A stretch of DNA of 64,000 nt. Source: Dyella acidiphila. Lineage in GTDB: Bacteria; Pseudomonadota; Gammaproteobacteria; Xanthomonadales; Rhodanobacteraceae. Below are positions 1 to 64,000 of this stretch, in pieces (positions within the stretch are counted from its first letter, which is position 1; every line of letters starts with the position of its first letter). The notes beneath the pieces are model-generated. The model saw only the letters and a program-made list of their open reading frames with translations. It made no database searches and had not been told where the DNA came from. The stretch covers positions 806,001 to 870,000 of the forward strand of contig NZ_JACZZA010000001.1 of the NCBI RefSeq assembly GCF_014863405.1, written 5' to 3'. A program made the position numbers and the translations under genes.

Positions 1-643
1 GGAAAAGCATATTGGACAAAATGCTTCGATCGCCTCGGTGGTAGGCCCAGGCAAAAAGAAAGCGCATGGCGACTGTGACAATGAAGAAGATGTAGAAGGG
101 TGTATACCCTTGTATGGCGCCCTTGGTCACGATAAAGAACAGCGGCAGATGCCACAGCGCCCAAATAGCGCCGAGCACCGCGGTAGCGGATTTAAGTGGC
201 AGCACCACGTCGAGCTCATCGGACAACAGCGTCCATCCATACTCTTCCGCCAGCGTCCCACCCAGTACGAACAGAAATAAATAACTGAGCGGAAAGTCAG
301 CCAGCGTCATGGTGAAATGCGGCGCCTTGCCCGTGAGCTGCGCATGCGTCAGCTCGACCACAATCGCAAGTATCGGCATCAAGAAGAATGAGACCAGGAA
401 GACGCTCCATCCCATCCGGGGATCAAGAGCGCGCCGGAAAAACCCCGCCATTCGTTGAAAGCCGCCCTCGCGGTGGGTCGTCACCGCCGCGCCGATCAAT
501 GGGCCGAACGAGCCGATAAACAGCATCGGCACCAAGGGCAGCGAGATCAGCTTTTTACTGGCCAGCCACGCCAGCAGCCAGAATGCCCATGCGAACCCGA
601 AGGCCACCGCGAGATAGAGCGTAATAGAGCGCGAGTTCCGCAT
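1..643 (-). CDS. CPBP family intramembrane metalloprotease, C-terminus off the window edge
   Basis: An open frame runs from ATG at 643 to the left edge (214 codons seen, no stop), so the gene is partial. The protein is strongly hydrophobic with several membrane segments. It carries the CPBP (CAAX protease/bacteriocin-processing) signature: a Glu pair E133-E134 in LAEEYGW and His165 in WALWHLPLF, with the start of the final motif (SILSNMLF) just before the edge. Family members are membrane-embedded proteases or scaffold-like proteins of often unknown substrate. The usual EExxxR arginine is threonine here (EEYGWT), so activity is uncertain. No strong ribosome site is seen; a GGGG run lies about 13 bases upstream. 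Confidence 0.8.
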   Translation of the reverse strand, partial: MRNSRSITLYLAVAFGFAWAFWLLAWLASKKLISLPLVPMLFIGSFGPLIGAAVTTHREGGFQRMAGFFRRALDPRMGWSVFLVSFFLMPILAIVVELTHAQLTGKAPHFTMTLADFPLSYLFLFVLGGTLAEEYGWTLLSDELDVVLPLKSATAVLGAIWALWHLPLFFIVTKGAIQGYTPFYIFFIVTVAMRFLFAWAYHRGDRSILSNMLF

Positions 644-1139
644 AGTTATTTGCCATCCCCTTGTGGCTACCCGACCAATACAGGGTCATGTTCTTTTGAT
701 ACGACGCTGCACCCGCCTCAGCACTGGCCTGCATGTGCGGCCACCATCGATTGATCGCCCCAAGCATGCACTGGATGTCGCCCTCGAATTAAATCCCAAC
801 GACTCGTCTTCATGTGAGACCAATTTTTTGGGATTTCTGGATGCCAATTCGAATACGCCGCCTGTGCTTCGGCCAGAAGCCAGCGTTACGCTGCACCGGG
901 CAGCGGAAACATTTCGCCAAGGGGCGCTTCGATGCTTTGCGAGCCGGGCGTACTCGGCGCGCGAAGGATTGGTTTGCGTGTGACCAGGCGCACCACTTCT
1001 GGCGGCCTTATCACGACACAGCCATTGCGCGAGTATGCGATGCATCAGCCACCAGGAATGGGCACCTGGATTTCTGATGAAAAGATGCGGCCAATTCACC
1101 GCTGAACGCACCGCTGTGCGTTGGACCGATACAGGAAAA
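644..1139. other. intergenic stretch, no convincing gene
   Basis: This 496-base gap lies between the CPBP gene and the tRNA. Short open frames exist on both strands but show no start signal, family motif or coherent composition. A 70-codon minus-strand frame (767 to 555) reads like a fragment of a real protein but overlaps the CPBP start and could not be assigned. Confidence 0.5.
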
Positions 1140-1216
1140 TGGCGCGCCCGGAGGGATTCGAACCCCCGACCAATGGCTTCGGAAGCCACTACTCTATCCG
1201 GCTGAGCTACGGGCGC
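1140..1216 (-). tRNA. tRNA-Arg (anticodon CCG)
   Basis: The minus strand folds as a 77-base cloverleaf. The acceptor stem GCGCCCG pairs with CGGGCGC, followed by discriminator G and an encoded CCA (1140-1142). The anticodon stem GTGGC/GCCAT encloses the loop TTCCGAA, giving anticodon CCG, which reads the arginine codon CGG. The T-arm has the usual GGTTCGAATCC. No integrase or attachment-site duplication is seen beside it. Confidence 0.97.
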
Positions 1217-1357
1217 GTGGTGTGATGCGCACTGGCGTGGGCGATCCGAGGGGCCAGCGGCGAGCCGCGAGTATAGCGGAGTTGGGAGAAGACGCCTAAC
1301 GGCGGCCCCTGCCGCGCAAAGACGCGCGGTGACGCGAAGAAGTACTGCGCGTGCGAT

Positions 1358-1402
1358 GCAACCCCACCCCAGCCCTCCCCTGCACGCAGGGGAGGGTGTG
1401 GT
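1358..1402. repeat. dispersed palindrome, CCCCTGC/GCAGGGG type
   Basis: A hairpin of the form CCCTCCCCTGCACGCAGGGGAGGG flanked by ACCCCACC lies just after the peptidase stop codon on the minus strand. The same element recurs near 4381, 39131, 41302 and 57973. It may act as a transcript end, but has no T-run. Confidence 0.7.
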
Positions 1403-1412
1403 TCGGGTGTGC

Positions 1413-3314
1413 TTAGCGAGCCTTGATCAGCTGTGCCAGGGTATCGGGCTTGCTGGAATCGCGTTCCAGGTGCGGATACTTCAGGCCTTCGTGATAGTCG
1501 ATGCGGATGGTCTTGTACTGGTCGAAGTCCTTCACCAGCAGTTCCACCGGCTGGCTGCTGCCCTTGGCGGCGGTGACTGCGTCCTTGATCGCATCCGGAT
1601 CGTAGGCGTGGCCGTTGACCGCAACGATGGTCATGCCCGGAGCGATGCCGGCATTGAAGGCCGGGCCGTCCCACAGCACGTCGCCGATTGCGCCTTCCTT
1701 GCCGATCGACAGGCCGAGCGAATAGGTGAGGTCGGCGGTGTGGCGGAAGGCTTCGGCTGCCTTGATCGCATCGGACGGCTTGTCGGTGTAGATCAGCTTC
1801 CAGCCGTGCGCGGCGATACCGCCGATCAGGCCGCCGTGACCATCAAGACGCGTGCGCAGATAGCTGGCCCAGTCGTACGGTGCGAGGTCGTTGAGCGTCT
1901 TGACCACGTCTTCGAAGGTGTAGGGATCGACATCCCATGCGCCCGGATTCACGCCGAAGAACGCCTTGCCGAAGTCGTCGATGCTCTTCTTGTTGCCGGT
2001 GAGGTCGCGCAGCTTGCCGTCCACATCCAGCCAGATCATCTCGCCGGCCGAATAATAATCTTCGCTCGACTGGTAGTTGCGATACGGCAGCGGGCGGCGC
2101 TGGGCAATGGTCGGATCGTTGGTGGTGTCCTGCACATTGCGCCAGGTGGCCAGGCCAGGACGGCCGCGATCATAGTTGGCCGCCACGGCGGCGATCATTT
2201 CCTTGTACTGCTCGCTGGTCCACAGGCCCGAACGCGCGGCCATCACCTGGCCCCAGAACTGGGTCTGGCCTTCGTACACCCACAGCAACGAATCGCCCAT
2301 GGTGACGTTGAAGTTCGGCGTGGCCAGATCGGCGCCGCGGCGATACTTGCCATCCCAGGAATGGTTGAACTCGTGCGAGAGCAGGTCGCGCATCACCCAG
2401 CTCTTGTCCCATTCGGTGAAGTAGCCGGTGGGCGTGCCGTCTTCGCTGGAGCGGTGATGTTCCAGGCCATTGCCGCTCATCTTGTCGCTGAGCGAGAACA
2501 GGAAGTCGTAGTGGTTGTAGTGGTGCGCGCCGTACAGCTTGTACATCTGCTGGATCAGCGACTGGTGGATCTTCACCTGCTCCGGCGTGATCGCCAGGAA
2601 CTTCGGATCGTCCGCCACGATGTCCATGTGCACCGGCGTGCTCGCGCCCGGATCGAGATCCACGCGCTTGAAGTACTTGCCGGCGTAGATCGGCGAGTCG
2701 ACCAGGTCGTCATAGTTGATCGACTTGAAGTGCGTGGTGTCGCCGTCCTGCGAGGCCACTTCCAGCGCCGAGCCGAACTGCCAGCCGGCCGGCAGCTTCA
2801 CGCTGGCGTTGGCCTGGATCTGCCGTGCGTAGTAGCCGGCCGGATACACGGTGACGGTGTTCCATTGCAGGTTGAGCATTTCCGGCGTCATCACCACGCG
2901 GCCCTGGCGGGTGTCCTGCGGCGACAGATACTGGAACTCCACTTCCACCGAGCTGGCGCCCTGCGGCACATCCAGGTGGAAGGCGTACACGTTGTACTCG
3001 TCGCGCGTCCACGGCACGACCTTGCCGTTGGCCTTCACGATCAGGCCGGCGAACTTGTCGATCGGGCCGCTGGGCGAATGGTTGCCGGGAAGCCACTGCG
3101 GATAAAGCAGGGTGAGCGGGCCGGGCGCCGCCGGCACTACTTCGTGCACGCGGAAGATGCGATGGGCCAGGTCGGTGGCATCGACGTCGATGGTCAGCGC
3201 ACCGGCCGTGTACGGCACGTTCTGCGGGGCGGGCACATCGTCGGCATGGGCGGCGAAAGCGATGCATCCCACCGTAGTGGCGAGGATGGCGGCGGCAAGG
3301 GGATGGCGTTTCAA
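1413..3314 (-). CDS. M61 family metallopeptidase (glycyl aminopeptidase-like) with PDZ domain, secreted
   Basis: The 633-residue product starts with a Sec signal peptide (MKRHPLAAAILATTVGCIAFAAHA) and is probably periplasmic or exported. An N-terminal beta-rich M61 domain is followed by the zinc-binding HEFNHSW (HExxH) and a downstream Glu in WVYEGQTQFW. The C-terminal part has a PDZ fold ending in the typical GIAPGMTIVAVNG stretch. The family cleaves N-terminal small residues from peptides. The start is TTG at 3314, chosen because AGGAG lies six bases upstream and the signal peptide begins there. The gene stands alone, divergent from the outer-membrane protein gene. Confidence 0.93.
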   Translation of the reverse strand: MKRHPLAAAILATTVGCIAFAAHADDVPAPQNVPYTAGALTIDVDATDLAHRIFRVHEVVPAAPGPLTLLYPQWLPGNHSPSGPIDKFAGLIVKANGKVVPWTRDEYNVYAFHLDVPQGASSVEVEFQYLSPQDTRQGRVVMTPEMLNLQWNTVTVYPAGYYARQIQANASVKLPAGWQFGSALEVASQDGDTTHFKSINYDDLVDSPIYAGKYFKRVDLDPGASTPVHMDIVADDPKFLAITPEQVKIHQSLIQQMYKLYGAHHYNHYDFLFSLSDKMSGNGLEHHRSSEDGTPTGYFTEWDKSWVMRDLLSHEFNHSWDGKYRRGADLATPNFNVTMGDSLLWVYEGQTQFWGQVMAARSGLWTSEQYKEMIAAVAANYDRGRPGLATWRNVQDTTNDPTIAQRRPLPYRNYQSSEDYYSAGEMIWLDVDGKLRDLTGNKKSIDDFGKAFFGVNPGAWDVDPYTFEDVVKTLNDLAPYDWASYLRTRLDGHGGLIGGIAAHGWKLIYTDKPSDAIKAAEAFRHTADLTYSLGLSIGKEGAIGDVLWDGPAFNAGIAPGMTIVAVNGHAYDPDAIKDAVTAAKGSSQPVELLVKDFDQYKTIRIDYHEGLKYPHLERDSSKPDTLAQLIKAR

Positions 3315-3673
3315 AGGAGTCTCCTGGTACTTGCCATCGTCACGAAGGTGAACACGGCATAAGTGTTCGATGCTAGCCAGCCATGGCGGCTACGGCCCCC
3401 TGCCAGAGGTCACAGACTGAATGGTTTTCCCCTTTCGAATTCGTCCTTGTCGAACTTCGCCAAGCCATGGCGGTCGCCGGCTTTTCGTTCTGAATCTTCA
3501 GCTTGGTCGCAACGTTTAAAGCTGAACACCAGCACCCTCGTAGAAGCTTACGTAAAGGTTTGGGTAAGGCGAGATGTTACAATCTTGTTACATCGCGTAC
3601 CCCGCGCGATCCGTCATGGCGTCATCCCCCTTGTCTCGCCGTGACGGTCAATAACAAAGAGATGGAGTCCTCC
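3315..3673. promoter_or_regulatory. divergent intergenic region with direct repeats upstream of the outer-membrane protein
   Basis: This 359-base gap separates the M61 and outer-membrane protein genes. It is less GC-rich than its flanks near 3550-3600. Two TGTTACA direct repeats (3575-3581 and 3586-3592) lie exactly 11 bases apart, one helical turn, about 90 bases before the plus-strand start. They could be a promoter plus operator, but no regulator is known from sequence alone. Confidence 0.4.
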
Positions 3674-4306
3674 ATGAATAAGCTAGCCCTCTCGGCCGCT
3701 GTGGCCGCGCTCGCCCTTTCTCCCGTCCTGAGCCACGCCGACGACGCCACCAGCGCCCCGCTGTACGGCGCCAACGTCAATCCGAACTGGCAGGACAATT
3801 TCTTCGTTGACGGCAACCTCGGCAAGACCGACCTGCGCAGCGATTTCGACCACAAGAACAGCGTGTTCCAGAACGTGCGCTTCGGTTGGCGCTGGAACGG
3901 CATCATCGGTCCGGAAATCGGCTACGTGTACCTGGGTCGTCCCAAGGACAGCGTCGGCAGCAACGGCTCGTTCTCGGCCAAGCCGCAGGCCGCCACCGTC
4001 GGCGTGAACGCCAAGTACAACGTCTACCAGAACTGGTTCCTCACTGCGCACGCCGGCTATATGCGCTCGCGCACCGAGCTGGCCTCCACCAGCGGCGGCA
4101 TCGACAGCCGCTACAAGACCTGGAACGGCGGCCTGTACGCCGGCCTGGGCGTTGGCTATGACGTCACCAAGAACGTCAGCCTGGCGCTGAACTATGACGA
4201 CTACCGCCTGCAGTCCGGCAACGACACCAGCGTGAACTACGTGGGCGTCGGCCACAGCCGCGCCAACATCGCTGCGTACTCGGCTTCGGTGGAATACCGC
4301 TTCTAA
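3674..4306 (+). CDS. outer-membrane beta-barrel protein (OmpA-like N-terminal/OmpW-like fold)
   Basis: The 210-residue product has a signal peptide (MNKLALSAAVAALALSPVLSHA) and then alternating beta strands ending in the terminal phenylalanine motif SVEYRF, recognised by the outer-membrane assembly machinery. Phrases such as FGWRWNGIIGPEIGYVYLG and YAGLGVGYDVTKNVSLALNYD are typical of eight-stranded barrels. The frame is open further upstream, but ATG 3674 is chosen because GGAG lies seven bases upstream and the signal peptide starts there. It is followed by a strong terminator. The exact function, adhesin-like or structural, is unknown. Confidence 0.88.
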   Translation: MNKLALSAAVAALALSPVLSHADDATSAPLYGANVNPNWQDNFFVDGNLGKTDLRSDFDHKNSVFQNVRFGWRWNGIIGPEIGYVYLGRPKDSVGSNGSFSAKPQAATVGVNAKYNVYQNWFLTAHAGYMRSRTELASTSGGIDSRYKTWNGGLYAGLGVGYDVTKNVSLALNYDDYRLQSGNDTSVNYVGVGHSRANIAAYSASVEYRF

Positions 4307-4335
4307 GCTGGTACGACGCTTTCGCGCGTCACCCC

Positions 4336-4364
4336 ATCCCCCGGGGCAACCCGGGGGATTTTTT
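4336..4364 (+). terminator. rho-independent terminator after the outer-membrane protein gene
   Basis: A perfect ten-pair stem (ATCCCCCGGG/CCCGGGGGAT) around the loop GCAA is followed by a T-run, 30 bases after the stop codon. Confidence 0.95.
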
Positions 4365-4380
4365 ATGGCCGCCTGATCCG

Positions 4381-4418
4381 CCCCCTCCCCCGTTCGCATG
4401 GGAGGGCCGGCGTGGGGT
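4381..4418. repeat. dispersed CCCTCCCC palindrome copy
   Basis: Degenerate copy of the same GC-rich hairpin element seen at 1358: CCCTCCCC, spacer, GGGAGGG, then GTGGGG. Confidence 0.55.
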
Positions 4419-4555
4419 CGTCCGAGCTTGCCGCGAGCCCGGTTCCTGCTGAAAACGACCAAGAAAGTTGATCCCGCAACCCTAAAGTTCCTCCCGCGAC
4501 CGCCGATATGTCTTCCGAGCCGCACTACGTGGCACTCCAGCCTAAGGACTGACAT

Positions 4556-4915
4556 ATGAAATCCATCATTGCCGCGACCCTGCTGCTGGTCGCCCCCATC
4601 GCCGCCCATGCCTGCGCATCCACCGACTTCGCCATCCAGGACGTGAAGGTCTCCGCTGTCGGCAGCGGCATGGCCACCCGCCTGAGCGTGAAGGGCAAGC
4701 TGGTGAACAACTGCACCACCGCGGCTGCGGCGCAGGTTCGCCTGGACGCGAAGGACGGCACCGGCAACGTGCTGGCCTCCAAGGTCGGCTGGCCCGGCGG
4801 CACCACCAATCTCAGCCCCGGCCAGTCGGTCGATTTCGACCTGGGCCGCCTGCTCCACTACCAGTCGGACATGCAGAGCTACTCCCTCAGCGTGGTCGAC
4901 GTACGCGCCTGGTAA
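4556..4915 (+). CDS. small secreted protein, FxLYD/DUF-like beta domain
   Basis: The product is 119 residues with a signal peptide (MKSIIAATLLLVAPIAAHA). The mature part reads as one beta-sandwich resembling FxLYD-type domains: SVKGKLVNNCTTAAAAQVRL, DGTGNVLASKVGW, LSPGQSVDFDL. Two cysteines, just after cleavage and in NNC, could form a disulfide. It sits between two rho-independent terminators and so forms its own transcript. The role is unknown; periplasmic location is inferred. Confidence 0.75.
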   Translation: MKSIIAATLLLVAPIAAHACASTDFAIQDVKVSAVGSGMATRLSVKGKLVNNCTTAAAAQVRLDAKDGTGNVLASKVGWPGGTTNLSPGQSVDFDLGRLLHYQSDMQSYSLSVVDVRAW

Positions 4916-4942
4916 CCGCGTTTTACGTGCGTGTGTGAACCT

Positions 4943-4974
4943 GCCGGCGGCATGCCAATGCCGCCGGCTTTTTT
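4943..4974 (+). terminator. rho-independent terminator
   Basis: An eleven-pair perfect stem GCCGGCGGCAT/ATGCCGCCGGC with the loop GCCA is followed by TTTTTT, 28 bases after the small secreted protein gene. Confidence 0.96.
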
Positions 4975-5066
4975 ATGGGTGACAAGCGGATATCGCCAAG
5001 GGCAGGCATTCCCTGCATGATGGCGCGCAGGGGGCCTCGGCAACGGGGCATACAGGGGCAACGGGG

Positions 5067-6713
5067 ATGAACGAGCTGCGTCGCAATTGGACCAGGCATC
5101 TGGCAGTGATTGTCGGCTACATGCTGGTGCGCACGGCGTTCTATCCATTCTCCGACGGACATATGTCGCTGTATGCAGGCCTGCGGCTTTCGTCCCTGCT
5201 GGTGCTGCCCTATCGCTATTGGCCGACCGTGGTCGCCTGCGATGTGTTCTGCCTGACACAGAACGTGATCGAATGCGGCGCCCAGTTCGGCATCCGCTGG
5301 GTGCTGCTGGACATGATTCCCGGCTCCATCACGGCCATGCCCGTGATCTGGTGGTGCCGCGAACGACTGAACCTGTTTCCGAATCGGCGCCAGATCAACT
5401 TCATGGCCTTGTTCGTCGCGGCTGCCGGCGTAGCGGCAACGTGGACGCTGATGAATTGCATCGCCATGACCACCGTCAAGGACAGCAAGGATACCTATCC
5501 GATGTCGCTGGTCCTGGTGCTTACCGTCTTTATCGGGCAATACGTGGGCATGCTGGCCGTGTTGCCCTGGCCGGTGATGGCGCGCGCTGCCTGGATGTCC
5601 AGGCAGCCGCTGCAGCAACGCCTGCGCAGCGCGGTGCGGCCATTGTTCGCCATCGACACGCTGATCCTGCTGGCCAGCACGGCACTGTGCCTGTTCCTGC
5701 TCAGCCGCAACAATCACAACGATGTGCGGCATATCGCACTGATGGTCATCTTCATTCCGATGGTCTGGCTGCTGGTGAAGCAGGACTGGCGCGCAGTGGC
5801 CGTGGCCGGCACGCCGTGCCTGCTGTTTATCGCCGAACTGATCGATTCCGAGCCCACGCCCACGGTGCTGCAGGTGGAGGGCTTCATCGCCCTGTGCCTC
5901 ACCGGCCTGTTTGCACTCGGTGCGCGCATCTCATCGCAACAGCAGCAGAAGGATCGCGAGCGCCGCGAAGCGCGGCAGGCGATCCTGCTGGCGCGCCAGA
6001 GCATGCAACTGAACGAAGCACGGCTGCGCAAGACGGCGCAGGCGCTGGAGCTGATGGGCAGCGCTTTGAATCTTTCGCATCATCAATTGCTGGCGCGTTT
6101 TCGCCATCAGATGCCGGCCAACGAAGCGCAGCGCTACTACCGCCAGGCCAGCTCCACGCGCAGCCAGGTCAACGGTCTGGCCGACAGCATGCATCCCTCG
6201 GCCTGGCGCGAACGCGGCCTGCCCGCCGCGTTGCGCGAAACCATCGCGCGCGTGCTGGCGGGCGCGGGCGTCGCCTACCGTTGCGAGATCAAGGGCTACA
6301 ACCTGCACCAGCTCACCCCCAACCTGCATACCGCCATCTACCGGCTCGCCTGCGAATCGGTGGCTTACGTCAATACGCAGATGATCTGCTCCAGCGTGCG
6401 CCTGCACCTGCGCGAAGGCACTACCCGGCAGGTGCGCTGGGCCATGCTGTGCGTGGAAGGCAGCGTCGAGACCTCGCATATCAACGATGCGGTGTACGAC
6501 GTCGGCGAACGCCAGTTCCTGGCGTCGAAACTGGGCGCCTACGGCCTGGATCTGGAAGCCCTGCGCAATCATGCGCAATTGTTTGGCGGCCTGCTGCACG
6601 AACGCACCACGGCCAAGGGCGTGCGCGTGACCTGCCTGCTGGTGGACGAGCAGCCGCTGCGCCAGGTGCAGCGCAATCACGTGTCCTTGCCGGTGAATCC
6701 CTGGATCGCCTGA
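5067..6713 (+). CDS. MASE1-domain membrane sensor with degenerate histidine-kinase C-terminus
   Basis: The product has 548 residues. The first 290 form about eight membrane helices of MASE1 type (SLYAGLRLSSLLVLPYRYWP, LLDMIPGSITAMPVIWW). A coiled linker (QQQQKDRERREARQ, near 295-330) leads to a NarX-like dimerisation segment with FRHQMP and then MHPSAWRERGLPAALRE. The ATP-binding lobe lacks a clear N-box and glycine-rich G boxes, so kinase activity is doubtful. Family knowledge places MASE1 as an integral membrane sensor input. It is a single gene preceded by a terminator. No response regulator adjoins it. Confidence 0.8.
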   Translation: MNELRRNWTRHLAVIVGYMLVRTAFYPFSDGHMSLYAGLRLSSLLVLPYRYWPTVVACDVFCLTQNVIECGAQFGIRWVLLDMIPGSITAMPVIWWCRERLNLFPNRRQINFMALFVAAAGVAATWTLMNCIAMTTVKDSKDTYPMSLVLVLTVFIGQYVGMLAVLPWPVMARAAWMSRQPLQQRLRSAVRPLFAIDTLILLASTALCLFLLSRNNHNDVRHIALMVIFIPMVWLLVKQDWRAVAVAGTPCLLFIAELIDSEPTPTVLQVEGFIALCLTGLFALGARISSQQQQKDRERREARQAILLARQSMQLNEARLRKTAQALELMGSALNLSHHQLLARFRHQMPANEAQRYYRQASSTRSQVNGLADSMHPSAWRERGLPAALRETIARVLAGAGVAYRCEIKGYNLHQLTPNLHTAIYRLACESVAYVNTQMICSSVRLHLREGTTRQVRWAMLCVEGSVETSHINDAVYDVGERQFLASKLGAYGLDLEALRNHAQLFGGLLHERTTAKGVRVTCLLVDEQPLRQVQRNHVSLPVNPWIA

Positions 6714-7159
6714 TGCATCGCGCAGCGGCGCCAACCCTGCCGACAGAGATCTGATCGACGCAGCGCTCGCGTTCATTCCAGCTGGGTAGCCGCACTTCCC
6801 GCATCGGTCACTTCAAGCTGACCTACAAGCCTTGCCATTACATTGCGGCCAATTCGATCCCTGCGCCTACATGCCTGTAGGCCGCACCAGGCTTGCAGTC
6901 CAAACAATCGAATAACTTTATTCAAAGTCCTCTCAGGATTTGCAAGCCGCTTTCGCACGATCCATACATTGCCGCGCAGCAAGAGAACGGACACGCCCGG
7001 CCCCGCTGGCACGCAGCACATGGATACGTGCACTTCAAGTTTCCACACGCCTCTTCATGTGCGCAGCGCGCGGTTGACCCTCTTCGTCATCCCGGCTCCC
7101 GCCTCCTGCTGCTGCGGACAGCAGCGAATTCCTTTTCATAAGCAGAAGAATGGAACAAC
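6714..7159. other. intergenic region with module duplicated upstream of the next paralogue
   Basis: No gene is seen in these 446 bases. The segment 6961-6990 (TCCATACATTGCC, then CAGCAAGAGAACGG) recurs at 8082-8110 in front of the intact propeller gene, showing that the upstream region was duplicated together with the coding sequence. Confidence 0.6.
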
Positions 7160-7845
7160 ATGAAGCGAAAGATCTCCGCAATCCTGTTGGCACTATGCAT
7201 GGCGGGCTCCGCCTGCGCCGCCACGCCGAAGAATGGCCATGTGCCGATGCCGGATGCCGATGCAGGCCGCCCAGGTGTGCTCGACGTCAATCCGGCCATC
7301 GATGAACACCCGCCGGTCACGGCGTTTGACGACGTCGACCAGGCTCCGATCAGCGCTGCCCAACTCAGCATCAGCTGGCTGCCGGCAGAGACGCTGGGCT
7401 TGACGTTATCCCTGCTGATAGGCGGAACCACTGCCGGCATGCGCGGCCTGGGCGCGCTGAATCTGCTGGATCCCGTCAATGGGCGCGGCATGGAGCTGAG
7501 CGATCCCGGCAACCTCGCGTTAGATGCGCAGCATCTGCCGGAGGCATGGCCATGGCCAGCATCCGGTCGCCTCCTGGCGCGCAAGCAACAGGCACGATGG
7601 CATGGCTTTGGCCGCAACCATCCATGCCACAGGCAGCTGCAAGGCAATCGAAGCGTGGGCCGATGGCACAAGCCCATGAGCCACCGTGCCTGCACACATG
7701 GGCGATCGATCCGACAACACGATATTCGCAGCAGATTCCAAAGCCGGCTGGACGGGAGGCATCGTGCACGAGGCCGATCCCGGCACTGGCATCCGCAGCA
7801 GGCTCAGCGCACTCGGCAATATCGTCCGAGGCTGCACGCCTTAAG
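7160..7845 (+). pseudogene. frameshifted paralogue of the downstream secreted beta-propeller-like gene
   Basis: The reading starts as a good copy of the next gene: signal peptide MKRKISAILLALCMAGSACA, then GVLDVNPAIDEHPPVTAFDD and LLDPVNGRGMELSDPGN, matching VLDVNPVTGERRTITDFG and VMDPSTGIRTRLSDFND. After about 7520 this frame turns into arginine/histidine-rich nonsense. A different frame then shows homologous text (SDNTIFAADSKAGWTGGIV and DPGTGIRSRLSALGNIVRG) ending at TAA 7843-7845, matching SDNTVLVTDSGSG and LNTGARTALSTFDNPAQG. At least one internal frameshift and an in-frame TGA separate the halves. It is also shorter than its partner, so internal deletion is likely. Confidence 0.82.
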
Positions 7846-8283
7846 GCGTCGGTGATCAACAGGCCGATGTTTCGGGCGTCCTGGAAGAATCACTGATAGC
7901 CGCAGCCAGTCCCCGCCAGGGGCTGCGCGACTGCCGACCGAGATCCATCCATCAACGAGTCCGTGCCACGCGCGGTTTCGTTGGCGCCGCTTATCCCAAA
8001 ACCACTGCCGTTCAGACGGCCAAACGAATCATCTCACCTTTTCAACATTCTTCCAGGATCCGCGCACGGCGGTTCGTGCCATCCATACATTGCCATCCAG
8101 CAGGAGAACGAGGTCATTTGATTTCGCCAGCAGGCAGAACAAGGGCACTTGCACACAAGCTCGCTTGCAAACGGCCATGCACGACCGGGTCGCGCTACAT
8201 ACCTGTATTCGATCTCAAGTCGCTCGTCTTTTGCACGATCAAAGCGCAATTCACTCCCGTCCACAAAAAAGGATTTCAACGAC
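7846..8283. other. remnant and upstream region of the intact propeller gene
   Basis: This gap of 438 bases contains no supported gene. It includes the duplicated leader segment (8082-8110) and a ribosome site AAAGGA at 8268-8273 for the next gene. Confidence 0.5.
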
Positions 8284-9387
8284 ATGAAGCGAAAGATTTC
8301 CACCGTGCTGCTTATGCTCGGTCTTGCAGGCTCTGCCTATGCAACATCGCCGACCCTCGGCCACCTGTTTATTACGGACAGCCTCGGCGGCACGGCGCAT
8401 CGAGGGGCTGTTCTCGATGTGAACCCTGTTACCGGCGAGCGCCGGACCATCACCGACTTCGGCAACAGCAGCCAGGGGCCAGTGAGCGAGGGTTACCAGA
8501 CGATAGCGTGGCTGGACGCCGATGTACTCGACTCCAAGACTCCCCTGCTGGCCACCATGTCCAGCACTCTCGATGTCATGGATCCATCGACGGGAATCAG
8601 GACCCGGCTCAGTGACTTCAACGATCCGGCCCAAGGTCCGGTGGGCGGAGATTTCGGCGGCAAGGAACTGCTGGTGCTGCCAGCCAAGGCGGGTGCACCA
8701 CTTCAAGCGCGCATCCTGGTACTGGACCCTAGCGCGGGCACGGAAGAAAGTGGTGCGATCTTTTCCGTCGATGCCGCGGGGCAACGCAAGATCATCGTCG
8801 ATTTTGGGGATGGCACGAGTCCCGTGCCCTTTTCCCTGTTTCACATGACGTATCTGTCGGATAACACCGTATTGGTGACGGACTCGGGATCCGGCAGCGC
8901 CGAAGTCGGCCTGCGCCCGGCCGTGCTGTACAAGGTGGACCTCAATACCGGTGCGCGCACGGCTTTAAGTACGTTCGACAATCCCGCCCAGGGCTGGGTC
9001 CCTTATCCAGCCACCTCTGATCAATATTGGAGATACCTCTCCGATGTTCTGGTAAGTCCATCGGGAAAAATATTCGCAACGGTATCGCTGGTGCGACCGA
9101 CTCCTGGGGGCTTCCTCGTGGAGATCGACCCCGCCACCGGGCGCCGCACGGTCATCAGCGACTTCGGCGATCAACAGCAAGGACGGCCCGGCTTCGGCAC
9201 CAATGCGATGAGCTGGATGCCCAACGGCTTGATCGCGGTTGCCGACCTGACCGGCGGCCAGTTCAACAACGCGCTCGCTTTTGCGGTTGATCCGGTAACC
9301 GGCAACCGTCGCGTAATCACGTCGGGGATTGACTCGTCCCAAGGACCGCTGGTCGAAGGCATAGACGACATGACTATCGCCCCGTGA
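8284..9387 (+). CDS. secreted beta-propeller-like (NHL/SMP-30-type) repeat protein
   Basis: The product has 367 residues with a signal peptide (MKRKISTVLLMLGLAGSAYA). The mature part holds repeated units of the form DPxTGxRTxLSDFxNPAQGP, for example DVNPVTGERRTITDFGNS, MDPSTGIRTRLSDFND, VDLNTGARTALSTFDN, IDPATGRRTVISDFGD and VDPVTGNRRVITSG. This spacing suggests one blade each in a propeller of five or six blades. ATG 8284 is chosen because AAAGGA lies ten bases upstream and the signal peptide begins there, although the frame is open further upstream. The function, binding or hydrolysis, is not known; no catalytic residues were recognised. Confidence 0.82.
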   Translation: MKRKISTVLLMLGLAGSAYATSPTLGHLFITDSLGGTAHRGAVLDVNPVTGERRTITDFGNSSQGPVSEGYQTIAWLDADVLDSKTPLLATMSSTLDVMDPSTGIRTRLSDFNDPAQGPVGGDFGGKELLVLPAKAGAPLQARILVLDPSAGTEESGAIFSVDAAGQRKIIVDFGDGTSPVPFSLFHMTYLSDNTVLVTDSGSGSAEVGLRPAVLYKVDLNTGARTALSTFDNPAQGWVPYPATSDQYWRYLSDVLVSPSGKIFATVSLVRPTPGGFLVEIDPATGRRTVISDFGDQQQGRPGFGTNAMSWMPNGLIAVADLTGGQFNNALAFAVDPVTGNRRVITSGIDSSQGPLVEGIDDMTIAP

Positions 9388-9534
9388 ACGTAAGGCTGCC
9401 GGCGCCGACGCATGGAAACCCCGTGCACCGGCAGCTCATCGCACACCAAGGCAAGTACGGAGACCTCGACATGGGATTTGAGGTCTCAGGCACTTTGCAT
9501 GTGATGCGTGGACACGTGTCACTTGGTGCTTGAG

Positions 9535-9619
9535 CAGGTTGGGTTACCTCGGATTGGATCCGGGGTAGCCCAACCATTCCGCCGAGAACGTTGGGTTACG
9601 CTGCGCTAACCCAACCTGC
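9535..9619. repeat. dispersed repeat, GTTGGGTTACGCTGCGCTAA family, copy 1
   Basis: The element contains GGTTGGGTTAC and the palindromic core GTTACGCTGCGCTAAC with AACCCAACC. Two further copies are at 22644-22725 and 57866-57948. It has the look of a REP/BIME-like mobile palindrome. No RAYT transposase is in the window. Confidence 0.85.
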
Positions 9620-9640
9620 GGAGCCCTTGTTTTTGCGGGG

Positions 9641-9943
9641 TCAGTGCAGGGTGAACAGTTTGTCGAAGCCTGCGACGCGCAGCGTACCGCGCAGTGCCGT
9701 AGTGGCATTGACGATGCGGATTTCCGCGTGGTCGCCGCCGGCGTGCTCGCGCAGCAGCAACAGCATGCCCAGCGCGGAACTGTCCATGCTTTCCACTTCT
9801 TCCAGGTCGATCACGTAGCTGCGCGAGCGGGTCTTGCCCAGACAGGCGTCGTGGAACTGGCGGTGCACGCTGAAATCGAAATGGTTGCCGAACTGCAAGG
9901 TGAGGCAGTCCTGTTCGATATCGTGCTGAACATTCAGGCTCAT
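9641..9943 (-). CDS. STAS-domain protein (anti-sigma factor antagonist-like)
   Basis: The product has 100 residues and is a single STAS domain: strands VIDLEEVESMDSSALG followed by the helix MLLLLREHAGG and the final strand ADVNATTALRGTLRVAGFDKLF-like tail. The DSSALG loop carries the serine that is phosphorylated in SpoIIAA-type proteins. Its start is 12 bases after the MCP stop, so it is the last gene of a cheB-MCP-STAS run. A role tuning the chemotaxis locus is inferred from position only; a partner kinase of the SpoIIAB type is not visible nearby. Confidence 0.88.
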   Translation of the reverse strand: MSLNVQHDIEQDCLTLQFGNHFDFSVHRQFHDACLGKTRSRSYVIDLEEVESMDSSALGMLLLLREHAGGDHAEIRIVNATTALRGTLRVAGFDKLFTLH

Positions 9944-9955
9944 GGCTTCACTCCG

Positions 9956-11158
9956 TTAGAACAGTTCGATTTCGCCGGCATCCATGCTGTTCTGCAGGGC
10001 CGGGCCGCGCGAGCGGATACGTGCTTTTTCGCGCTGCATGGCCAGGCGCTCGCGCACGCGCTCGGAATGCTGGCGCAGCAGCTGGGCGTCGGCCGGCTCG
10101 CAGGCCAGCGTCTGGATGTCGTTGGTGGTTTCGGCCACCACGCCCTGCAGTTCCACCAGGCGCGAGCGCGTCTGGTTGAGCAGCTGGCTGAGGATGTCCT
10201 CGAACTGCAGCGAGCGGATGGTGGTGGATACGTCGTTGCCCAGGCCGCGGTTGATCTGCACCACCTGGTCGGCCACCGCATTGGTGCGCGCGTCGCTCTC
10301 GGTTACATGCGCCAGCATCGCATCGATGCCGCCCTTGGCCGACAGCGCCACGTTCAGATCCTGCGAAGCCAGTTCGCCGATCAGGCCACGCACCTGCTCC
10401 ATCGCAATGCGGGCGCGCTCCACGTGGCTGCCGATCTGCTCGTTGAACTGATTGGAATGGCTGGCCAGGTTGCGGATTTCGCCCGCCACCACCGCAAAGC
10501 CGCGACCCGCCTCGCCGGCACGCGCCGCTTCGATCGCGGCGTTCAGCGCCAGCAGGTTGGTTTCTTCGGCGATGGTGTTGACGTTCTTCAGCAGCGCGAA
10601 CACCGCGTCCATTTCCTTGGACATGCCGTCGATGCGATAGACGATGCGCAGGCTTTCGCGCGAAAGCTGCACGATCAGGCCGACGAAGTGATCCAGCAAG
10701 TCGCTGGTGCGCGCGGCGAAATCCTGCACCGACACGCCGCCGTCTTCGGAGGTGATGATCTGCTTGAGCAGCGACTGCTGCATGCCGGTCTTCTGCGACA
10801 GGCCGTCGAAGCCGCCGCCGAGTTCGTTCACCGCATCGCGCAGCAGGTCCAGCGCCTGGTGCAGTTCGCGCGAGGCGTGGCCGAGTTCGTCGACCAGGGC
10901 GCCGCGCACATCTTCCAGTGCTTCGCGCACCGGTGCGGTGTCGGGCTCGGCCGCGGCCTCCACCACGATCGCCGGCGTGGCCAGCTTGCGGCATTCGAAG
11001 ATCCACACCGCGCACAGCAGGGTGACCAGTACCGGCGCCATCCACACCGGATTCCAGGCCAGGCACAGCACCAGCGCTACTGCGCTGGCGCCGATGCCGA
11101 CCAGGGGACGCGGTGCCGCAAGCGGCCGAGCGATGAGATTGGGAATATTCACGGACAT
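9956..11158 (-). CDS. methyl-accepting chemotaxis-type protein lacking a periplasmic sensor domain
   Basis: The product has 400 residues. Two closely spaced membrane segments (about 18-60) are joined without a sensor domain, so it senses internally or is a coupling receptor. A long cytoplasmic coiled coil holds the signalling tip [20 protein letters not shown] followed by [15 protein letters not shown]. It ends in GEIELF, nearly the same as the CheD end (GEVELF). ATG 11158 is chosen as the first start before a plausible membrane segment. It lies 16 bases after cheB in the same direction. Confidence 0.87.
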
Positions 11159-11174
11159 AAGATGTTCCGATACG

Positions 11175-12272
11175 TCAGGAGGCAGCGCGACGTGCGCTGA
11201 CGATGGGTTGTTGCGCCAGCACCAGCAAGCGCTCGGCAATCTGTTCCAGCGGGAGTTTTTCGTCGGCGGCGCCGAGCTTCCAGGCCGCGCCCGGCATGCC
11301 CCACACCACTGAGCTGGCTTCGTCCTGCACCACGGTGGGTGCGCCGCATTCGCGCAGTTCCAGCAGGCCGCGGGCGCCGTCGTCGCCCATGCCGGTCAGC
11401 AGGACGCCGATCGCAGCGGCGCCGATGCTGGCCGCGGTAGAGCGGAACAGCACATCCACGCTGGGCTTGTGGCGGTTCACTTGCGGGCCGTCGTGCAGGC
11501 GGCAGACATGCTTGGCGCCGTCCCACATCAGCAGCAGGTGTTCGCCACCCGGCGCGATATACGCATGGCCGGGCTGGATCGGCTGGCCGTCGCGCGCTTC
11601 GCATACGCGCATCGCCGAGCAGTTGTTCATGCGTGCCGCGAACGGACCGCTGAAAGCTGCCGGAATATGCTGGGTAATCACGATCGGCGGCGCATCCGGC
11701 GGCATCGATTCCAGCAGCACACGAATCGCTTCGGTACCGCCGGTGGACGCGCCCACCGCAATGATGCGCTGGCTGCCGCGCGTACCGGCCGACTGCGAAC
11801 GCGGCAACACCGCATCGGCGGTGAGGCGCGGCGGCACATCCAGCTTCTGCACGGTGGTGTACGGACGCGGACGCGTGCGCGCGGCCATCTTCACTTTCTG
11901 GCAGATTTCCTGCGCGCTTTCGGCAAAGCAGTTGGCCAGGTCGCTGGACGGCTTGGTGAAGAAATCCACGGCACCGATTTCCAGTGCACGCAGCGTCACT
12001 TCCGCACCGCGCTCGGTCAGCGAGGACACCATCACCACCGGCATCGGCCGCAGGCGCATGAGGTTTTCGAGGAAGGTGAGGCCGTCCATGCGCGGCATTT
12101 CCACGTCGAGCGTGAGCACGTCGGGATTGAGCTGCTTGATCTTGTCGCGCGCGATCAGCGGATCGGCCGCCACGCCGACCACCTCGATGCCGGGATCGGA
12201 ATCGAGCATGGCCGACAACAGCTTCCGCACCAGGGCAGAGTCATCGACTACCAATACGCGAACTTTGTCCAT
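11175..12272 (-). CDS. cheB: CheB, chemotaxis receptor methylesterase/deamidase
   Basis: The receiver domain occupies about residues 1-120 with acidic residues D10-D11 and phospho-acceptor D56 ([11 protein letters not shown]). The C-terminal methylesterase has catalytic Ser in GASTGG, His in ITQHIP and Asp in TGMGDDG. It demethylates receptors made methylated by CheR and may deamidate glutamines. The start MDKVRVL at 12272 is preferred because GAAGG sits just upstream; an in-frame ATG six codons earlier is possible. Genes for CheD and CheR lie upstream in the same direction. Confidence 0.96.
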
Positions 12273-12426
12273 TGCCGCCTTCTCGTTCAATACTTCAAGT
12301 GTTCAATCAAGAGCGAAGGATGAGCAGCGAGGGCCGCGGACGTTGCATCGCAGGCCCCCTGTAATGACATGCGCGCATCGCGCCCTCGCCACTCATGTTT
12401 CGCTCCTGACCTCAAGATGGGCTGTG

Positions 12427-13083
12427 TCAGAACAGCTCCACCTCTCCCTTTATCGGATCATTCGCCAACTGCTTGAGATACCGCTGCTCGTTGGCCGCCA
12501 GTTCGGCGTCGCGCTGGCTGCGCAGCTGGCGCACGCGCACGCGGCCGCTGGCCGGGAAGAACTGCAGCTGGCGCGGATAGATGTCGCCCACGTCCTCGGC
12601 CACCAGCGGCAGGCCTTCGGTTTCCAGGTAGCGCTTCACGAAGGCGATATTGCGCTTGCCCACGTCGGTCATCTGCGCCAGTACGCGGCCGCCGCCGAAG
12701 ATCTTCACGGTCAGCGCATCGCGCCGGCCGCCGGCCTTCAGAATCGCGTTGATCAACTGTTCCATCGCATCGCTGCCGTAGCGCGCGGCGCGGCCGATGG
12801 CGGCCGACCAGTCGTTGCGCTCGCCGCTCATCGGCTCGGGCAGCATGAAGTGGTTCATGCCGCCCAGGCGCCGCTCGTTGTCGCGGATGCAGGCCGACAC
12901 GCACGAGCCCAGCACGGTGGAGACCATTTCTTCCTGCGAACTCACGTAATACTCGCCCGGCAGCACTTTCACCGTCATGCAGGCATGGGTGGGATCCCAG
13001 AACCGGCGCATGTGCTCGAAGCCGGGCAATACGGCAGCCGCTGAGTTGGGCGCAACGGCTACGCCAGTAACAAGTGCGGTCAT
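12427..13083 (-). CDS. cheD: CheD, chemoreceptor glutamine deamidase
   Basis: The product has 218 residues with the CheD catalytic Cys61 in LGSCVSACIRD and His78 in GGMNHFMLP. CheD deamidates receptor glutamines and in some bacteria binds CheC. No CheC is present here. The extension after residue 190 ends in GEVELF, echoing the end of the neighbouring receptor-like protein. The start codon overlaps the cheR stop by four bases (ATGA), so the two are translated together. Confidence 0.95.
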   Translation of the reverse strand: MTALVTGVAVAPNSAAAVLPGFEHMRRFWDPTHACMTVKVLPGEYYVSSQEEMVSTVLGSCVSACIRDNERRLGGMNHFMLPEPMSGERNDWSAAIGRAARYGSDAMEQLINAILKAGGRRDALTVKIFGGGRVLAQMTDVGKRNIAFVKRYLETEGLPLVAEDVGDIYPRQLQFFPASGRVRVRQLRSQRDAELAANEQRYLKQLANDPIKGEVELF

Positions 13084-13958
13084 GACGCACGCTTCCGATA
13101 GACGGTACGGCCGACCAGTTCGAACGAATCGCTAAGGCCGTACATCGATTCGGAATGCCCCAGAAATAGATAGCCTCCCTGCTCGACCAGGCCGGCATAG
13201 CGTTCGAACAAACGCTGCTTGGTCGGCTTGTCGAAATAGATCACCACGTTGCGGCAGAAAATCGCGTCGAACGGACCGCGCATTGGCCACTCATGCAACA
13301 AGTTCAAAGGCTGGATGGTGACCAGCTCGCGCAGGCGCGGATGCACGCAGGCCCAGCCTTCATACGAACCTTCGCCGCGCAGGAACCAGCGGTTGCGCCG
13401 CGCCTCGCTCACCCCGCCCATGCGTTCCAGCGGATAAGTGCCGGCACGCGCGGTTTCCAGCGCCTGCGGCGACAGATCGGTGGCGAGGATGCGCGCATCG
13501 ACCGTGCTTTTCGTGCGCTCCAACGCTTCGGCCAGCACCATCGCCAGTGCGTACGGCTCTTCGCCAGTGGAGCAGCCGGCCGACCAGATGCGCAGGCGGC
13601 CGCCATGTTTTTTCTCTTCCAGCCAGCGCGGCAGCAGCTCGTTGATCAGCAGATCGTAGTGATGCATCTCGCGAAAGAACGAGGTGACATTGGTGCTGAT
13701 CACGCTGGCCAGCTCGCCCAGCTCACCCTCCGGCTCGCGCCGCAGCAGTTCGCAATAGGCGGCGAAATCCCGCAGGCCCAGGGCGCGCAGGCGACGCAGC
13801 AGGCGCCCCTGCACCAGCTGCCGTTTCTGTTCGCCCAGCGAAATGCCGCAGTGCTGGTAGACGAAATCGCGCATGAACTGGAACTCGGCGTCGCCAAGCA
13901 AGGGGCCGCCAACGCTCGGAGCCGATGAATTGGATTCGCTCAGTGTTGCCGTTGCCAT
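13080..13958 (-). CDS. cheR: CheR, chemoreceptor glutamate methyltransferase
   Basis: The product has 292 residues with the all-alpha N-terminal CheR domain (FVYQHCGISLGEQKRQLV, STNVTSFFRE) and the SAM-binding domain with IWSAGCSTGEEPYALA, ARILATDLS and FDAIFCRNVVIYF. It transfers methyl groups to receptor glutamates. One receptor of this locus ends in a WKEF motif that suits docking to the CheR beta-subdomain. It is followed directly by cheD with a four-base overlap. Confidence 0.97.
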   Translation of the reverse strand: MATATLSESNSSAPSVGGPLLGDAEFQFMRDFVYQHCGISLGEQKRQLVQGRLLRRLRALGLRDFAAYCELLRREPEGELGELASVISTNVTSFFREMHHYDLLINELLPRWLEEKKHGGRLRIWSAGCSTGEEPYALAMVLAEALERTKSTVDARILATDLSPQALETARAGTYPLERMGGVSEARRNRWFLRGEGSYEGWACVHPRLRELVTIQPLNLLHEWPMRGPFDAIFCRNVVIYFDKPTKQRLFERYAGLVEQGGYLFLGHSESMYGLSDSFELVGRTVYRKRAS

Positions 13959-14008
13959 TGCCTGGAACTCCGCTTGATCTGGTTATTGCTTGCCGCTTGC
14001 CGCTTGCT

Positions 14009-14085
14009 CGTCATCCCAGCGAAAGCTGGGATCCAGCGCCTTCCCCGCCTTGAGTCACTGGATCCCAGCTTTCGCTGGGACGACG
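14009..14085. repeat. inverted REP pair, GTCATCCCAGCGAAAGCTGGG type
   Basis: Two opposite copies of a CGTCATCCCAGCGAAAGCTGGGATCC hairpin face each other between the MCP and cheR. Related copies lie at 21733, 30989, 37787, 40364 and 50788. Confidence 0.85.
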
Positions 14086-14148
14086 GTGAGGGTTCGTGAG
14101 AGAGCCGGATCCCTCAGTCCGCCCCTGCCAAGCAGGGGCGGGAGCCCA

Positions 14149-15864
14149 TCAGAATTCTTTCCACACGCCGCTGTCGGCGGTTTCCGGTACGGCGCGGCGA
14201 GCAGGCGAGGCCTGGCGCACGGCGGCGAACACGGCCTCGGTTTCGGCCATCACTTCGGCAGCCTTGGGCTTGTTCGCTGCGGCCTGCGCCGCGGCTTCTT
14301 CGCCGAAGCGAAAGAAGTTCACCTGGCGCGACAGTTCGCCGGCCTGCTCGTGCATGGCGCGGGCGGCGGCGGAAGCTTCTTCCACCAGCGCGGCGTTCTG
14401 CTGCGTCATCTCGTCCATCTGCGACACGGCGTTGTTGACCTGGTCGATGCCGGCCGACTGTTCCTGGCTGGCCGCGGCGATCTCGGCCACGATGTCGGTG
14501 ACCTTCTTCACGCTATCCACGATGTCGGTCAGCGCCTTGCCGGTCTGGTCGACCAGGTCGGTGCCGGCACGCACCTTGTCGGCGCTGTCGTTGATCAGCA
14601 GCTTGATTTCCTTCGCCGCGCCGGCGCTGCGCTGGGCCAGGTTGCGCACTTCGGTGGCCACCACCGCAAAGCCGCGGCCCTGTTCGCCTGCACGCGCCGC
14701 TTCCACCGCGGCGTTCAGCGCCAGCAGGTTGGTCTGGAAGGCGATCTCGTCGATCAGGCTGACGATGTCGGAAATCTTGCGGCTGGAGCTGTTGATTTCG
14801 CGCATGGCGGTCACCGCCTGCGACACCACGTCGCCGCCGCGCTCGGCCTGTTCGCGCGCACCGCGGGCGAGCTGGTTGGCGTGGCTGGCATTTTCGGCGT
14901 TCTGCTTCACGGTGGAGGTCATTTCCTCCATCGACGAAGCGGTTTCTTCCAGGCTGGAGGCCTGTTCCTGCGTGCGCTGGCTGAGGTCGTCGTTGCCGCG
15001 GGCAATCTGCTGTGCGGCGGTACTCACCGCATCCGAGCCCTGGCGCACTTCGGCCACAATTTCCACCAGACGCTGGTCCATGGTGCGCAGCGCGTCCATC
15101 AGGTTGGCCAGTTCGTCGTTGCCCTTCACTTCGATCTCATGGCCCAGCTTACCGCCGGCAATTTCCTTGGCCACCTTCATCGCGTGGTTGAGCGCGTTGG
15201 AGATCGAGCGGATCAGCAAGGTGGAGCGCAGCAGTGCGAACAGCAGGCCGGCGGCCAGCGCGATCAGGGTGATCATGCGCACGCGCTGATAGCTCTTCAC
15301 CTGATCCTGGAAGATCTGACCGGCTTCGTCGCTCTGCGCCTTCACCAGCTTGGACAGTGCGTCCTGGCGCTGCATCAGCAGCGGGCGCAGCTCCATTTCC
15401 ACCGTGTCGGAAGCACCGGTATCGGCCTGCTTGATCGCATCGAGCACGTCCTGCTTGGCCTGCTCGTAGTCCTTGTCGGTGGAATGCCAATCCTTCGCGG
15501 CAGCGGCCACCGCGGGGCTTGCCGCCAGTGCGGTGAAGCGGTTCTTGTAGTCGTCCATTTCCTTCTGATAGCGGTCGAATTCCGCCATCTTCTGCTTGAC
15601 CTGATCGGCCTTGCCGACCAGCGCAGCCGCTTCGCTCAGGGTGAGGAACGACTTCAGCGAATCGGCACGCACCACGTCCAGATATTGCGACGGCACCAGC
15701 TCGCTCTCGTAGATGCGCTGCGTGCCGGCGTTCTGCTGCGACATCGAGTACAGGCCGATGGCCGCACCGGCCAGCAGCATGAAGCCGAGCAGGCCGACCA
15801 GCATGATCAGCCGCGCGCGGATGGTGGGGGACGTGAACTTAAATTTCGGGAAGCGCAGTTTCAT
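14149..15864 (-). CDS. methyl-accepting chemotaxis protein with four-helix-bundle sensor and CheR-docking tail
   Basis: The product has 571 residues. TM1 is about 19-39, a four-helix-bundle (4HB_MCP type) periplasmic domain about 40-195, TM2 about 197-217, then HAMP and the signalling domain with [20 protein letters not shown] and [18 protein letters not shown]. The last residues GVWKEF resemble the xWxxF pentapeptide that tethers CheR/CheB in enterobacterial Tsr and Tar. The start at 15864 lies 14 bases after the cheW stop, so both belong to one operon headed by a sigma-28 promoter. Confidence 0.94.
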
Positions 15865-15878
15865 GTTGATGGATTCCT

Positions 15879-16385
15879 TCAGGCCACAGCTTTCACATCG
15901 TTGACCGCGTTCAGGGCGGCTTCGAGCATCTGCGCGTCCTGCGGTTGCAGCAATTTGTCGGCATCGAGCAGCAGCACCATGCGGTCGCCGATCGAGGTCA
16001 ATCCCTTCAAATATTCGGTGTCGACGGTGGTGCCCATGTCGGGCACCGGACGCAGCGCGGCGCTGTTCACATCGACCACGTCGGATACGGCATCCACCAC
16101 CACGCCGAACTGGCGACCGGCCACGGTGATGATCACGGTGACGGTGGTGGCGTCGTATTCCTCGCGGGCCAGACCGAAGCGCAGGCGCAGGTCGATCACC
16201 GGCACGATCGCGCCGCGCAGATTCAGCACGCCCAGCACATAAGGCGGCGATTGCGGAATGCGCGTCACCGGGGTCCAACCGCGAATCTCGCGCACGGACA
16301 GGATGTCGATACCGTATTCCTCATGGGCGAGGTTGACGGTGAGGTACTGCGACTGGAGCGCGTCGCTCCGGGCCTGGTCAGACAT
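15879..16385 (-). CDS. cheW: CheW coupling protein (locus B)
   Basis: The product has 168 residues and is one CheW domain: [40 protein letters not shown] and [14 protein letters not shown]. It links receptors to CheA. ATG 16385 has GAGG nine bases upstream. It is the first gene of a cheW-MCP operon with a FliA-type promoter at 16435-16461. Confidence 0.95.
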
Positions 16386-16777
16386 GTTTCGCCTCGTCGT
16401 TGGAGCGCCACCTGAGGGCTCCCGTTCGAAACATGGATCGGCGGTTCTGGGCAAAACTTGAGCTGCCGCCTGCACGTTTTCTTGATCTTTTTCCCTGGGG
16501 GAAGGCTCGCTCCGGTGGGTCCGAAGCGGCCGGGGCGGCGGGTGGGGCGGGCATCGCCTCCCGGGCGTCGCGCGGGGGCCGGCCGGGTGAGCGGCCGGCT
16601 CGCGAAGCGGTCGTCAGGGGCTGGTGTCCTTCGCGGACGGACGCTCAGGGCAAATTGCCGGAAAGTACTTACAAGCGGGCGGTGCGTTCCCTGGATTACC
16701 GACATGCAGGGCTTGGGCACACTTCGCTAAATACCTATCGCGGAAGCCTTTGTATGCCTTGGAACTCCGGAGCACCG
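16386..16777. other. intergenic region between cheW and the divergent secreted protein
   Basis: These 392 bases hold the sigma-28 promoter of the cheW operon (16435-16461) and a very GC-rich stretch from 16500 to 16640. No further gene is supported. Confidence 0.5.
16435..16461 (-). promoter_or_regulatory. sigma-28 (FliA) promoter of the cheW-MCP operon
   Basis: The minus strand reads TCAAGTTT-N11-GCCGATCC against the consensus TAAAGTTT-N11-GCCGATAA. That is seven of eight and six of eight matches with the exact spacing. It lies 50 bases before the cheW start. Confidence 0.82.
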
Positions 16778-17272
16778 ATGAGAAGCACAGCCATGAAAGC
16801 CGGGTTACTGATCGCCGTTTTATGGGCAATGGCGGGGATGGTGCAGGCCCAGCAGCCGCTTTCGGCCGCAGGGCTGGCGAAGGAGATCGACGCAAAGGGC
16901 GCCAAGGCCGTGGTCGAGGGGCTGGGCGACCGGTTCGACGGGGTGCTGGATCGCATCGATACGGGCGATGCGGACTGGATCGCGCTGGTGCCCCGGCTGG
17001 CCCAAGGCACGGATGCGGGCAATTCCGAGGGACTCTCCATCGCCCTGGCCTACGCGCTGCCGAAAAATCCTGCCGCCGTGCTTGCCGTGGTGACCGAGGA
17101 CGGCGGCATTCTGTCGGTCTCCCGGGTGTGCTCGATCCCGTTTATCGAAGACAGCGTCAAGGACCGGCCTGGTTACAAGAGGCAGGCCTTGCGCGCCATG
17201 GAAGCGGTACGCGTGGCTGCGCTGCAGCGGGCGAAGGAAAGCTGCTTCGCGGTGCTCTCGCGTTCGCGGTGA
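16778..17272 (+). CDS. small secreted protein of unknown function
   Basis: The product has 164 residues with a signal peptide (MRSTAMKAGLLIAVLWAMAGMVQA). The mature part is helical, with ALAYALPKNPAAVLAVV and a cysteine pair (VCSIPFIED and KESCFAVL) that could form a disulfide. ATG 16778 is chosen because GGAG lies five bases before it; ATG 16793 is possible. I do not recognise the family. It sits alone on the plus strand between chemotaxis operons. Confidence 0.68.
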   Translation: MRSTAMKAGLLIAVLWAMAGMVQAQQPLSAAGLAKEIDAKGAKAVVEGLGDRFDGVLDRIDTGDADWIALVPRLAQGTDAGNSEGLSIALAYALPKNPAAVLAVVTEDGGILSVSRVCSIPFIEDSVKDRPGYKRQALRAMEAVRVAALQRAKESCFAVLSRSR

Positions 17273-17299
17273 GTGTCGGGAAGCGCGCGGACCGCACGT

Positions 17300-17940
17300 T
17301 GAGGGGGACGGATATGGGGATGGCGCTTTGAACTGCCTTCTGTGCGAGGTTGCCCCCTCACCCCAGCCCTCTCCCCGCAGGGGAGAGGGAGTAGAGCTTG
17401 TGTCTTCCCGCAAGGGAGAGGGAGTACAGCTCGTGTCTTCCCGCAAGGGAGAGGGAGTACAGCTCGTGTTTTCCCGCAAGGGAGAGGGCGCGTCGCTCCC
17501 AGCTCTTCCTCCTCTCCCCTGCGGGGAGAGGATCGAGGTGAGGGGGACACGCTTGCGACAGGTCATATCGGAGCGACGCTTCGAACTGCCTTCCACGCGA
17601 GGTTGCCCCCCTCACCCCAGCCCTCTCCCCGGAGGGGAGAGGGAGTGGAGCTTGTGTCTTCCCGCAAGGGAGAGGGAGTAGAGCTCGTGTTTTCCCGCAA
17701 GGGAGAGGGAGTAGAGCTTGTGTTTTCCCGCAAGGGAGAGGGCGCGGCGCTCCCAGCTCTTCCTCCTCTCCCCTATGGGGAGAGGATCGAGGTGAGGGGG
17801 ACACGCTTGCGACGGGTCATATTGAAGCGACGCTTCGAACTGCCTTCCACGCGAGGTTGCCCCCCTCACCCCAGCCCTCTCCCCGAAGGGGAGAGGGAGT
17901 AGAGCTTGTGTCTTCCCGCAAGAGAGAGGGCGTAGAGCGC
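17300..17940. repeat. tandem array, about 254-base period, built from GGGAGAGGG palindromes
   Basis: GAACTGCC anchors recur at 17330, 17583 and 17837, giving periods of 253 and 254 bases: two full units and a partial third. Inside each unit a 33-base subunit (CTTCCCGCAAGGGAGAGGG core) repeats three times in tandem, and each unit contains facing CCCTCTCCCC/GGGGAGAGGG hairpins. The translated frames are low complexity and are not genes. Confidence 0.92.
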
Positions 17941-19578
17941 CTATCTTCCCGCCGCGGAAAGCGCACCGAGCGCAGCAACTCGCGCAGGCGCACCTTTCAC
18001 CGCCTTGTGCACCTCGCCATGCACCCGGAAATACGCCACCTGCCCGCGCAGCCGCTCAGCCTGTTCCTGCATCGCCCGCGCCGCCGCAGCAGCCTCTTCC
18101 ACCAGCGCGGCGTTCTGCTGGGTCACTTCGTCCATCTGGGTCACCGCGCGATTGACCTGCTCGATGCCACCGGACTGCTCCTGGCTCGCGGCGGCGATCT
18201 CGTCGACGATGTCGGCCACTTTCTTGGCGCTGCCGATAATCCCGCTGAGGGTCTGGCCGGAGGCCTCGACCAGCTGCGCACCAGCCTCCACTTTGTCCAC
18301 GCTGTCGCCGATCAGCGCCTTGATGTCCTTGGCTGCGCGCGCACTGCGCTGGGCCAGGTTGCGCACTTCGGTCGCCACCACCGCAAAGCCGTGACCATGT
18401 TCACCGGCATGCGCAGCCTCGACCGCCGCATTCAGCGCGAGCAAGTTGGTCTGGAAGGCGATTTCATCGATCAGCCCCACGATCTCGCCGATCTGCGCGC
18501 TGGCCTGGCGAATTGCCGCCATCGCGCCGCTGGCCTGTACCGCCACGTCGCCGCCCTGCTCCGCCTGCCGCCGCATGGCGCCGGCAAGCTGGCTGGCCTG
18601 GCCGGCGTTGTCTGCACTCTGTTTGACGGTCGCGGTCATTTGCTCCATCGACGCGGCGGTTTCTTCCAGGCTGGAAGCCTGCTCCTGCGTGCGATAGCTC
18701 AGATCGTCATTGCCGTGCGCGATCTGCTGCGCGGCCGAACTCACTGCATGCGCGCCCTGCTGCACTTCGCCCACGATGTCGGTGAGCTTGCCGCGCATGC
18801 GGCCCAGCGCGTCGAGCAGGCTGCCTTGCGCGGCGTGCAGTTCTTCGCCGCGCAGATCGCCGTCGGCAATGCGCGCGGCCAGACTCACCGCCACGCCGGG
18901 TTCGCCGCCGATGCTCTTGCGGATGCTGCGCATCGATTCCCACACCACCAGAATCACCAGCAGACCCACCAGCGCCGCACGCAGCAGGCTGCCCACCAGC
19001 ATGTGCTGGAATTGCGCATCGATATCCACGAAATACGCGCCTGCAGCCACATGCAGATCCCACGGCGGATAGAACGCTGTGTAGGTCATTTTCAGCGTAT
19101 CGCCCTTGCTGCCCGGCATCGGCCACATGTATTGGGTCAGACCATGGCCGTCGCGCTGGTCGGCCGCCAGCATCTGCCGGTACATGTATTTGCCGGTGCG
19201 ATCGGCATCGTCCTTGATGCTGTTGCCCACACGCTTGGGCATGATCGGATGCATGCGCATCACCAGCTGCGAATCGAAGACGTATACATAGCCGGTGCCG
19301 TCGTTCCAGCGCAGTGCCGACAGCGCGGCCAGTGCACGCTGCTGCGCCACCGCATCGCTGAATTCGCCCTTGGCCGCACGCGCGTGATAGCTCTGCAGCA
19401 GCGAGGTCGCCGTTGCCACCTGATCGCCCAGTGCGCGTTCGCGCGCCTGCATCTGCAGGCTGCGGCTATCGACGGCCGACATCACGGTAAGCGTGATCAA
19501 CCCGCTCACCACGATGGCGATGACCAGCCACACTCTGGCCGCAAGGCTCAGGCGTTCAAGCAGTTTCAACGGGGACAT
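17941..19578 (-). CDS. methyl-accepting chemotaxis protein with single Cache (sCache_2-type) sensor
   Basis: The product has 545 residues from ATG 19578. TM1 is about 14-34 and is followed by a periplasmic Cache domain (GTGYVYVFDSQLVMRMHP, AAGAYFVDIDAQF), TM2 near 190-210, HAMP, and the signalling domain ([20 protein letters not shown]). Cache domains bind small metabolites such as organic acids. The C-terminus (GALSAAGR) lacks the WxxF docking motif of its neighbour. An in-frame GTG 20 codons earlier is possible; ATG has AAGG nine bases upstream. It follows cheA in the same operon. Confidence 0.93.
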   Translation of the reverse strand: MSPLKLLERLSLAARVWLVIAIVVSGLITLTVMSAVDSRSLQMQARERALGDQVATATSLLQSYHARAAKGEFSDAVAQQRALAALSALRWNDGTGYVYVFDSQLVMRMHPIMPKRVGNSIKDDADRTGKYMYRQMLAADQRDGHGLTQYMWPMPGSKGDTLKMTYTAFYPPWDLHVAAGAYFVDIDAQFQHMLVGSLLRAALVGLLVILVVWESMRSIRKSIGGEPGVAVSLAARIADGDLRGEELHAAQGSLLDALGRMRGKLTDIVGEVQQGAHAVSSAAQQIAHGNDDLSYRTQEQASSLEETAASMEQMTATVKQSADNAGQASQLAGAMRRQAEQGGDVAVQASGAMAAIRQASAQIGEIVGLIDEIAFQTNLLALNAAVEAAHAGEHGHGFAVVATEVRNLAQRSARAAKDIKALIGDSVDKVEAGAQLVEASGQTLSGIIGSAKKVADIVDEIAAASQEQSGGIEQVNRAVTQMDEVTQQNAALVEEAAAAARAMQEQAERLRGQVAYFRVHGEVHKAVKGAPARVAALGALSAAGR

Positions 19579-19687
19579 GGCAGCAACCTTCACGATTTTT
19601 TCGGACACGATCTCCCGCGTACCGCTTTCCACCGGCACGATGAGTGATATCTAGGAACCGGCGGCGCCCCTCCCGGCGCCGCGGACG

Positions 19688-21670
19688 TCACGCCGCCTTG
19701 CGGCGCGACTGCAAGCGAATCAGCCCGGCCACGTCGACGATCAGCGCCACCGAGCCATCGGCCAGGATAGTCGCGCCGGAAATACCTTCCACGCGGCGGT
19801 AATTGGCTTCGAGCGACTTCACCACCGCCTGCTGCTGGCCGATCAATTCGTCCACCAGCAAGCCGACCTGGCTGCCGTCGGCTTCCACCACGATCACCAG
19901 GCCTTCTTCAATTTTCTGCCGTGCGTGCTCCACACCGAACTGCTGGTGCAGGCGCACGATCGGACGGTATTCGCCGCGGAAGCGAAACAATTCGCCACCA
20001 CCGGTGACGCTGCGTACCGCATCGGCTGACAGCTGTACCGATTCCACGATCGACACCAGCGGCACGATGTAGCACTCCTCGCCCACCGCCGCGCGCAAGC
20101 CGTCGATGATGGCCAGGGTCAGCGGCAGGGTGATGGTGAAGGTGGTGCCGTTGCCGGGGCGGCTCTTGATCGCCACGCTGCCGCCAAGATCCACCACATT
20201 GCGGCGAACCACGTCCATGCCCACGCCGCGGCCGGACAGATCGGTAGTAACGGCGGCGGTGGAGAAGCCCGGCTGGAAAATCAGCTCGCCCACTTCCTCG
20301 TCGCTGATCCCTTCGCCGCTCTTGATCAGGCCCTTCTGCAGCGCCTTGGCGATGATCGCGTCGCGATTCAGGCCGGCGCCGTCGTCGACGATTTCCACCA
20401 CGATCGAACCGCCGCGATGGAACGCTTCCAGGCGCAGCGTGCCCACGTCGCCCTTGCCGGAAGCGCGGCGCTTTTCGGGCACTTCCAGGCCATGGTCGAT
20501 CGCATTGCGCACCAGGTGCACCAGCGGATCGCCGATTTTTTCCAGCACGGTTTTATCGAGTTCGGTACCTTCGCCCACCAGCTCCAGCTTCACCTGCTTG
20601 CCCAGCTTCTGGCTGAGATCGCGCACGAGGCGCGGGAAGCGGTTGAACACCGAGCCGATCGGCAGCATGCGGATGCCCATCACGCTTTCCTGCAGCGAGC
20701 GCGTATGCCGCGCCAGCTGGGCCAAGCCGTGCTGCAGCATGGCCAGGCGCGAGGGATCGAAATCTTCGCGGAACTGATCGAGCATCGCCTGGGTGATCAC
20801 CAGTTCGCCGACCAGGTCGATCAGGCCGTCGATCTTGTCGATGCCCACGCGCACGGAGCCTGAGTCGTTGCTGCTGGCGGCATTGGCGCGCGTAGTGCCC
20901 GCCGCGCCGCCTGCGCCGGCCGGCGCGGCAACGGCCTCGACGGTCGGTGCAGGCGGTGGCGCAACGGCAACCAGCGGTTCGATGCTCAGCTCGCACTCGT
21001 CCTCGACCCATTCGAACACGCCGGCAATGGCCTCGCGCGTGACCGCACCGGTCAGCTCGATGCGCCAGCCCAGATGGCATTCGGTGGGGTCGAGCGCGTC
21101 CAGCGCGGGCACACGATCCAACTGTGCCTCGACGACCAGCTGCCCGAGCGCAGCCAGTTCACGCAATAGACGCAAGGGCTCGTTGCCGCCGGCCAACATG
21201 CCGGCATGGGGACGGAATTGAATGATCCAGCCGCCGGAGGCGGCCGGCTTTGCCACGGCTTTCGCCGCGGCGGCAGGCACCGCATGTCCCACGGCGGCAG
21301 CCAGTTCCTGCTTCAGGCCTTCGCTGACCGCATCGGCCAGCGGCTGGCCGGCCTGCGCGCGATCGAACATGCCGCGCAGGCAATCGACTGTGCGCAACAT
21401 CAGTTCGACGATGCTCTTGTCGATCGCGCGGCGGCCGTCGCGCACTTGGTCGAGCAGCGACTCGGCCTCGTGCGTCAGCGCGGCCATGTCCGGAAAACCG
21501 AACGTGGCCGAACCGCCCTTGATCGAGTGCGCGGCGCGGAAAATGCTGTGCACCAGCTCCGCATCGCCGCCCTCGTCCAGCGCCAGCAGCGCCGATTCCA
21601 TCGCATCGAGCCCTTCCAGGCTTTCCTCGAAGAAGACTTTGTGGAATTGGGCGATGCTGATGTTGCTCAT
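19688..21670 (-). CDS. cheA: CheA histidine kinase (locus B)
   Basis: The product has 660 residues. P1 carries the phosphorylated His48 (RAAHSIKGGSATFG). A P2-like segment near 150-235 (WIIQFRPHAGMLAGGNEPLR, ECHLGWRIELTG, FEWVEDECEL) probably binds CheY. P3 dimerisation starts near 275, followed by P4 with the N-box HLVRNAIDHGLE, EIVDDGAG and SGRGVGMDVVRRN, and P5 (CheW-like) at the C-terminus. It is flanked by cheY upstream and an MCP downstream in the same direction. Confidence 0.96.
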   Translation of the reverse strand: MSNISIAQFHKVFFEESLEGLDAMESALLALDEGGDAELVHSIFRAAHSIKGGSATFGFPDMAALTHEAESLLDQVRDGRRAIDKSIVELMLRTVDCLRGMFDRAQAGQPLADAVSEGLKQELAAAVGHAVPAAAAKAVAKPAASGGWIIQFRPHAGMLAGGNEPLRLLRELAALGQLVVEAQLDRVPALDALDPTECHLGWRIELTGAVTREAIAGVFEWVEDECELSIEPLVAVAPPPAPTVEAVAAPAGAGGAAGTTRANAASSNDSGSVRVGIDKIDGLIDLVGELVITQAMLDQFREDFDPSRLAMLQHGLAQLARHTRSLQESVMGIRMLPIGSVFNRFPRLVRDLSQKLGKQVKLELVGEGTELDKTVLEKIGDPLVHLVRNAIDHGLEVPEKRRASGKGDVGTLRLEAFHRGGSIVVEIVDDGAGLNRDAIIAKALQKGLIKSGEGISDEEVGELIFQPGFSTAAVTTDLSGRGVGMDVVRRNVVDLGGSVAIKSRPGNGTTFTITLPLTLAIIDGLRAAVGEECYIVPLVSIVESVQLSADAVRSVTGGGELFRFRGEYRPIVRLHQQFGVEHARQKIEEGLVIVVEADGSQVGLLVDELIGQQQAVVKSLEANYRRVEGISGATILADGSVALIVDVAGLIRLQSRRKAA

Positions 21671-21732
21671 AGGAAAAGTCCTGGATTAAACCGGATAGGC
21701 CTCGCCTATCTCGCTGGCTCCCGTCTGCCTCG

Positions 21733-21813
21733 CCGTCATTCCCGCACAAGCGGGAATCCATCTTCGCCTTTGCATCGGAGCAAATGGATTCCCGCTTGCG
21801 CGGGAATGACGGC
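21733..21813. repeat. inverted REP pair, GTCATTCCCGC type
   Basis: Two facing copies of GTCATTCCCGCNNAAGCGGGAATCC between cheY and cheA; same family as 14009. Confidence 0.85.
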
Positions 21814-21861
21814 GTGGCGAGAAGGAGGTAGTACCAAACCTTGCTACTGCCGAAGGCAGAC

Positions 21862-22224
21862 TCAGCCAAGCACCCGCTTGACCGTCGCCAGCAACTGCTC
21901 CGGATCGAACGGCTTCACCAGCCAGCCGGTAGCGCCGGCGGCCTTGCCTTCCATCTTCTTGTCCGTATTGGACTCGGTGGTCAGCATCAGAATCGGCACG
22001 CCCTTGTACTCGGCGCGCGTGCGCAGCTCGCGCACCATGCTGATGCCGTCCATCACCGGCATGTTGACGTCGGCCAGCACCAGGTCGAACTTCGACGAGG
22101 ATGCCGTATCCAGCGCCAGCTGGCCGTTCTCCGCCTCGGCCACTTCATAACCGGCGCTGCGCAGCGTAAACGCCACCATGCCGCGCATCGAAGCCGAATC
22201 GTCCACCGCAAGAATCTTTGCCAT
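21862..22224 (-). CDS. cheY: CheY-type single-domain response regulator (locus B)
   Basis: The product has 120 residues and is a bare receiver domain: acidic pocket D8-D9, phospho-acceptor D52 (LVLADVNMPVMDG), Thr in MLTTES and Lys in LVKPFDP. ATG 22224 has GAGG upstream. It sits between a STAS gene and cheA, so it probably receives phosphate from that CheA. It differs from the CheY beside cheZ. Confidence 0.93.
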   Translation of the reverse strand: MAKILAVDDSASMRGMVAFTLRSAGYEVAEAENGQLALDTASSSKFDLVLADVNMPVMDGISMVRELRTRAEYKGVPILMLTTESNTDKKMEGKAAGATGWLVKPFDPEQLLATVKRVLG

Positions 22225-22240
22225 GTTTCTTACCTCAAGT

Positions 22241-22555
22241 TCAGGCCGGCTTTGCCGGCAGTGCCAATATCTGTGCCAGGCCCAGCTGCCCGGCGGCGTC
22301 CTGCAGCGGCGCACTGGCCGCCGTCCAGCTCAGCGCGCGTTCGCGCTTGCGCGCCTCGTGCTGAAACGCCACCAGCAATTGCAGGGCCGCGGTATCCACG
22401 CGCTCCACCGCGCCGCCGTCGAGCACGATCGCCGAACCGTCCAGCGCATCGCGCAGCTGCCGATGCAGGTCGGTGACTTCGCCGATGCGAAAATCCGCCG
22501 GCATGCCGACGCGCACCTCGCCCTTTGGCGTATCGCTCTTGTTCTTGCTGCCCAT
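22241..22555 (-). CDS. STAS-domain protein heading the cheY-cheA operon
   Basis: The product has 104 residues. After a polar N-terminus comes a STAS fold: VGMPADFRIGEVTDLHRQL, AIVLDGGAVERVDTAALQLL, LSWTAASAPLQDAAGQLGL. The loop residue at the usual phosphorylation site is threonine (VDTAALQ). ATG 22555 has GGAGG upstream. It is the first gene after the FliA-type promoter and 16 bases before cheY. A phospho-switch acting on the chemotaxis array is an inference. Confidence 0.87.
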   Translation of the reverse strand: MGSKNKSDTPKGEVRVGMPADFRIGEVTDLHRQLRDALDGSAIVLDGGAVERVDTAALQLLVAFQHEARKRERALSWTAASAPLQDAAGQLGLAQILALPAKPA

Positions 22556-22587
22556 GACGCGCCCTCCGCGGGTACCTGTTGCAGGAT

Positions 22588-22614
22588 TTATCGGCAAAGG
22601 CAGGGGCAGCTTTA
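22588..22614 (-). promoter_or_regulatory. sigma-28 (FliA) promoter of STAS-cheY-cheA-MCP operon
   Basis: The minus strand reads TAAAGCTG-N11-GCCGATAA: a perfect -10 element, six of eight in the -35 element and exact spacing. It ends 33 bases before the STAS start codon. Confidence 0.88.
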
Positions 22615-22643
22615 GTGGGTTTCTTGACGCCCTCGAAGCGGAC

Positions 22644-22725
22644 CTAGGGTGGGTTAGCGCAGCGTAACCCGACGATGTCGCTTCGAAGACAGATCGTTGG
22701 GTTACGCTGCGCTAACCCAACCTAC
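22644..22725. repeat. dispersed repeat, GTTGGGTTACGCTGCGCTAA family, copy 2
   Basis: An inverted pair: GGGTTAGCGCAGCGTAACCC and, facing it, GGGTTACGCTGCGCTAACCC with a short spacer. Same family as 9535 and 57866. Confidence 0.9.
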
Positions 22726-22755
22726 CGGGGCGCCCTTGCGGTTGGTGTTAGGCCC

Positions 22756-22782
22756 TAAAGTTTTGCGCCAGCAGGCCGATAG
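22756..22782 (+). promoter_or_regulatory. sigma-28 (FliA) promoter of the fliK2/flhB-tail pair
   Basis: The plus strand reads TAAAGTTT-N11-GCCGATAG: a perfect -35 element, seven of eight in the -10 element and exact 11-base spacing. It lies 57 bases before the GTG start. Confidence 0.92.
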
Positions 22783-22839
22783 CCCCTGCAAAGTTCGCAA
22801 TTTCGTACGGCCCAGCCAATGCTGGCCGAGGAGCCAAGC

Positions 22840-23970
22840 GTGATCATCCAGCCAACCAGCGTTGCCGCACTGACCTGGCTCGGTGCCGCCGCCGGCGCCA
22901 GCTCAGAAGGCTGGCGCATTGGCAGCGTGCTGTCCGCGCGCCCGCTCGGCATCAGCGAGCAGGGGCTGATGGTGCTGCAGGTGGGGGCGCTGACGGTGGA
23001 AGCCGAGGCGCCCGGCACCAAGCTGCCGCCGCAGTTCCAGGTGCGCGTGCTCAGCCTGGGCGCGCAGCCGCAGCTGGAAATTCTCGGCTCCAACAGTCCG
23101 CTCGACAGCACCGTCAATCAGGCGCTGCGCGAACGCCTGCCGCAACAGAACGGCTACGCGCCTTTGCTGGCCACGGTCGGCGCACTGTCGCAATGGACCA
23201 TCGCCAAGCAGCTGCCGCCCTATCTGCGCTCGGCGCTGGCCCTGCTCGAGCACAGCATGAGCACGCCGCCGGAACTGTCCACCGGCGAAGGCCTGCGCCA
23301 GGCAGTGAATCGCAGCGGCGTGTTTCTGGAAGCGCAGCTGGCGCACGCGCCGGCCAGCGACGCCACCACCGCGCACGACGATATGAAAGGCGCCCTGCTG
23401 CGCCTGGTCACCATTCTGAAGGGCCAGCCGCTGGCCGGCGAAAGCAGCGATGTGGAAGTGGATCCGCCACTGCTTTATCGCGGCGTGGCGCCGCAGGCGC
23501 GCGTGCCGCTGCCGCCGGAGCTGGCCACCACCAACGACGCCACCGATTTCCTGCCGCGCCTGTATACCGATGTGCAGAGCGCGCTGGCGCGCATGGAAGT
23601 GGCGCAGCTGCAGGCCACGCCCGGCCACTGGATCGTGGAGATTCCGGTGCAGGATGCCGACGGCGCCGACGTGCTGCAGCTGATGCTCAAGCAAGAGCAG
23701 GAAGCCGAGCAGAGCTGGACCATGGGTTTCTCGCTGGACCTGCCTTCGCTGGGGCCGATCGTGGGTGAGCTGCATTTGCGCGGGCTGCGGCTGTCACTGC
23801 GCTTGTGGGCGCAGCGCCGCGAAACGGTAGATCGGCTGGAAGATCAGTTCGAAGATCTGCGTGCGCGCATCGATGCCACCGGTTTGTTTCTCGACCAGCT
23901 CAGCTGCCAGTTCGGCCTGCCGCATGCCGGCACCAGCGTCAGCGCCGTATTCCTGAAGGCCACCGTATGA
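22840..23970 (+). CDS. second FliK-type protein (flagellar hook-length control C-domain)
   Basis: The product has 376 residues. The C-terminal half matches the Flg_hook (FliK C-terminal) pattern: HWIVEIPVQDADGADVLQLM, SWTMGFSLDLPSLGPIVGEL, LRLSLRLWAQRRETVDRLED, IDATGLFLDQLSCQFGLP. The N-terminal part has no proline-rich ruler. The GTG start at 22840 is chosen because GAGGAG lies six bases upstream; an ATG seven codons earlier lacks such a site. It overlaps the next gene by four bases and has a FliA-type promoter, so it is expressed late. Its task alongside the canonical FliK is unknown. Confidence 0.82.
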   Translation: MIIQPTSVAALTWLGAAAGASSEGWRIGSVLSARPLGISEQGLMVLQVGALTVEAEAPGTKLPPQFQVRVLSLGAQPQLEILGSNSPLDSTVNQALRERLPQQNGYAPLLATVGALSQWTIAKQLPPYLRSALALLEHSMSTPPELSTGEGLRQAVNRSGVFLEAQLAHAPASDATTAHDDMKGALLRLVTILKGQPLAGESSDVEVDPPLLYRGVAPQARVPLPPELATTNDATDFLPRLYTDVQSALARMEVAQLQATPGHWIVEIPVQDADGADVLQLMLKQEQEAEQSWTMGFSLDLPSLGPIVGELHLRGLRLSLRLWAQRRETVDRLEDQFEDLRARIDATGLFLDQLSCQFGLPHAGTSVSAVFLKATV

Positions 23971-24239
23971 GCACGCCGCTGCTGCCCGCACCGCAACGCA
24001 AGGTGGTGCTGCGCTTGCCCGGTGGCGCCGATGGCGGATCGGGCACTACGCATTTGAATGCGGCCGAAGTGGACAATTTGTTCAAGCACGCGCATGCGCT
24101 GGGGCTGCCCCTGCATCACGATGCGCAGATTGCGGCATTGCTGGTGTCGCTGCGCATGAATAGCGATGTGCCGCCGTTGCTGTATGCGGCGGCAGCGGCG
24201 GTGTTGGCAAGTATTTATGAGGCTTCGCGCAAGCCGTAG
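23967..24239 (+). CDS. FlhB cytoplasmic-tail homologue (FlhX/EscU-like)
   Basis: The product has 90 residues and resembles the C-terminal export-switch domain of FlhB: EVDNLFKHAHALGLPLHHDAQ matches the AxxxGIPIxED region, and VPPLLYAAAAAVLASIYE matches the IPxxLYxAVAxILAxVY region of full FlhB. The NPTH cleavage site and the membrane part are absent. Family knowledge shows such short proteins can act in the substrate-specificity switch. The start overlaps the fliK2 stop (ATGA), tying the two functionally. Confidence 0.85.
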   Translation: MSTPLLPAPQRKVVLRLPGGADGGSGTTHLNAAEVDNLFKHAHALGLPLHHDAQIAALLVSLRMNSDVPPLLYAAAAAVLASIYEASRKP

Positions 24240-24251
24240 CCCCAGCAGCGA

Positions 24252-24605
24252 TCACTGCTTGTTGTAGCCCTTGCGGTACATGCAGTCCACGACGAAAGCA
24301 TCGCGCGCATCGCCATTCACATCATGAGAACTGTATTCATCGGGGCGCCATCCGCCGCCGCTGGTGGTACAGGTTTCGTGCTTGTCATCCGATTTGGAGC
24401 ATACGGTCGACGGCGGCTCCCAATAGGAACCGCGCGCCAGATAGGTGGCGACCGCAGGTGCAAAACGATCGTAGCCAATGGCTTCGCAGGCGGCCACATC
24501 TGCATCGCGATCGCGCTCGCTGGCTCCCGGCTTTACCCATGTCGTACAGCCGCACAGGAAAGCGACAAAAAATAGCATCGACAGCAATCGCTTCATGACG
24601 GACAC
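24252..24605 (-). CDS. small lipoprotein
   Basis: The product has 117 residues with a type II signal peptide: MSVMKRLLSMLFFVAFLCGC, whose LCGC lipobox gives lipidation at the cysteine. The mature part has four more cysteines (AACEAIG, TVCSKSDD, HETCTTS, VDCMYRKGY), suggesting disulfides, and ends in a phrase, CMYRKGY, common in small cysteine-rich lipoproteins. ATG 24596 (MKRLL) is an alternative start. The function is unknown. It converges on the FlhB-tail gene. Confidence 0.8.
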   Translation of the reverse strand: MSVMKRLLSMLFFVAFLCGCTTWVKPGASERDRDADVAACEAIGYDRFAPAVATYLARGSYWEPPSTVCSKSDDKHETCTTSGGGWRPDEYSSHDVNGDARDAFVVDCMYRKGYNKQ

Positions 24606-24774
24606 AGCTCAATGCTTGGGAAAGAGATACCTGACGGACGCTTCCCAAACGCGGCCTTGCGCAGACTGAAGACGATCAGCTGCAGGACGATAACGGGATC
24701 GGCTGCGCATGGTGGCGAAAAGCCCTGCGCAGCTACTACATGAATAATCCAGTTACCGCTGCCTTCGCGCTTGC

Positions 24775-25305
24775 GGTGAAGGTGGTTCGAAGCATGGCTT
24801 CGATGGTGGGTTATGGCGAGGTTGCCCCCCTCACCTCGATCCTCTCCCCGAAGGGGAGAGGAGGAAGAGCAGTGGCTCGCGTAATTGATGCATTACGCAG
24901 CGCGCTCTGCTCCCTCTCCCCTGCGGGGAGAGGGCTGGGGTGAGGGGGACGCTCTTGCGACGAAGGTGATACGAAGCGTGGCTTCGATGGCGGGTTATGA
25001 CGAGGGTGCCCCCTCACCTCGATCCTCTCCCCGAAGGGGAGAGGAGGAAGAGCGATGGCTCGCGTAATTGGTGCATTACGCAGCGCGCTCTGCTCCCTCT
25101 CCCCTGCGGGGAGAGGGCTGGGGTGAGGGGGACGCTCTTGCGACGAAGGTGATACGAAGCGTGGCTTCGATGGTGATTTATGGCGAGGTTGCCCCCTCAC
25201 CTCGGTCCTCTCCCCGAAGGGGAGAGGAGGAAGAGCGATGGCTCGCGTAATTGGTGCATTACTCAGCGCGCTCTGCTCCCTCCCCTGCCTAAGCAGGGGA
25301 GGGAG
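24775..25305. repeat. tandem array, about 183-base period, three copies
   Basis: GCTTCGATGG anchors recur at about 24797, 24981 and 25164. Each unit carries facing hairpins CTCTCCCCGAAGGGGAGAG and CCCTCTCCCCTGCGGGGAGAGGG and the text GGCTCGCGTAATTG. The third unit is truncated by a CCCCTGCCTAAGCAGGGG hairpin. No gene is supported in 24606-25313. Confidence 0.92.
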
Positions 25306-25313
25306 ACAGGCGG

Positions 25314-25580
25314 CTATTCCCTGCTGCTGCGTCGCATCTGCGGCCGGGTTTGATCGATAGCATGCAACACATCGCCAAGCTGCAGCGCCGCCATATCGAA
25401 ACACATGCCAAGAACGGAACGCCGAATCTCCAACGGCGCGTCCTCTTCTTCCTTTGTTACGGCGTAAGCCATTTGCGCCAGCAGACCCAGATGGTCATGC
25501 AGTTGTGCCAGCTTGATATGGGCCTTTTCCGGCAACGCCAGGAAAACCCCCGGCACCGCTGCGTTATCCGCATCGTTCAT
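25314..25580 (-). CDS. XAC0095-like small protein
   Basis: The product has 88 residues and resembles the short Xanthomonadales XAC0095 family: FLALPEKAHIKLAQLHDHLGLLAQMA, then IRRSVLGMCFDMAALQLGDVLHAID. It is helical, soluble and of unknown function. ATG 25580 is chosen because AAGGAG lies eight bases upstream, although the frame is open further. A candidate 47-codon gene precedes it by 74 bases on the same strand. Family assignment is from pattern memory and is moderately sure. Confidence 0.7.
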   Translation of the reverse strand: MNDADNAAVPGVFLALPEKAHIKLAQLHDHLGLLAQMAYAVTKEEEDAPLEIRRSVLGMCFDMAALQLGDVLHAIDQTRPQMRRSSRE

Positions 25581-25654
25581 CGTCTTCACTCCTTGTGGGT
25601 AAACACGCCGCACCTTGCGCACGGCGTGCAGGGCTCACAGGAAAAATCCTGCGG

Positions 25655-25798
25655 TCAGCACCGGAAGATTGCGCTTCCGGTTCGACACAACGCCCTCAAG
25701 GGCTCGACATTGTCTGAGTCGGACAACGGTGAAGTGGCGGGGGATGGCACTGCGGAGGCACGAAGACGTGCACGTGCCGTATGATCGAGCGTAACCAT
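25655..25798 (-). CDS. candidate small protein or leader peptide, 47 residues
   Basis: ATG 25798 has GGAG seven bases upstream, an ideal ribosome site, and opens a 47-codon frame (MVTLDHTARARLRASAVPSP...FRC) ending in TGA at 25655. Downstream, before the next gene, lie short inverted repeats (AGGAT/ATCCT and CACGCCG/CGGCGTG). Upstream is a further inverted repeat (25830-25863). It may be a leader peptide for the XAC0095-like gene. No homologue is recognised. Confidence 0.4.
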   Translation of the reverse strand: MVTLDHTARARLRASAVPSPATSPLSDSDNVEPLRALCRTGSAIFRC

Positions 25799-25829
25799 GA
25801 TCTAACTCCATGTTAGTTGGTTGTGGCCA

Positions 25830-25863
25830 GCGGATTGTTTGGGGGCTAGCCCATGCAATCCGC
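25830..25863. repeat. inverted repeat GCGGATTG/CAATCCGC
   Basis: Eight-base arms enclose an inner GGGCTAGCCC palindrome. It lies just upstream of the small open frame on the minus strand, where it could be an operator or an RNA hairpin. Confidence 0.5.
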
Positions 25864-25993
25864 GCTTCTTCACATCATGTCGGGCACGCTGCGAATCCAA
25901 ACAACTGAAACGCGCCCGACCTAGCCACTCTCGCACTTGGCGACGCGCATGTCTGTCGGGGAACGCCGACAGCCCATGGAGATAAGCACAGAC

Positions 25994-26022
25994 AAAAACG
26001 GCCGCCTCGTGCGAGGCGGCCG
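25994..26022 (-). terminator. rho-independent terminator of the flagellar/chemotaxis supercluster
   Basis: On the minus strand a ten-pair stem CGGCCGCCTC/GAGGCGGCCG with a GCAC loop is followed by TTTTT. It lies 29 bases after the DUF2802 stop codon and closes the long minus-strand run. Confidence 0.95.
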
Positions 26023-26050
26023 CTGCTTGACCTGCATACCGGTTGATGCG

Positions 26051-26455
26051 CTAGGCGCGGCGCGCGTACAAGCGCAACACCAGCTCCGCCTCATTGCGCG
26101 ACAAACCGCAGCGCTCCATCAACTGCTCCACATCGCCGCCTTCGCGCGCCAAGTGCTGCGCCAGCTCGTAATTGCTGCCGGATAACTGCGGACTGGCCGA
26201 ACGCATCGATGCTGTCATTTGCGTTTCCACCGCACGCTGCACCGGTTTGGCCGACGGCGCCGCGCGTTCTTCCAGCACACCCAGGCGATGCTCGATTTTA
26301 TTGAGCGCATTGACGATCAACAGCGAGGGCACGTTGTTGCTTTCGACCGGCCTGTTCGCGACGGCCTGTTGCAGGCGCCGGCTTTGCTGCCAGAGCACTA
26401 CGATGGCGACGGTTTGTACCAGCACTAACACCAACACCGCGGCTTCAAGCCACAT
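26051..26455 (-). CDS. DUF2802 membrane-anchored protein
   Basis: The product has 134 residues: one N-terminal membrane segment (AAVLVLVLVQTVAIVVLW), a coiled region (NALNKIEHRLGVLEERA), and a C-terminal helix-turn-helix-like end (HLAREGGDVEQLMERCGLSR, then NEAELVLRLYARRA) typical of DUF2802. The family is found next to cheW and mot genes in polar-flagellated gammaproteobacteria; its role is not established. It overlaps the cheW stop by 11 bases. Confidence 0.85.
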   Translation of the reverse strand: MWLEAAVLVLVLVQTVAIVVLWQQSRRLQQAVANRPVESNNVPSLLIVNALNKIEHRLGVLEERAAPSAKPVQRAVETQMTASMRSASPQLSGSNYELAQHLAREGGDVEQLMERCGLSRNEAELVLRLYARRA

Positions 26456-26924
26456 CTTTCAATCCTTGTTGCAGACGACACAGACGCACCACATCGAGCA
26501 AAGCGACAAAGCCGCCTTCCCAGCCCATCACCGCCTGCACCGGATCGTCGACACGGCCGGAGCGCGCGGGCGGCGGCTCGATCGCTTCGACCTTGGGTTG
26601 CAGCAGTTCGCCTATCGCATCCACGCGTACGCCAATGCGATGCGTTTCGTGCGCGCAGACCACGATGCGCATGGCGGAGGTATCGGCATCCGGCGCCGCC
26701 GCGGGAAAGCCGAGCCGGCGGCGGCCGTCCATCACCGGCACGATATTGCCGCGCAGATGGCAGATGCCGAGCAGATCGTCCGCCGCGCCGGGCACCGGCG
26801 TGGGCGTGTGGTCGCGGATCACTTCGCTCACCTGGCTGAGCAGCACGGCGTAGTGCTGGCCATGGAGCTGGAACGACAGCCACGGCTGGCGGGCGATCGT
26901 TTCGATAGTGGGGACGGCACTCAT
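26445..26924 (-). CDS. cheW: CheW coupling protein (locus A)
   Basis: The product has 159 residues with the CheW fold: WLSFQLHGQHYAVLLSQVSE, LLGICHLRGNIVPVMDGR, HRIGVRVDAIGELLQPKVEA. It couples receptors to the CheA of this operon. The start overlaps the motD stop by four bases. It is less conserved than the locus B CheW, having GICHLRG rather than GVLNLRG. Confidence 0.93.
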   Translation of the reverse strand: MSAVPTIETIARQPWLSFQLHGQHYAVLLSQVSEVIRDHTPTPVPGAADDLLGICHLRGNIVPVMDGRRRLGFPAAAPDADTSAMRIVVCAHETHRIGVRVDAIGELLQPKVEAIEPPPARSGRVDDPVQAVMGWEGGFVALLDVVRLCRLQQGLKDVA

Positions 26925-28030
26925 GGACTGGCGTTACCCCTGCGATCGGGCGTGGGCGGCGGCGTGGCGGCCGCGCGCGTGGCAATGACGGTGGCGATCG
27001 GCGTGATCACCGGTGCCGCCGGCAGTGTGGCAGGTTGCGCCACCTGCACGGCCGGCGGCAGCGTGACGAACTCGGCGGGCGCTGCGGCGGTATTCGGCGC
27101 CGCGTTGGCAGCTGGCGCCGGCGCGGCGAGCTGGTCGCTGCCGGCATCGCCATCCGCGTCGGCGGTCTGATTGATCTGGTCGCTATTGGCGTAGAAGCGG
27201 CGCGGGCCGGCCTTGTCGCTCAGCACGACTACCAGCACGCGGCGGTTCTTGTTGCGGCCGTCTTCATTGGCGTTGTCGGCGCTGGGACGGTACTGGCCCC
27301 AGCCGACGATCCCCAGGCGTTCCGGATCCACCCCATGGTCGGCAAACAAGCGCGCGACGCTGGCTGCGCGTGCGGCGGACAGTTCCCAGTTGGACGGGTA
27401 CACGGTGGTGTCGATCGGCACGTCGTCGGTGTAGCCCTCCACCCGCAGCGGATTGGCGAACGGCGCAAGAATGCTGCCCAGGCTGCTCAGCACCTGGTTT
27501 GCCGACGGCGACAAGGTGGCCACGCCGCTGGGGAACAGAATGTCGGTGCGGATCTCGATTTCCAGCCAGTTCGGCGTGCGGCGCACCACCACCAGGTTTT
27601 TGTCGATCAGCGGTTGCAGCGCATGTTCCACTTCGTTGCGGATGCGCTCCAGGTTCTGCTGTTCGTCGCTGAGCTTGGTGCGGTTCTGATCCGAAGGCGT
27701 GCCCGGCGTAGTCGCCGGCGTGCTGATGTGCTGGGTGAGCACCGGCAGCAGGATCTGCGCCAGCGGGCTGCGCGGAATCGGCGCGGGCTTGGTGCTGGGC
27801 ACCGGCGTGCTCGACTGCGCGCTGGGCGTTACCGGCTGGATCACCGCGCGCGAACCGTTGAAGGCGGAGGAAATCGCCTGCGCCAGCGCGCGGTATTTGG
27901 TGGTGTTGACGCTGGACATGGCATACAGCACCACGAACAGGGCCAGCAGCAGGGTGAGCAGATCCGCGTAGGGAATCACCCAGGCTTCGTGGTTGACGTG
28001 GTCTTCGTGCCGGTGCCGCCGCCGCTTCAT
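26921..28030 (-). CDS. motD: MotD, flagellar stator protein (MotB family)
   Basis: The product has 369 residues. A basic N-terminus precedes the single membrane helix with the proton-carrying Asp23 (WVIPYADLLTLLLALFVVLY). A proline/threonine-rich linker (70-115) leads to an OmpA-type peptidoglycan-binding domain near 165-275 (RVEGYTDDVPID, NWELSAARAASVARLF, NEDGRNKNRRV). The unusually long Ala/Pro-rich tail after 290 has no assigned function. It overlaps motC by four bases and cheW by four bases. Confidence 0.95.
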   Translation of the reverse strand: MKRRRHRHEDHVNHEAWVIPYADLLTLLLALFVVLYAMSSVNTTKYRALAQAISSAFNGSRAVIQPVTPSAQSSTPVPSTKPAPIPRSPLAQILLPVLTQHISTPATTPGTPSDQNRTKLSDEQQNLERIRNEVEHALQPLIDKNLVVVRRTPNWLEIEIRTDILFPSGVATLSPSANQVLSSLGSILAPFANPLRVEGYTDDVPIDTTVYPSNWELSAARAASVARLFADHGVDPERLGIVGWGQYRPSADNANEDGRNKNRRVLVVVLSDKAGPRRFYANSDQINQTADADGDAGSDQLAAPAPAANAAPNTAAAPAEFVTLPPAVQVAQPATLPAAPVITPIATVIATRAAATPPPTPDRRGNASP

Positions 28031-28767
28031 ATCAAATAGCCCTGCAGCTTGCTTTCGATCTGGCGCGGGTTGTCGCCCTGCGCGATCGAGATCAGGCCTT
28101 CGATCAGAATTTCACGCACTTGCGTCTGCTTGTTGATCAGCGATTTCAGGCGCGCGCCGATCGGCAGCAGCAGCAGGTTGGCCAGGCTGATGCCATAGAT
28201 AGTGGCGACGAAAGCGGCGGCGATGCCGTGGCCGAGCTTGGCCGGATCGGTGAGATCGCGCATCACCGCCATCAGGCCCAGCACGGCGCCGATGATGCCC
28301 ATGGTGGGCGAATAGATGCCGCCCTGCTCGTAGACTTTCGCCGCATGCAGGTCGGCCTGCTCGCGCGTTTCCACTTCCAGTTCCAGCACGCTGCGGATTG
28401 CTTCGGGCTCGCTGCCGTCGACCAGCAATTGCAGGCCTTTTTTTACCAGCGGATCGGCTTCGGCATCGATATGCGGCTCCAGGCCGAGCAGGCCCTGGCG
28501 GCGCGAGATTTCGCTCCAGCCGATCACGCGGCTGATCAGGTCGGAGGGATGCAGTTCCGGCGGCTTGTACACCATGCCGAGCATGCCGATGGCGCGCTTG
28601 AGCACCTTGCCTTGCGTATGCAGCAGCAGGGCGGAGATGGTGCCGATGAAGACGATGACGAACGCGGCCGGGTTCCACAGCGCGGAGACGTCGGTGCCTT
28701 TGAGGATGGCGCCGACGATCAGCACCACGAAGGCGAGGATGGTGCCGGCGATGCTTATGACGTCCAT
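28027..28767 (-). CDS. motC: MotC, flagellar stator protein (MotA family)
   Basis: The product has 246 residues with four membrane helices and the MotA signature GGIYSPTMGIIGAVLGLMAVM and ATIYGISLANLLLLPIGARL. With MotD it forms the proton-driven stator. MotC/MotD is the second stator type of Pseudomonas and Xanthomonas, known for swarming in some species. No motA/motB pair is in this window. Confidence 0.95.
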   Translation of the reverse strand: MDVISIAGTILAFVVLIVGAILKGTDVSALWNPAAFVIVFIGTISALLLHTQGKVLKRAIGMLGMVYKPPELHPSDLISRVIGWSEISRRQGLLGLEPHIDAEADPLVKKGLQLLVDGSEPEAIRSVLELEVETREQADLHAAKVYEQGGIYSPTMGIIGAVLGLMAVMRDLTDPAKLGHGIAAAFVATIYGISLANLLLLPIGARLKSLINKQTQVREILIEGLISIAQGDNPRQIESKLQGYLI

Positions 28768-28794
28768 ATCAAATCACCTTGCCGCGCACTGTGA

Positions 28795-28954
28795 CTCCCT
28801 CTCCCCTCCGGGGAGAGGGCTGGGGTGAGGGGGCGGGCTTGCGGGAAAACATAGTTCTTCGCGTAATGTGGTTTTCTAGCTTGCCTGGCACGGGCAAACA
28901 TCGGGCGAGACTGTCCCCTCACCCCAACCCTCTCCCCGAAGGGGAGAGGGAGCA
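28795..28954. repeat. inverted pair of GGGAGAGGG palindromes
   Basis: Facing CCCTCTCCCCTCCGGGGAGAGGG and CCCTCTCCCCGAAGGGGAGAGGG hairpins fill the cheA-motC gap. Confidence 0.85.
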
Positions 28955-28981
28955 AAGCGATAGCGGCGTTGCGATATGGGG

Positions 28982-30931
28982 TCATGCCGACACCTTCAAC
29001 GCAGGCAGCAGGCGCCCGCCCTCTTGCGACAGCGCCGCCAGATCCAAAACCAGCGCGAGCCGCCCATCGCCGGTCACGGTCGCGCCGGCCACGCCAGGCA
29101 CGCCTTCGAACAGCGGCCCCAGCGGCTTCACCATCACGTCTTCGCGGCCGATCACTTCATGCACCAGGCAACCCAGGTGCACGTGGCCCACATGCAGCAC
29201 CACCACGTGGCTGCCGCCCGGACCGTCGACGCCGGCCCAGTCGCCCAGGTCGCCCAACACCAGCGCCCGCCCGCGGTGTGCGGCGACGCGCCGGCCATCG
29301 AGCATGTGGTCGTGCTGCGCGTTCAATTCGAACACTTCGCTGACATTGCTCAGCGGCAGCGCGAACAGGCGATCGCCCACGCGCACCATCAGCACACGCA
29401 GGATCGCCAGCGTCAGCGGCACGGTGAGTTCCAGCATGCTGCCGGAGCCCAGGCGCGAATGCACCTGCAGCGTGCCGCCGAGTTCGGCCACGCGCGTTTT
29501 CACCACGTCCATGCCGACGCCGCGGCCGGAAATATCGGAGATCTGCGCCGCGGTGCTGAAGCCGGGGCGGAAAATCAGTTCGTAGCATTCCACTTCGGAC
29601 AGGCGCGCGGCCTGCGCTTCGTCGATCACGCCTTTTTCGATCGCTTTGCGGCGCAGCACTTCCGGATCCATGCCGCGGCCGTCGTCGCTGACGGAAATGA
29701 CGATGCGCTCGCCGCGCTGGCTGGCCGACAGCGTCACCTTGCCTTTGTTCGGCTTGCCGGCGCGCGCGCGGCCGGCCGGATCTTCCAGGCCATGGTCGAC
29801 GGCGTTGCGCAGCAAGTGGATCAGCGGATCGGCCAGTGCCTCGACCAGGCTGCGATCGAGATCGGTGTCTTCGCCCTGGGTGACCAGTTCGATTTCTTTG
29901 CCGAGCTGGCGCGCAAGATCGCGCACGATGCGCGGGAAGCGTTGGAACAAGCGCCCCACCGGCTGCATGCGCATGCCGAGCACGGCCGATTGCAAATCGT
30001 CGGAGACGCGATCCAGGTCGCCGGCCATGGTGGCCAGTGTTTCGTCATCGCTGCGCGAGGCCAGGCTGAGCAGGCGATTGCGCAGCAGCACCAGTTCGCC
30101 GGCGCGGTTGACCAGCGTATCCAGGCGCGCGGTATCGACGCGTACGGTGTTTTCCGCCTGTGCGGTTTTCGCCGCCGCGCGTGCGGGTTCGGCGGCAGGC
30201 GCAGGTGCCGGAGCGGGAACCGGTGCCGGGGCGGGCGCGGCCGCGGCGACCTGGCCGGGTGCGGCGCCTTTGCCGTGCAGGTTGTCCAGCAGGGCTTCGA
30301 ATTCGTCTTCGCTGATGTCCTGCTTTTCCGGCGGCGCATGCTGCGCGGCACCGGGTGAACCGCTCTTGCCGTGCAGGCTGTCGAGCAGGCTCTCGAATTC
30401 GTCGTCGCCGATTTCGTTGGAGCTGTGATTGGGTGCGCCGGGCACGCCGCCCTGGCCGTACAGCGTATCGAGCAGGGCTTCGAATTCGGCTTCGATCGGA
30501 TCGGCGGCGCGCGCAGGTTTTGCCGCCGCGGCGACAGCCGGTGCGGCGTCGTGCTTCGGCTTGAGGCGATCGAGCAAGACCTGCGGCGGCGGCGCCATCG
30601 GCTGGTTGTTGGCCAGCGCCGCCATCATCACGTTGAGCAGGTCCAGCGATTCCAGCAGCGCATCCATATGCGCCGAGTTCAGCACCAGCCGGCCGTTGCG
30701 GGCGTCGTTGAGCAGTTCCTCGGCGTTGTGGCACAGCTGCACCATCGGCTCCACGCCGAGGAAGCCCGCGCCGCCTTTTACGGTGTGGAACACGCGGAAT
30801 ACCGCATTGAGCAATTCGCGATCGTGCGGCGAGGCTTCCAGCCCGATCAGCTGTTCGCCCAGGCGCTGGACCAATTCCCCGGCTTCGACCAGGAAATCGT
30901 CACGCAGCTCGCTGTCGAGGTTGGCGTCCAT
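28982..30931 (-). CDS. cheA: CheA histidine kinase (locus A) with three tandem acidic-leucine motifs in place of P2
   Basis: The product has 649 residues. P1 has His49 (VFHTVKGGAGFLG). Instead of a folded P2 there is a flexible Ala/Pro-rich region with three copies of an EFEALLDxLHGKG motif at about 147-161, 176-190 and 208-222. P3 begins near 265, P4 has the N-box HLLRNAVDHGLE, SDDGRGMD and SGRGVGMDVVKTR, and P5 closes the protein. It transfers phosphate to the CheY next to cheZ. ATG 30931 is used; a TTG just before is possible. Confidence 0.95.
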   Translation of the reverse strand: MDANLDSELRDDFLVEAGELVQRLGEQLIGLEASPHDRELLNAVFRVFHTVKGGAGFLGVEPMVQLCHNAEELLNDARNGRLVLNSAHMDALLESLDLLNVMMAALANNQPMAPPPQVLLDRLKPKHDAAPAVAAAAKPARAADPIEAEFEALLDTLYGQGGVPGAPNHSSNEIGDDEFESLLDSLHGKSGSPGAAQHAPPEKQDISEDEFEALLDNLHGKGAAPGQVAAAAPAPAPVPAPAPAPAAEPARAAAKTAQAENTVRVDTARLDTLVNRAGELVLLRNRLLSLASRSDDETLATMAGDLDRVSDDLQSAVLGMRMQPVGRLFQRFPRIVRDLARQLGKEIELVTQGEDTDLDRSLVEALADPLIHLLRNAVDHGLEDPAGRARAGKPNKGKVTLSASQRGERIVISVSDDGRGMDPEVLRRKAIEKGVIDEAQAARLSEVECYELIFRPGFSTAAQISDISGRGVGMDVVKTRVAELGGTLQVHSRLGSGSMLELTVPLTLAILRVLMVRVGDRLFALPLSNVSEVFELNAQHDHMLDGRRVAAHRGRALVLGDLGDWAGVDGPGGSHVVVLHVGHVHLGCLVHEVIGREDVMVKPLGPLFEGVPGVAGATVTGDGRLALVLDLAALSQEGGRLLPALKVSA

Positions 30932-30988
30932 CAATAAGTGCCTTCGGCCATGCGGTGGTTCTTCGCGCCAATGCTTACCCGTCCCTTG

Positions 30989-31073
30989 ACGTCATTCCTG
31001 CGCAAGCGGAAATCCATGTTGCTCCGATGCATCACGTCAGGATGGACTCCCGCTTGCGCGGGAATGACGTCAA
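30989..31073. repeat. inverted REP pair, GTCATTCC type
   Basis: Two facing copies, GACGTCATTCCTGCGCAAGCGG and GCTTGCGCGGGAATGACGTC, in the cheZ-cheA gap. Confidence 0.8.
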
Positions 31074-31100
31074 GGCGGGGGCAGGCGTCTGGCTGCATGC

Positions 31101-31745
31101 TTAGAACCCGAATTCGCTCAGCAGGCGATCCACTTCGTCCTGGCTGGAGACCTTGGCCACTTCCACCGGCGCTTCGCGTCCGGCCAGCGCACCGGTCAGG
31201 CGCACCAGTTCGATCAGCGACGATTCCACGCTTTCGATGAAGCTCACCACTTTCTTTACGCGCTGGCCGGCCAGGTCCTGCCAGGACTGCACCAGCACCA
31301 TGTCGTTGAGGCCTTCGGCGCAGCCGGTGGCGAACACCTGCGCCTGGCGCGCCAGCACGGCGACCGGATCGTCGGCCTTGTTGTTGTGGCCGAGCACGGC
31401 CACCGCATTGGCAGACAGCGCTTCGGCTTCCGGACGCATGCGGTCGACGAAATCCAGGCTGCGGTGCGCGGCCTGCGAGCTCATGTCCAGCACTTCGGCC
31501 AGGTAGTTGCGCGCGTCGGTCATGCTTTCGGGCACGCCTTCGTTGGCCAGGTCGCTGCCCAGGCGGCAGACCGCACCGTGCAGATCGCGGGCGAGCACGC
31601 CCAGGGCGCGGAACAGATGCTGTTCGCGCTGGCGCACCATGGTGTCCAGGGCTTGTTCAAAGGCGGCGCCGTCGGCGCTGTTGAGCAGCGCGTGGACTTC
31701 CGGCGGCAGGCCGTCGTTGACGGCGGCGGTCATGGTTGCGGTCAT
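31101..31745 (-). CDS. cheZ: CheZ, CheY-phosphate phosphatase
   Basis: The product has 214 residues, mostly long helices. The active site [13 protein letters not shown] supplies D157 and the catalytic Q161, matching D143/Q147 of the Escherichia coli protein. The C-terminal [10 protein letters not shown] is the CheY-binding helix, as in the DDLLDSLGF end of the E. coli protein. Its start overlaps the cheY stop by four bases. Confidence 0.96.
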
Positions 31746-32137
31746 GCGGATGCTCCACTGGCTGCCAGGCGCTCAAAGATCTTGTCCAGCTTTTCCTTCA
31801 GCGTGATCGCCGTGAAGGGCTTGACGATGTATCCGTTCACGCCGGCCTGGGCAGCGGCGATGATCTGTTCGCGGTTGTTTTCGGCGGTCACCATCAACAC
31901 CGGCATGCTCTTGAGCTTGGGCTCGGCGCGAATCGCCTGCAGCAGCTCGATGCCGGTCATGTTCGGCATGTTCCAGTCGGTGACAACCATGTCGAAGGGG
32001 TTGGTCTTCAACATCGCCAGCGCCGCATTGCCGTCGTCGGCTTCCTGGATCAGCGGATTGCTGAAGCCCAGTTCGACCAGCAGGTTGCGGACGATGCGCC
32101 GCATGGTGGAGAAGTCGTCTACCACCAGGATTTTCAT
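31742..32137 (-). CDS. cheY: CheY response regulator (locus A), flagellar switch effector
   Basis: The product has 131 residues with D7-D8, phospho-acceptor D54 ([13 protein letters not shown]), Thr in MVTAENN and Lys in IVKPFTA. The close match to canonical CheY, including [10 protein letters not shown], and the neighbours cheZ and fliA make this the likely motor-binding CheY. ATG 32137 is chosen to fit the family start [14 protein letters not shown]. Confidence 0.96.
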
Positions 32138-32191
32138 GTTCTTGTCCAAACGATTCTCTCCAACAAACAGGGAAGCGGTAGCGGCTTTTTC

Positions 32192-32332
32192 TTCCTCTCC
32201 CGTCCGGGGAGAGGATCGAGGTGAGGGGGACAATCTTGCGAAATCAGTTGTTCGAAGCACACAGCAAAAGCTTTGGTCGTTCCCGGCAAGACTGCCCCTC
32301 ACCCCAGCCCTCTCCCCGCAGGAGAGAGGGCG
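32192..32332. repeat. pair of GGGAGAGG palindromes between cheY and fliA
   Basis: CCTCTCCCGTCCGGGGAGAGG and CCTCTCCCCGCAGGAGAGAGG type hairpins flank a short unique segment. Confidence 0.8.
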
Positions 32333-32341
32333 TCAGAAGTG

Positions 32342-33076
32342 CTAACCGCGCCAGTCGCCCATGCGCGCGCGCAGTCTTACCAAGGCCTGGCCATGGATCT
32401 GGCAGACGCGCGATTCCGTCACGCCGAGCACCAGGCCGATTTCTTTCAGGTTCAATTCCTGCTCGTAGTACAGGGACATCACCAGTTGTTCGCGTTTGGG
32501 CAGGGTGCTGATCGCTTCGGCCAGGGCTTCGCGCAGGCCGTCCTGCTCGATGTTGTCCTGCGGACCGAGGCTGTCGTGATCGGCTACGTCGAACGCACTG
32601 CCCTCGCCGCCTTCGCCGTCATCGGGCGCCGTAAGGCTGAGCAGGCGTGCGCCGGTCGCATCGGCCAGCACCTGGTGATATTCCTCGGCGCTGATGCCGA
32701 GCCGCTTCATCACCTCGGCGCTTTCCGCGTCGGCGCCGGTCTCGTTTTCGATCTGCCGCACGACTTCGGCGACTTCGCGCACCTTGCGGTGCACCGACCG
32801 GGGGGTCCAGTCGGTACGGCGCAGTTCGTCCAGCATGGCGCCACGGATGCGGATGCCCGCATACGTCTCGAAGCTGGCGGCACGGTCGGTCGTAAAATTT
32901 CGCGCTGCCTCAAGCAAGCCGATCATGCCCGCCTGTACCAAATCTCCTACGTCCACGCTCGGTGGCAACCGCCCCATCAAGTGGTAGGCGATGCGCCGCA
33001 CAAGCGGTGCATGCCGGCGCACCAGCTGGTCCGCGTCTTCGCGTTGCAGTTGCAGATATTCCGAGGCCACATTCAT
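32342..33076 (-). CDS. fliA: FliA, RNA polymerase sigma-28 factor
   Basis: The product has 244 residues: region 2 (LVRRIAYHLMGRLPPSVDVG, AASFETYAGIRIRGAMLDEL), region 3, and region 4 with the helix-turn-helix LNLKEIGLVLGVTESRVCQI. It recognises TAAAGTTT-N11-GCCGATAA-type promoters, several of which lie in this window (fliC, cheW, STAS-cheY-cheA, fliK2). ATG 33076 is one base after the fleN stop codon. Confidence 0.97.
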   Translation of the reverse strand: MNVASEYLQLQREDADQLVRRHAPLVRRIAYHLMGRLPPSVDVGDLVQAGMIGLLEAARNFTTDRAASFETYAGIRIRGAMLDELRRTDWTPRSVHRKVREVAEVVRQIENETGADAESAEVMKRLGISAEEYHQVLADATGARLLSLTAPDDGEGGEGSAFDVADHDSLGPQDNIEQDGLREALAEAISTLPKREQLVMSLYYEQELNLKEIGLVLGVTESRVCQIHGQALVRLRARMGDWRG

Positions 33077-33077
33077 C

Positions 33078-34019
33078 TCACCACCCCGCCGCCGGCACAC
33101 TCTGGCCGCTGAAAAAGGCAATCCGTCCGAGGTCCGGGTACGCGGGTTCACCCCATGTATCGACCGCACCTGCCAATTGCTTGAATCCCGCCGCCGCGCG
33201 GCTGGAAGGCCACAGGTCCACCACCGCCCCCTGGCGGCGGATGGCCTGCCGCAGCCATTCGTCGTGCGGCACCATGCCCATGTAGTCGAGCGCCACGTCG
33301 AGGAAGCGGCCGCACACACGCGCCAGTTTTTCAAACAGTTTTCGCGCGTCCGCCGCCTGCCGCACCATGTTGGCCACGATGTGGAAGCGGCGGACGCCGA
33401 AGTCGTGCGCCAGGATCTTGATCAGCGCGTAGGCATCGGTCAGCGAGGCCAGTTCGTCGCACACCACGATCAGCACGTCGTCGGCCGCGGCGGCGAACAT
33501 CGCCACGTTGTCGGCCACGCCGGCGGCGGTATCCACGATCAAGAAGTCTGGCGGCTGGATCAGGTCGTCGAACGCGCGGATCACCGCGGCATGCTCGCCG
33601 TTGCCCATCTTGGCCAGGCGGCGCACGCCGGAGCCGCCGGGGATCACCTTCAGGCCGTGCTGCGCCGGCATGATCAGGTCCTGCAGCGCGCACTTGCCGT
33701 CCAGCAGATGGCCCAGGTGGCGCGGCGGGTTGAGGCCCAGCTGCACGTCGATGTTGGCCACGCCCATGTCGGCGTCGAGCAACATCACGTGGCGGCCGGC
33801 CATCGCCATGGTCATGGCCAGGTTCACCGCCACGGTGGTCTTGCCCACGCCGCCCTTGCCGCCGGCGACCGCGATGGTGCGCGTGACGCGCTCGCGGCGG
33901 ACCAGCGGACGCAGGCTGGCGGCCTGATGGATCGCCGGCAGTTCTTCGCGCGCCATCGGCACAGACGAAAACAGATTCTGTAGGCCAGCTGCTTGATTCA
34001 CGTGTAATGCCTCGCTCAT
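33078..34019 (-). CDS. fleN: FleN (FlhG/YlxH), MinD-like ATPase controlling flagellar number
   Basis: The product has 313 residues with the deviant Walker A GGKGGVGKTT at 53-62, LLDADMGVANIDVQLG and FLIVDTAAGVADNV. FleN counteracts FleQ and limits the number of polar flagella. The N-terminal segment (QAAGLQNLF) resembles the FlhF-activating helix of this family. It overlaps the flhF stop by four bases. Confidence 0.96.
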   Translation of the reverse strand: MSEALHVNQAAGLQNLFSSVPMAREELPAIHQAASLRPLVRRERVTRTIAVAGGKGGVGKTTVAVNLAMTMAMAGRHVMLLDADMGVANIDVQLGLNPPRHLGHLLDGKCALQDLIMPAQHGLKVIPGGSGVRRLAKMGNGEHAAVIRAFDDLIQPPDFLIVDTAAGVADNVAMFAAAADDVLIVVCDELASLTDAYALIKILAHDFGVRRFHIVANMVRQAADARKLFEKLARVCGRFLDVALDYMGMVPHDEWLRQAIRRQGAVVDLWPSSRAAAGFKQLAGAVDTWGEPAYPDLGRIAFFSGQSVPAAGW

Positions 34020-35359
34020 AGACCCGCTACTGCCATGCCGAAACGATCGGCCATGTCCATGTCCTCGACACCGGGGCCGAGGCGTTTTTGTGTCTGCGCC
34101 GCGCGGCACACCAGCAGGCGCGCGTCGGCGGCGCTGATGTCTTCCGGCACGCGCTGTCCGTCGGTGGTGCAATCGAGCGCCAGGCGGTGGCGGATCAGCA
34201 CCGACAGCAGGCCGCCCAAGCTGGGCGCTTCGTCCAGCTTGGTGGCGATGCACGCGCTGGGCTGCAGCGGCAGGTAGGCGCGTACCGATTCGTCCAGCGC
34301 GGAAGCTTGCGCGTTCGCCGCCAGCACCAGGCAGGTGCGCAGCTTGGCGCCGCCCTTGGCGCCGGCTTCGCGCAGTACATCCATCTGTTGCTGCAGGCGC
34401 GGATCGGTACCGGAGACGCCGGCGGTGTCGACCAGCACGGTGTGGTGATCGCGCAGCATGTTCAGCGTCTGCGTCAGGCCGTCGGCGTCGTAGGCGGGAT
34501 ACACGCGCACGCCGAGCAGGCGGCCATAGTGTTCGAGCTGCGCCGCGGCGCCGATGCGGTAGTGATCGGTGCTGACCAGGGCAACCTTGGCCGGACCGTG
34601 GTTCATCACCGCGCACGCAGCGAGCTTGGCAATCGTGGTGGTCTTGCCCACGCCGGTCGGACCGACCAGCGCGGTGACGCCCTGGTTGTCGGACAGGCGG
34701 CGGCCGCTGATTTTCAGGCTGCGGCTGAGCAGACCCAGCGGCAGGTAGCGCGCCTGGTCGGCGTTGAGATCGTCCGGCAGTTCGTCGATCAGCTGACGTG
34801 CCACATCGGTTTCGATGCCCAGCCGCGACATGTCGCGCAACACGCGCGCACGCATCGGGCTGCGGCGTTCCATATCGTTCCAGGCCAGGCTGGAAAGCTG
34901 CTGTTCCAGCAGCATGCGCAGGCTGCCCAATTCGTTACGCATGCGCGCGGTTTCCAGCACGCTCTGCTCGACGATCGGTTGCAGCGCGGCCACGTCGGCC
35001 TGCACCGCGGGAGCCTGCGGCGGCGGCGGGGGCGGCGGCGGGATGGCCGCACGCACTTCCTTCACCGGTTCTTTTTCTTTCGCCGGTTCTTTGGCGATCG
35101 CCTTGATGCGCTCTTTCGGCGCTTCTTTGGCAGCTTCTTTCACCGGCGGCTTGATCGCTTCGGCAGCGGGCGCGGCGGCCGGCGCATTGATGCGCACGGC
35201 TTCGCGCATCAGCGTTTCGTCGTAGTCGACGGCGGCGATGATTTCGATGCCTTCTTCCAGGCGGCGCGTGGACAGGATCACCGCATCGGCACCCTGCTCT
35301 GCGCGCACGTCGCGCATCGCCTGGCGCATATCGGGGGCCAGGAAACGTTTGATCTTCAT
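34016..35359 (-). CDS. flhF: FlhF, SRP-type GTPase for polar flagellar placement
   Basis: The product has 447 residues: an N-terminal B domain with a Lys/Glu/Pro-rich stretch (70-120, including an eight-proline run), an N domain, and the GTPase G domain with GPTGVGKTTT (233-242), VALVSTDHYRIGAAAQL, VLVDTAGVSGTD and CIATKLDEA. FlhF marks the pole for flagellum assembly. ATG 35359 fits the family start MKIKRFLAPDMRQAM. Confidence 0.97.
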   Translation of the reverse strand: MKIKRFLAPDMRQAMRDVRAEQGADAVILSTRRLEEGIEIIAAVDYDETLMREAVRINAPAAAPAAEAIKPPVKEAAKEAPKERIKAIAKEPAKEKEPVKEVRAAIPPPPPPPPQAPAVQADVAALQPIVEQSVLETARMRNELGSLRMLLEQQLSSLAWNDMERRSPMRARVLRDMSRLGIETDVARQLIDELPDDLNADQARYLPLGLLSRSLKISGRRLSDNQGVTALVGPTGVGKTTTIAKLAACAVMNHGPAKVALVSTDHYRIGAAAQLEHYGRLLGVRVYPAYDADGLTQTLNMLRDHHTVLVDTAGVSGTDPRLQQQMDVLREAGAKGGAKLRTCLVLAANAQASALDESVRAYLPLQPSACIATKLDEAPSLGGLLSVLIRHRLALDCTTDGQRVPEDISAADARLLVCRAAQTQKRLGPGVEDMDMADRFGMAVAGL

Positions 35360-35605
35360 GCGATGCTCCAGACGTCGAGGACCGGTGCCGCGTGCGGGTG
35401 TTGCTTGGTTTTCACGCTGATATCGGTCACTCGAGGCTCCAAGACTTATCTGTTTCCCAACCACTGTTCGTATTCGATGCAGCAAAAAATGCTTCCTGCA
35501 CTTTTTCCTGCTCGCCCCATCCAGCAACGCTGGCTTGGGCTTCGATGAAGCAAGCACTGCGTACTTGCTTCACGGCGGGCCACCCATGGCCCGCGGACAA
35601 TCGTT

Positions 35606-37696
35606 CTATCGCCCTATCGCCTGCACCAATCGCACGCGACGGTTATCCGGTACTTCGTTGTAAGCCAGCACATGCAGGTTCTGAGCCACGTGGCGCGTGA
35701 AGCGCGAGAGCCACGGACGCAGTTGCGGTTGCACCAACATCACGGCCGGTTCGCCGCTGGCCTCCTGCCGCCGCGCGGCCTCGGCCACGCTCTGCTGCAG
35801 GCGGTCGGCGAGCCCCGGCTCTACCGCCGCGCCAGCTGCACCACTGCTTGAGAGGGATCCGAGCAAGATCTGTTCCAACTCCGGAGCGAGCGTCAGCACC
35901 GGGATTTCGGTGCCCAAACCGGCGATTTCCTGCACGATCTGGCGGCCCAGCGCCACGCGTACGGCGGCGGTGAGGGTGCCGGGATCCTGACTCTGGCCGG
36001 CGTGCTCCGCCAAAGACTCGACGATGCTGCGCATGTTGCGTACCGGCACCCGTTCGGCGAGCAGGTTTTGCAGCACTTTCACCACCACGCCCAGCGACAG
36101 GCGCTTGGGCACCAGGTCTTCCACCAGCTTGGGCGCGGTCTGCGCGAGGCGATCCAGCAGCTGCTGTACGTCCTGGTGGCCGAGCAGCTCGTGCGCATGG
36201 TTCTGCAGGATGTGCGACAGGTGCGTGGCGATTACCGTGGCCGGATCGACCACCGTGTAGCCCAGGCCCTGCGCATGGTCGCGCTGGCTGTTCTCGATCC
36301 ACACCGCTTCCAGCCCGAAGGCCGGATCGCGCGTGGCCACGCCCTGCAGGGTGCCGTGCACGCGGCCGGGATTGATGGCCAGGTGGCGCTCGGTATAGAC
36401 CTCGGCCTCGCCCATCGGCACGCCCATCAGCGAGATACGGTAGGTATTGGGGCCCAGGTCCAGGTTGTCGCGGATATGCACCGGCGCCACCAGGAAACCC
36501 AGTTCCTGCGACAGCTTGCGGCGCACCGACTTGATCCGTGCCATCAACTCGCCGCCCTGGTTCTTGTCCACCAGCGGAATCAGGCGATAGCCCACTTCCA
36601 GGCCGATCGGATCGACGCTGGCGACGTCTTCCCAACCCAGTTCCAGTTTTTCTGCCGCGACCGGCGCCGGCAGCGCTTCCGCACTGGCCTTGGCCAGGCG
36701 CTGCTTGGCTTCCTCGTCGCGCTTAATCATCAGGTAGGCCGCGCCGCCGCACACCGCCGCCAGCATCAGGAAGGCGATATTGGGCATGCCGGGCACCAGG
36801 CCCATCACGAACAGCACCACGCCGGCCACCGCCAGTGCGCGCGGCTGCGCGAACACCTGGCCGATCACCTGCTTGCCCATGTCCTGCGACTTGGACACGC
36901 GCGTGACGATCACCGCGGTGGCGATCGACAGCATCAACGAGGGCACCTGCGCCACCAGGCCGTCACCAATGGTCAGCAGGGTGTAGGTACGTGCCGCCTC
37001 GGAGGCCGACAGGCCGTGCTGCAGCATGCCGACGAAGAAGCCGCCGATGATGTTGATAAACAGGATCAGGATGCCGGCGGTGGCGTCGCCGCGCACGAAT
37101 TTCGAGGCGCCGTCCATCGAGCCGTAGAAATCCGCTTCCTCGCGCACTTCCTGGCGGCGCTCGCGCGCCTGTTCCTGGGTGAGCAGGCCGGCGTTGAGGT
37201 CGGCGTCGATCGACATCTGCTTGCCGGGCATCGAATCGAGGGTGAAGCGCGCGGTCACTTCCGACACGCGCGTGGCGCCCTTGGTGATCACCACGAAGTT
37301 GATGATGGTGAGGATGGCGAACACCACCAGGCCGACTGCGAAGTTGCCGCCGATCACGAATTCGCCGAAGGCCTCGATCACCTTGCCCGCCGCGCCCGCG
37401 CCGTCGTGGCCGTGCAGCAGGATCACGCGGCTGGAGGCGATGTTCAGCGCCAGGCGCAGCAAGGTGCCCAGCAGCACCACGGTGGGAAACGCGGCGAATT
37501 CCAGCGGCCGCATCACGTACACCACCGCCAGCAGGATCACCAGCGACAGCGCGATGTTGAAGCTGAAGAGAATATCCAGCACGAACGGCGGCAGCGGCAG
37601 CATCAGCATCGCCAGCATGGCGAGCATCACGATCGGTGCGCCCGCGCCGCGCCGGCCGACCTGCTTGAAACTATCTAGAACGCCTGCGGTGGCCAT
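35606..37696 (-). CDS. flhA: FlhA, flagellar type III export gate component
   Basis: The product has 696 residues. Eight membrane helices in the first 330 residues include the family motif TRVSEVTARFTLDSMPGKQM in the FHIPEP loop, and a large cytoplasmic domain forms the nonameric export ring. ATG 37696 is chosen because AAGGCGAG lies upstream; an earlier in-frame ATG at 37756 would add a non-family extension. The 246-base gap to flhF shows no terminator. Confidence 0.97.
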   Translation of the reverse strand: MATAGVLDSFKQVGRRGAGAPIVMLAMLAMLMLPLPPFVLDILFSFNIALSLVILLAVVYVMRPLEFAAFPTVVLLGTLLRLALNIASSRVILLHGHDGAGAAGKVIEAFGEFVIGGNFAVGLVVFAILTIINFVVITKGATRVSEVTARFTLDSMPGKQMSIDADLNAGLLTQEQARERRQEVREEADFYGSMDGASKFVRGDATAGILILFINIIGGFFVGMLQHGLSASEAARTYTLLTIGDGLVAQVPSLMLSIATAVIVTRVSKSQDMGKQVIGQVFAQPRALAVAGVVLFVMGLVPGMPNIAFLMLAAVCGGAAYLMIKRDEEAKQRLAKASAEALPAPVAAEKLELGWEDVASVDPIGLEVGYRLIPLVDKNQGGELMARIKSVRRKLSQELGFLVAPVHIRDNLDLGPNTYRISLMGVPMGEAEVYTERHLAINPGRVHGTLQGVATRDPAFGLEAVWIENSQRDHAQGLGYTVVDPATVIATHLSHILQNHAHELLGHQDVQQLLDRLAQTAPKLVEDLVPKRLSLGVVVKVLQNLLAERVPVRNMRSIVESLAEHAGQSQDPGTLTAAVRVALGRQIVQEIAGLGTEIPVLTLAPELEQILLGSLSSSGAAGAAVEPGLADRLQQSVAEAARRQEASGEPAVMLVQPQLRPWLSRFTRHVAQNLHVLAYNEVPDNRRVRLVQAIGR

Positions 37697-37786
37697 CAAT
37701 CTCGCCTTGGTTGTTTGCGCCGTTGCTGCTTGCGTCCCGGCTGGCGGGACCTTCACTGCCGCGCGCGTGGCGATGCCCCTTCAGGG

Positions 37787-37816
37787 CCGTCGTTCCCGGC
37801 TTGGCGGGAGCGACGG
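37787..37816. repeat. REP-like hairpin CGTCGTTCCCG/CGGGAGCGACG
   Basis: Single hairpin in the flhB-flhA gap, a diverged copy of the GTCATTCCCGC family; a second degenerate copy lies near 37890-37915. Confidence 0.6.
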
Positions 37817-37967
37817 TTTCAAGGCGAAACGGCCATGGCGCGCGGTTGGCACCTCGCGCGTCGAAAGAACGACAGTGGCCGGTGGCCGACGGAATTCCGT
37901 CTTCGCGGGAGTGACGGGAGTACCTACTGCACTGTTCATGCCAGCGCCCCGTCGCCCGCGCGCACGC

Positions 37968-39107
37968 TTACGAATCGCGGTAGCGACCCTGCAATTCCGG
38001 GTCGATATCCGGCTTGGGCACGCTGGGCGCGGGCCCGCCGTTCTTCACGGCCTGCTTGAGCTGGTAGACGTAGGCCAGGATCTGCGCCACCGCCACATAC
38101 AAGGCCGCCGGAATTTCGTGGCCGAGCTCGGTGGTGGCGTACAGGGCGCGCGCCAGCGGCGGCGCCTCCACCAAGGGAATGCGGTGTGCATCGGCAACCA
38201 GGCGAATCTGCATGGCCAGCACGTCCACGCCCTTGGCCACCACGCGCGGCGCACGCATGCGCTGGTCGTCATAGCGCAAGGCCACGGCGAAGTGGGTGGG
38301 GTTGACCACCACCACGTCGGCCTTGGGCACTTCCTGGATCATGCGGCGACGCGCCAGCTGCTGCTGCATCTGGCGAATGCGACCCTTGAGCTGCGGATTG
38401 CCTTCGGTGTCCTTGTGCTCGTCCTTCACTTCCTGCTTGGACATGCGATGGCGGCGCTCGTAGTCGAAGCGCTGCCAGATCGCATCGATGCCGCCGATCA
38501 CCGCCAGCACCACGGCAAACAACAGCGCGGCATGCGCTACCAGCGACAGCGCCTGCCCCACGCCGGCACCGATCGCCTCGCTGCCGGTGGCGATCACCGC
38601 CGCCTCGTCATGGCGCAGCAGCAATACCAGCGCCACGCCGATAAACAGCACTTTCAGCAACGACTTGGCCAGCTCGATCAGGCCGTTCATGGAAAACAGG
38701 CGGCCGAAACCGGCGATCGGATCGAGCCGCTCGAATTTGGGCGTCAAGGCTTCGGCACTGAAATTGAAGCCGCCGATGGCCACCGAAGAGCCGATCGCGG
38801 CCAGCAAGGTCGCGGCGAAAATCGGCACCAGCAGTGCCAAGACTTCGCCGGAAGCTTCGCTGAGCACACGCGTCATCAGGTGGTCGCTGAACAGCGCTTC
38901 GCGCGAATAGCCCAGGCCCATCGTGTAGATGCGCTGCAGATGCATATAGATGGTGGAGCTGCCGGACAGCAGGATGCTGGCGCCGGCCAGCACCACCATC
39001 GCGCCGGAGAGATCGCGCGAGCGGGGAATTTCGCCTTTTTCGCGGGCTTCCTGGAGGCGTTTTTCTGAGGGTTTTTCGGTGCGGTCTTCGTTTTCGGTGT
39101 CGGCCAT
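37968..39107 (-). CDS. flhB: FlhB, export gate and substrate-specificity switch
   Basis: The product has 379 residues: a charged N-terminus (EDRTEKPSEKRLQEAREKG), four membrane helices, and the cytoplasmic domain with the self-cleaving NPTH site in VVVVNPTHFAVALRY. Its tail resembles the separate 90-residue FlhB-tail protein at 23967. It works with FliK to switch export from hook to filament proteins. Confidence 0.97.
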   Translation of the reverse strand: MADTENEDRTEKPSEKRLQEAREKGEIPRSRDLSGAMVVLAGASILLSGSSTIYMHLQRIYTMGLGYSREALFSDHLMTRVLSEASGEVLALLVPIFAATLLAAIGSSVAIGGFNFSAEALTPKFERLDPIAGFGRLFSMNGLIELAKSLLKVLFIGVALVLLLRHDEAAVIATGSEAIGAGVGQALSLVAHAALLFAVVLAVIGGIDAIWQRFDYERRHRMSKQEVKDEHKDTEGNPQLKGRIRQMQQQLARRRMIQEVPKADVVVVNPTHFAVALRYDDQRMRAPRVVAKGVDVLAMQIRLVADAHRIPLVEAPPLARALYATTELGHEIPAALYVAVAQILAYVYQLKQAVKNGGPAPSVPKPDIDPELQGRYRDS

Positions 39108-39130
39108 GGCCTACCCCCTCTCTCAGATGC

Positions 39131-39171
39131 GCTCCCTCCCCTGCGTGCAGCAGGGGAGGGTTGGGGTGGGG
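39131..39171. repeat. dispersed CCCTCCCCTGC palindrome
   Basis: CTCCCTCCCCTGC, spacer, GCAGGGGAGGG then TTGGGGTGGGG, in the fliR-flhB gap. Confidence 0.75.
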
Positions 39172-39291
39172 TGAAGTTCTCCACCGTGCATGGGGACTTC
39201 ATCCCCTCCCAACTTCCCCCTGCGCGACACGAAGTTAGTCCCCGTGGGACACGCAGGAGGAGGAGCAAAGCGGGCGGTGCCGCGGCACATA

Positions 39292-40059
39292 TCAAAACCC
39301 CGCCAGATGCTGCATCAGGCTCCAACCCGCCGCCTGCAGCGACGAATAGGCGCCGGCGATTCCGCGCATGGCAAGCCACAGCGCGATAAAGCCCATGCAG
39401 ATGCTGATCGGAAAGCCCACCGCAAACAGATTCATCGACGGCGACGCACGGCTGGTGGCGGCAAAGCCGATATTCACCAGCAGCAAGGCTGTCATCGCCG
39501 GCAGCGCCACGCGCAAGGCGCCGGCAAACAGATCGCGGCCGGCCATTGCCACGGCCCACAAGGATTTCTGATCCAGCCCGACCGCACCGGGCGGCAGGCT
39601 GTGAAAACTGTCGGCCAGCAGCGAGATCACCTGCAAATGGCCATCCATCGCCAGGAACAGCAGACTCACCAGCACCAGGTAGTACTGGCCCAGCACCGGC
39701 GAAGTGGCATTGCTGGTCGGACTGACCATTTCCGCAAAGCCCAGCCCCATGCTCTGCCCGATCAGCACGCCGCCGTAAGACATCGCCTGGAACACCAGTT
39801 GCAGCACAAAGCCGATGCTGGCGCCGATCAGGATCTGCGACACCATGGTGGCCGCGCCGGTAGCGCTGAACAGATCCAGCTGGGTCGGCGCCAGCGGCGC
39901 CAACACCATGGTCAGCACCAGCATCAGCGCCACGCGGATCCGCGCCGGCATCACCGTGGCGCTGAAAATCGGCGCCACCATGCAGAAGCCGCCCACCCGG
40001 CCAAGCGCCCACAACATGCCGGACAGCCAGTAAATCAGCGCCGACATCTCGATCGTCAT
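39292..40059 (-). CDS. fliR: FliR, flagellar export gate protein
   Basis: The product has 255 residues with about six membrane helices and FliR motifs ALGRVGGFCMVAPIFSATVM, VPAR-like MPARIRVAL and GFVLQLVFQAMSYGGVLIGQ. It joins FliP and FliQ in the export gate. The start overlaps the fliQ stop by four bases. Confidence 0.96.
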   Translation of the reverse strand: MTIEMSALIYWLSGMLWALGRVGGFCMVAPIFSATVMPARIRVALMLVLTMVLAPLAPTQLDLFSATGAATMVSQILIGASIGFVLQLVFQAMSYGGVLIGQSMGLGFAEMVSPTSNATSPVLGQYYLVLVSLLFLAMDGHLQVISLLADSFHSLPPGAVGLDQKSLWAVAMAGRDLFAGALRVALPAMTALLLVNIGFAATSRASPSMNLFAVGFPISICMGFIALWLAMRGIAGAYSSLQAAGWSLMQHLAGF

Positions 40060-40325
40060 TTAATCGCCCCGGGCAGGCCGACAATGATGTCGTGCGTAAA
40101 TTGCACCAGCGTATGCAGCATCCACGGCCCCAGCAGCAGGCCCACGGCCGCCATCGCCAGCAGCTTGGGAATGAAGCTGAGCGTCATTTCGTGAATCTGC
40201 GTGGCCGCCTGGATGACGCCGACCAACAGGCCGACCAGCAGCGCGGTCAGCAGCAGCGGGGCGGCGACCAGCATTGCCACGTAGAGCGCGTGCTGGCCGA
40301 AGTTGATGACCCATTCGGGCGTCAT
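40056..40325 (-). CDS. fliQ: FliQ, flagellar export gate protein
   Basis: The product has 89 residues, the usual FliQ length, with two membrane helices and motifs LLVGLLVGVIQAATQIHE and TLSFIPKLLA. ATG 40325 matches the family start (MTPEWVINFGQHAL). Confidence 0.96.
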   Translation of the reverse strand: MTPEWVINFGQHALYVAMLVAAPLLLTALLVGLLVGVIQAATQIHEMTLSFIPKLLAMAAVGLLLGPWMLHTLVQFTHDIIVGLPGAIK

Positions 40326-40363
40326 GTGTAGCACCCCGCAGCGTGACAACTATTCGTTTTTGC

Positions 40364-40445
40364 CGTCACGTCCGCGAATGCCGAAGTCCATGTTGACGTG
40401 GCGGCAAAGTCAACATGGATCCCCGCTTTCGCGGGAATGACGTCG
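40364..40445. repeat. REP-like inverted pair between fliQ and fliP
   Basis: GTCCATGTTGACG and CAACATGGATCC arms enclose a GCGGCAAAG loop; the outer GTCACGTCCGCG and CGCGGGAATGACGTC resemble the GTCATTCCCGC family. Confidence 0.7.
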
Positions 40446-40461
40446 GCACGAATGGAGTGAC

Positions 40462-41277
40462 TCATGTGTAGAAACTTCCCGCCAGCGTACCAACAAGCAG
40501 CGACCACCCATCCACCATCACAAACAACATGATCTTGAACGGCAGCGAGATGATCGACGGCGACACCATCGCCATGCCCATCGACATCAGCACGCTGGCC
40601 ACCACCACGTCGATCACCAGGAACGGAATGAACAGCAGAAAGCCCATCTGGAACGCGGTCTTCAGTTCGCTGGTGATGAAGGCCGGCATGGCCACGCGGA
40701 ACGGCACGTCGTCCTTGCTGGCGTAGGGCTGTTCTTTCGCCAGATGGGTGAACAGCTGCAGGTCCGCATCGCGCGTCTGGTCCAGCATGAAGTGCTTGAA
40801 CGGCGCCGCGGCGGCGGGAATCGCCTGCTCCGCGCTGATTTGATGATCCATGTACGGCTTCACGCCATCGTCGTAGGCGCGATTCAGCACCGGCGACATC
40901 ACAAACAAAGTGAGGAACAGCGCCAGCCCCAACAGCACCTGGTTGGGCGGCGTGGACTGCGTGGCCAGCGCCTGGCGCAGGAAACTCAGCACGATGATGA
41001 TGCGGGTGAACGAGGTCATCATCAGCAGCACGGCCGGCAGCAAGGTCAGCACCGTCATCAGGGCGACGACTTGCAGCGACAGGCTCCAGTTCTGGCCGGC
41101 GCCGGCGTTTTGCACGGTCAACACGGGGATGCCGGCGGATGATGTGATGGGGGCAATGGGGGCGATCGGCGTGACTGCTGCCGAAGTTGTCGCCACGGTG
41201 GCAGTCGCCGCATGCGCAAAGGGCGTAAACGCCAGCAGCAGCGCAAGAACGATCAAAGTGAATAGCCTGTTGTACAT
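40462..41277 (-). CDS. fliP: FliP, flagellar export gate protein
   Basis: The product has 271 residues. A cleavable signal peptide ([19 protein letters not shown]) is followed by an Ala/Thr/Pro-rich insert and the core [40 protein letters not shown] and [19 protein letters not shown]. It nucleates the export gate. Confidence 0.97.
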
Positions 41278-41301
41278 GCGACTCGAATCTAGCGGTGATT
41301 T

Positions 41302-41412
41302 GCCCCCTCCCCTACGTGTAGTAGGGGAGGGTTGGGGTGGGGTGAAGCTGCTGGAGCTTGCGGCAAGCTCGTGCAACCCCACCCCGGCCCTCCCCTGCGC
41401 GCAGGGGAGGGA
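41302..41412. repeat. inverted pair of CCCTCCCC palindromes
   Basis: CCCCTACGTGTAGTAGGGG and CCCCTGCGCGCAGGGG hairpins face each other with AGCTTGCGGCAAGCT between them; a near copy of this whole arrangement is at 57973-58083. Confidence 0.88.
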
Positions 41413-41426
41413 GTTATGTATCGCGC

Positions 41427-41813
41427 TCACGATTTACGCCCCAGCCGGCTGAGCAATTCTGCAAACGGGGGCACCACGGCAGGCGCCTGCACTTCCTCGA
41501 CCGGCACGCTGCCTTCGTACACATGCAGCGCGCGCACGCCACCGGCACCTACGCCGACCAGCAGCCGCTTGCCGTCCGCTTCGATCAGCAGCACCCGTTC
41601 GCGCGCACTGATCGACAGGCTTTCCACGCAGCGCAGACGACGCCCGCCTAGCACCTGGCGGGACTGCAACCGCCGCGTCAGCCAGCCAGCGGCAAAGATC
41701 AGTGCGACGATGGCGCCCAGGCTCAGCACCACGCGCAGCAGTTCGCCGGTGACATTGATGTCGGGCATGGCCGCGGCCGGCGCATGCGCCGCGATCGAAG
41801 ACAACAGGCTCAT
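41427..41813 (-). CDS. fliO: FliO, flagellar export gate assembly protein
   Basis: The product has 128 residues: one membrane segment ([19 protein letters not shown]) followed by the basic cytoplasmic domain with [20 protein letters not shown] and [16 protein letters not shown], typical of FliO. It overlaps the fliN stop by four bases. Confidence 0.93.
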
Positions 41814-42157
41814 CTCAGTTTCCGCACGCGCTCGGCCGGGCTGATCACGTCGGTGAGGCGGATACCGAATTTCTCGTTGATCACCACCACTTCGCCATGG
41901 GCGACGAGGGTGCCGTTGACGAACACGTCCAGCGGTTCGCCGGCCGCACGATCCAATTCCACTACCGAGCCCTGGTTGAGCTGCAGCAGGTTGCGGATGC
42001 TGATGCGGGTGCGGCCCACTTCCATCGCCAGCGTTACCGGCACATCCAGGATCATGTCCAGGCTGACGTCGGCGGCTTCGCCGTTGCCTTCCTTCAGGGC
42101 GTCGAATTCCATACGTTGTTCGCCGACTTTGTTTGCAGTATCGAAAGGGGTATTCAT
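41810..42157 (-). CDS. fliN: FliN, flagellar switch/C-ring protein
   Basis: The product has 115 residues with the SpoA/surface-presentation domain: LDVPVTLAMEVGRTRISIRN, LLQLNQGSVVELDRAAGEPL, VFVNGTLVAHGEVVVINEKF. It builds the base of the C ring. The start overlaps the fliM stop by four bases. Confidence 0.96.
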   Translation of the reverse strand: MNTPFDTANKVGEQRMEFDALKEGNGEAADVSLDMILDVPVTLAMEVGRTRISIRNLLQLNQGSVVELDRAAGEPLDVFVNGTLVAHGEVVVINEKFGIRLTDVISPAERVRKLR

Positions 42158-43170
42158 GAGATTTTTTCTTGCGCGAATTCGAGGGAAGGAAGCGGTGCGC
42201 GACGGCCCGCCGCAGTCTTGTAGCGCACGGCGTAGCGGCCGTTGGTCTGGCCGTAGTGGCCGCGGAAAATCGGTACGTCTTCGGCAAACACGGTGGTGAT
42301 GTCGGGCAGGCTGATCGGGATCACATCGCCCACCCGCAGACCCAGGAACTCGCCGATGTTGATCTGCGTTTCCAGCAGCAGCGAGCTCAGTTCCACTTCG
42401 GCATCCAGCACTTCGTCGTGCAGGCAGTGGATCCAGCGTTCGTCGCGCTCGCCCATGCGATCGCTCTGCACGCCGGCATCGAGCATCACGCGGATCGGCT
42501 CGACCATCGAGTACGGCAGGGTGAGATGGATTTCACCACCGCCGCCGTCCAGCTCCACATGGAAGCGCGAGACCACCACCGTTTCGGTCGGCGACACGAT
42601 GTTGGCGAACTGCGGATTGATTTCCGAATTGAGGAACTCGAACTGCACCGGCATCACCGGCGCCCAGGCCTCCGTCATCGAGGCAAACACCTCGGCCAGC
42701 AGGATCTGGATCACCCGGTTTTCGGTCGGCGTGAAATCGCGGCCTTCGATGCGCGCGTGATAGCGCCCGTCGCCGCCGAAGAAATTGTCGATCACGGTGA
42801 ATACCAGGCGCGGCTCCATCACCGCCAGCGCGGTGCCGCGCAGCGGCTTGACCTTGATCAGGTTGAGATTGCTCGGTACGGCCAGACCGTGCACGTATTC
42901 GCTGAACTTCACCATCTTCACGCCCAGCACCGACACTTCGCAGGTCTTGCGCAGCACGCCGAACAGGGCGGTACGCAGGAAGCGCGCAAAGCGGTCGTTG
43001 ATCATTTCCAGCGTGGGCAGGCGGCCGCGCACAATGCGGTCCTGCTGGGTGAAATCGAAATCCATCACCGTGCCGGGCGGCGGCGGCAAATCGCTTTCGG
43101 TTTCGATCTTGCCGTCGTCGACGCCGTTGAGCAGCGCGTCGATTTCTTCCTGGGAAAGCAAGTCGCTCAT
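42154..43170 (-). CDS. fliM: FliM, flagellar switch protein and CheY receptor
   Basis: The product has 338 residues. The N-terminal LLSQEEIDALL is the CheY-phosphate binding peptide. The middle domain (NDRFARFLRTALFGVLRKTC) and the C-terminal SpoA domain follow. GAGGCGGTC lies upstream of ATG 43170. Confidence 0.97.
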   Translation of the reverse strand: MSDLLSQEEIDALLNGVDDGKIETESDLPPPPGTVMDFDFTQQDRIVRGRLPTLEMINDRFARFLRTALFGVLRKTCEVSVLGVKMVKFSEYVHGLAVPSNLNLIKVKPLRGTALAVMEPRLVFTVIDNFFGGDGRYHARIEGRDFTPTENRVIQILLAEVFASMTEAWAPVMPVQFEFLNSEINPQFANIVSPTETVVVSRFHVELDGGGGEIHLTLPYSMVEPIRVMLDAGVQSDRMGERDERWIHCLHDEVLDAEVELSSLLLETQINIGEFLGLRVGDVIPISLPDITTVFAEDVPIFRGHYGQTNGRYAVRYKTAAGRRAPLPSLEFAQEKIS

Positions 43171-43177
43171 GACCGCC

Positions 43178-43675
43178 TCACTGCATCACGAAGCTGGTGA
43201 AATACAGCGCGTCGACATCCGGCTTGCCGGTCTTGTCGGCCACGATCTTGCGCACCGCGTCCAGCGCCTCGGTCTGCAGCTTCTTCTTGCCGTTGAGGTC
43301 GCTGAGGCCGGTATAGGTCTGGCTGCTGAACAGCATCACCAGCGCATTGCGAATCACCGGATCGCTGTCCTTCATCGCCTGCACGGCGTTCGGGTCGTGC
43401 GTCATCACGGTCACGCCCACCTGCAGGTAGCGGGTGGAATCCTGGTCCTGGAAATTCACCACGAAGGCCGGATCCAGCGGCAGGTACAACTCCGGGGTCT
43501 TGGGCGCCTGCGCAGCCGTCGTCTCGGCCCCGGCCTTGGCCGTGCGCGATTGCAGCAGCAGGTAACCCACCACGCCCAGCAACACCAGCACCGCAAGGCC
43601 CATGGCCATCATCAAGCCCTTGCCGCCTTTCTTGGCGACAGGTGCTGCTTCCTGTTCATTCTCGATGCTAGCCAC
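43178..43675 (-). CDS. fliL: FliL, stator-associated membrane protein
   Basis: The product has about 165 residues: a cytoplasmic N-terminus, one membrane helix (GLMMAMGLAVLVLLGVVGYL) and a periplasmic domain with LPLDPAFVVNF and YLQVGVTVMTHDP. GTG 43675 is preferred because GGAG lies eight bases upstream; an ATG six codons earlier (43693) is preceded only by pyrimidines. A sigma-54 promoter lies about 70 bases upstream. Confidence 0.94.
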   Translation of the reverse strand: MASIENEQEAAPVAKKGGKGLMMAMGLAVLVLLGVVGYLLLQSRTAKAGAETTAAQAPKTPELYLPLDPAFVVNFQDQDSTRYLQVGVTVMTHDPNAVQAMKDSDPVIRNALVMLFSSQTYTGLSDLNGKKKLQTEALDAVRKIVADKTGKPDVDALYFTSFVMQ

Positions 43676-43693
43676 AACCTCAACTCCTGCCAT

Positions 43694-44043
43694 AGGGGGA
43701 ATGCCTGGCCCTTATCGGGCAGGCCTGATCTACAGGAGTTTTAGCAAGCGGCGTGCCATGCACGGGAAGCGCGGTGTGGTGCGGTTTCGGGGTGCCGGGG
43801 TGCTGAGCGACGGCGTTTTATTGACGCGTGACGTGCAGCTGGCGCGGGGTTGGCGTGGCAATTCTGGCGGGGTCGACAGCGCGCCTGGCGAAGGCTTCGG
43901 TTTTTGCGCGAACGTTCAAACGCAGCGTGACGTCACGGCAAGTTGACGCTTATCGGGAATGGCGACGTGTTGGGCCGCTGGCTGGCGAAGCGCCAGCTAC
44001 GAATGAAAGCCGCATCAACCCGCTACGGTGCTATCCGCATCGC
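43694..44043. other. regulatory gap upstream of fliL
   Basis: This gap of 350 bases between fliK and fliL contains a sigma-54 promoter at 43743-43758. Beyond that, no gene or terminator was recognised. Confidence 0.6.
43743..43758 (-). promoter_or_regulatory. sigma-54 promoter of the fliL operon
   Basis: The minus strand reads TGGCAC-GCCGC-TTGCT, a perfect match to the -24/-12 consensus. It splits the long fli run so that fliL and the downstream genes can be started separately by FleQ. Confidence 0.92.
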
Positions 44044-45330
44044 TCAGGCGAAAGCGTCAACCAAGCCGATCGCCACTTTCTTCAGCACTTCGCCCGTCGA
44101 CGTTTCGGCGGTGCTGTTGTCGGCACTGCCGCCGCCCTGCGAACCCGACGATGACTGCTGCTGCCCGGCGAACTGCTGCTGGCCGGCATGCTGTCCCACC
44201 GAGGTATGGCCGAGCGACAGGCCCTGCCCGCCCAGCATCTGGTGCAGTTGGTCCAGGCTCTGCTGCACCGCCTGCACGGTGGCCGGATGCTGCGCCATGA
44301 AGGACACGTCGACGCGTCCGTGTTCCACATTCACCTTCACATCGAGCGGCCCCAGATCTTGCGGATTGAGGCGGATCTGCGCCTGCTTGAGGTCCTGTCC
44401 GCTCAACCAGGTGACCTGCTGGCCCAGTTCCTTGGCGAAGCCGGACGAACCGACCGGCGTGTTGACCCCCAGCGCATGTGTGCTGGTGGCGTTGGCCGCG
44501 GTGGGTGTGGCGACAGCGGTGGCGTCGATCACGCCGCGCAGGGCACTGAGATCGGGGGTGCTGTCCGACGCATTGGTTGCGATCGGCTGCGCCGCGGCGG
44601 CACCCGCCGCGACATGACTGGCCGCGGACAACGTGCTGGCCAGCGCCTGCGTGGCGTCGTCGGTAGCGGGCGTGGATGCGGTGTTGCCGCTGGCCGCGCC
44701 GACGCTGTCATCGTCGCCGGCATCGGTATCGTCATCATCCGCCTTGGCGGCGGCTTTCTGCATGGCCAGCGTGGGCGCATTGGCATTGCCGCTGCCGTTG
44801 GCCTGCAGCGCCGTTACGCCGTTGGCGGCCGTGCCGTTGTCGGTAGCTGCGGCGCTGCCCATGGCTTGCGGCACCACCGGCGGCGCCACCATGGCCACCG
44901 CGTGCTGCGCGGAAGGCGGCGGCGGCGCGGTGGTTTGCGGCGGCGCTTTGTCGCCGGGAGTCTTGCTGGCGGCGGCCTTGCCGCTGTCGCCATCGCCGGT
45001 GGCCTGGTCGATCAGGTTCAGCACCGTGCTGGCCAGTGCGCCGAGGCTGGTCGGAATAACGCTGTTGTCGCTGTCGCCGTCGTCCGGCTGACTGCTGTTG
45101 CTGCTGGATGCTTTGGCGGAGGCGCTATCTGCTGCGCTGCTGCCCTGCTGCTGCGAGGCCTGGCTGGACGAGGACTGCTGCGCATCGCCGGACTGCTGCT
45201 GGGCATTCTGCAAATGCGTGTTGAACGCCTGGTCGTTGTCCTGGCTGCTGGGCGACGGCGCAGGCGAGGCATGCCGGATGGCGGGCGCGGGACTTGCCAC
45301 GGGAACGGCGGGTAAGGGACTGGCGCTCAT
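44044..45330 (-). CDS. fliK: FliK, flagellar hook-length control protein
   Basis: The product has 428 residues. The first 320 are a disordered Ala/Ser/Gln/Asp-rich ruler region. The C-terminal Flg_hook domain has IRLNPQDLGPLDVKVNVEHG and VDVSFMAQHPATVQAVQQSL. It measures the hook and signals FlhB to switch substrates. ATG 45330 gives the family-like start MSASPLPAVP. Its last 60 residues are Gln/Ser/Gly-rich. Confidence 0.93.
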   Translation of the reverse strand: MSASPLPAVPVASPAPAIRHASPAPSPSSQDNDQAFNTHLQNAQQQSGDAQQSSSSQASQQQGSSAADSASAKASSSNSSQPDDGDSDNSVIPTSLGALASTVLNLIDQATGDGDSGKAAASKTPGDKAPPQTTAPPPPSAQHAVAMVAPPVVPQAMGSAAATDNGTAANGVTALQANGSGNANAPTLAMQKAAAKADDDDTDAGDDDSVGAASGNTASTPATDDATQALASTLSAASHVAAGAAAAQPIATNASDSTPDLSALRGVIDATAVATPTAANATSTHALGVNTPVGSSGFAKELGQQVTWLSGQDLKQAQIRLNPQDLGPLDVKVNVEHGRVDVSFMAQHPATVQAVQQSLDQLHQMLGGQGLSLGHTSVGQHAGQQQFAGQQQSSSGSQGGGSADNSTAETSTGEVLKKVAIGLVDAFA

Positions 45331-45368
45331 GCCTGGACACTCATGCAAACAAAAACTCCCACTCGTGC

Positions 45369-45384
45369 AGCAAGAAGCACGCCA
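45369..45384 (-). promoter_or_regulatory. candidate sigma-54 promoter of fliK
   Basis: The minus strand reads TGGCGT-GCTTC-TTGCT. The essential GG and GC pairs are correctly spaced, but the -24 box ends in GT rather than AC. It lies 39 bases before fliK. The surrounding bases nearly match the candidate site before fleQ. Confidence 0.6.
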
Positions 45385-45400
45385 AGCACCGGCGCGCGTT

Positions 45401-45835
45401 TCATGGCGTGCCGATGCGACGCTTGCGATGCTGCATGCGCTCGTCCACTTCGGCCTGTTCGAGCCGCTGTTCGCGCTGCTGCTCCTGCGTGCGCAGGCGC
45501 TCCACCACGCTGTCCAGCGCGTTTTCGCGCGCATTGGCCTGCAGCCAGCGCTGACGCGCGGCTTCGAGCTGGCGCTGCAGGCGCTCGATCAAATGGCCTT
45601 GCTGGGCAATCGCCTGGTCGATGCGTTCGACGAATTGTTGACGGTTGAGCAAGGCACTCACCGTCAGGCCGCCGTCGCTGATCGCGTATTCGCGGCGGTA
45701 ACGCTTGAGTTCTTCCAGCTGCTGTTCGCCCGCCGCCAGTTTCTGCTGCTGCTCGGCCAGGCGCTGCAAGGCGTCTTTCTGCCGGCGCTGCGCCTGGTCG
45801 ACGGCGGGCTGCAAACGTTCCGAACGCGAACTCAT
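45401..45835 (-). CDS. fliJ: FliJ, flagellar export chaperone-like coiled coil
   Basis: The product has 144 residues and is almost entirely helical and coiled ([40 protein letters not shown]), with a basic C-terminus. It stimulates the FliI ATPase and links it to FlhA. It overlaps the fliI stop by four bases. Confidence 0.92.
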
Positions 45836-47199
45836 GCATGGTTCTCCGCGACGAGGGCGCCCAGGCGCTCCTGCGCGTCATGCAGGGCGGTGGGCTCGTC
45901 GACTTCCTGCTGCAGGAAGCGCGCCAGCCGCGGCCACATGGTAATGGCGTGGTCCACCTGCGGATCCGCACCTTTCTGGTACGCGCCCACGGCGATCAGG
46001 TCCTTGCGCTGGCTATACGCCGAATAGAGCTGGCGGAACCGCTGCGCGGCGCGCATCTGGTCCTTGTTCACCACCGCCGGCATCACGCGGCTGATCGAGG
46101 CTTCGATATCGATGGCGGGGTAATGGCCGGCTTCGGCCAGGTCGCGCGACAGCACGATATGGCCGTCCAGGATCGCGCGCGCCGCATCGGCGATCGGATC
46201 GTGGCGGTGATCGTCGCCTTCGGTCAGCACGGTGTAGAAAGCGGTGATCGAGCCGCGCCCTTCGGCATCGTTGCCGGCACGCTCGACCAGTCCGGGCAGC
46301 ATGGCGAATACCGACGGCGGATAACCCTTGGTGGCCGGCGGCTCGCCGATCGCCAGTGCGATCTCGCGCTGCGCCTGCGCATAGCGTGTCAGCGAATCCA
46401 TCAGCAGCAGCACGCGCTGGCCGCGGTCGCGGAACCATTCGGCAATGGCGGTGGCGTACTGCGCGCCGCGCAGGCGCTTCAGCGGCGGCGCATCGGCCGG
46501 CGCGGCCACGATCACGGCGCGCTCGCGCCCTTCGTGGCCCAGCGTCTGTTCGACGAATTCTTTTACTTCGCGGCCGCGTTCGCCGATCAGCCCCACCACC
46601 ACCACGTCGGCGTCGGTGTAGCGGGTCATCATGCCCATTAGCGTGGACTTGCCCACGCCGGAGCCGGCGAACAGGCCGATACGCTGGCCGCGGCCTACGG
46701 TAAGCAAGGCATTGATCGCGCGTACGCCGGTATCCAGCGGCGTATCGATCGGCTTGCGCGCCATCGGATTGATCGGCTCGCGCTTGAGCGCGGCGTGGCT
46801 GTCCGCACCGAGCGGGCCTTCGCCATCCAGCGGTATGCCGTCGGCGCCGACCACGCGCCCGAGCAGCGCCTCGCCCACTGGCAGACCGCCGGCGCGCGCG
46901 CACGGACGCACGCGCGCATTCGGCAGTACGCCGTGCATTTCGGTTACCGGCATCAGCAACAGGCGTTCGTCGGCGAAACCGACAACTTCGGTATCCAGTG
47001 CGGTGCCGTCGGCGGCATCCACCAGGCAGCGCGCGCCTAGCGGCGCTTCGCAGCCTTCGGCTTCCAGGGTGAGTCCGACCACGCGCCGCAGCTTGCCTTC
47101 CACCGTCAGCAGGTGCGCGCCCTGCGCACGCTGTGCGCGCCGCGCGAGCTGCTGCCGCCAGCGTTGCTGCCGCGCCTGCGTGGCCGCTTCCACCGTCAC
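45832..47199 (-). CDS. fliI: FliI, flagellar export ATPase
   Basis: The product has 455 residues and is an F1-beta-like ATPase with Walker [10 protein letters not shown] (178-186), catalytic [10 protein letters not shown], Walker [13 protein letters not shown] and [13 protein letters not shown]. The start is GTG 47199, which overlaps the fliH stop codon (GTGA). The frame is open upstream, but only this start fits the family length. Confidence 0.96.
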
Positions 47200-47840
47200 G
47201 GTGCCACCTCGTCCTCGCCATCGTCGAGGTCGTCGCCGATCACGGCATCGATCACCGCTTCCAGGCGCGTGCTGACGCGTGCGTCGAGGCGCGAGCGCTG
47301 GCTTTCCAGCACGCAGTCGCCGCGGCTCAGTGCGGGATTGGCGCCGATGCGCCAGTGCGGTTCCTCGGCGCCGAGTTCGCGCAGCAGATCCAGGTCGGCG
47401 GGATTGACCCATACACGCAATTCGCGCGTGGCCGACGGCAATGCCGCCGCCGCTTCGCGCACGGCCAGTTCGATCAATGAGGGGTCGAGCTGCAATTCAC
47501 GCACGACCACGCGCCGCGCGATCGCGGTGGCAAGCAAGGCCAGCTCGCGTTCGGTGGCATCGTCCAGTTGTGTCAGCGGGCGGGCGGCGGCGGTGCAGAT
47601 CGCATCGAGCCGGCCGACACGTTCGTCCAGTTCTTTTTTTGCCGCCGCGCGGCCTTCGGCGAGGCCGGCGGCATAGCCTTCCTCACGCGCCTGGCGCTCG
47701 ATTTCTTCCAGTTCCAGCAGGGTCGGACCGGGCGGCTGCGCCGGTTCCTGCTCGGTGTGCGCAACCAGGCTGGCGCCGACCGAAGGCGGTTCCCAACGGT
47801 TGAAGTTGTCGATGATGTCGCGGGAGAGGATGTTGGGCAT
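47196..47840 (-). CDS. fliH: FliH, negative regulator/stator of the export ATPase
   Basis: The product has 214 residues. A Trp-containing N-terminus ([10 protein letters not shown]), used to dock on the C ring, is followed by the repeated Ala/Gly/Glu helix [20 protein letters not shown] and a C-terminal domain that binds FliI ([20 protein letters not shown]). Confidence 0.94.
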
Positions 47841-47860
47841 CAGTGCACTCCGCGCCTTGG

Positions 47861-48020
47861 CTCCCTCTCCCCCGCGGGGAGAGGGTTGGGGTGAGGGGCC
47901 GCGCTTGCCGAAGACTGTACGTTGACGTCGAGGTGCCGGTCGGGGTTTGCGCGCACTGAAGCAAGATCGCGCAAGAGTGCCCCCTCACCCCAACTCTCTC
48001 CCCGCAGGGGAGAGGGAGTA
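47861..48020. repeat. inverted pair of GGGAGAGGG palindromes between fliG and fliH
   Basis: CCCTCTCCCCCGCGGGGAGAGGG and CTCTCTCCCCGCAGGGGAGAGGG hairpins face each other, with a short unique spacer. Confidence 0.85.
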
Positions 48021-48048
48021 GCCACGCGGTGCACGGACACCCCCGTCA

Positions 48049-49059
48049 TCACACAAACTCATCGCCACTGGCGGTAAGGCTGATCTGCCCCGCATCGGAC
48101 AGCTTGCGCGCAATCCCCAGCACTTCCTTCTGCGCTGCATCCACTTCGCTGAGCTTGACCGGGCCTTTCACTTCCAGGTCGTCGCGCAGCATGTCGGCCG
48201 CGCGCTTGGACATATTGGCGAAAATCTTTTCGCGCACCGCCGGCTCGGCACCCTTCAGCGCCACGATCAGGCGCGCGGACGGCACTTCGCGCAGCAGGGT
48301 CTGCATGCTGCGGTCGTCGAGGTCGGCCAGGTCTTCGAACACGAACATCAGTTCTTCGATCTTGCCGCTGAGGGCGGAATCCTGGGTGCGGATCGCGCTC
48401 ATCAATTCGGTTTCGCGCGAGGTTTCCATCGCGTTGAGGATGTCGGCCGCGGCCTTGAGGCCGCCGACCGTCGCCGACTTCAGCTTGGAGGAGGTGCCGG
48501 AGAACTGACGCTCCATGATCTCGTCCAGCTCGTTCAAGGCCTGCGGCTGCACGCCATCGAGATTGGCGATGCGCATTACCGCATCGCTGCGCGTACGCGC
48601 CGGCAGGTAGCCGATCACTTCGGCGGCCTGGTCCGGTTCCAGATGCGCCAGCACCAGGGCGATGATCTGCGGATGTTCCATGCCGATCATTTCGGCGATG
48701 GCGCGACTTTCCATCCACTTCAGCGATTCCAGGCCCTTGGTGGAGCGGCCCAGCAGAATGCGGTCGATCAGGCTGCCGGCCTTGGTTTCGCCCAGCGCGT
48801 TGACCAGCATCTTGCGGATGTAATCCTCGGTGCCCACGCCCAGCGCGGTCTGCCGGCCGATGTCGTCGTTGAGACGATTGAGCACGGTTTCCACCTGGTC
48901 GCGCGAGACATTGCTCAGCGTGGCCATGGCGGTGCCGACGGCCTGCACGTCGCGCGCGCTCAAGTGCTTGAGCACTTCGGCCGCGTCCTGCTCGCCCAGC
49001 GTGAGCAGCAGGATGGCCGCGCGCTGCGCGCCGCTCAGTGCGCTGTGCTCAGCCGCCAT
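48049..49059 (-). CDS. fliG: FliG, flagellar rotor/switch protein
   Basis: The product has 336 residues with the three FliG domains: N-terminal (GAQRAAILLLTLGEQDAAEV), the middle EHPQ motif (EMIGMEHPQIIALVLAHLEP), and the C-terminal torque helix with charged residues (MFVFEDLADLDDRSMQTLLR). Its start overlaps fliF by 11 bases. Confidence 0.97.
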   Translation of the reverse strand: MAAEHSALSGAQRAAILLLTLGEQDAAEVLKHLSARDVQAVGTAMATLSNVSRDQVETVLNRLNDDIGRQTALGVGTEDYIRKMLVNALGETKAGSLIDRILLGRSTKGLESLKWMESRAIAEMIGMEHPQIIALVLAHLEPDQAAEVIGYLPARTRSDAVMRIANLDGVQPQALNELDEIMERQFSGTSSKLKSATVGGLKAAADILNAMETSRETELMSAIRTQDSALSGKIEELMFVFEDLADLDDRSMQTLLREVPSARLIVALKGAEPAVREKIFANMSKRAADMLRDDLEVKGPVKLSEVDAAQKEVLGIARKLSDAGQISLTASGDEFV

Positions 49060-50755
49060 CGTCGCCCACCCAATTCATCACTACTTGTGCCACCTGCTTG
49101 GGATTTTCCTGCACCAGCTTGCGCGCCAGGCCGATCTTCTGTTCGTAGGCCATGTTCTGGATCTGCGGCGAGGTGATGCGCACTTTGTCTTCGCGCTCGT
49201 CCACGTCGTCATCGCTGATGCGCACGGACACGGTGGGAATCGGGCCGGCCAGTGCCGGCATCGGCTCGGGGCCGCCGCGCAGCAGGCCCTTGAGCATCGG
49301 CTTGAGCAGACCGAAGGCAATCAGCAGTGCGATCAGAATGCCGGCGCCCTGCTTGATCAGGTCCAGCATGCCAGGCCGCTGCCAAAACGGTTCGCTCACC
49401 GGAGCCTCTTCGGCCGGCGCCGAGGAGAACGGCAGGTTGATCACGCTGACGCTGTCGCCGCGTTGCTGACTGAAACCCACTACGTTCTTGGTGAGATCGG
49501 TCAGGTGCTGCAGTTCCTGCGCGGTCAGCGGCACGCTCTTGCCTTTGCCGTCGGGCGCCATCTTGTTGTCGACCACCACCGCCACGGTCAGGCGCGACAG
49601 CCGGCCAGCCGGATCGCTGACATGGCTGATGGTGCGGCCGAGTTCGTAATTGCGGGTGGAGCTGGAGGAACTGTCGCCCGGCGAACTCTTGCTGGCGTTC
49701 GCTGCGGTGGCGGCAGCGCCCGCCGCGCCATTGGCTGCCGGCGGCGTGCCTGCATTGGGCTTGGCCGCGGTCGGCTGTGCCACATTGTTCGGCGGCTGAT
49801 TGCTGAGCGCACCGGCCACTTCACCGCCGGCGTCGTCGCGCTTCTGTTCGCTGCTGGTCTGTTCGCTGCGCAGCGCGGGATTGGCGCCGTCATAGCTTTC
49901 GCTGGCTTTTTCGGTCTGGCTGAAATCCAGGTCTACGTCGACCTGCGCACGCACGCGGCCCTGCCCCACCAGCGGCGTGAGCAGATCTTCGATGCGCTGC
50001 GCGTAGCTGTTTTCCATGCGCGTGGCCAGACGCATGCGCGTATCGCCGACGGCACCGGGGCTGTCCGGATCGGAATTGGTCAGCAAGTTGCCCTGCTGAT
50101 CGACTACCGACACCTGCGTGGGATCCAGATCCGGCACGCTGGAAGAAACCAGGTGCACGATCGCCGCCACCTGGCTGCTGTCGAGCTGGCGGCCCGGATA
50201 CAGCGTGAGCAGCACCGACGCGCTGGCCGGATGATTGTCGCGGATAAAGGCAGACGGCTTGGGCAACGCCAGATGCACACGCGCAGCGCGCACGAACTGC
50301 AGGCCGGCGATGGTGTTGCCCAGGTCGTTTTCCAGCATCGCCTGGTAATGGGTGTTTTCGGCCAGGTCGCTCATGCCGAAGGGCGAATCGTTCTGCGGCA
50401 CGGTGGCGCCGGCGGTGCTGCCTTGCGGCAGCCCCTGGCTGGCCAGGCGCAGGCGCGCATCGGCCAGCATGTCGGCCGGCACCGAAATGGATGCGCCGTC
50501 GGCGCCCAGGCGGAACGGTGTGTTGTTGGTCTGCAGCGCCTGCGTTACCGCCGCGGCGTCTTTCGGATCCAGGCCCGCATACAACAAGGCATAGTTGGGA
50601 CCGCGCGACCACAGCACGATGCCGACGCCCAGCGCGACCGCCGCCGCCACGCCTACCAGCAAGAGCAGCAGGCGCGTGGTCGGATTGCGCAACAGACTCT
50701 TGAGCGAATCCATGCGCGCCGGGTTGCTGGTGGTTGCTACGGTGTTCTCGGCCAT
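49049..50755 (-). CDS. fliF: FliF, MS-ring protein
   Basis: The product has 568 residues. Two membrane helices (near 25-45 and 445-465) flank the ring-building domains (YALLYAGLDPKDAAAVTQAL, ALENDLGNTIAGLQFVRAAR-type text, VAVVVDNK). The Ala/Ser-rich periplasmic loop near 300-360 is long. The C-terminus binds FliG. Confidence 0.97.
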   Translation of the reverse strand: MAENTVATTSNPARMDSLKSLLRNPTTRLLLLLVGVAAAVALGVGIVLWSRGPNYALLYAGLDPKDAAAVTQALQTNNTPFRLGADGASISVPADMLADARLRLASQGLPQGSTAGATVPQNDSPFGMSDLAENTHYQAMLENDLGNTIAGLQFVRAARVHLALPKPSAFIRDNHPASASVLLTLYPGRQLDSSQVAAIVHLVSSSVPDLDPTQVSVVDQQGNLLTNSDPDSPGAVGDTRMRLATRMENSYAQRIEDLLTPLVGQGRVRAQVDVDLDFSQTEKASESYDGANPALRSEQTSSEQKRDDAGGEVAGALSNQPPNNVAQPTAAKPNAGTPPAANGAAGAAATAANASKSSPGDSSSSSTRNYELGRTISHVSDPAGRLSRLTVAVVVDNKMAPDGKGKSVPLTAQELQHLTDLTKNVVGFSQQRGDSVSVINLPFSSAPAEEAPVSEPFWQRPGMLDLIKQGAGILIALLIAFGLLKPMLKGLLRGGPEPMPALAGPIPTVSVRISDDDVDEREDKVRITSPQIQNMAYEQKIGLARKLVQENPKQVAQVVMNWVGDDGG

Positions 50756-50787
50756 GAGGCGGGCAACGGATCTATAAGTGGGTGGGT

Positions 50788-50856
50788 GTCGTCATTCCGG
50801 CGCAGGCCGGAATCCATCGTCAGTTGGAGCATGGATCCCGGCCTTCGCCGGGAGAC
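50788..50856. repeat. REP-like inverted pair between fliE and fliF
   Basis: GTCATTCCGGCGCAGGCCGGAATCC faces GGATCCCGGCCTTCGCCGGGA; same family as 21733. Confidence 0.8.
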
Positions 50857-50896
50857 GCCATGGAGTTATGGCGTATTCGTCTAAAAGTTGGCGGTA

Positions 50897-51232
50897 CTAA
50901 ACCTGCATGTTCATGATGGTGGTGTACGCATCGGTAAGCTTGTTGCGCACTTCCACCAGGCCGCGGAAAGCGAGATCCGCTTTCTGGCCGGCGATCGAGG
51001 TCTTCACGATGTCCGCACCCGGATCGCCGCGCTCGAAGGCACTGGCCTGCGACTGCGCTTCGTTCTGCTGTGAGGCCACCGCGCCGAGGGACTGCTTGAA
51101 CAGGCTGGCGAAATCCACGCCCGGTACGGCGCTCGTTGCGGCGGACAAGGCCGCGCTCGGCAAGCTGCCGGCGGCTTGCGCACCCAGGGCGCGCATCTGC
51201 GAGAGCACACTGTTGACGTCAATCTGGCTCAT
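50897..51232 (-). CDS. fliE: FliE, basal-body MS-ring/rod adapter
   Basis: The product has 111 residues, the usual length, with the conserved end KADLAFRGLVEVRNKLTDAY and TTIMNMQV. ATG 51232 fits the family start MSQIDVNSVLSQMR. It is preceded by a perfect sigma-54 promoter and heads the fliEFGHIJ run. Confidence 0.96.
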   Translation of the reverse strand: MSQIDVNSVLSQMRALGAQAAGSLPSAALSAATSAVPGVDFASLFKQSLGAVASQQNEAQSQASAFERGDPGADIVKTSIAGQKADLAFRGLVEVRNKLTDAYTTIMNMQV

Positions 51233-51269
51233 GTCGGTTTTCCAACGCGTTGATCGGTGTTGAAGTGCT

Positions 51270-52724
51270 TCAAGCAACGACCGTGCCACTCTGCGGCGGC
51301 GTGTCGCTGCCGCGCGCGCATGACTGCAAACCGTACTTGCGCAGCTTTTCCACCAGCGTGGTGCGCTGCATGTGCAGCAGCTTCGCCGCGTGCGCCACCA
51401 CACCGTCGGTGATGTCGAGTGCTTGACGGATCAGGCCCACTTCGATGTCGGCCAGGTGGTCTTTCAGATCCACGCCGCCTTCGGGCAGCAGCACTTCGGT
51501 GTCCAGCGCACGGCCCTGCACCTGCGCGGGCTTGGCCTGGCCGTCGAGCATGGCGCGCAGAATGCCGCCGGCTTCGTCGATCGGCTGCACGCCGCGGTAT
51601 TTTTCCGGCAGGTCGCCCGCACGCACTTCGCCGTTGGGATACAGAATGGCCAGGCGCTCGACCAGGTTGGACAGTTCGCGCACATTGCCCGGCCAGGTGT
51701 GCTGGCGCAACGACTGCAGCGCGCTGCTGCTGAAGCGCACGGTGCTGAGGCCGCGGCGCTGCAGGCGCTGGTTGAATTCGGTGACCAGCTCCGGCATGTC
51801 TTCCAGGCGTTCGCGCAGCGCCGGCATTTCCAGCGGGAACACGCTCAGGCGGTAATACAGGTCTTCGCGAAAACGGCCTTCGGCGGTGGCGTTTTCCAGA
51901 TTGCGGTGGGTGGCGGCGATGATGCGCACGTCGCAGCGCTGGGTGCGGTTGCTGCCCACGCGCTCATACATGCGTTCCTGCAGCACGCGCAGCAGCTTCA
52001 CCTGCATGGGCAGGCTCATGTCGCCGATTTCGTCGAGGAACAGCGTGCCGCCCTCGGCCATTTCGAAACGGCCCTTGCGCGTGCTGATGGCGCCGGTGAA
52101 GGCACCTTTTTCATGGCCGAACAATTCGCTTTCGAGCAGCTCGGCGGGAATCGCGCCGCAGTTGATCGCCACGAACGGCTTGTCGCGGCGCGGGGAACAA
52201 TCGTGGATGGCGCGCGCCACCATTTCCTTGCCGGTGCCCGACTCGCCCAGCACCAGCACGCTGGAATCGAACGGCGACACCTGGCGGATCAGCGCATTGA
52301 CGCGGCCCATCGCGGTGGAGCCGCCGACCAGGCGCAACGGCGCGGTGCCGGTGCTGACGCGCGGCGACGGTGCGCGGCGCACGGCTTCGGCCAGGCGCTC
52401 GTAGCGCAGCGGGAAATCCAGCACTTCGATCTGCGTGGCATACGGGGAGCTGGACTGGGTCAGGCGCGGCAGCTGCGGCGAATCGGCGCCAACCAGCATC
52501 AGCAATTGATCGGCGGGCATGTCCAGCGTCGCCATTGCCTGCTCGAACTGCTCATCGTCGTCGATGCCGCCCACGTACACCGCACGCCAATCGTGCGTGA
52601 TCGAAGCCGGCGGTTGTGACGCATCCCATCGCTGCGGGATGTAACCCATGAACTGCAAGGCCGAAGTAACGATGTCGGCACGGGTACCGTTGGATTCGAT
52701 GATTAGTACGTTGCTGTTTGGCAT
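51270..52724 (-). CDS. fleQ: FleQ, sigma-54-dependent master flagellar regulator
   Basis: The product has 484 residues. An N-terminal receiver-like FleQ domain (1-120) lacks the phospho-acceptor context. The AAA+ domain has Walker A GESGTGKE (160-167), GAFTGA (207-212, contacts sigma-54) and [10 protein letters not shown] (Walker B). The C-terminal helix-turn-helix ends in [20 protein letters not shown]. FleQ family members bind cyclic di-GMP and are checked by FleN, also encoded here. ATG 52724 fits the family start. Confidence 0.96.
51273..51288 (-). promoter_or_regulatory. sigma-54 promoter of fliE, inside the fleQ 3-prime end
   Basis: The minus strand reads TGGCAC-GGTCG-TTGCT, a perfect consensus. 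It overlaps the last codons of fleQ and lies about 41 bases before the fliE start. Confidence 0.93.
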
Positions 52725-53077
52725 GAGCACGAGTCCTGCATTTCGCTGCGACTGCTGACGAACAACAACGATCCCCATCCAAATGTCGTGTTGTCCCCTG
52801 TGTGTCAGCTATCCGTCGTGACACGTGTGCCAATGCAGCAAGAAGAACGCCAAAGAGTTGGTGTTCCGACGCGTCACTTCGTCCGTTTCGTGACGCGGGT
52901 CGCCTTCCGTACCTCGATGAATTCACATATTAGAACGATCAAAATAAGGCGTTTATCAATGAGTTAGATAAATGCCTGCAGGACGCCCGGAGGCTTGTTC
53001 AGCGCCATGCGCGGCGCTATGCATACGAATGCATGCCGGAAATTCGGCGTATCCGGCCTCTCGTGACGTGATGTGAA
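52725..53077. promoter_or_regulatory. fleQ upstream region
   Basis: This gap of 353 bases holds an AT-rich segment (about 52920-52970), an inverted repeat GCGTCAC-N12-GTGACGC (52871-52877 and 52890-52896) and a candidate sigma-54 site at 52837-52852. An ACACGTGT palindrome lies near 52821. No other gene is seen; rpoN2 is not present here. Confidence 0.6.
52837..52852 (-). promoter_or_regulatory. candidate sigma-54 promoter of fleQ
   Basis: The minus strand reads TGGCGT-TCTTC-TTGCT with correct spacing of the GG and GC pairs. It differs at one base from the candidate fliK site across about 20 bases. It lies 113 bases before fleQ. Confidence 0.5.
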
Positions 53078-53668
53078 TCACACTCTGTGCTTGCTGTCCG
53101 ACACATTTTCATTTGCGGCCAACAGGCGCGCTTCTGCCACTTTGCGGCGGTGGTGACAAAAAACGAAACGTTCCAACCCATCTTCGACCCATTCAGTGGG
53201 CTCACAAAAGTAAACGAAAGCGTTTTGCGCGCTGACGGCGCGGCCCAGCACAGACGGAAGCTCCAGCGGCAGCGCGCGGCAGGTGTCGAAATGCAGCCGC
53301 AGCAGCACGTGTTCTGCGCCTGGCGGCAGCAATTCGACGGGCAAGGTCATGCCTACCGCATTGAAGCGCACCGGATGTCGCGCGGGCAGCGACGATACCG
53401 GCAGCAGCAGGCGGTCGACGATATCCAGCAGCACGTTGAGCTTGCTGTCCAGGCGCTGCAGTTCCTGCATCACCGGATTGTCGTCGTCGGCGGCGTTGTC
53501 GGCGCGGCGCTCGTCCAGCGACAACACGGTGCGCAGCACGTGCAGGTTGCGCTCGTTGTAGCGGGCGATCGCGCCGGGACTGGGCGCGAACGCCTCCACG
53601 GCCAGATGCAGCGTGCCTTCATAGGCCATCCGTTCGGAAAACTGCTGCCACTTTTCATCGGATTGCAT
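53078..53668 (-). CDS. PilZ-type domain protein of the flagellar cluster
   Basis: The product has 196 residues. An N-terminal helical part (ARYNERNLHVLRTVLSLDER, QRLDSKLNVLLDIVDRLLL) precedes a beta-barrel resembling PilZ: HPVRFNAVGMTLPVE, VLLRLHFDTCRALPLELPS and GLERFVFCHHRRKVAEARL. The cyclic-di-GMP motif RxxxR is not visible, so it is probably a non-binding PilZ variant as known from Xanthomonas flagellar clusters. It lies between fliT and fleQ. Confidence 0.72.
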   Translation of the reverse strand: MQSDEKWQQFSERMAYEGTLHLAVEAFAPSPGAIARYNERNLHVLRTVLSLDERRADNAADDDNPVMQELQRLDSKLNVLLDIVDRLLLPVSSLPARHPVRFNAVGMTLPVELLPPGAEHVLLRLHFDTCRALPLELPSVLGRAVSAQNAFVYFCEPTEWVEDGLERFVFCHHRRKVAEARLLAANENVSDSKHRV

Positions 53669-53893
53669 GGATAGGCTCCTGGCGCCGCCCGATTGCGACG
53701 CCGCAAGGATGATTCATGCGCGCAGGCTGCGCGAGCCGGGGTGGAGGACGGGCAGTGAAACCGCACGCTCGAAGGCTTTGGCGGGGCTTCAGCCCCTGCA
53801 AGCGGCCTTAACTTACGGACCGCCGGGGTGGCATCACAGACCGGCCGCAAACATGCGCCGCACTCCCCGTCCCTCTCCCAGAAAGTGAACCTC

Positions 53894-54205
53894 TCAGCCC
53901 AAGGCGGACGACGATATGTACGTGCGCAGCGCACGATGGTTGTACTGATGCTGGTCGAGCTGGCGCTGGACCAGGTTGCGCGCGGCTTCGGCGTGCGCCA
54001 TCAAGCTCTGGTTGTGCGTTTGCATCGCATCGATCGCCGCGCGGTCCTGCGCGTTGGCGCCCTGCGGTTTCCAGCTGTGCAACAGGCGATGGCGCTGGGC
54101 ATCGAGCTGGCTGACGCGCTCCCAGTTGCCGCCGTCGGCGGCTTCCAGCATCTCGACGGTAAGTTGCAGCGCCTGTTGCAGATTCGGATGTGCCGGTCGG
54201 CTCAT
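53894..54205 (-). CDS. fliT: FliT-like flagellar chaperone
   Basis: The product has 103 residues, helical throughout (LQQALQLTVEMLEAADGGNW, RVSQLDAQRHRLLHSW, NQSLMAHAEAARNLVQRQLD). Length, composition and position right after fliS match FliT, the FliD chaperone. It overlaps the fliS stop by four bases. Sequence conservation in FliT is low, so the call leans on position. Confidence 0.78.
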   Translation of the reverse strand: MSRPAHPNLQQALQLTVEMLEAADGGNWERVSQLDAQRHRLLHSWKPQGANAQDRAAIDAMQTHNQSLMAHAEAARNLVQRQLDQHQYNHRALRTYISSSALG

Positions 54206-54639
54206 GGCATCACCGCTCGTGGCTGGTTGAGGGCCGGATCGGCCAGGAATTCTTCGCGGATCGCGTGCCAGGCCTGGCGGATCGGCGCGATCAGGCGCTC
54301 GCTTTCGTCCAGCGCGCGCAGGTCGTCATTGAGCTGGGCGTGCAGCAGGCGGCGGGTGATGTAGTCGTACAGGCTGTCCAGCCGGCCGGTCAGCACCGGC
54401 TCGACGCTGTGGTCCAGGCTGGCGCGCAGTTCGTTCAAGATGCCGATCGCCTTGGCGAAAGACTGACCCTTGGCTGGCATGTCCTTGTGCAGGATATGTC
54501 CGCGGGCCTGGGCAATGCGCTCCACCAGACCGTCCAGCAGCATCGCGATCAGCTGGTGGCGGTCGGCGCCTTCGAGGCTGCCTTGCGCCTTGGTCTGGCG
54601 GTATAGCGCGCTCGGATTGCGCATCGATGCATAGCTCAT
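54202..54639 (-). CDS. fliS: FliS, flagellin export chaperone
   Basis: The product has 145 residues with the FliS pattern: YRQTKAQGSLEGADRHQLIA, MLLDGLVERIAQARGHILHK, KAIGILNELRASLDHSVEPV, LYDYITRRLLHAQLNDD. It binds the flagellin C-terminus and prevents early polymerisation. Confidence 0.95.
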   Translation of the reverse strand: MSYASMRNPSALYRQTKAQGSLEGADRHQLIAMLLDGLVERIAQARGHILHKDMPAKGQSFAKAIGILNELRASLDHSVEPVLTGRLDSLYDYITRRLLHAQLNDDLRALDESERLIAPIRQAWHAIREEFLADPALNQPRAVMP

Positions 54640-54661
54640 GGCGCTTCTCGTTCCCGGTCCG

Positions 54662-56131
54662 TCAGCTGCTGCTGCTCTGCTTGCTCAGCGCGGTGAGGTA
54701 GGAGCTGGTGTTGTTCAGCGAGCTCATCAGCGTGCCGAGATTGGTGTACTGCTTCACCAACTGCTGCTGGTAGGTAGCCATGCGCGCATTCAGCGCGGTC
54801 TGCTGGGTACCCAGGTTGGTGATATCCGAATTGAGATTGGTGATCTTGGTCTGCAGGATGCCGGTGCTACTGTTGTAGTTGGTCACCAGGCTGCTCATCT
54901 GGGTGGCGATGCCGTTGCTGCTGGAGAACAGGTTCTGCACCGACGACGGATCGTTGCTCAGCGCCGTGGCCAGCTGGGTGCTGCTGAGCGACAGGCTGCC
55001 GTCGGAATTGCGCGTGATGCCCAGATTGGCCAGCGAGCCGATGCTGTTGCCGGCCACCGAGCTGCTCATCACCTGCGAGAGCTGGCCCTGGATCGCCGCC
55101 AGGGTGGGATCGCCGAGCAGGATGCCGGCTTCCTTGGTGGTGGAGTCGTAGCTGGTGAGCTGGCTGACCGCGGTGTTGTAGGCGTTGTACGCCGTGACGA
55201 AATCGTTGACGGCGGTACTGATCGGCGCGGTGCTTTGCGCCACCGTCAGCGTGGAGCTGCCGGTGGAAGTGAGATTCATGGTGACGCCGGTCAGCGCGCC
55301 GCTGACGTTGTTGGTGGCGCTGTTGACCGAGATACCGTCGACCGTCAGCACCGCATTGGCCGCCTCGTGGTTGCCGGCGGTATTGAGCCCGGTGGCCAGC
55401 GTGCTCAGGCCGCTGCTGCTGCCGCTGTCGGCGCTGATGGTGAAGCCGTTGGCGGTACCGGTCTTGCTGGAGGTGAGCACCAGCTGGTCGCCGTTCACGC
55501 CCGACACCACCGTGGCGCTGACGCCCGGATTGTTGCTGGCGTTGTTGATGCTGGAGGCGACGTCTTCCAGGGTGTCGGTCGAAGACACCGAAATATCCAT
55601 GCTGTTGCTGCCCACGCCGATGGTGAGCGAGCCCGCCCCCACCGCCGCGCCGCTGCTGTAGGCGGTGCTGGTACGCATCTGCGCCTGGGCCAGCTGGGTC
55701 ACCGAGATGTCGTAGGTGCCGGGCGTGGCGTCGGGCAGCGTGGTGGCCGAACCGATGCTGCCGGAAGCGCCGCTGGTGAAAGTGGCGTTATACGTTTGGT
55801 AGGTGCTGCTGGAAGTCAGTTCCGACAGCGCCGATTCGAGGCCGCTGAGCACCGTGCTCAGGCCGGTGAGGCCGGCGATCTCGTTGTTGTCGGAGTTGGT
55901 CTGATTGGTGATCTGCTGCTGCGGGCCGGCTTCGGCCGCATTCACCAGCGCGGTGATGATCGAGCTCACATCCAGGCCCGAGCCCAGGCCGAGCGAACTC
56001 AGGATGCCGGTGCCGGAGATGTTGGATGCACCGGTGACGCCGCTGGCGCTGCTGCTGCCGGTGGCGCTGGAGCCGGTGATCGCGCTGGAGAGCGCGGTAG
56101 AAGTGCTTCCGATGCTGGAGATGCTGCTCAT
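54662..56131 (-). CDS. fliD: FliD, flagellar filament cap protein
   Basis: The product has 489 residues with the FliD N-domain (GLGSGLDVSSIITALVNAAE) and the C-domain (GITRNSDGSLSLSSTQLATA, ARMATYQQQLVKQYTNLGTL). It is very rich in Ser/Thr/Gly/Ala and low in charged residues. GAGG lies upstream of ATG 56131. Confidence 0.96.
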   Translation of the reverse strand: MSSISSIGSTSTALSSAITGSSATGSSSASGVTGASNISGTGILSSLGLGSGLDVSSIITALVNAAEAGPQQQITNQTNSDNNEIAGLTGLSTVLSGLESALSELTSSSTYQTYNATFTSGASGSIGSATTLPDATPGTYDISVTQLAQAQMRTSTAYSSGAAVGAGSLTIGVGSNSMDISVSSTDTLEDVASSINNASNNPGVSATVVSGVNGDQLVLTSSKTGTANGFTISADSGSSSGLSTLATGLNTAGNHEAANAVLTVDGISVNSATNNVSGALTGVTMNLTSTGSSTLTVAQSTAPISTAVNDFVTAYNAYNTAVSQLTSYDSTTKEAGILLGDPTLAAIQGQLSQVMSSSVAGNSIGSLANLGITRNSDGSLSLSSTQLATALSNDPSSVQNLFSSSNGIATQMSSLVTNYNSSTGILQTKITNLNSDITNLGTQQTALNARMATYQQQLVKQYTNLGTLMSSLNNTSSYLTALSKQSSSS

Positions 56132-56155
56132 GTCAGGCCTCGCTTAGTTGCTCTC

Positions 56156-56264
56156 CGGAACGGTGCGGTTTGCGCCGTTCCGCCAAGCTGCCGGCAAAAC
56201 ACACTCTGATGTGCTTTGCCGGCGGCTCGCGTAAGTTTTCTGGCGGCCAAACACGCCGCCAGAA
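56156..56264. repeat. three stacked hairpins between fliC and fliD
   Basis: Hairpin 1 (56156-56182) pairs CGGAACGG with CCGTTCCG. Hairpin 2 (56190-56223) pairs GCCGGCAAAACACA with TGTGCTTTGCCGGC. Hairpin 3 (56238-56264) pairs TTCTGGCGG with CCGCCAGAA. None has a T-run; the fliC terminator follows them. Confidence 0.85.
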
Positions 56265-56273
56265 CCCTTCAAG

Positions 56274-56307
56274 CAAAAACCCGGCCACGGCGTTTTGCCG
56301 TGGCCGG
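56274..56307 (-). terminator. fliC: rho-independent terminator of fliC
   Basis: On the minus strand the perfect eleven-pair stem CCGGCCACGGC/GCCGTGGCCGG with an AAAAC loop is followed by GTTTTTG. It lies ten bases after the fliC stop. Confidence 0.95.
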
Positions 56308-56316
56308 TACTACCTG

Positions 56317-57570
56317 TTACTGCAACAGCTTCAGGATGTTCTGCGGTTCGGAGTTGGCGGTTGCCAGCACCGAGATACCTGCCTGCTGCAACACCTGCGC
56401 CTGGCTCAACTGCGCCGTGGTAGCGGCGAAGTCGGTGTCCTGGATCGAGCTTTGCGACGAAGTCAGGTTGGTCTGCTGCGCACTCAGCGTGGAGATCGCG
56501 GACTGGAAGCGGTTCTGCACGGCACCCAGGTTGCTGGAGAAGGTGCTGACCGTGGTCAGGGCCGCATCGATACGCGAGATCAGCTGGTTGGCATCGTCCA
56601 CCGTCAAAACATCGCCGCCTGCCAGCGAACCGGAGGCTTCGATCACATTGCCCGCCGTGTAAGCCGCACCCGAGGCTGCGAAGCCCGAGGCCGCCGCACC
56701 GATACCGCTGGCGCCGAAGGACAGTGCACCGGAGGTGAGGTTGGCAAAGCCGCCCGAAGCGGCGGAAGCCGCCGACGCACCCGTCACCGAGGCGCCGTTA
56801 ACAGCCAGCTCGCCGGTGGAGTAGATGTTGATGCCGCCGCTGGCGTTCACCGCTGCGCTGACGCCGTTGATGCCGGCCGCGTTGATCGCATCGGCCACGT
56901 CCTGCGCACTGCCGGCGGTGATGCTGCCGGAGAAGGTGTAGCCCTGGCCGTCAGCGCCGGTGATGGACAGACCGCTCAGGCTCATCGTCGCACCGGTGGC
57001 ACCGGAGGCGTTCAGGAACGCGCCGCTGATGTCGCCCGTGGAGATTTCCGAAACCTGGCCCATCTGGCTGGTGGTGACGCCCTGGCCCAGCTGCACGTTG
57101 ATCGACTGGCCGACGTTGGCACCAATCTGGAACGACAGGCTGCTGGTGGAACCGTTCAACACGTTGGTGCCGTTGAACGTGGTCTGGTTGGCGATACGGG
57201 TGATTTCCGACAGGTACTGCTGCACCGAAGTGTTGATGGCGGAGCGGTCGGAAGACTGGTACGTACCGTTGGCCGCCTGCACGGCCAGATCGCGGATCGA
57301 CTGCAGGTTGGAGGTGATCTGGCTCAGCGCCGAACCCGCCGTCTGCGCCAAGTTGATGGCGTCGCTGGCGTTCTGGCTGGCCTGGTTCAGACCGCCGATC
57401 TGGGTCTGGAAGCGCTGCGAGATCGCATAGCCGGCGGCGTTGTCGGCCGCGGTATTGATCTTCAGACCCGAGGACAAGTCTTCGGTCGCCGTGCTCAGCT
57501 TGCTCGACGAAGAAGTCAGGTTGTTCTGGGCTTGCAGCGAGGCGATGTTGGTATTGAGAAAGAGTGACAT
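56317..57570 (-). CDS. fliC: FliC, flagellin
   Basis: The product has 417 residues. The conserved N-terminus (TNIASLQAQNNLTSSSSKLS, KINTAADNAAGYAISQRFQT) and C-terminus (NRFQSAISTLSAQQTNLTSS, SQAQVLQQAGISVLATANSE) flank a variable, Ser/Ala/Gly-rich centre near 180-310. The many serines and threonines there could be O-glycosylated. ATG 57570 has GGAG six bases upstream. A FliA-type promoter lies 78 bases before the start. Confidence 0.98.
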   Translation of the reverse strand: MSLFLNTNIASLQAQNNLTSSSSKLSTATEDLSSGLKINTAADNAAGYAISQRFQTQIGGLNQASQNASDAINLAQTAGSALSQITSNLQSIRDLAVQAANGTYQSSDRSAINTSVQQYLSEITRIANQTTFNGTNVLNGSTSSLSFQIGANVGQSINVQLGQGVTTSQMGQVSEISTGDISGAFLNASGATGATMSLSGLSITGADGQGYTFSGSITAGSAQDVADAINAAGINGVSAAVNASGGINIYSTGELAVNGASVTGASAASAASGGFANLTSGALSFGASGIGAAASGFAASGAAYTAGNVIEASGSLAGGDVLTVDDANQLISRIDAALTTVSTFSSNLGAVQNRFQSAISTLSAQQTNLTSSQSSIQDTDFAATTAQLSQAQVLQQAGISVLATANSEPQNILKLLQ

Positions 57571-57647
57571 GGAAGTCTCCTGGAACCGGTAGTTGGTACT
57601 CATGCCGGCGGGGTCCAGTAACTGCTGTGCCGACCGCCTCGGAGACT

Positions 57648-57674
57648 TTTTCGGCGTGTCAAGGGAATACTTAA
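57648..57674 (-). promoter_or_regulatory. fliC: sigma-28 (FliA) promoter of fliC
   Basis: The minus strand reads TTAAGTAT-N11-GCCGAAAA: six of eight and seven of eight matches with exact spacing. It is 78 bases before the fliC start. Confidence 0.88.
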
Positions 57675-57781
57675 GCGCTTCGATGCAAAAAAATCTCAGC
57701 GGCAGCAAGGAGATGGCGCATAAAAATGTGATGCAGTGTGCCTAAAGGTTTTGCGGCCACTGCCGACGCGATCGCGCTTTT

Positions 57782-57820
57782 CTCCCTCTCCCCTCGGGGA
57801 GAGGGCCGGGGTGAGGGGCC
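57782..57820. repeat. GGGAGAGGG palindrome copy
   Basis: CCCTCTCCCCTCGGGGAGAGGG followed by CCGGGGTGAGGGG, upstream of fliC. Confidence 0.75.
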
Positions 57821-57865
57821 AACCTCGCGTCGTGGCGATGCGATGCGTCGCTTCGATACAGCCCC

Positions 57866-57948
57866 GTAGGTTGGGTTAGCGCAGCGTAACCCGACGATCT
57901 TTCTTCGTAGCCGCATCGTTGGGTTACGCTGCGCTAACCCAACCTACG
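57866..57948. repeat. dispersed repeat, GTTGGGTTACGCTGCGCTAA family, copy 3
   Basis: A complete inverted pair with arms GTAGGTTGGGTTAGCGCAGC and GCTGCGCTAACCCAACCTAC around a 33-base spacer. Confidence 0.93.
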
Positions 57949-57972
57949 CGCTGCCGACACGAGCGCGATCTG

Positions 57973-58083
57973 CTCCCTCCCCTACGTGAAGTAGGGGAGG
58001 GTCGGGGTGGAGTGAAGCCCACACGCTTGCGGCAAGCTCGAACAACCCCACCCCAACCCTCCCCTGCCCCTGCAGGGGAGGGA
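57973..58083. repeat. inverted pair of CCCTCCCC palindromes
   Basis: Near copy of the 41302-41412 element: CCCCTACGTGAAGTAGGGG, then CTTGCGGCAAGCTCG, then CCCTCCCCTGC/GCAGGGGAGGG. Confidence 0.88.
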
Positions 58084-58108
58084 ACGGATTACGCAAGCAT
58101 CGATTGCT

Positions 58109-58124
58109 TGGCACCAAGCTTGCT
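58109..58124 (+). promoter_or_regulatory. sigma-54 promoter of the giant glycosyltransferase
   Basis: The plus strand reads TGGCAC-CAAGC-TTGCT, a perfect -24/-12 match. It lies 91 bases before the start codon and ties the gene to sigma-54 control, most likely through FleQ. Confidence 0.92.
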
Positions 58125-58214
58125 CCATACCCCCGTATCCGGCGCCAGCGCCCGGAAGTGTCGGAATTCCGACGCTCCCGCCGCTCGCCCCTATAGATAA
58201 GGTGAGGAAGACAA

Positions 58215-61200
58215 ATGCGTTGTGTGCTTGCGATCTGCGCGATCTTCAAGGACGAGGCCGCGTATCTGCGCGAATGGGTGGAGTTCCATCAGCTGATGGG
58301 GGTGGAGCGGTTCTACCTCTATAACAACAACAGCTCCGACCGTTACCTCGACGCCCTGCAGATGCATATCGAGTCGGGCGCGGTGGTGCTGCACGAGTGG
58401 CCGCAGCAGCACGCGCAGATGCAGGTGTACGAGCACTGCCTGAAGGCTCACGGCGAGGAAACCGACTGGCTGGCCTTCCTCGACATCGACGAATTCCTGT
58501 TCTCGCCCAAGGCAAAACTGCTGCCGGACGTGCTGGCCGATTACGCCGAGCACCCGGCCGTGGGCGTGAACTGGGTGATGTTCGGCTCCGGTGGCCACCA
58601 GCGCAAACCGCCGGGCGGCGTGCTGGAGAACTTCCTGCGCCGCGGCGACCTGCACGGTGGCCTGCCCTACCCGCACCTGCGCCTGCCCGACGGCAGCTAC
58701 CGCTCGGAGAACGCGCATATCAAGAGCATCGTGCAACCGTCGAAGGTCGCACGCTGCGGCAATCCGCATCACATGATCTATGCCAACGATGCGCGCGCGG
58801 TGGACGAGAACCACCAGCCGATCGAGGCCTCGTTCTCCGACAAGGTGTCGGTGGAACACCTGCGCATCAATCATTACTGGAGCAAGTCCGAAGAAGAGTG
58901 CCAGTACAAGTTCAACAAGGGCCTGGCCGACGGTACCGGCCAGCGCGACTGGAACGAGTTCGTGCTGCACGACAAGATCCTCAACACCACGCATGACGAC
59001 ACCGTGCTGCGCGTGGTGGCCCAGCTGGGTGTACTGCCGCCGCGCTGGCCGCTGGAGACCTTCGAGCGCAATGGCGAAGGCGTATACCACTCGCCGCTGC
59101 GCGAACGTCCCGCACACAAGGCTATCCACGACACCGCCACGCACCTGTTCGAACTGCTGCAGCAAACGCAGGACACCGGCCTGTTCGCAGCCGTACTGGC
59201 GAAGGAGATCCATGGCCGCGCCAGTGCGCTGCAGCTGTCGCCGCGCCGCGCCAACCCCTTGCAAGCACTGGAGATCGCCGCCGACAGCCGCGTGCTGGAA
59301 ATCGGTGGCGGCAGCGCGCTGGCGCAGGCGTGGATCGAGCGCGGCTGCAGCGTGGACGTGATCGAATTCGCCCCACACTGGGCTCGCGTGATCGCCGCGC
59401 GCCTGCGCGAGCAACCGAATGCGCGCGTGTTCCAGGCCAGCCTGCGCGAGCTGGAGTTGCATGCGGACTACGACATCGTCAGCCTGCATTTCAACGACGA
59501 CTACGCCGAAGCGTGGCCGCGCGGCGAAGCCTTGCGCGAGGCGATTACGCTCGCCGTCGCTGCGCTGAAACCCGGCGGCGTATTGCTGCTGGCCACCGGC
59601 AACCGCCTGGCCGACACCGGCAAGCGCAACCTGCTCACGCGCAGCCAGCTTGAGGCAGCGCTGCGCACGGCAGGCTTGAACCAGATCGATACGCAGCTGG
59701 CGTTTCCCGATGCGCAGCTGCCGGAACTGCTGATCGGCGCGCACGCGCTCGATGCCGCGCCGGAACTGCGCGCCGACGAACTGATCGCCCAGCGCGCGCT
59801 GCTGCGCGACGGCGGCAAGGAAGCGGTGCAATGGGAACGCCATCGCGAGGCCCATACGCTGGGACAATATGCACCGGGCCTGTGGCTGCTCGCACGCCGC
59901 GACGGCGTGGCAGCGCCGCTACGCGCGAACCTGCTGGCGCAGACCTATGCCGACAACCGTGTGCCGGCGCTCAACACCGTCACCGACTACGTCAGCGGCA
60001 GCGACGGCATCCAGGTGCTGCCGCGCGCCATGCTGCCGGGCCAGTACTGGAACACCGCCGGCTTCGAACAGGCACTCGCGCCGCATGCCTACGCCGACGG
60101 CCGCTCGCTGCTGGTGGAAGTGCGCAAGACCATCCACGAGCAGCGCACCGACCGCCTGATCAACCTGCTGCGCCGGTGGGGCGCGCTGATCTATGCGCAG
60201 GCCAACGACGAGGACAAGATCCCGGTCGAATGGCTGGATGCGCTGCCGACGCATATCTATCTGGACGAACACGGCGGCATGCATTTCCATGGCGGCGAAT
60301 GGCATGCGCGCCAGCCGATCGAGAAGCAGATTCCGCTGTACGTGGGCCTATGGCAGATCGCTTATGAAAGCGGGCTGGAAAACCTGCTCGGCATCGCCTC
60401 GCCGGTTGAGCGGGTGACCTGGCTGTGCAAGCGCCTGATGATCGACGCGTCCGCCGAATGGATCGGACACGGCCGCACCATCAACGAATCCTTCGCCCGC
60501 GAAATCCACGAGGGCGATTGCTGGAACCGCACCGACCGCCACTTGAAGATTCTGCCGGAGTGGCTGATTCCGCCGCCGCCCTCGGATCTCTACAAACACT
60601 GGCAGGCCCAGCAGCAGCTGGGCGAGGTGGCGATTGCGCAAGCGCTGCAGCGTATCGAGCAACTGGGCACGCCGCCGCGCATCGACGTACTGCTGATCGA
60701 TACGGCCGGCGATGCCGAAGCCGTCGCCATCACTCAGGCCAGCCTGCAGAGCCAGCATTATCCGCATCACCAGCTCAGCGTGATCTCCGGCGACGAGGCA
60801 TGGGTGGCGCGCGTCAACCGCCATCTCGCCACCAGCGAGGCCGACTGGATCCAGCTCGCCTTTGCCGGCGACATGCTGCATCCGGCCGCCTTGCTGCTGC
60901 TGGCCGAGCGCGTCGCCGCGCAGCCGTATCTGCGCGCGGCCTATGCCGACGAAGACATGCATCGCCAGGGCGTGTTCGAGAATCCGATCTTCAAGCCGGA
61001 TTTCAACCTGGACATGCTGCGCAGCTATCCGTATGCGGGCCGCGCCATCGCCTTCGGGCGCGAGCGCTGCCTGGCGCTGGGCGGCTTGAACGAAAGCTAT
61101 GGCGACATGGCTGCGCACGACCTGCTGTTCCGCCTGCTGGAAGTGGACGGCCTGCACACCATCGGCCATATCGGCGAAGTGATGTATCGCGCCGTGCTGC

Positions 61201-63212
61201 CGTACACGCACTGGCTGGCGTCGGAATCGGTGAAGACGCATAGCGCCAGCATCGTTTCCGCCCACCTCGCCCGCATCGGCGTGGCACATGCGATGGAGCC
61301 CGGCGCACTGCCCGGCTTCAATCGCGTGCTGTACCGGCATGCGCAGCAGCCGCTGGTGTCGATCATCGTGCCGACCAAGGACCAGCTGCCGATGCTCAAC
61401 GGGCTGATCGACAGCCTGTTGTCCAAGACCACCTACACCCATTACGAACTGCTGATCGTCGACAACAACACCGAGGAGCCGGCGGCGCTGGCCTATCTGG
61501 ACGGCATCGCCCAGCTCAACAGCAGCCAGGTCCGCGTGCTGCGCTATCCGCATCCGTTCAACTATTCGGCGATCAACAATTTCGCCGCGCGCGAGGCACG
61601 CGGCGAGTATTTGATCCTGCTCAACAACGACACCGCCGTACTGCACGGCGACTGGATCGAGGCGCTGCTCAATCATGCGCAGCGGCCGGAGGTGGGCATC
61701 GTCGGCGCCAAGCTGCATTACCCTGACGGACGCATCCAGCACGGCGGCGTGGTGCTGGGCCTGCGCGGCCCGGCGGACCATCCGTTTATCGGCCAGCCGA
61801 TGGAATCGGATGGCTATATGCATCGCCTGCGCGTGGACCAGAACTACACCGCGGTCACCGCGGCCTGCCTGATGATCCGCAAATCGGTATACGACGAAGT
61901 CGGCGGCCTGGACGAACAGGATTTCAAGGTTTCCTATAACGATGTCGACCTGTGCCTGAAGGTCAATAAGGCCGGCTATCTCACCGTATGGACGCCGTAT
62001 GCACGCCTGATGCACGTGGGCAGTGTCAGCCAGACCAAGGTCGACAAGACCGCGCAGGACGCCAAGACCAAGCGCTTCCAGGGCGAACAGAGCGCGATGT
62101 ATCGCAAGTGGCTAGGCCAGCTCGCGCGCGATCCGGCCTACAGCATCAATCTGAGCATCGACGGCATTGGCTTCGAACTGGATGCGCAGCGCGGCAAGGG
62201 CTGGCAGCCGTTCAGTCAGCCGCTGCTGCCGCGCATGTTCTGCGTGGCCGCCGATGCGCATGGCTGCGGCCATTACCGCATCCTGCAGCCGTTCAATTCC
62301 ATGCAGCGCAGCGGCATGGTGGAAGGCATGATCGCCGGCCTGCATCTTTCGCCGGTGGCGATGGAGCGTTTCCAGCCGACCTCGCTGGTCTTGCAGCGCC
62401 AGATCACCGACACGCAGATCCGCCTGCTGGAGAGCTATCGCGACTTCTCGCGCGCGTTCAAGGTGTTCGAACTGGACGACTTGATCCACCAGATTCCGAT
62501 CAAGAGCCATTTCCACGGGCTGATGCCCAAGGACGTGGTGAAGTCGCTGCGCCGTTCGCTCGCTACGGTGGACCGTTTCGTGGTCTCCACCGAAACGCTG
62601 GCCGAGCAGTTCAAGGGCTTCCATGCCGATATCCGCGTGGTGCACAACCGCCTGCCGACCGACTGGTGGGGCGACCTGCCGGTCAGCCAGCGCCGCGTGG
62701 GCCGCAAGCCGCGCGTGGGCTGGGGTGGCGGCTCCAGCCATCGCGGCGATCTGGAATTGATCGCCGACGTGGTGCGCGACCTGGCCGATGAAGTGGAATG
62801 GGTGTTCTTCGGCATGTGCCCGGACAAACTGCGGCCGTACATTCACGAATTTCACAACGGCGTGCCGATCGAAGAGTATCCGCGCAAGCTGGCTTCGCTG
62901 AACCTGGACCTGGCCCTGGCGCCGCTGGAAAACAACACCTTCAACGAGTGCAAGAGCAATCTGCGCCTGCTCGAATACGGTGCCTGCGGTTTTCCGGTGG
63001 TGTGCACCGACATCGTCTGCTACGACAACGCGCTGCCGGTGACACGGGTGAAGAACCGCTACAAAGAGTGGATCGCGGCGATCCGCATGCATCTGGACGA
63101 CCTGGACGCCACTGCAAAAACAGGCGATGCCCTGCGCGATGCCGTGCAGCGCGACTGGATGCTCACCGACGACAAACTGCTGCAGTGGCGCGACGCGTGG
63201 CTGCCCAACTGA
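58215..63212 (+). CDS. giant multidomain glycosyltransferase (GT92-methyltransferase-GT2-GT2-GT4-like), candidate flagellin glycosylation enzyme
   Basis: The product has 1665 residues and no signal peptide or membrane segment. In order: a GT92-like (DUF23) domain, about 1-260, with MRCVLAICAIFKDEAAYLRE and D90-x-D92 in DIDEFLF; a class I methyltransferase, about 350-510, with VLEIGGGSA at 360-368; an unassigned region, about 590-800; a first GT2-like domain, about 815-1030, with YADED (D912-x-D914) and IFKPDFNLDMLRSYPY; a second GT2 domain, about 1045-1285, with VSIIVPTKDQ and NND at 1137-1139; a GT4-like C-terminus, about 1340-1665, with VGWGGGSSHRGD and CKSNLRLLEYGACGFPVVCT. GAGG lies upstream of ATG 58215. 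Position beside fliC and the sigma-54 site suggest flagellin as substrate; surface polysaccharide is the alternative. Confidence 0.9.
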   Translation: MRCVLAICAIFKDEAAYLREWVEFHQLMGVERFYLYNNNSSDRYLDALQMHIESGAVVLHEWPQQHAQMQVYEHCLKAHGEETDWLAFLDIDEFLFSPKAKLLPDVLADYAEHPAVGVNWVMFGSGGHQRKPPGGVLENFLRRGDLHGGLPYPHLRLPDGSYRSENAHIKSIVQPSKVARCGNPHHMIYANDARAVDENHQPIEASFSDKVSVEHLRINHYWSKSEEECQYKFNKGLADGTGQRDWNEFVLHDKILNTTHDDTVLRVVAQLGVLPPRWPLETFERNGEGVYHSPLRERPAHKAIHDTATHLFELLQQTQDTGLFAAVLAKEIHGRASALQLSPRRANPLQALEIAADSRVLEIGGGSALAQAWIERGCSVDVIEFAPHWARVIAARLREQPNARVFQASLRELELHADYDIVSLHFNDDYAEAWPRGEALREAITLAVAALKPGGVLLLATGNRLADTGKRNLLTRSQLEAALRTAGLNQIDTQLAFPDAQLPELLIGAHALDAAPELRADELIAQRALLRDGGKEAVQWERHREAHTLGQYAPGLWLLARRDGVAAPLRANLLAQTYADNRVPALNTVTDYVSGSDGIQVLPRAMLPGQYWNTAGFEQALAPHAYADGRSLLVEVRKTIHEQRTDRLINLLRRWGALIYAQANDEDKIPVEWLDALPTHIYLDEHGGMHFHGGEWHARQPIEKQIPLYVGLWQIAYESGLENLLGIASPVERVTWLCKRLMIDASAEWIGHGRTINESFAREIHEGDCWNRTDRHLKILPEWLIPPPPSDLYKHWQAQQQLGEVAIAQALQRIEQLGTPPRIDVLLIDTAGDAEAVAITQASLQSQHYPHHQLSVISGDEAWVARVNRHLATSEADWIQLAFAGDMLHPAALLLLAERVAAQPYLRAAYADEDMHRQGVFENPIFKPDFNLDMLRSYPYAGRAIAFGRERCLALGGLNESYGDMAAHDLLFRLLEVDGLHTIGHIGEVMYRAVLPYTHWLASESVKTHSASIVSAHLARIGVAHAMEPGALPGFNRVLYRHAQQPLVSIIVPTKDQLPMLNGLIDSLLSKTTYTHYELLIVDNNTEEPAALAYLDGIAQLNSSQVRVLRYPHPFNYSAINNFAAREARGEYLILLNNDTAVLHGDWIEALLNHAQRPEVGIVGAKLHYPDGRIQHGGVVLGLRGPADHPFIGQPMESDGYMHRLRVDQNYTAVTAACLMIRKSVYDEVGGLDEQDFKVSYNDVDLCLKVNKAGYLTVWTPYARLMHVGSVSQTKVDKTAQDAKTKRFQGEQSAMYRKWLGQLARDPAYSINLSIDGIGFELDAQRGKGWQPFSQPLLPRMFCVAADAHGCGHYRILQPFNSMQRSGMVEGMIAGLHLSPVAMERFQPTSLVLQRQITDTQIRLLESYRDFSRAFKVFELDDLIHQIPIKSHFHGLMPKDVVKSLRRSLATVDRFVVSTETLAEQFKGFHADIRVVHNRLPTDWWGDLPVSQRRVGRKPRVGWGGGSSHRGDLELIADVVRDLADEVEWVFFGMCPDKLRPYIHEFHNGVPIEEYPRKLASLNLDLALAPLENNTFNECKSNLRLLEYGACGFPVVCTDIVCYDNALPVTRVKNRYKEWIAAIRMHLDDLDATAKTGDALRDAVQRDWMLTDDKLLQWRDAWLPN

Positions 63213-63277
63213 GCCGTTGAGCGGGCGTTGCGGCAGCCCGAAATCCAAGCACGAAACCACGTCAATGAAATGTGAAG

Positions 63278-63300
63278 GCGAGCCGCTATTGGCGGCTCGC
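63278..63300 (+). terminator. hairpin after the glycosyltransferase gene
   Basis: A perfect nine-pair stem GCGAGCCGC/GCGGCTCGC with loop TATTG lies 65 bases after the stop. It has no immediate T-run, so termination strength is uncertain. Confidence 0.55.
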
Positions 63301-63401
63301 TGAACATTTTCACATCCGTGAAAAATGCTGCTCTTTTAACCACATTTCCCCTGTTACATTTCTGCTTCCGGTAGGCCGCTACCATTCATTAGGGGAAACC
63401 C

Positions 63402-63866
63402 ATGCGCACGCACGCACGCTTCATCCGCAAAACTGCTCTGGCCAGCCTGGTCGCTCTGTGCGCGGCTTCCACCGCCTTCGCCCAGACCGCCGCGCCCGCC
63501 ACCGGCCTGGGCCAGGCCTGGCCGGACGCCGCCGATCTCAGCGCCAGCCCGAACTGGCACGTGTACGTATTCGTGCTCAACGGCGTGAAGTACATCCAGG
63601 TCAATGACTTGAATGGCACCGTGCACGCGGCAGTGGGCACCGTCAATGGCACTGCATTTGCGCTGCCGGTCGGCGTCGATTCGAGCAACGTCGCCACCAA
63701 TTCGTCCTCGTCTTCCACCAGCACGACCACGCAGACGGTCTACAACGACGGCACCACCGCCGTGACCGCCACGCCGCAAAGCGATGGAACCACTCAGTTC
63801 AGCGCCAGCAATGTGCAGGCGGATCTGTGCGAGGGCAAGAACTGCAGCGGCACCGGTGGCTCGTGA
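63402..63866 (+). CDS. small secreted protein of unknown function
   Basis: The product has 154 residues with a signal peptide (KTALASLVALCAASTAFA). The mature part has NWHVYVFVLNGVKYIQVNDL, then a Ser/Thr-rich linker (SSNVATNSSSSSTSTTTQTV) and a C-terminal end with a cysteine pair (LCEGKNC). AGGGG lies seven bases upstream of ATG 63402. I do not recognise the family. Confidence 0.75.
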   Translation: MRTHARFIRKTALASLVALCAASTAFAQTAAPATGLGQAWPDAADLSASPNWHVYVFVLNGVKYIQVNDLNGTVHAAVGTVNGTAFALPVGVDSSNVATNSSSSSTSTTTQTVYNDGTTAVTATPQSDGTTQFSASNVQADLCEGKNCSGTGGS

Positions 63867-63893
63867 TAGCCGTCGCGTCACGCGACGGCTATA
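63867..63893 (+). terminator. hairpin after the last gene
   Basis: A perfect twelve-pair stem ATAGCCGTCGCG/CGCGACGGCTAT with a TCA loop directly follows the stop codon. There is no T-run. The rest of the window to 64000 shows nothing recognisable. Confidence 0.6.
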
Positions 63894-64000
63894 GGCAAGA
63901 AATACTTACTTCACCCACAGGCGCAGAGGTGCTGCAGAGTGCGACGCAGCCCTTTGCGCCTCTTGCTCTTGCGAGGCGTCGTGCAACAGGGCCGTGATGC

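Follow-up and report, generated by a model that had tools for sequence, protein, structure and literature searches.

A putative multidomain flagellin glycosyltransferase with a genus-typical GT92–methyltransferase cassette beside fliC in Dyella

Introduction

In Pseudomonas syringae pv. tabaci, two genes, fgt1 and fgt2, are located upstream of fliC, and Fgt1 is described as transferring rhamnose to flagellin serine (PMC3927599). In P. aeruginosa PAO1, a PA1091 (FgtA) mutant was the main source of nonglycosylated flagellin peptide (PMC11833859). For the type B GT2 of C. difficile (CDR20291_0242), the authors propose the addition and methylation of two rhamnoses (PMC5207246). The literature that we searched, most of it outside the subscription journals, yielded no description of a GT92 cassette or of cassette exchange on a GT2-GT2-GT4 core, nothing on-topic on a flagellin glycosyltransferase of Dyella, and nothing that joins flagellin and GT92 with a glycosyltransferase and a methyltransferase; for the domain architecture of FgtA, the same literature, with its few subscription papers, yielded Maf only.

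Here we consider a gene for a 1665-residue protein in the flagellar cluster of a Dyella strain, a soil bacterium, where it is oriented divergently from fliC. The window, that is, the whole stretch of DNA that was analysed, is 64,000 nucleotides long. A first-pass annotation had proposed that the protein carries four transferase modules and a methyltransferase in an arrangement that it did not recognize as a named family, and builds and methylates a flagellin glycan on a single chain. Most likely it is an Fgt1-type flagellin glycosyltransferase whose front half is a GT92-methyltransferase cassette typical of the genus.

The gene and its surroundings

The coding sequence of the putative glycosyltransferase (58215..63212, plus strand) was confirmed as a real open reading frame. 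Ahead of it, on the minus strand, lie FleQ, FliT, FliS, FliD and FliC. The nearest of these, fliC (56317..57570; PF00669, PF00700), encodes the flagellin that is the probable substrate, and its start is separated by 644 bp from that of the divergent glycosyltransferase gene; the first-pass annotation had likewise placed the two side by side. Further off are fliD (54662..56131; PF07195, PF02465) and a gene for a FleQ-like sigma54 activator (51270..52778; PF00158, PF06490), a candidate regulator of the glycosyltransferase gene.

On the 3' side, about 9.5 kb of other genes is followed by a stand-alone methyltransferase gene, flgL and flgK, with flgL about 10.3 kb downstream of the glycosyltransferase gene. 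The stand-alone methyltransferase (PF13489; L112:10742-11464, minus strand, equivalent to 878742-879464 of contig C11 in the strain's own genome) adjoins flgL and has close homologues near flgL at L032, L036, L038 and L039; it is a candidate for a second flagellin or glycan methylase. Closer by, at 63402-63866 on the plus strand, is a 154-residue open reading frame with a signal-peptide-like start, Ser/Thr-rich stretches and no Pfam match, and a similar frame of 154 residues lies 3' of the glycosyltransferase gene in D. flava (L033 15203-15667). The rmlD gene is present in the genome, which tells little, since it was also detected in 14 of 14 control genomes.

When might the gene be expressed? 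A sigma54-like promoter (TGGCACCAAGCTTGCT, 58109..58124, plus strand), with one mismatch to the consensus, begins 106 bp 5' of the ATG. The same or a nearly identical site, again with one mismatch, is found 106-109 bp 5' of the ATG in all 13 Dyella-type copies examined, which do not count as independent events because the upstream regions compared are homologous. Among 500 shuffled upstream sequences per copy, 0-0.4% scored as well, and the whole window contains 17 sigma54-like sites with up to two mismatches, the two strands combined. Together with the nearby FleQ gene, the site suggests co-regulation of the glycosyltransferase gene with the flagellum. A sigma28-like site at 57648..57674 on the minus strand, with three mismatches to its consensus, is tentatively regarded as a possible promoter of fliC. 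The intergenic region also has apparent GC-rich inverted repeats, judged by eye, at 57760-58090.

A conserved core and a variable front

Among 147 genomes of the family, matches over the full length (residues 1-1665) are confined to the genus among the matches listed, occurring in 11 of its 12 genomes, own genome included. In 13 genomes of other genera the strong match is restricted to the back part of the protein, starting at residue 763-792 in 11 of the 13, again among the matches listed. One member of the genus (G017) has flagellin and lacks the core. The architecture search that had been suggested at the outset thus delimits a genus-confined whole in the family sample and a back part that is found elsewhere with other cassettes. 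This part, the C-terminal ~880 residues (~790-1665), is a conserved GT2-GT2-GT4 core common to the Fgt1-type flagellin glycosyltransferases of Pseudomonas. The supposed novelty of the arrangement accordingly applies only to the front half; the back half is of an already known flagellin glycosyltransferase type.

A search of the genome collection with six peptide patterns gave 238 confirmed stretches, and the best 80 by similarity were retained; among these, the core is carried by Rhodanobacter, Frateuria, Pseudomonas, Xanthomonas, Lonsdalea, Brenneria, Marinobacter, Iodobacter and others. An alignment of 41 of the 92 distinct proteins, including that of P. amygdali (L101), showed 44-84% identity to the window protein over the core. 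One locus filed under Candidatus Eremiobacteraeota (L035), about 80% identical, has a Dyella-like fliD-fliC-GT cluster, and its contig is probably misbinned.

The core begins with a divergent, cryptic GT2-like module (residues ~818-1030; 60666..61304), recognized by hhalign, column counts and a confident model; hhalign paired it with the second GT2 module at 90.6% (E 1.6e-7). Tyr910 and Asp912 are invariant across the 41 rows. Where a DxD motif is expected, however, there is A884-G885-D886, with the aspartate in 27 of 41 rows, so this module may be structural, and its catalytic status is uncertain. The second GT2 module (residues ~1041-1310; 61335..62144) has the motifs NND (34, 32 and 34 of 41 rows, position by position) and DVD (38, 32 and 40 of 41). 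In its predicted structure, the closest fold among the matches listed is that of the polypeptide GalNAc-transferases. The core ends in a GT-B, GT4-like module (residues ~1337-1665; 62223..63209), in which F-N-x-C-K-S-N-L-R-L-L-E-Y-G is invariant or nearly so across the 41 rows.

In front of the core, a GT92 module (residues ~1-245; 58215..58949) matches PF01697 with 89.4 bits against a curated cut-off of 23, and its DxD motif reads LDIDEF; all 12 of the Dyella-type rows have DxD, as does P. toyotomiensis (L042). It is followed by a divergent class I SAM methyltransferase module (residues ~301-565; 59115..59909). Structure prediction for the N-terminal part reached only modest quality (mean pLDDT 67). 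A Rossmann-type methyltransferase fold is predicted for the methyltransferase module. At 15.5 bits the module remains under the Pfam cut-off of 21.2, whereas its relatives in L014 and L042 exceed the cut-off for several Pfam models. A middle region (residues ~566-790; 59910..60584), which gave no match in the Pfam scan, is homologous to L014 and partly to L024. The matches listed for the protein in Pfam and NCBIfam include no Maf domain. All of the domains first annotated were thus recovered in the one frame, with the qualification that the methyltransferase is divergent and the first GT2 cryptic.

Selection acts on every domain of the protein: within Dyella, mean dN/dS is 0.125 for GT92, 0.225 for the methyltransferase, 0.172 for the middle region, 0.216 for the first GT2, 0.063 for the second GT2 and 0.101 for GT4.

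Is the cassette active in this strain? Motif I of the methyltransferase (59283-59336) reads EIGGGSA, whereas the 11 Dyella-type relatives all have a GCGGG loop that is one residue longer. The shortening occurs in the window species only among the 12 Dyella-type rows, and it makes methylation less certain here than in the relatives. Thus, the count of four transferase modules and a methyltransferase is right as to domains, while the activity of two of them, the first GT2 and the methyltransferase with its shortened SAM loop, is in question. It is conceivable, if unlikely, that the core glycosylates flagellin while the cassette as a whole, or just its methyltransferase, has a structural role or no activity in this species and any methylation is left to the separate enzyme encoded near flgL. 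Such an arrangement would be in keeping with the altered motif, the sub-threshold Pfam score, the presence of that separate gene here and at related loci, and the existence of a 912-residue core without any cassette. It is harder to reconcile with dN/dS values well below 1 in both modules and with the retention of the GT92 DxD motif throughout the Dyella-type rows; furthermore, G-G-G-S-A may still bind SAM. An active cassette is the reading that we prefer.

Linkage to flagellin

The core is found mostly next to flagellar genes. Among the best 80 of the 238 stretches, 77 loci have a homologue of FliC, FliD, FlgL or FlgK in the flanks (up to 10 kb), and the number rises to 78 if FliG/FliM at a locus of X. 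arboricola (L067) are counted. One locus without a flagellar neighbor (L037) is a contig of 5.9 kb. In P. amygdali (L101), the order is flgL, a 1200-residue frame with the core, a 1015-residue homologue, fliC and fliD; by species and gene order, rather than by published sequence, the first of the two frames would be fgt1. At L124 (G144; 5197-12965), two flagellin genes enclose the glycosyltransferase gene.

Flagellin also accompanies the core across genomes. In the family sample, all 24 genomes in which the core matches strongly have it, against 79 of 147 overall (hypergeometric 5e-8). In 23 of the 24, a flagellin match is no more than 5 kb from that of the core; in the other (G066), the two are on different contigs. 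In a class-wide sample of 369 genomes, drawn independently of the 1665-residue protein, the core was matched at E 1e-100 or better in 35 genomes, and 34 of these have flagellin, against 202 of 369 overall (6e-9). Both probabilities are inflated by the relatedness of the genomes, and the counts rest on tallies and the top rows of match lists. For the 34 core genomes of the class sample other than our own, flagellin lies within 10 kb of the core in 25 and within 20 kb in 26, as measured over 42 of 81 flagellin rows (leaving aside FlgL-like rows of low score and additional copies whose contigs lack a core). Of the eight that have no flagellin within 20 kb, four have core matches without the GT4 end (G153, G291, G304 and G509), two are assemblies of at least 500 contigs (G213 and G379), one (G364) has flagellin on contigs other than that of the core, and one (G323) has no flagellin. 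Taken together, flagellin is well supported as the target.

A few core copies are found in other surroundings. In Pseudomonas viridiflava (L050), a core with an RgpF-type cassette is not in a flagellar cluster; its neighbors are a GT2, a methyltransferase and a DUF6311 protein. The second core copy of G092 (L113, contig C3, 5517-11381) lies apart from flagellin and is aligned with genes for a DegT-type aminotransferase and a hexapeptide transferase, surroundings reminiscent of a viosamine-type sugar island.

Could the protein be an O-antigen or exopolysaccharide transferase that sits in a flagellar cluster by chance? These two non-flagellar copies would fit such a role, as would the family proteins that match the second GT2 module only (about 1042-1308), which are common among the matches listed. 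A Xanthomonas gene, rbfC, is described as an LPS-associated biofilm gene (PMC3130047). Homologues consistently located in O-antigen clusters had been named at the outset as grounds for giving up the flagellin hypothesis. Rather than in an O-antigen cluster, the gene is found in a flagellar one both in the window and in most of the relatives examined, although some core copies, as noted, are not. Because of this location and of the co-occurrence of the full core with flagellin, to which the sigma54-like site may be added, we regard a polysaccharide role as quite improbable. That the targets are instead the flagellin-like hook proteins (FlgK, FlgL or FliD) or another surface protein is scarcely credible: flgL lies just ahead of the gene in Pseudomonas loci such as L075-L111 and downstream of it in the strain considered here, but the Dyella gene is paired divergently with fliC, flagellin is close by in nearly all core-bearing family genomes, and Fgt1 is described as acting on flagellin (PMC3927599).

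Exchange of N-terminal cassettes

In order to compare the front parts, the 92 distinct proteins (from 104 loci) were cut at the start of the core. Labels were assigned by Pfam for the window and 20 other N-terminal parts and by homology to 25 chosen fragments for the remainder, so domains unlike those fragments will have been missed. The front half is variable, with 15 labels, "none" included. GT2 alone is the most frequent (52 of 92), followed by GT92-MT-middle (13), GT4 (6), nothing recognized (6), GPT-MT (3; the "GPT" label traces to a single Pfam match just under the cut-off, PF04464 in L051), GT4-RgpF (2) and GT2-GT2 (2); eight labels occur once each, among them GT92-MT in P. toyotomiensis and MT-middle in L014. 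The 13 proteins with GT92-MT-middle, the Dyella version, are 12 from the genus and the one at L035. A GT92 label in L024 rested on 16 bits; GT92 is absent from the complete Pfam scan of this protein, and the label was not counted.

In a quickly built tree of the core with 69 of the 92 rows (21 Pseudomonas and two Lonsdalea rows were omitted as near-duplicates), the 15 labels require at least 20 changes, against a mean of 37.6 (range 34-40) in 200 label shuffles. Thus, the cassettes track descent and yet have been repeatedly replaced. GT92 accounts for two of the changes: the core of P. toyotomiensis groups with Pseudomonas cores, apart from Dyella, and its sister (L055, 77% identical) has a methyltransferase without GT92. 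In P. toyotomiensis, a PF13578 methyltransferase gene (L042:15297-15947) separates the GT92-MT-core gene from fliC. In the class sample, at E 1e-20, the GT92 part matched its own genome only, and the methyltransferase part alone matched 12 further genomes.

The gene for the 912-residue core that has no cassette (L025/L122) is followed, after 27 bp, by a stand-alone methyltransferase gene. Its product shares 34% identity, over 152 residues, with the methyltransferase that is part of the fusion in Andreprevotia (L051). The methyltransferase is thus fused to the core in one lineage and encoded by an adjacent gene in another. A pattern scan found a methyltransferase-like frame just 3' of the core in three of 89 proteins with enough downstream sequence; such neighbors are either uncommon or often missed by the pattern, which also overlooked the PF13578 gene 3' of L042.

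What would such variation mean? One possibility, to which we give somewhat less than even credence, is that the flagellin-recognizing GT2-GT2-GT4 core is a fixed platform onto which N-terminal cassettes (GT2, GT4, RgpF, GPT-MT, MT, GT92-MT and others) have been swapped during evolution, so that a single gene programs the flagellin glycan; in Dyella, the core sugars would be followed by a GT92-added sugar and then by O-methylation, with a single chain carrying out every step. The domain order could in that case be used to read off the outer glycan. Flagellin glycans influence motility and recognition and differ among close relatives, and a fixed core with an exchangeable front in one gene would be a compact route to that diversity, making glycan structure partly predictable from sequence and providing natural chimeras for the comparison of modules. 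GT92 is familiar mainly from eukaryotic galactan and core-fucose enzymes, and its presence on a bacterial flagellin transferase would broaden the role of the family.

Proposed function

We consider it probable that the protein is a multidomain enzyme that O-glycosylates flagellin and is produced along with the flagellum. The core would place the first sugar, perhaps rhamnose as in the case of Fgt1, on serine or threonine residues of FliC, and probably attaches the second sugar as well. The N-terminal cassette would then extend or cap the glycan, with the GT92 module attaching a further sugar and the methyltransferase module O-methylating it. The start of the glycan on FliC by the core is the likeliest of these steps, given the gene order of P. 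amygdali, which matches that of fgt1 and fgt2, and the transfer of rhamnose by Fgt1. The second GT2 module may be the protein-directed one, as its GalNAc-transferase-like fold and strong conservation suggest, although GT-A folds are mutually similar and such a match does not establish acceptor use. The extension by GT92 and the methylation are deduced from domain content. More generally, we infer that FliC is the acceptor, that the protein acts in the cytoplasm, which bond each module forms and with which sugars, that the product is methylated, and that the modules act sequentially on one polypeptide. Of the original proposal, the flagellin target has stood up well, on the evidence of both linkage and co-occurrence, and the single-chain assembly line is plausible from domain content and has published precedents.

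Comparison with known systems

Neither the core nor the idea of fused modifying domains is new, and glycosyltransferase-methyltransferase fusions that act on flagellin have already been described. Fgt1/Fgt2 share with the Dyella protein the flagellar location, the multidomain single chain and, at the fgt1 position of L101, a homologous GT2-GT2-GT4 core (44% identity) (PMC3927599). The L101 protein, however, has a GT2 domain in front rather than GT92 and a methyltransferase, and the glycan methyltransferase of P. syringae, VioM, is described as a separate protein (PMC3927599). The remaining systems are likened to the Dyella protein by their descriptions rather than by sequence. In FgtA/PA1091, according to the published account, the flagellin glycosyltransferase is fused to another activity that modifies the glycan, in that case a phosphotransferase (PMC11833859). 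The C. difficile type B GT2 is likewise a flagellin glycosyltransferase with a methyltransferase domain, and it is described with GT2 and methyltransferase domains only (PMC5207246). The enterobacterial GT41/GT2-methyltransferase proteins are fusions in flagellin islands beside fliC, but nearly all of them are reported as GT41 (PMC4875605). WsaE of Geobacillus stearothermophilus, described as a single soluble polypeptide in which a methyltransferase at the N terminus is joined to two rhamnosyltransferase domains, resembles the Dyella protein in domain content only, and its product is an S-layer glycan on a lipid carrier (PMC2943079).
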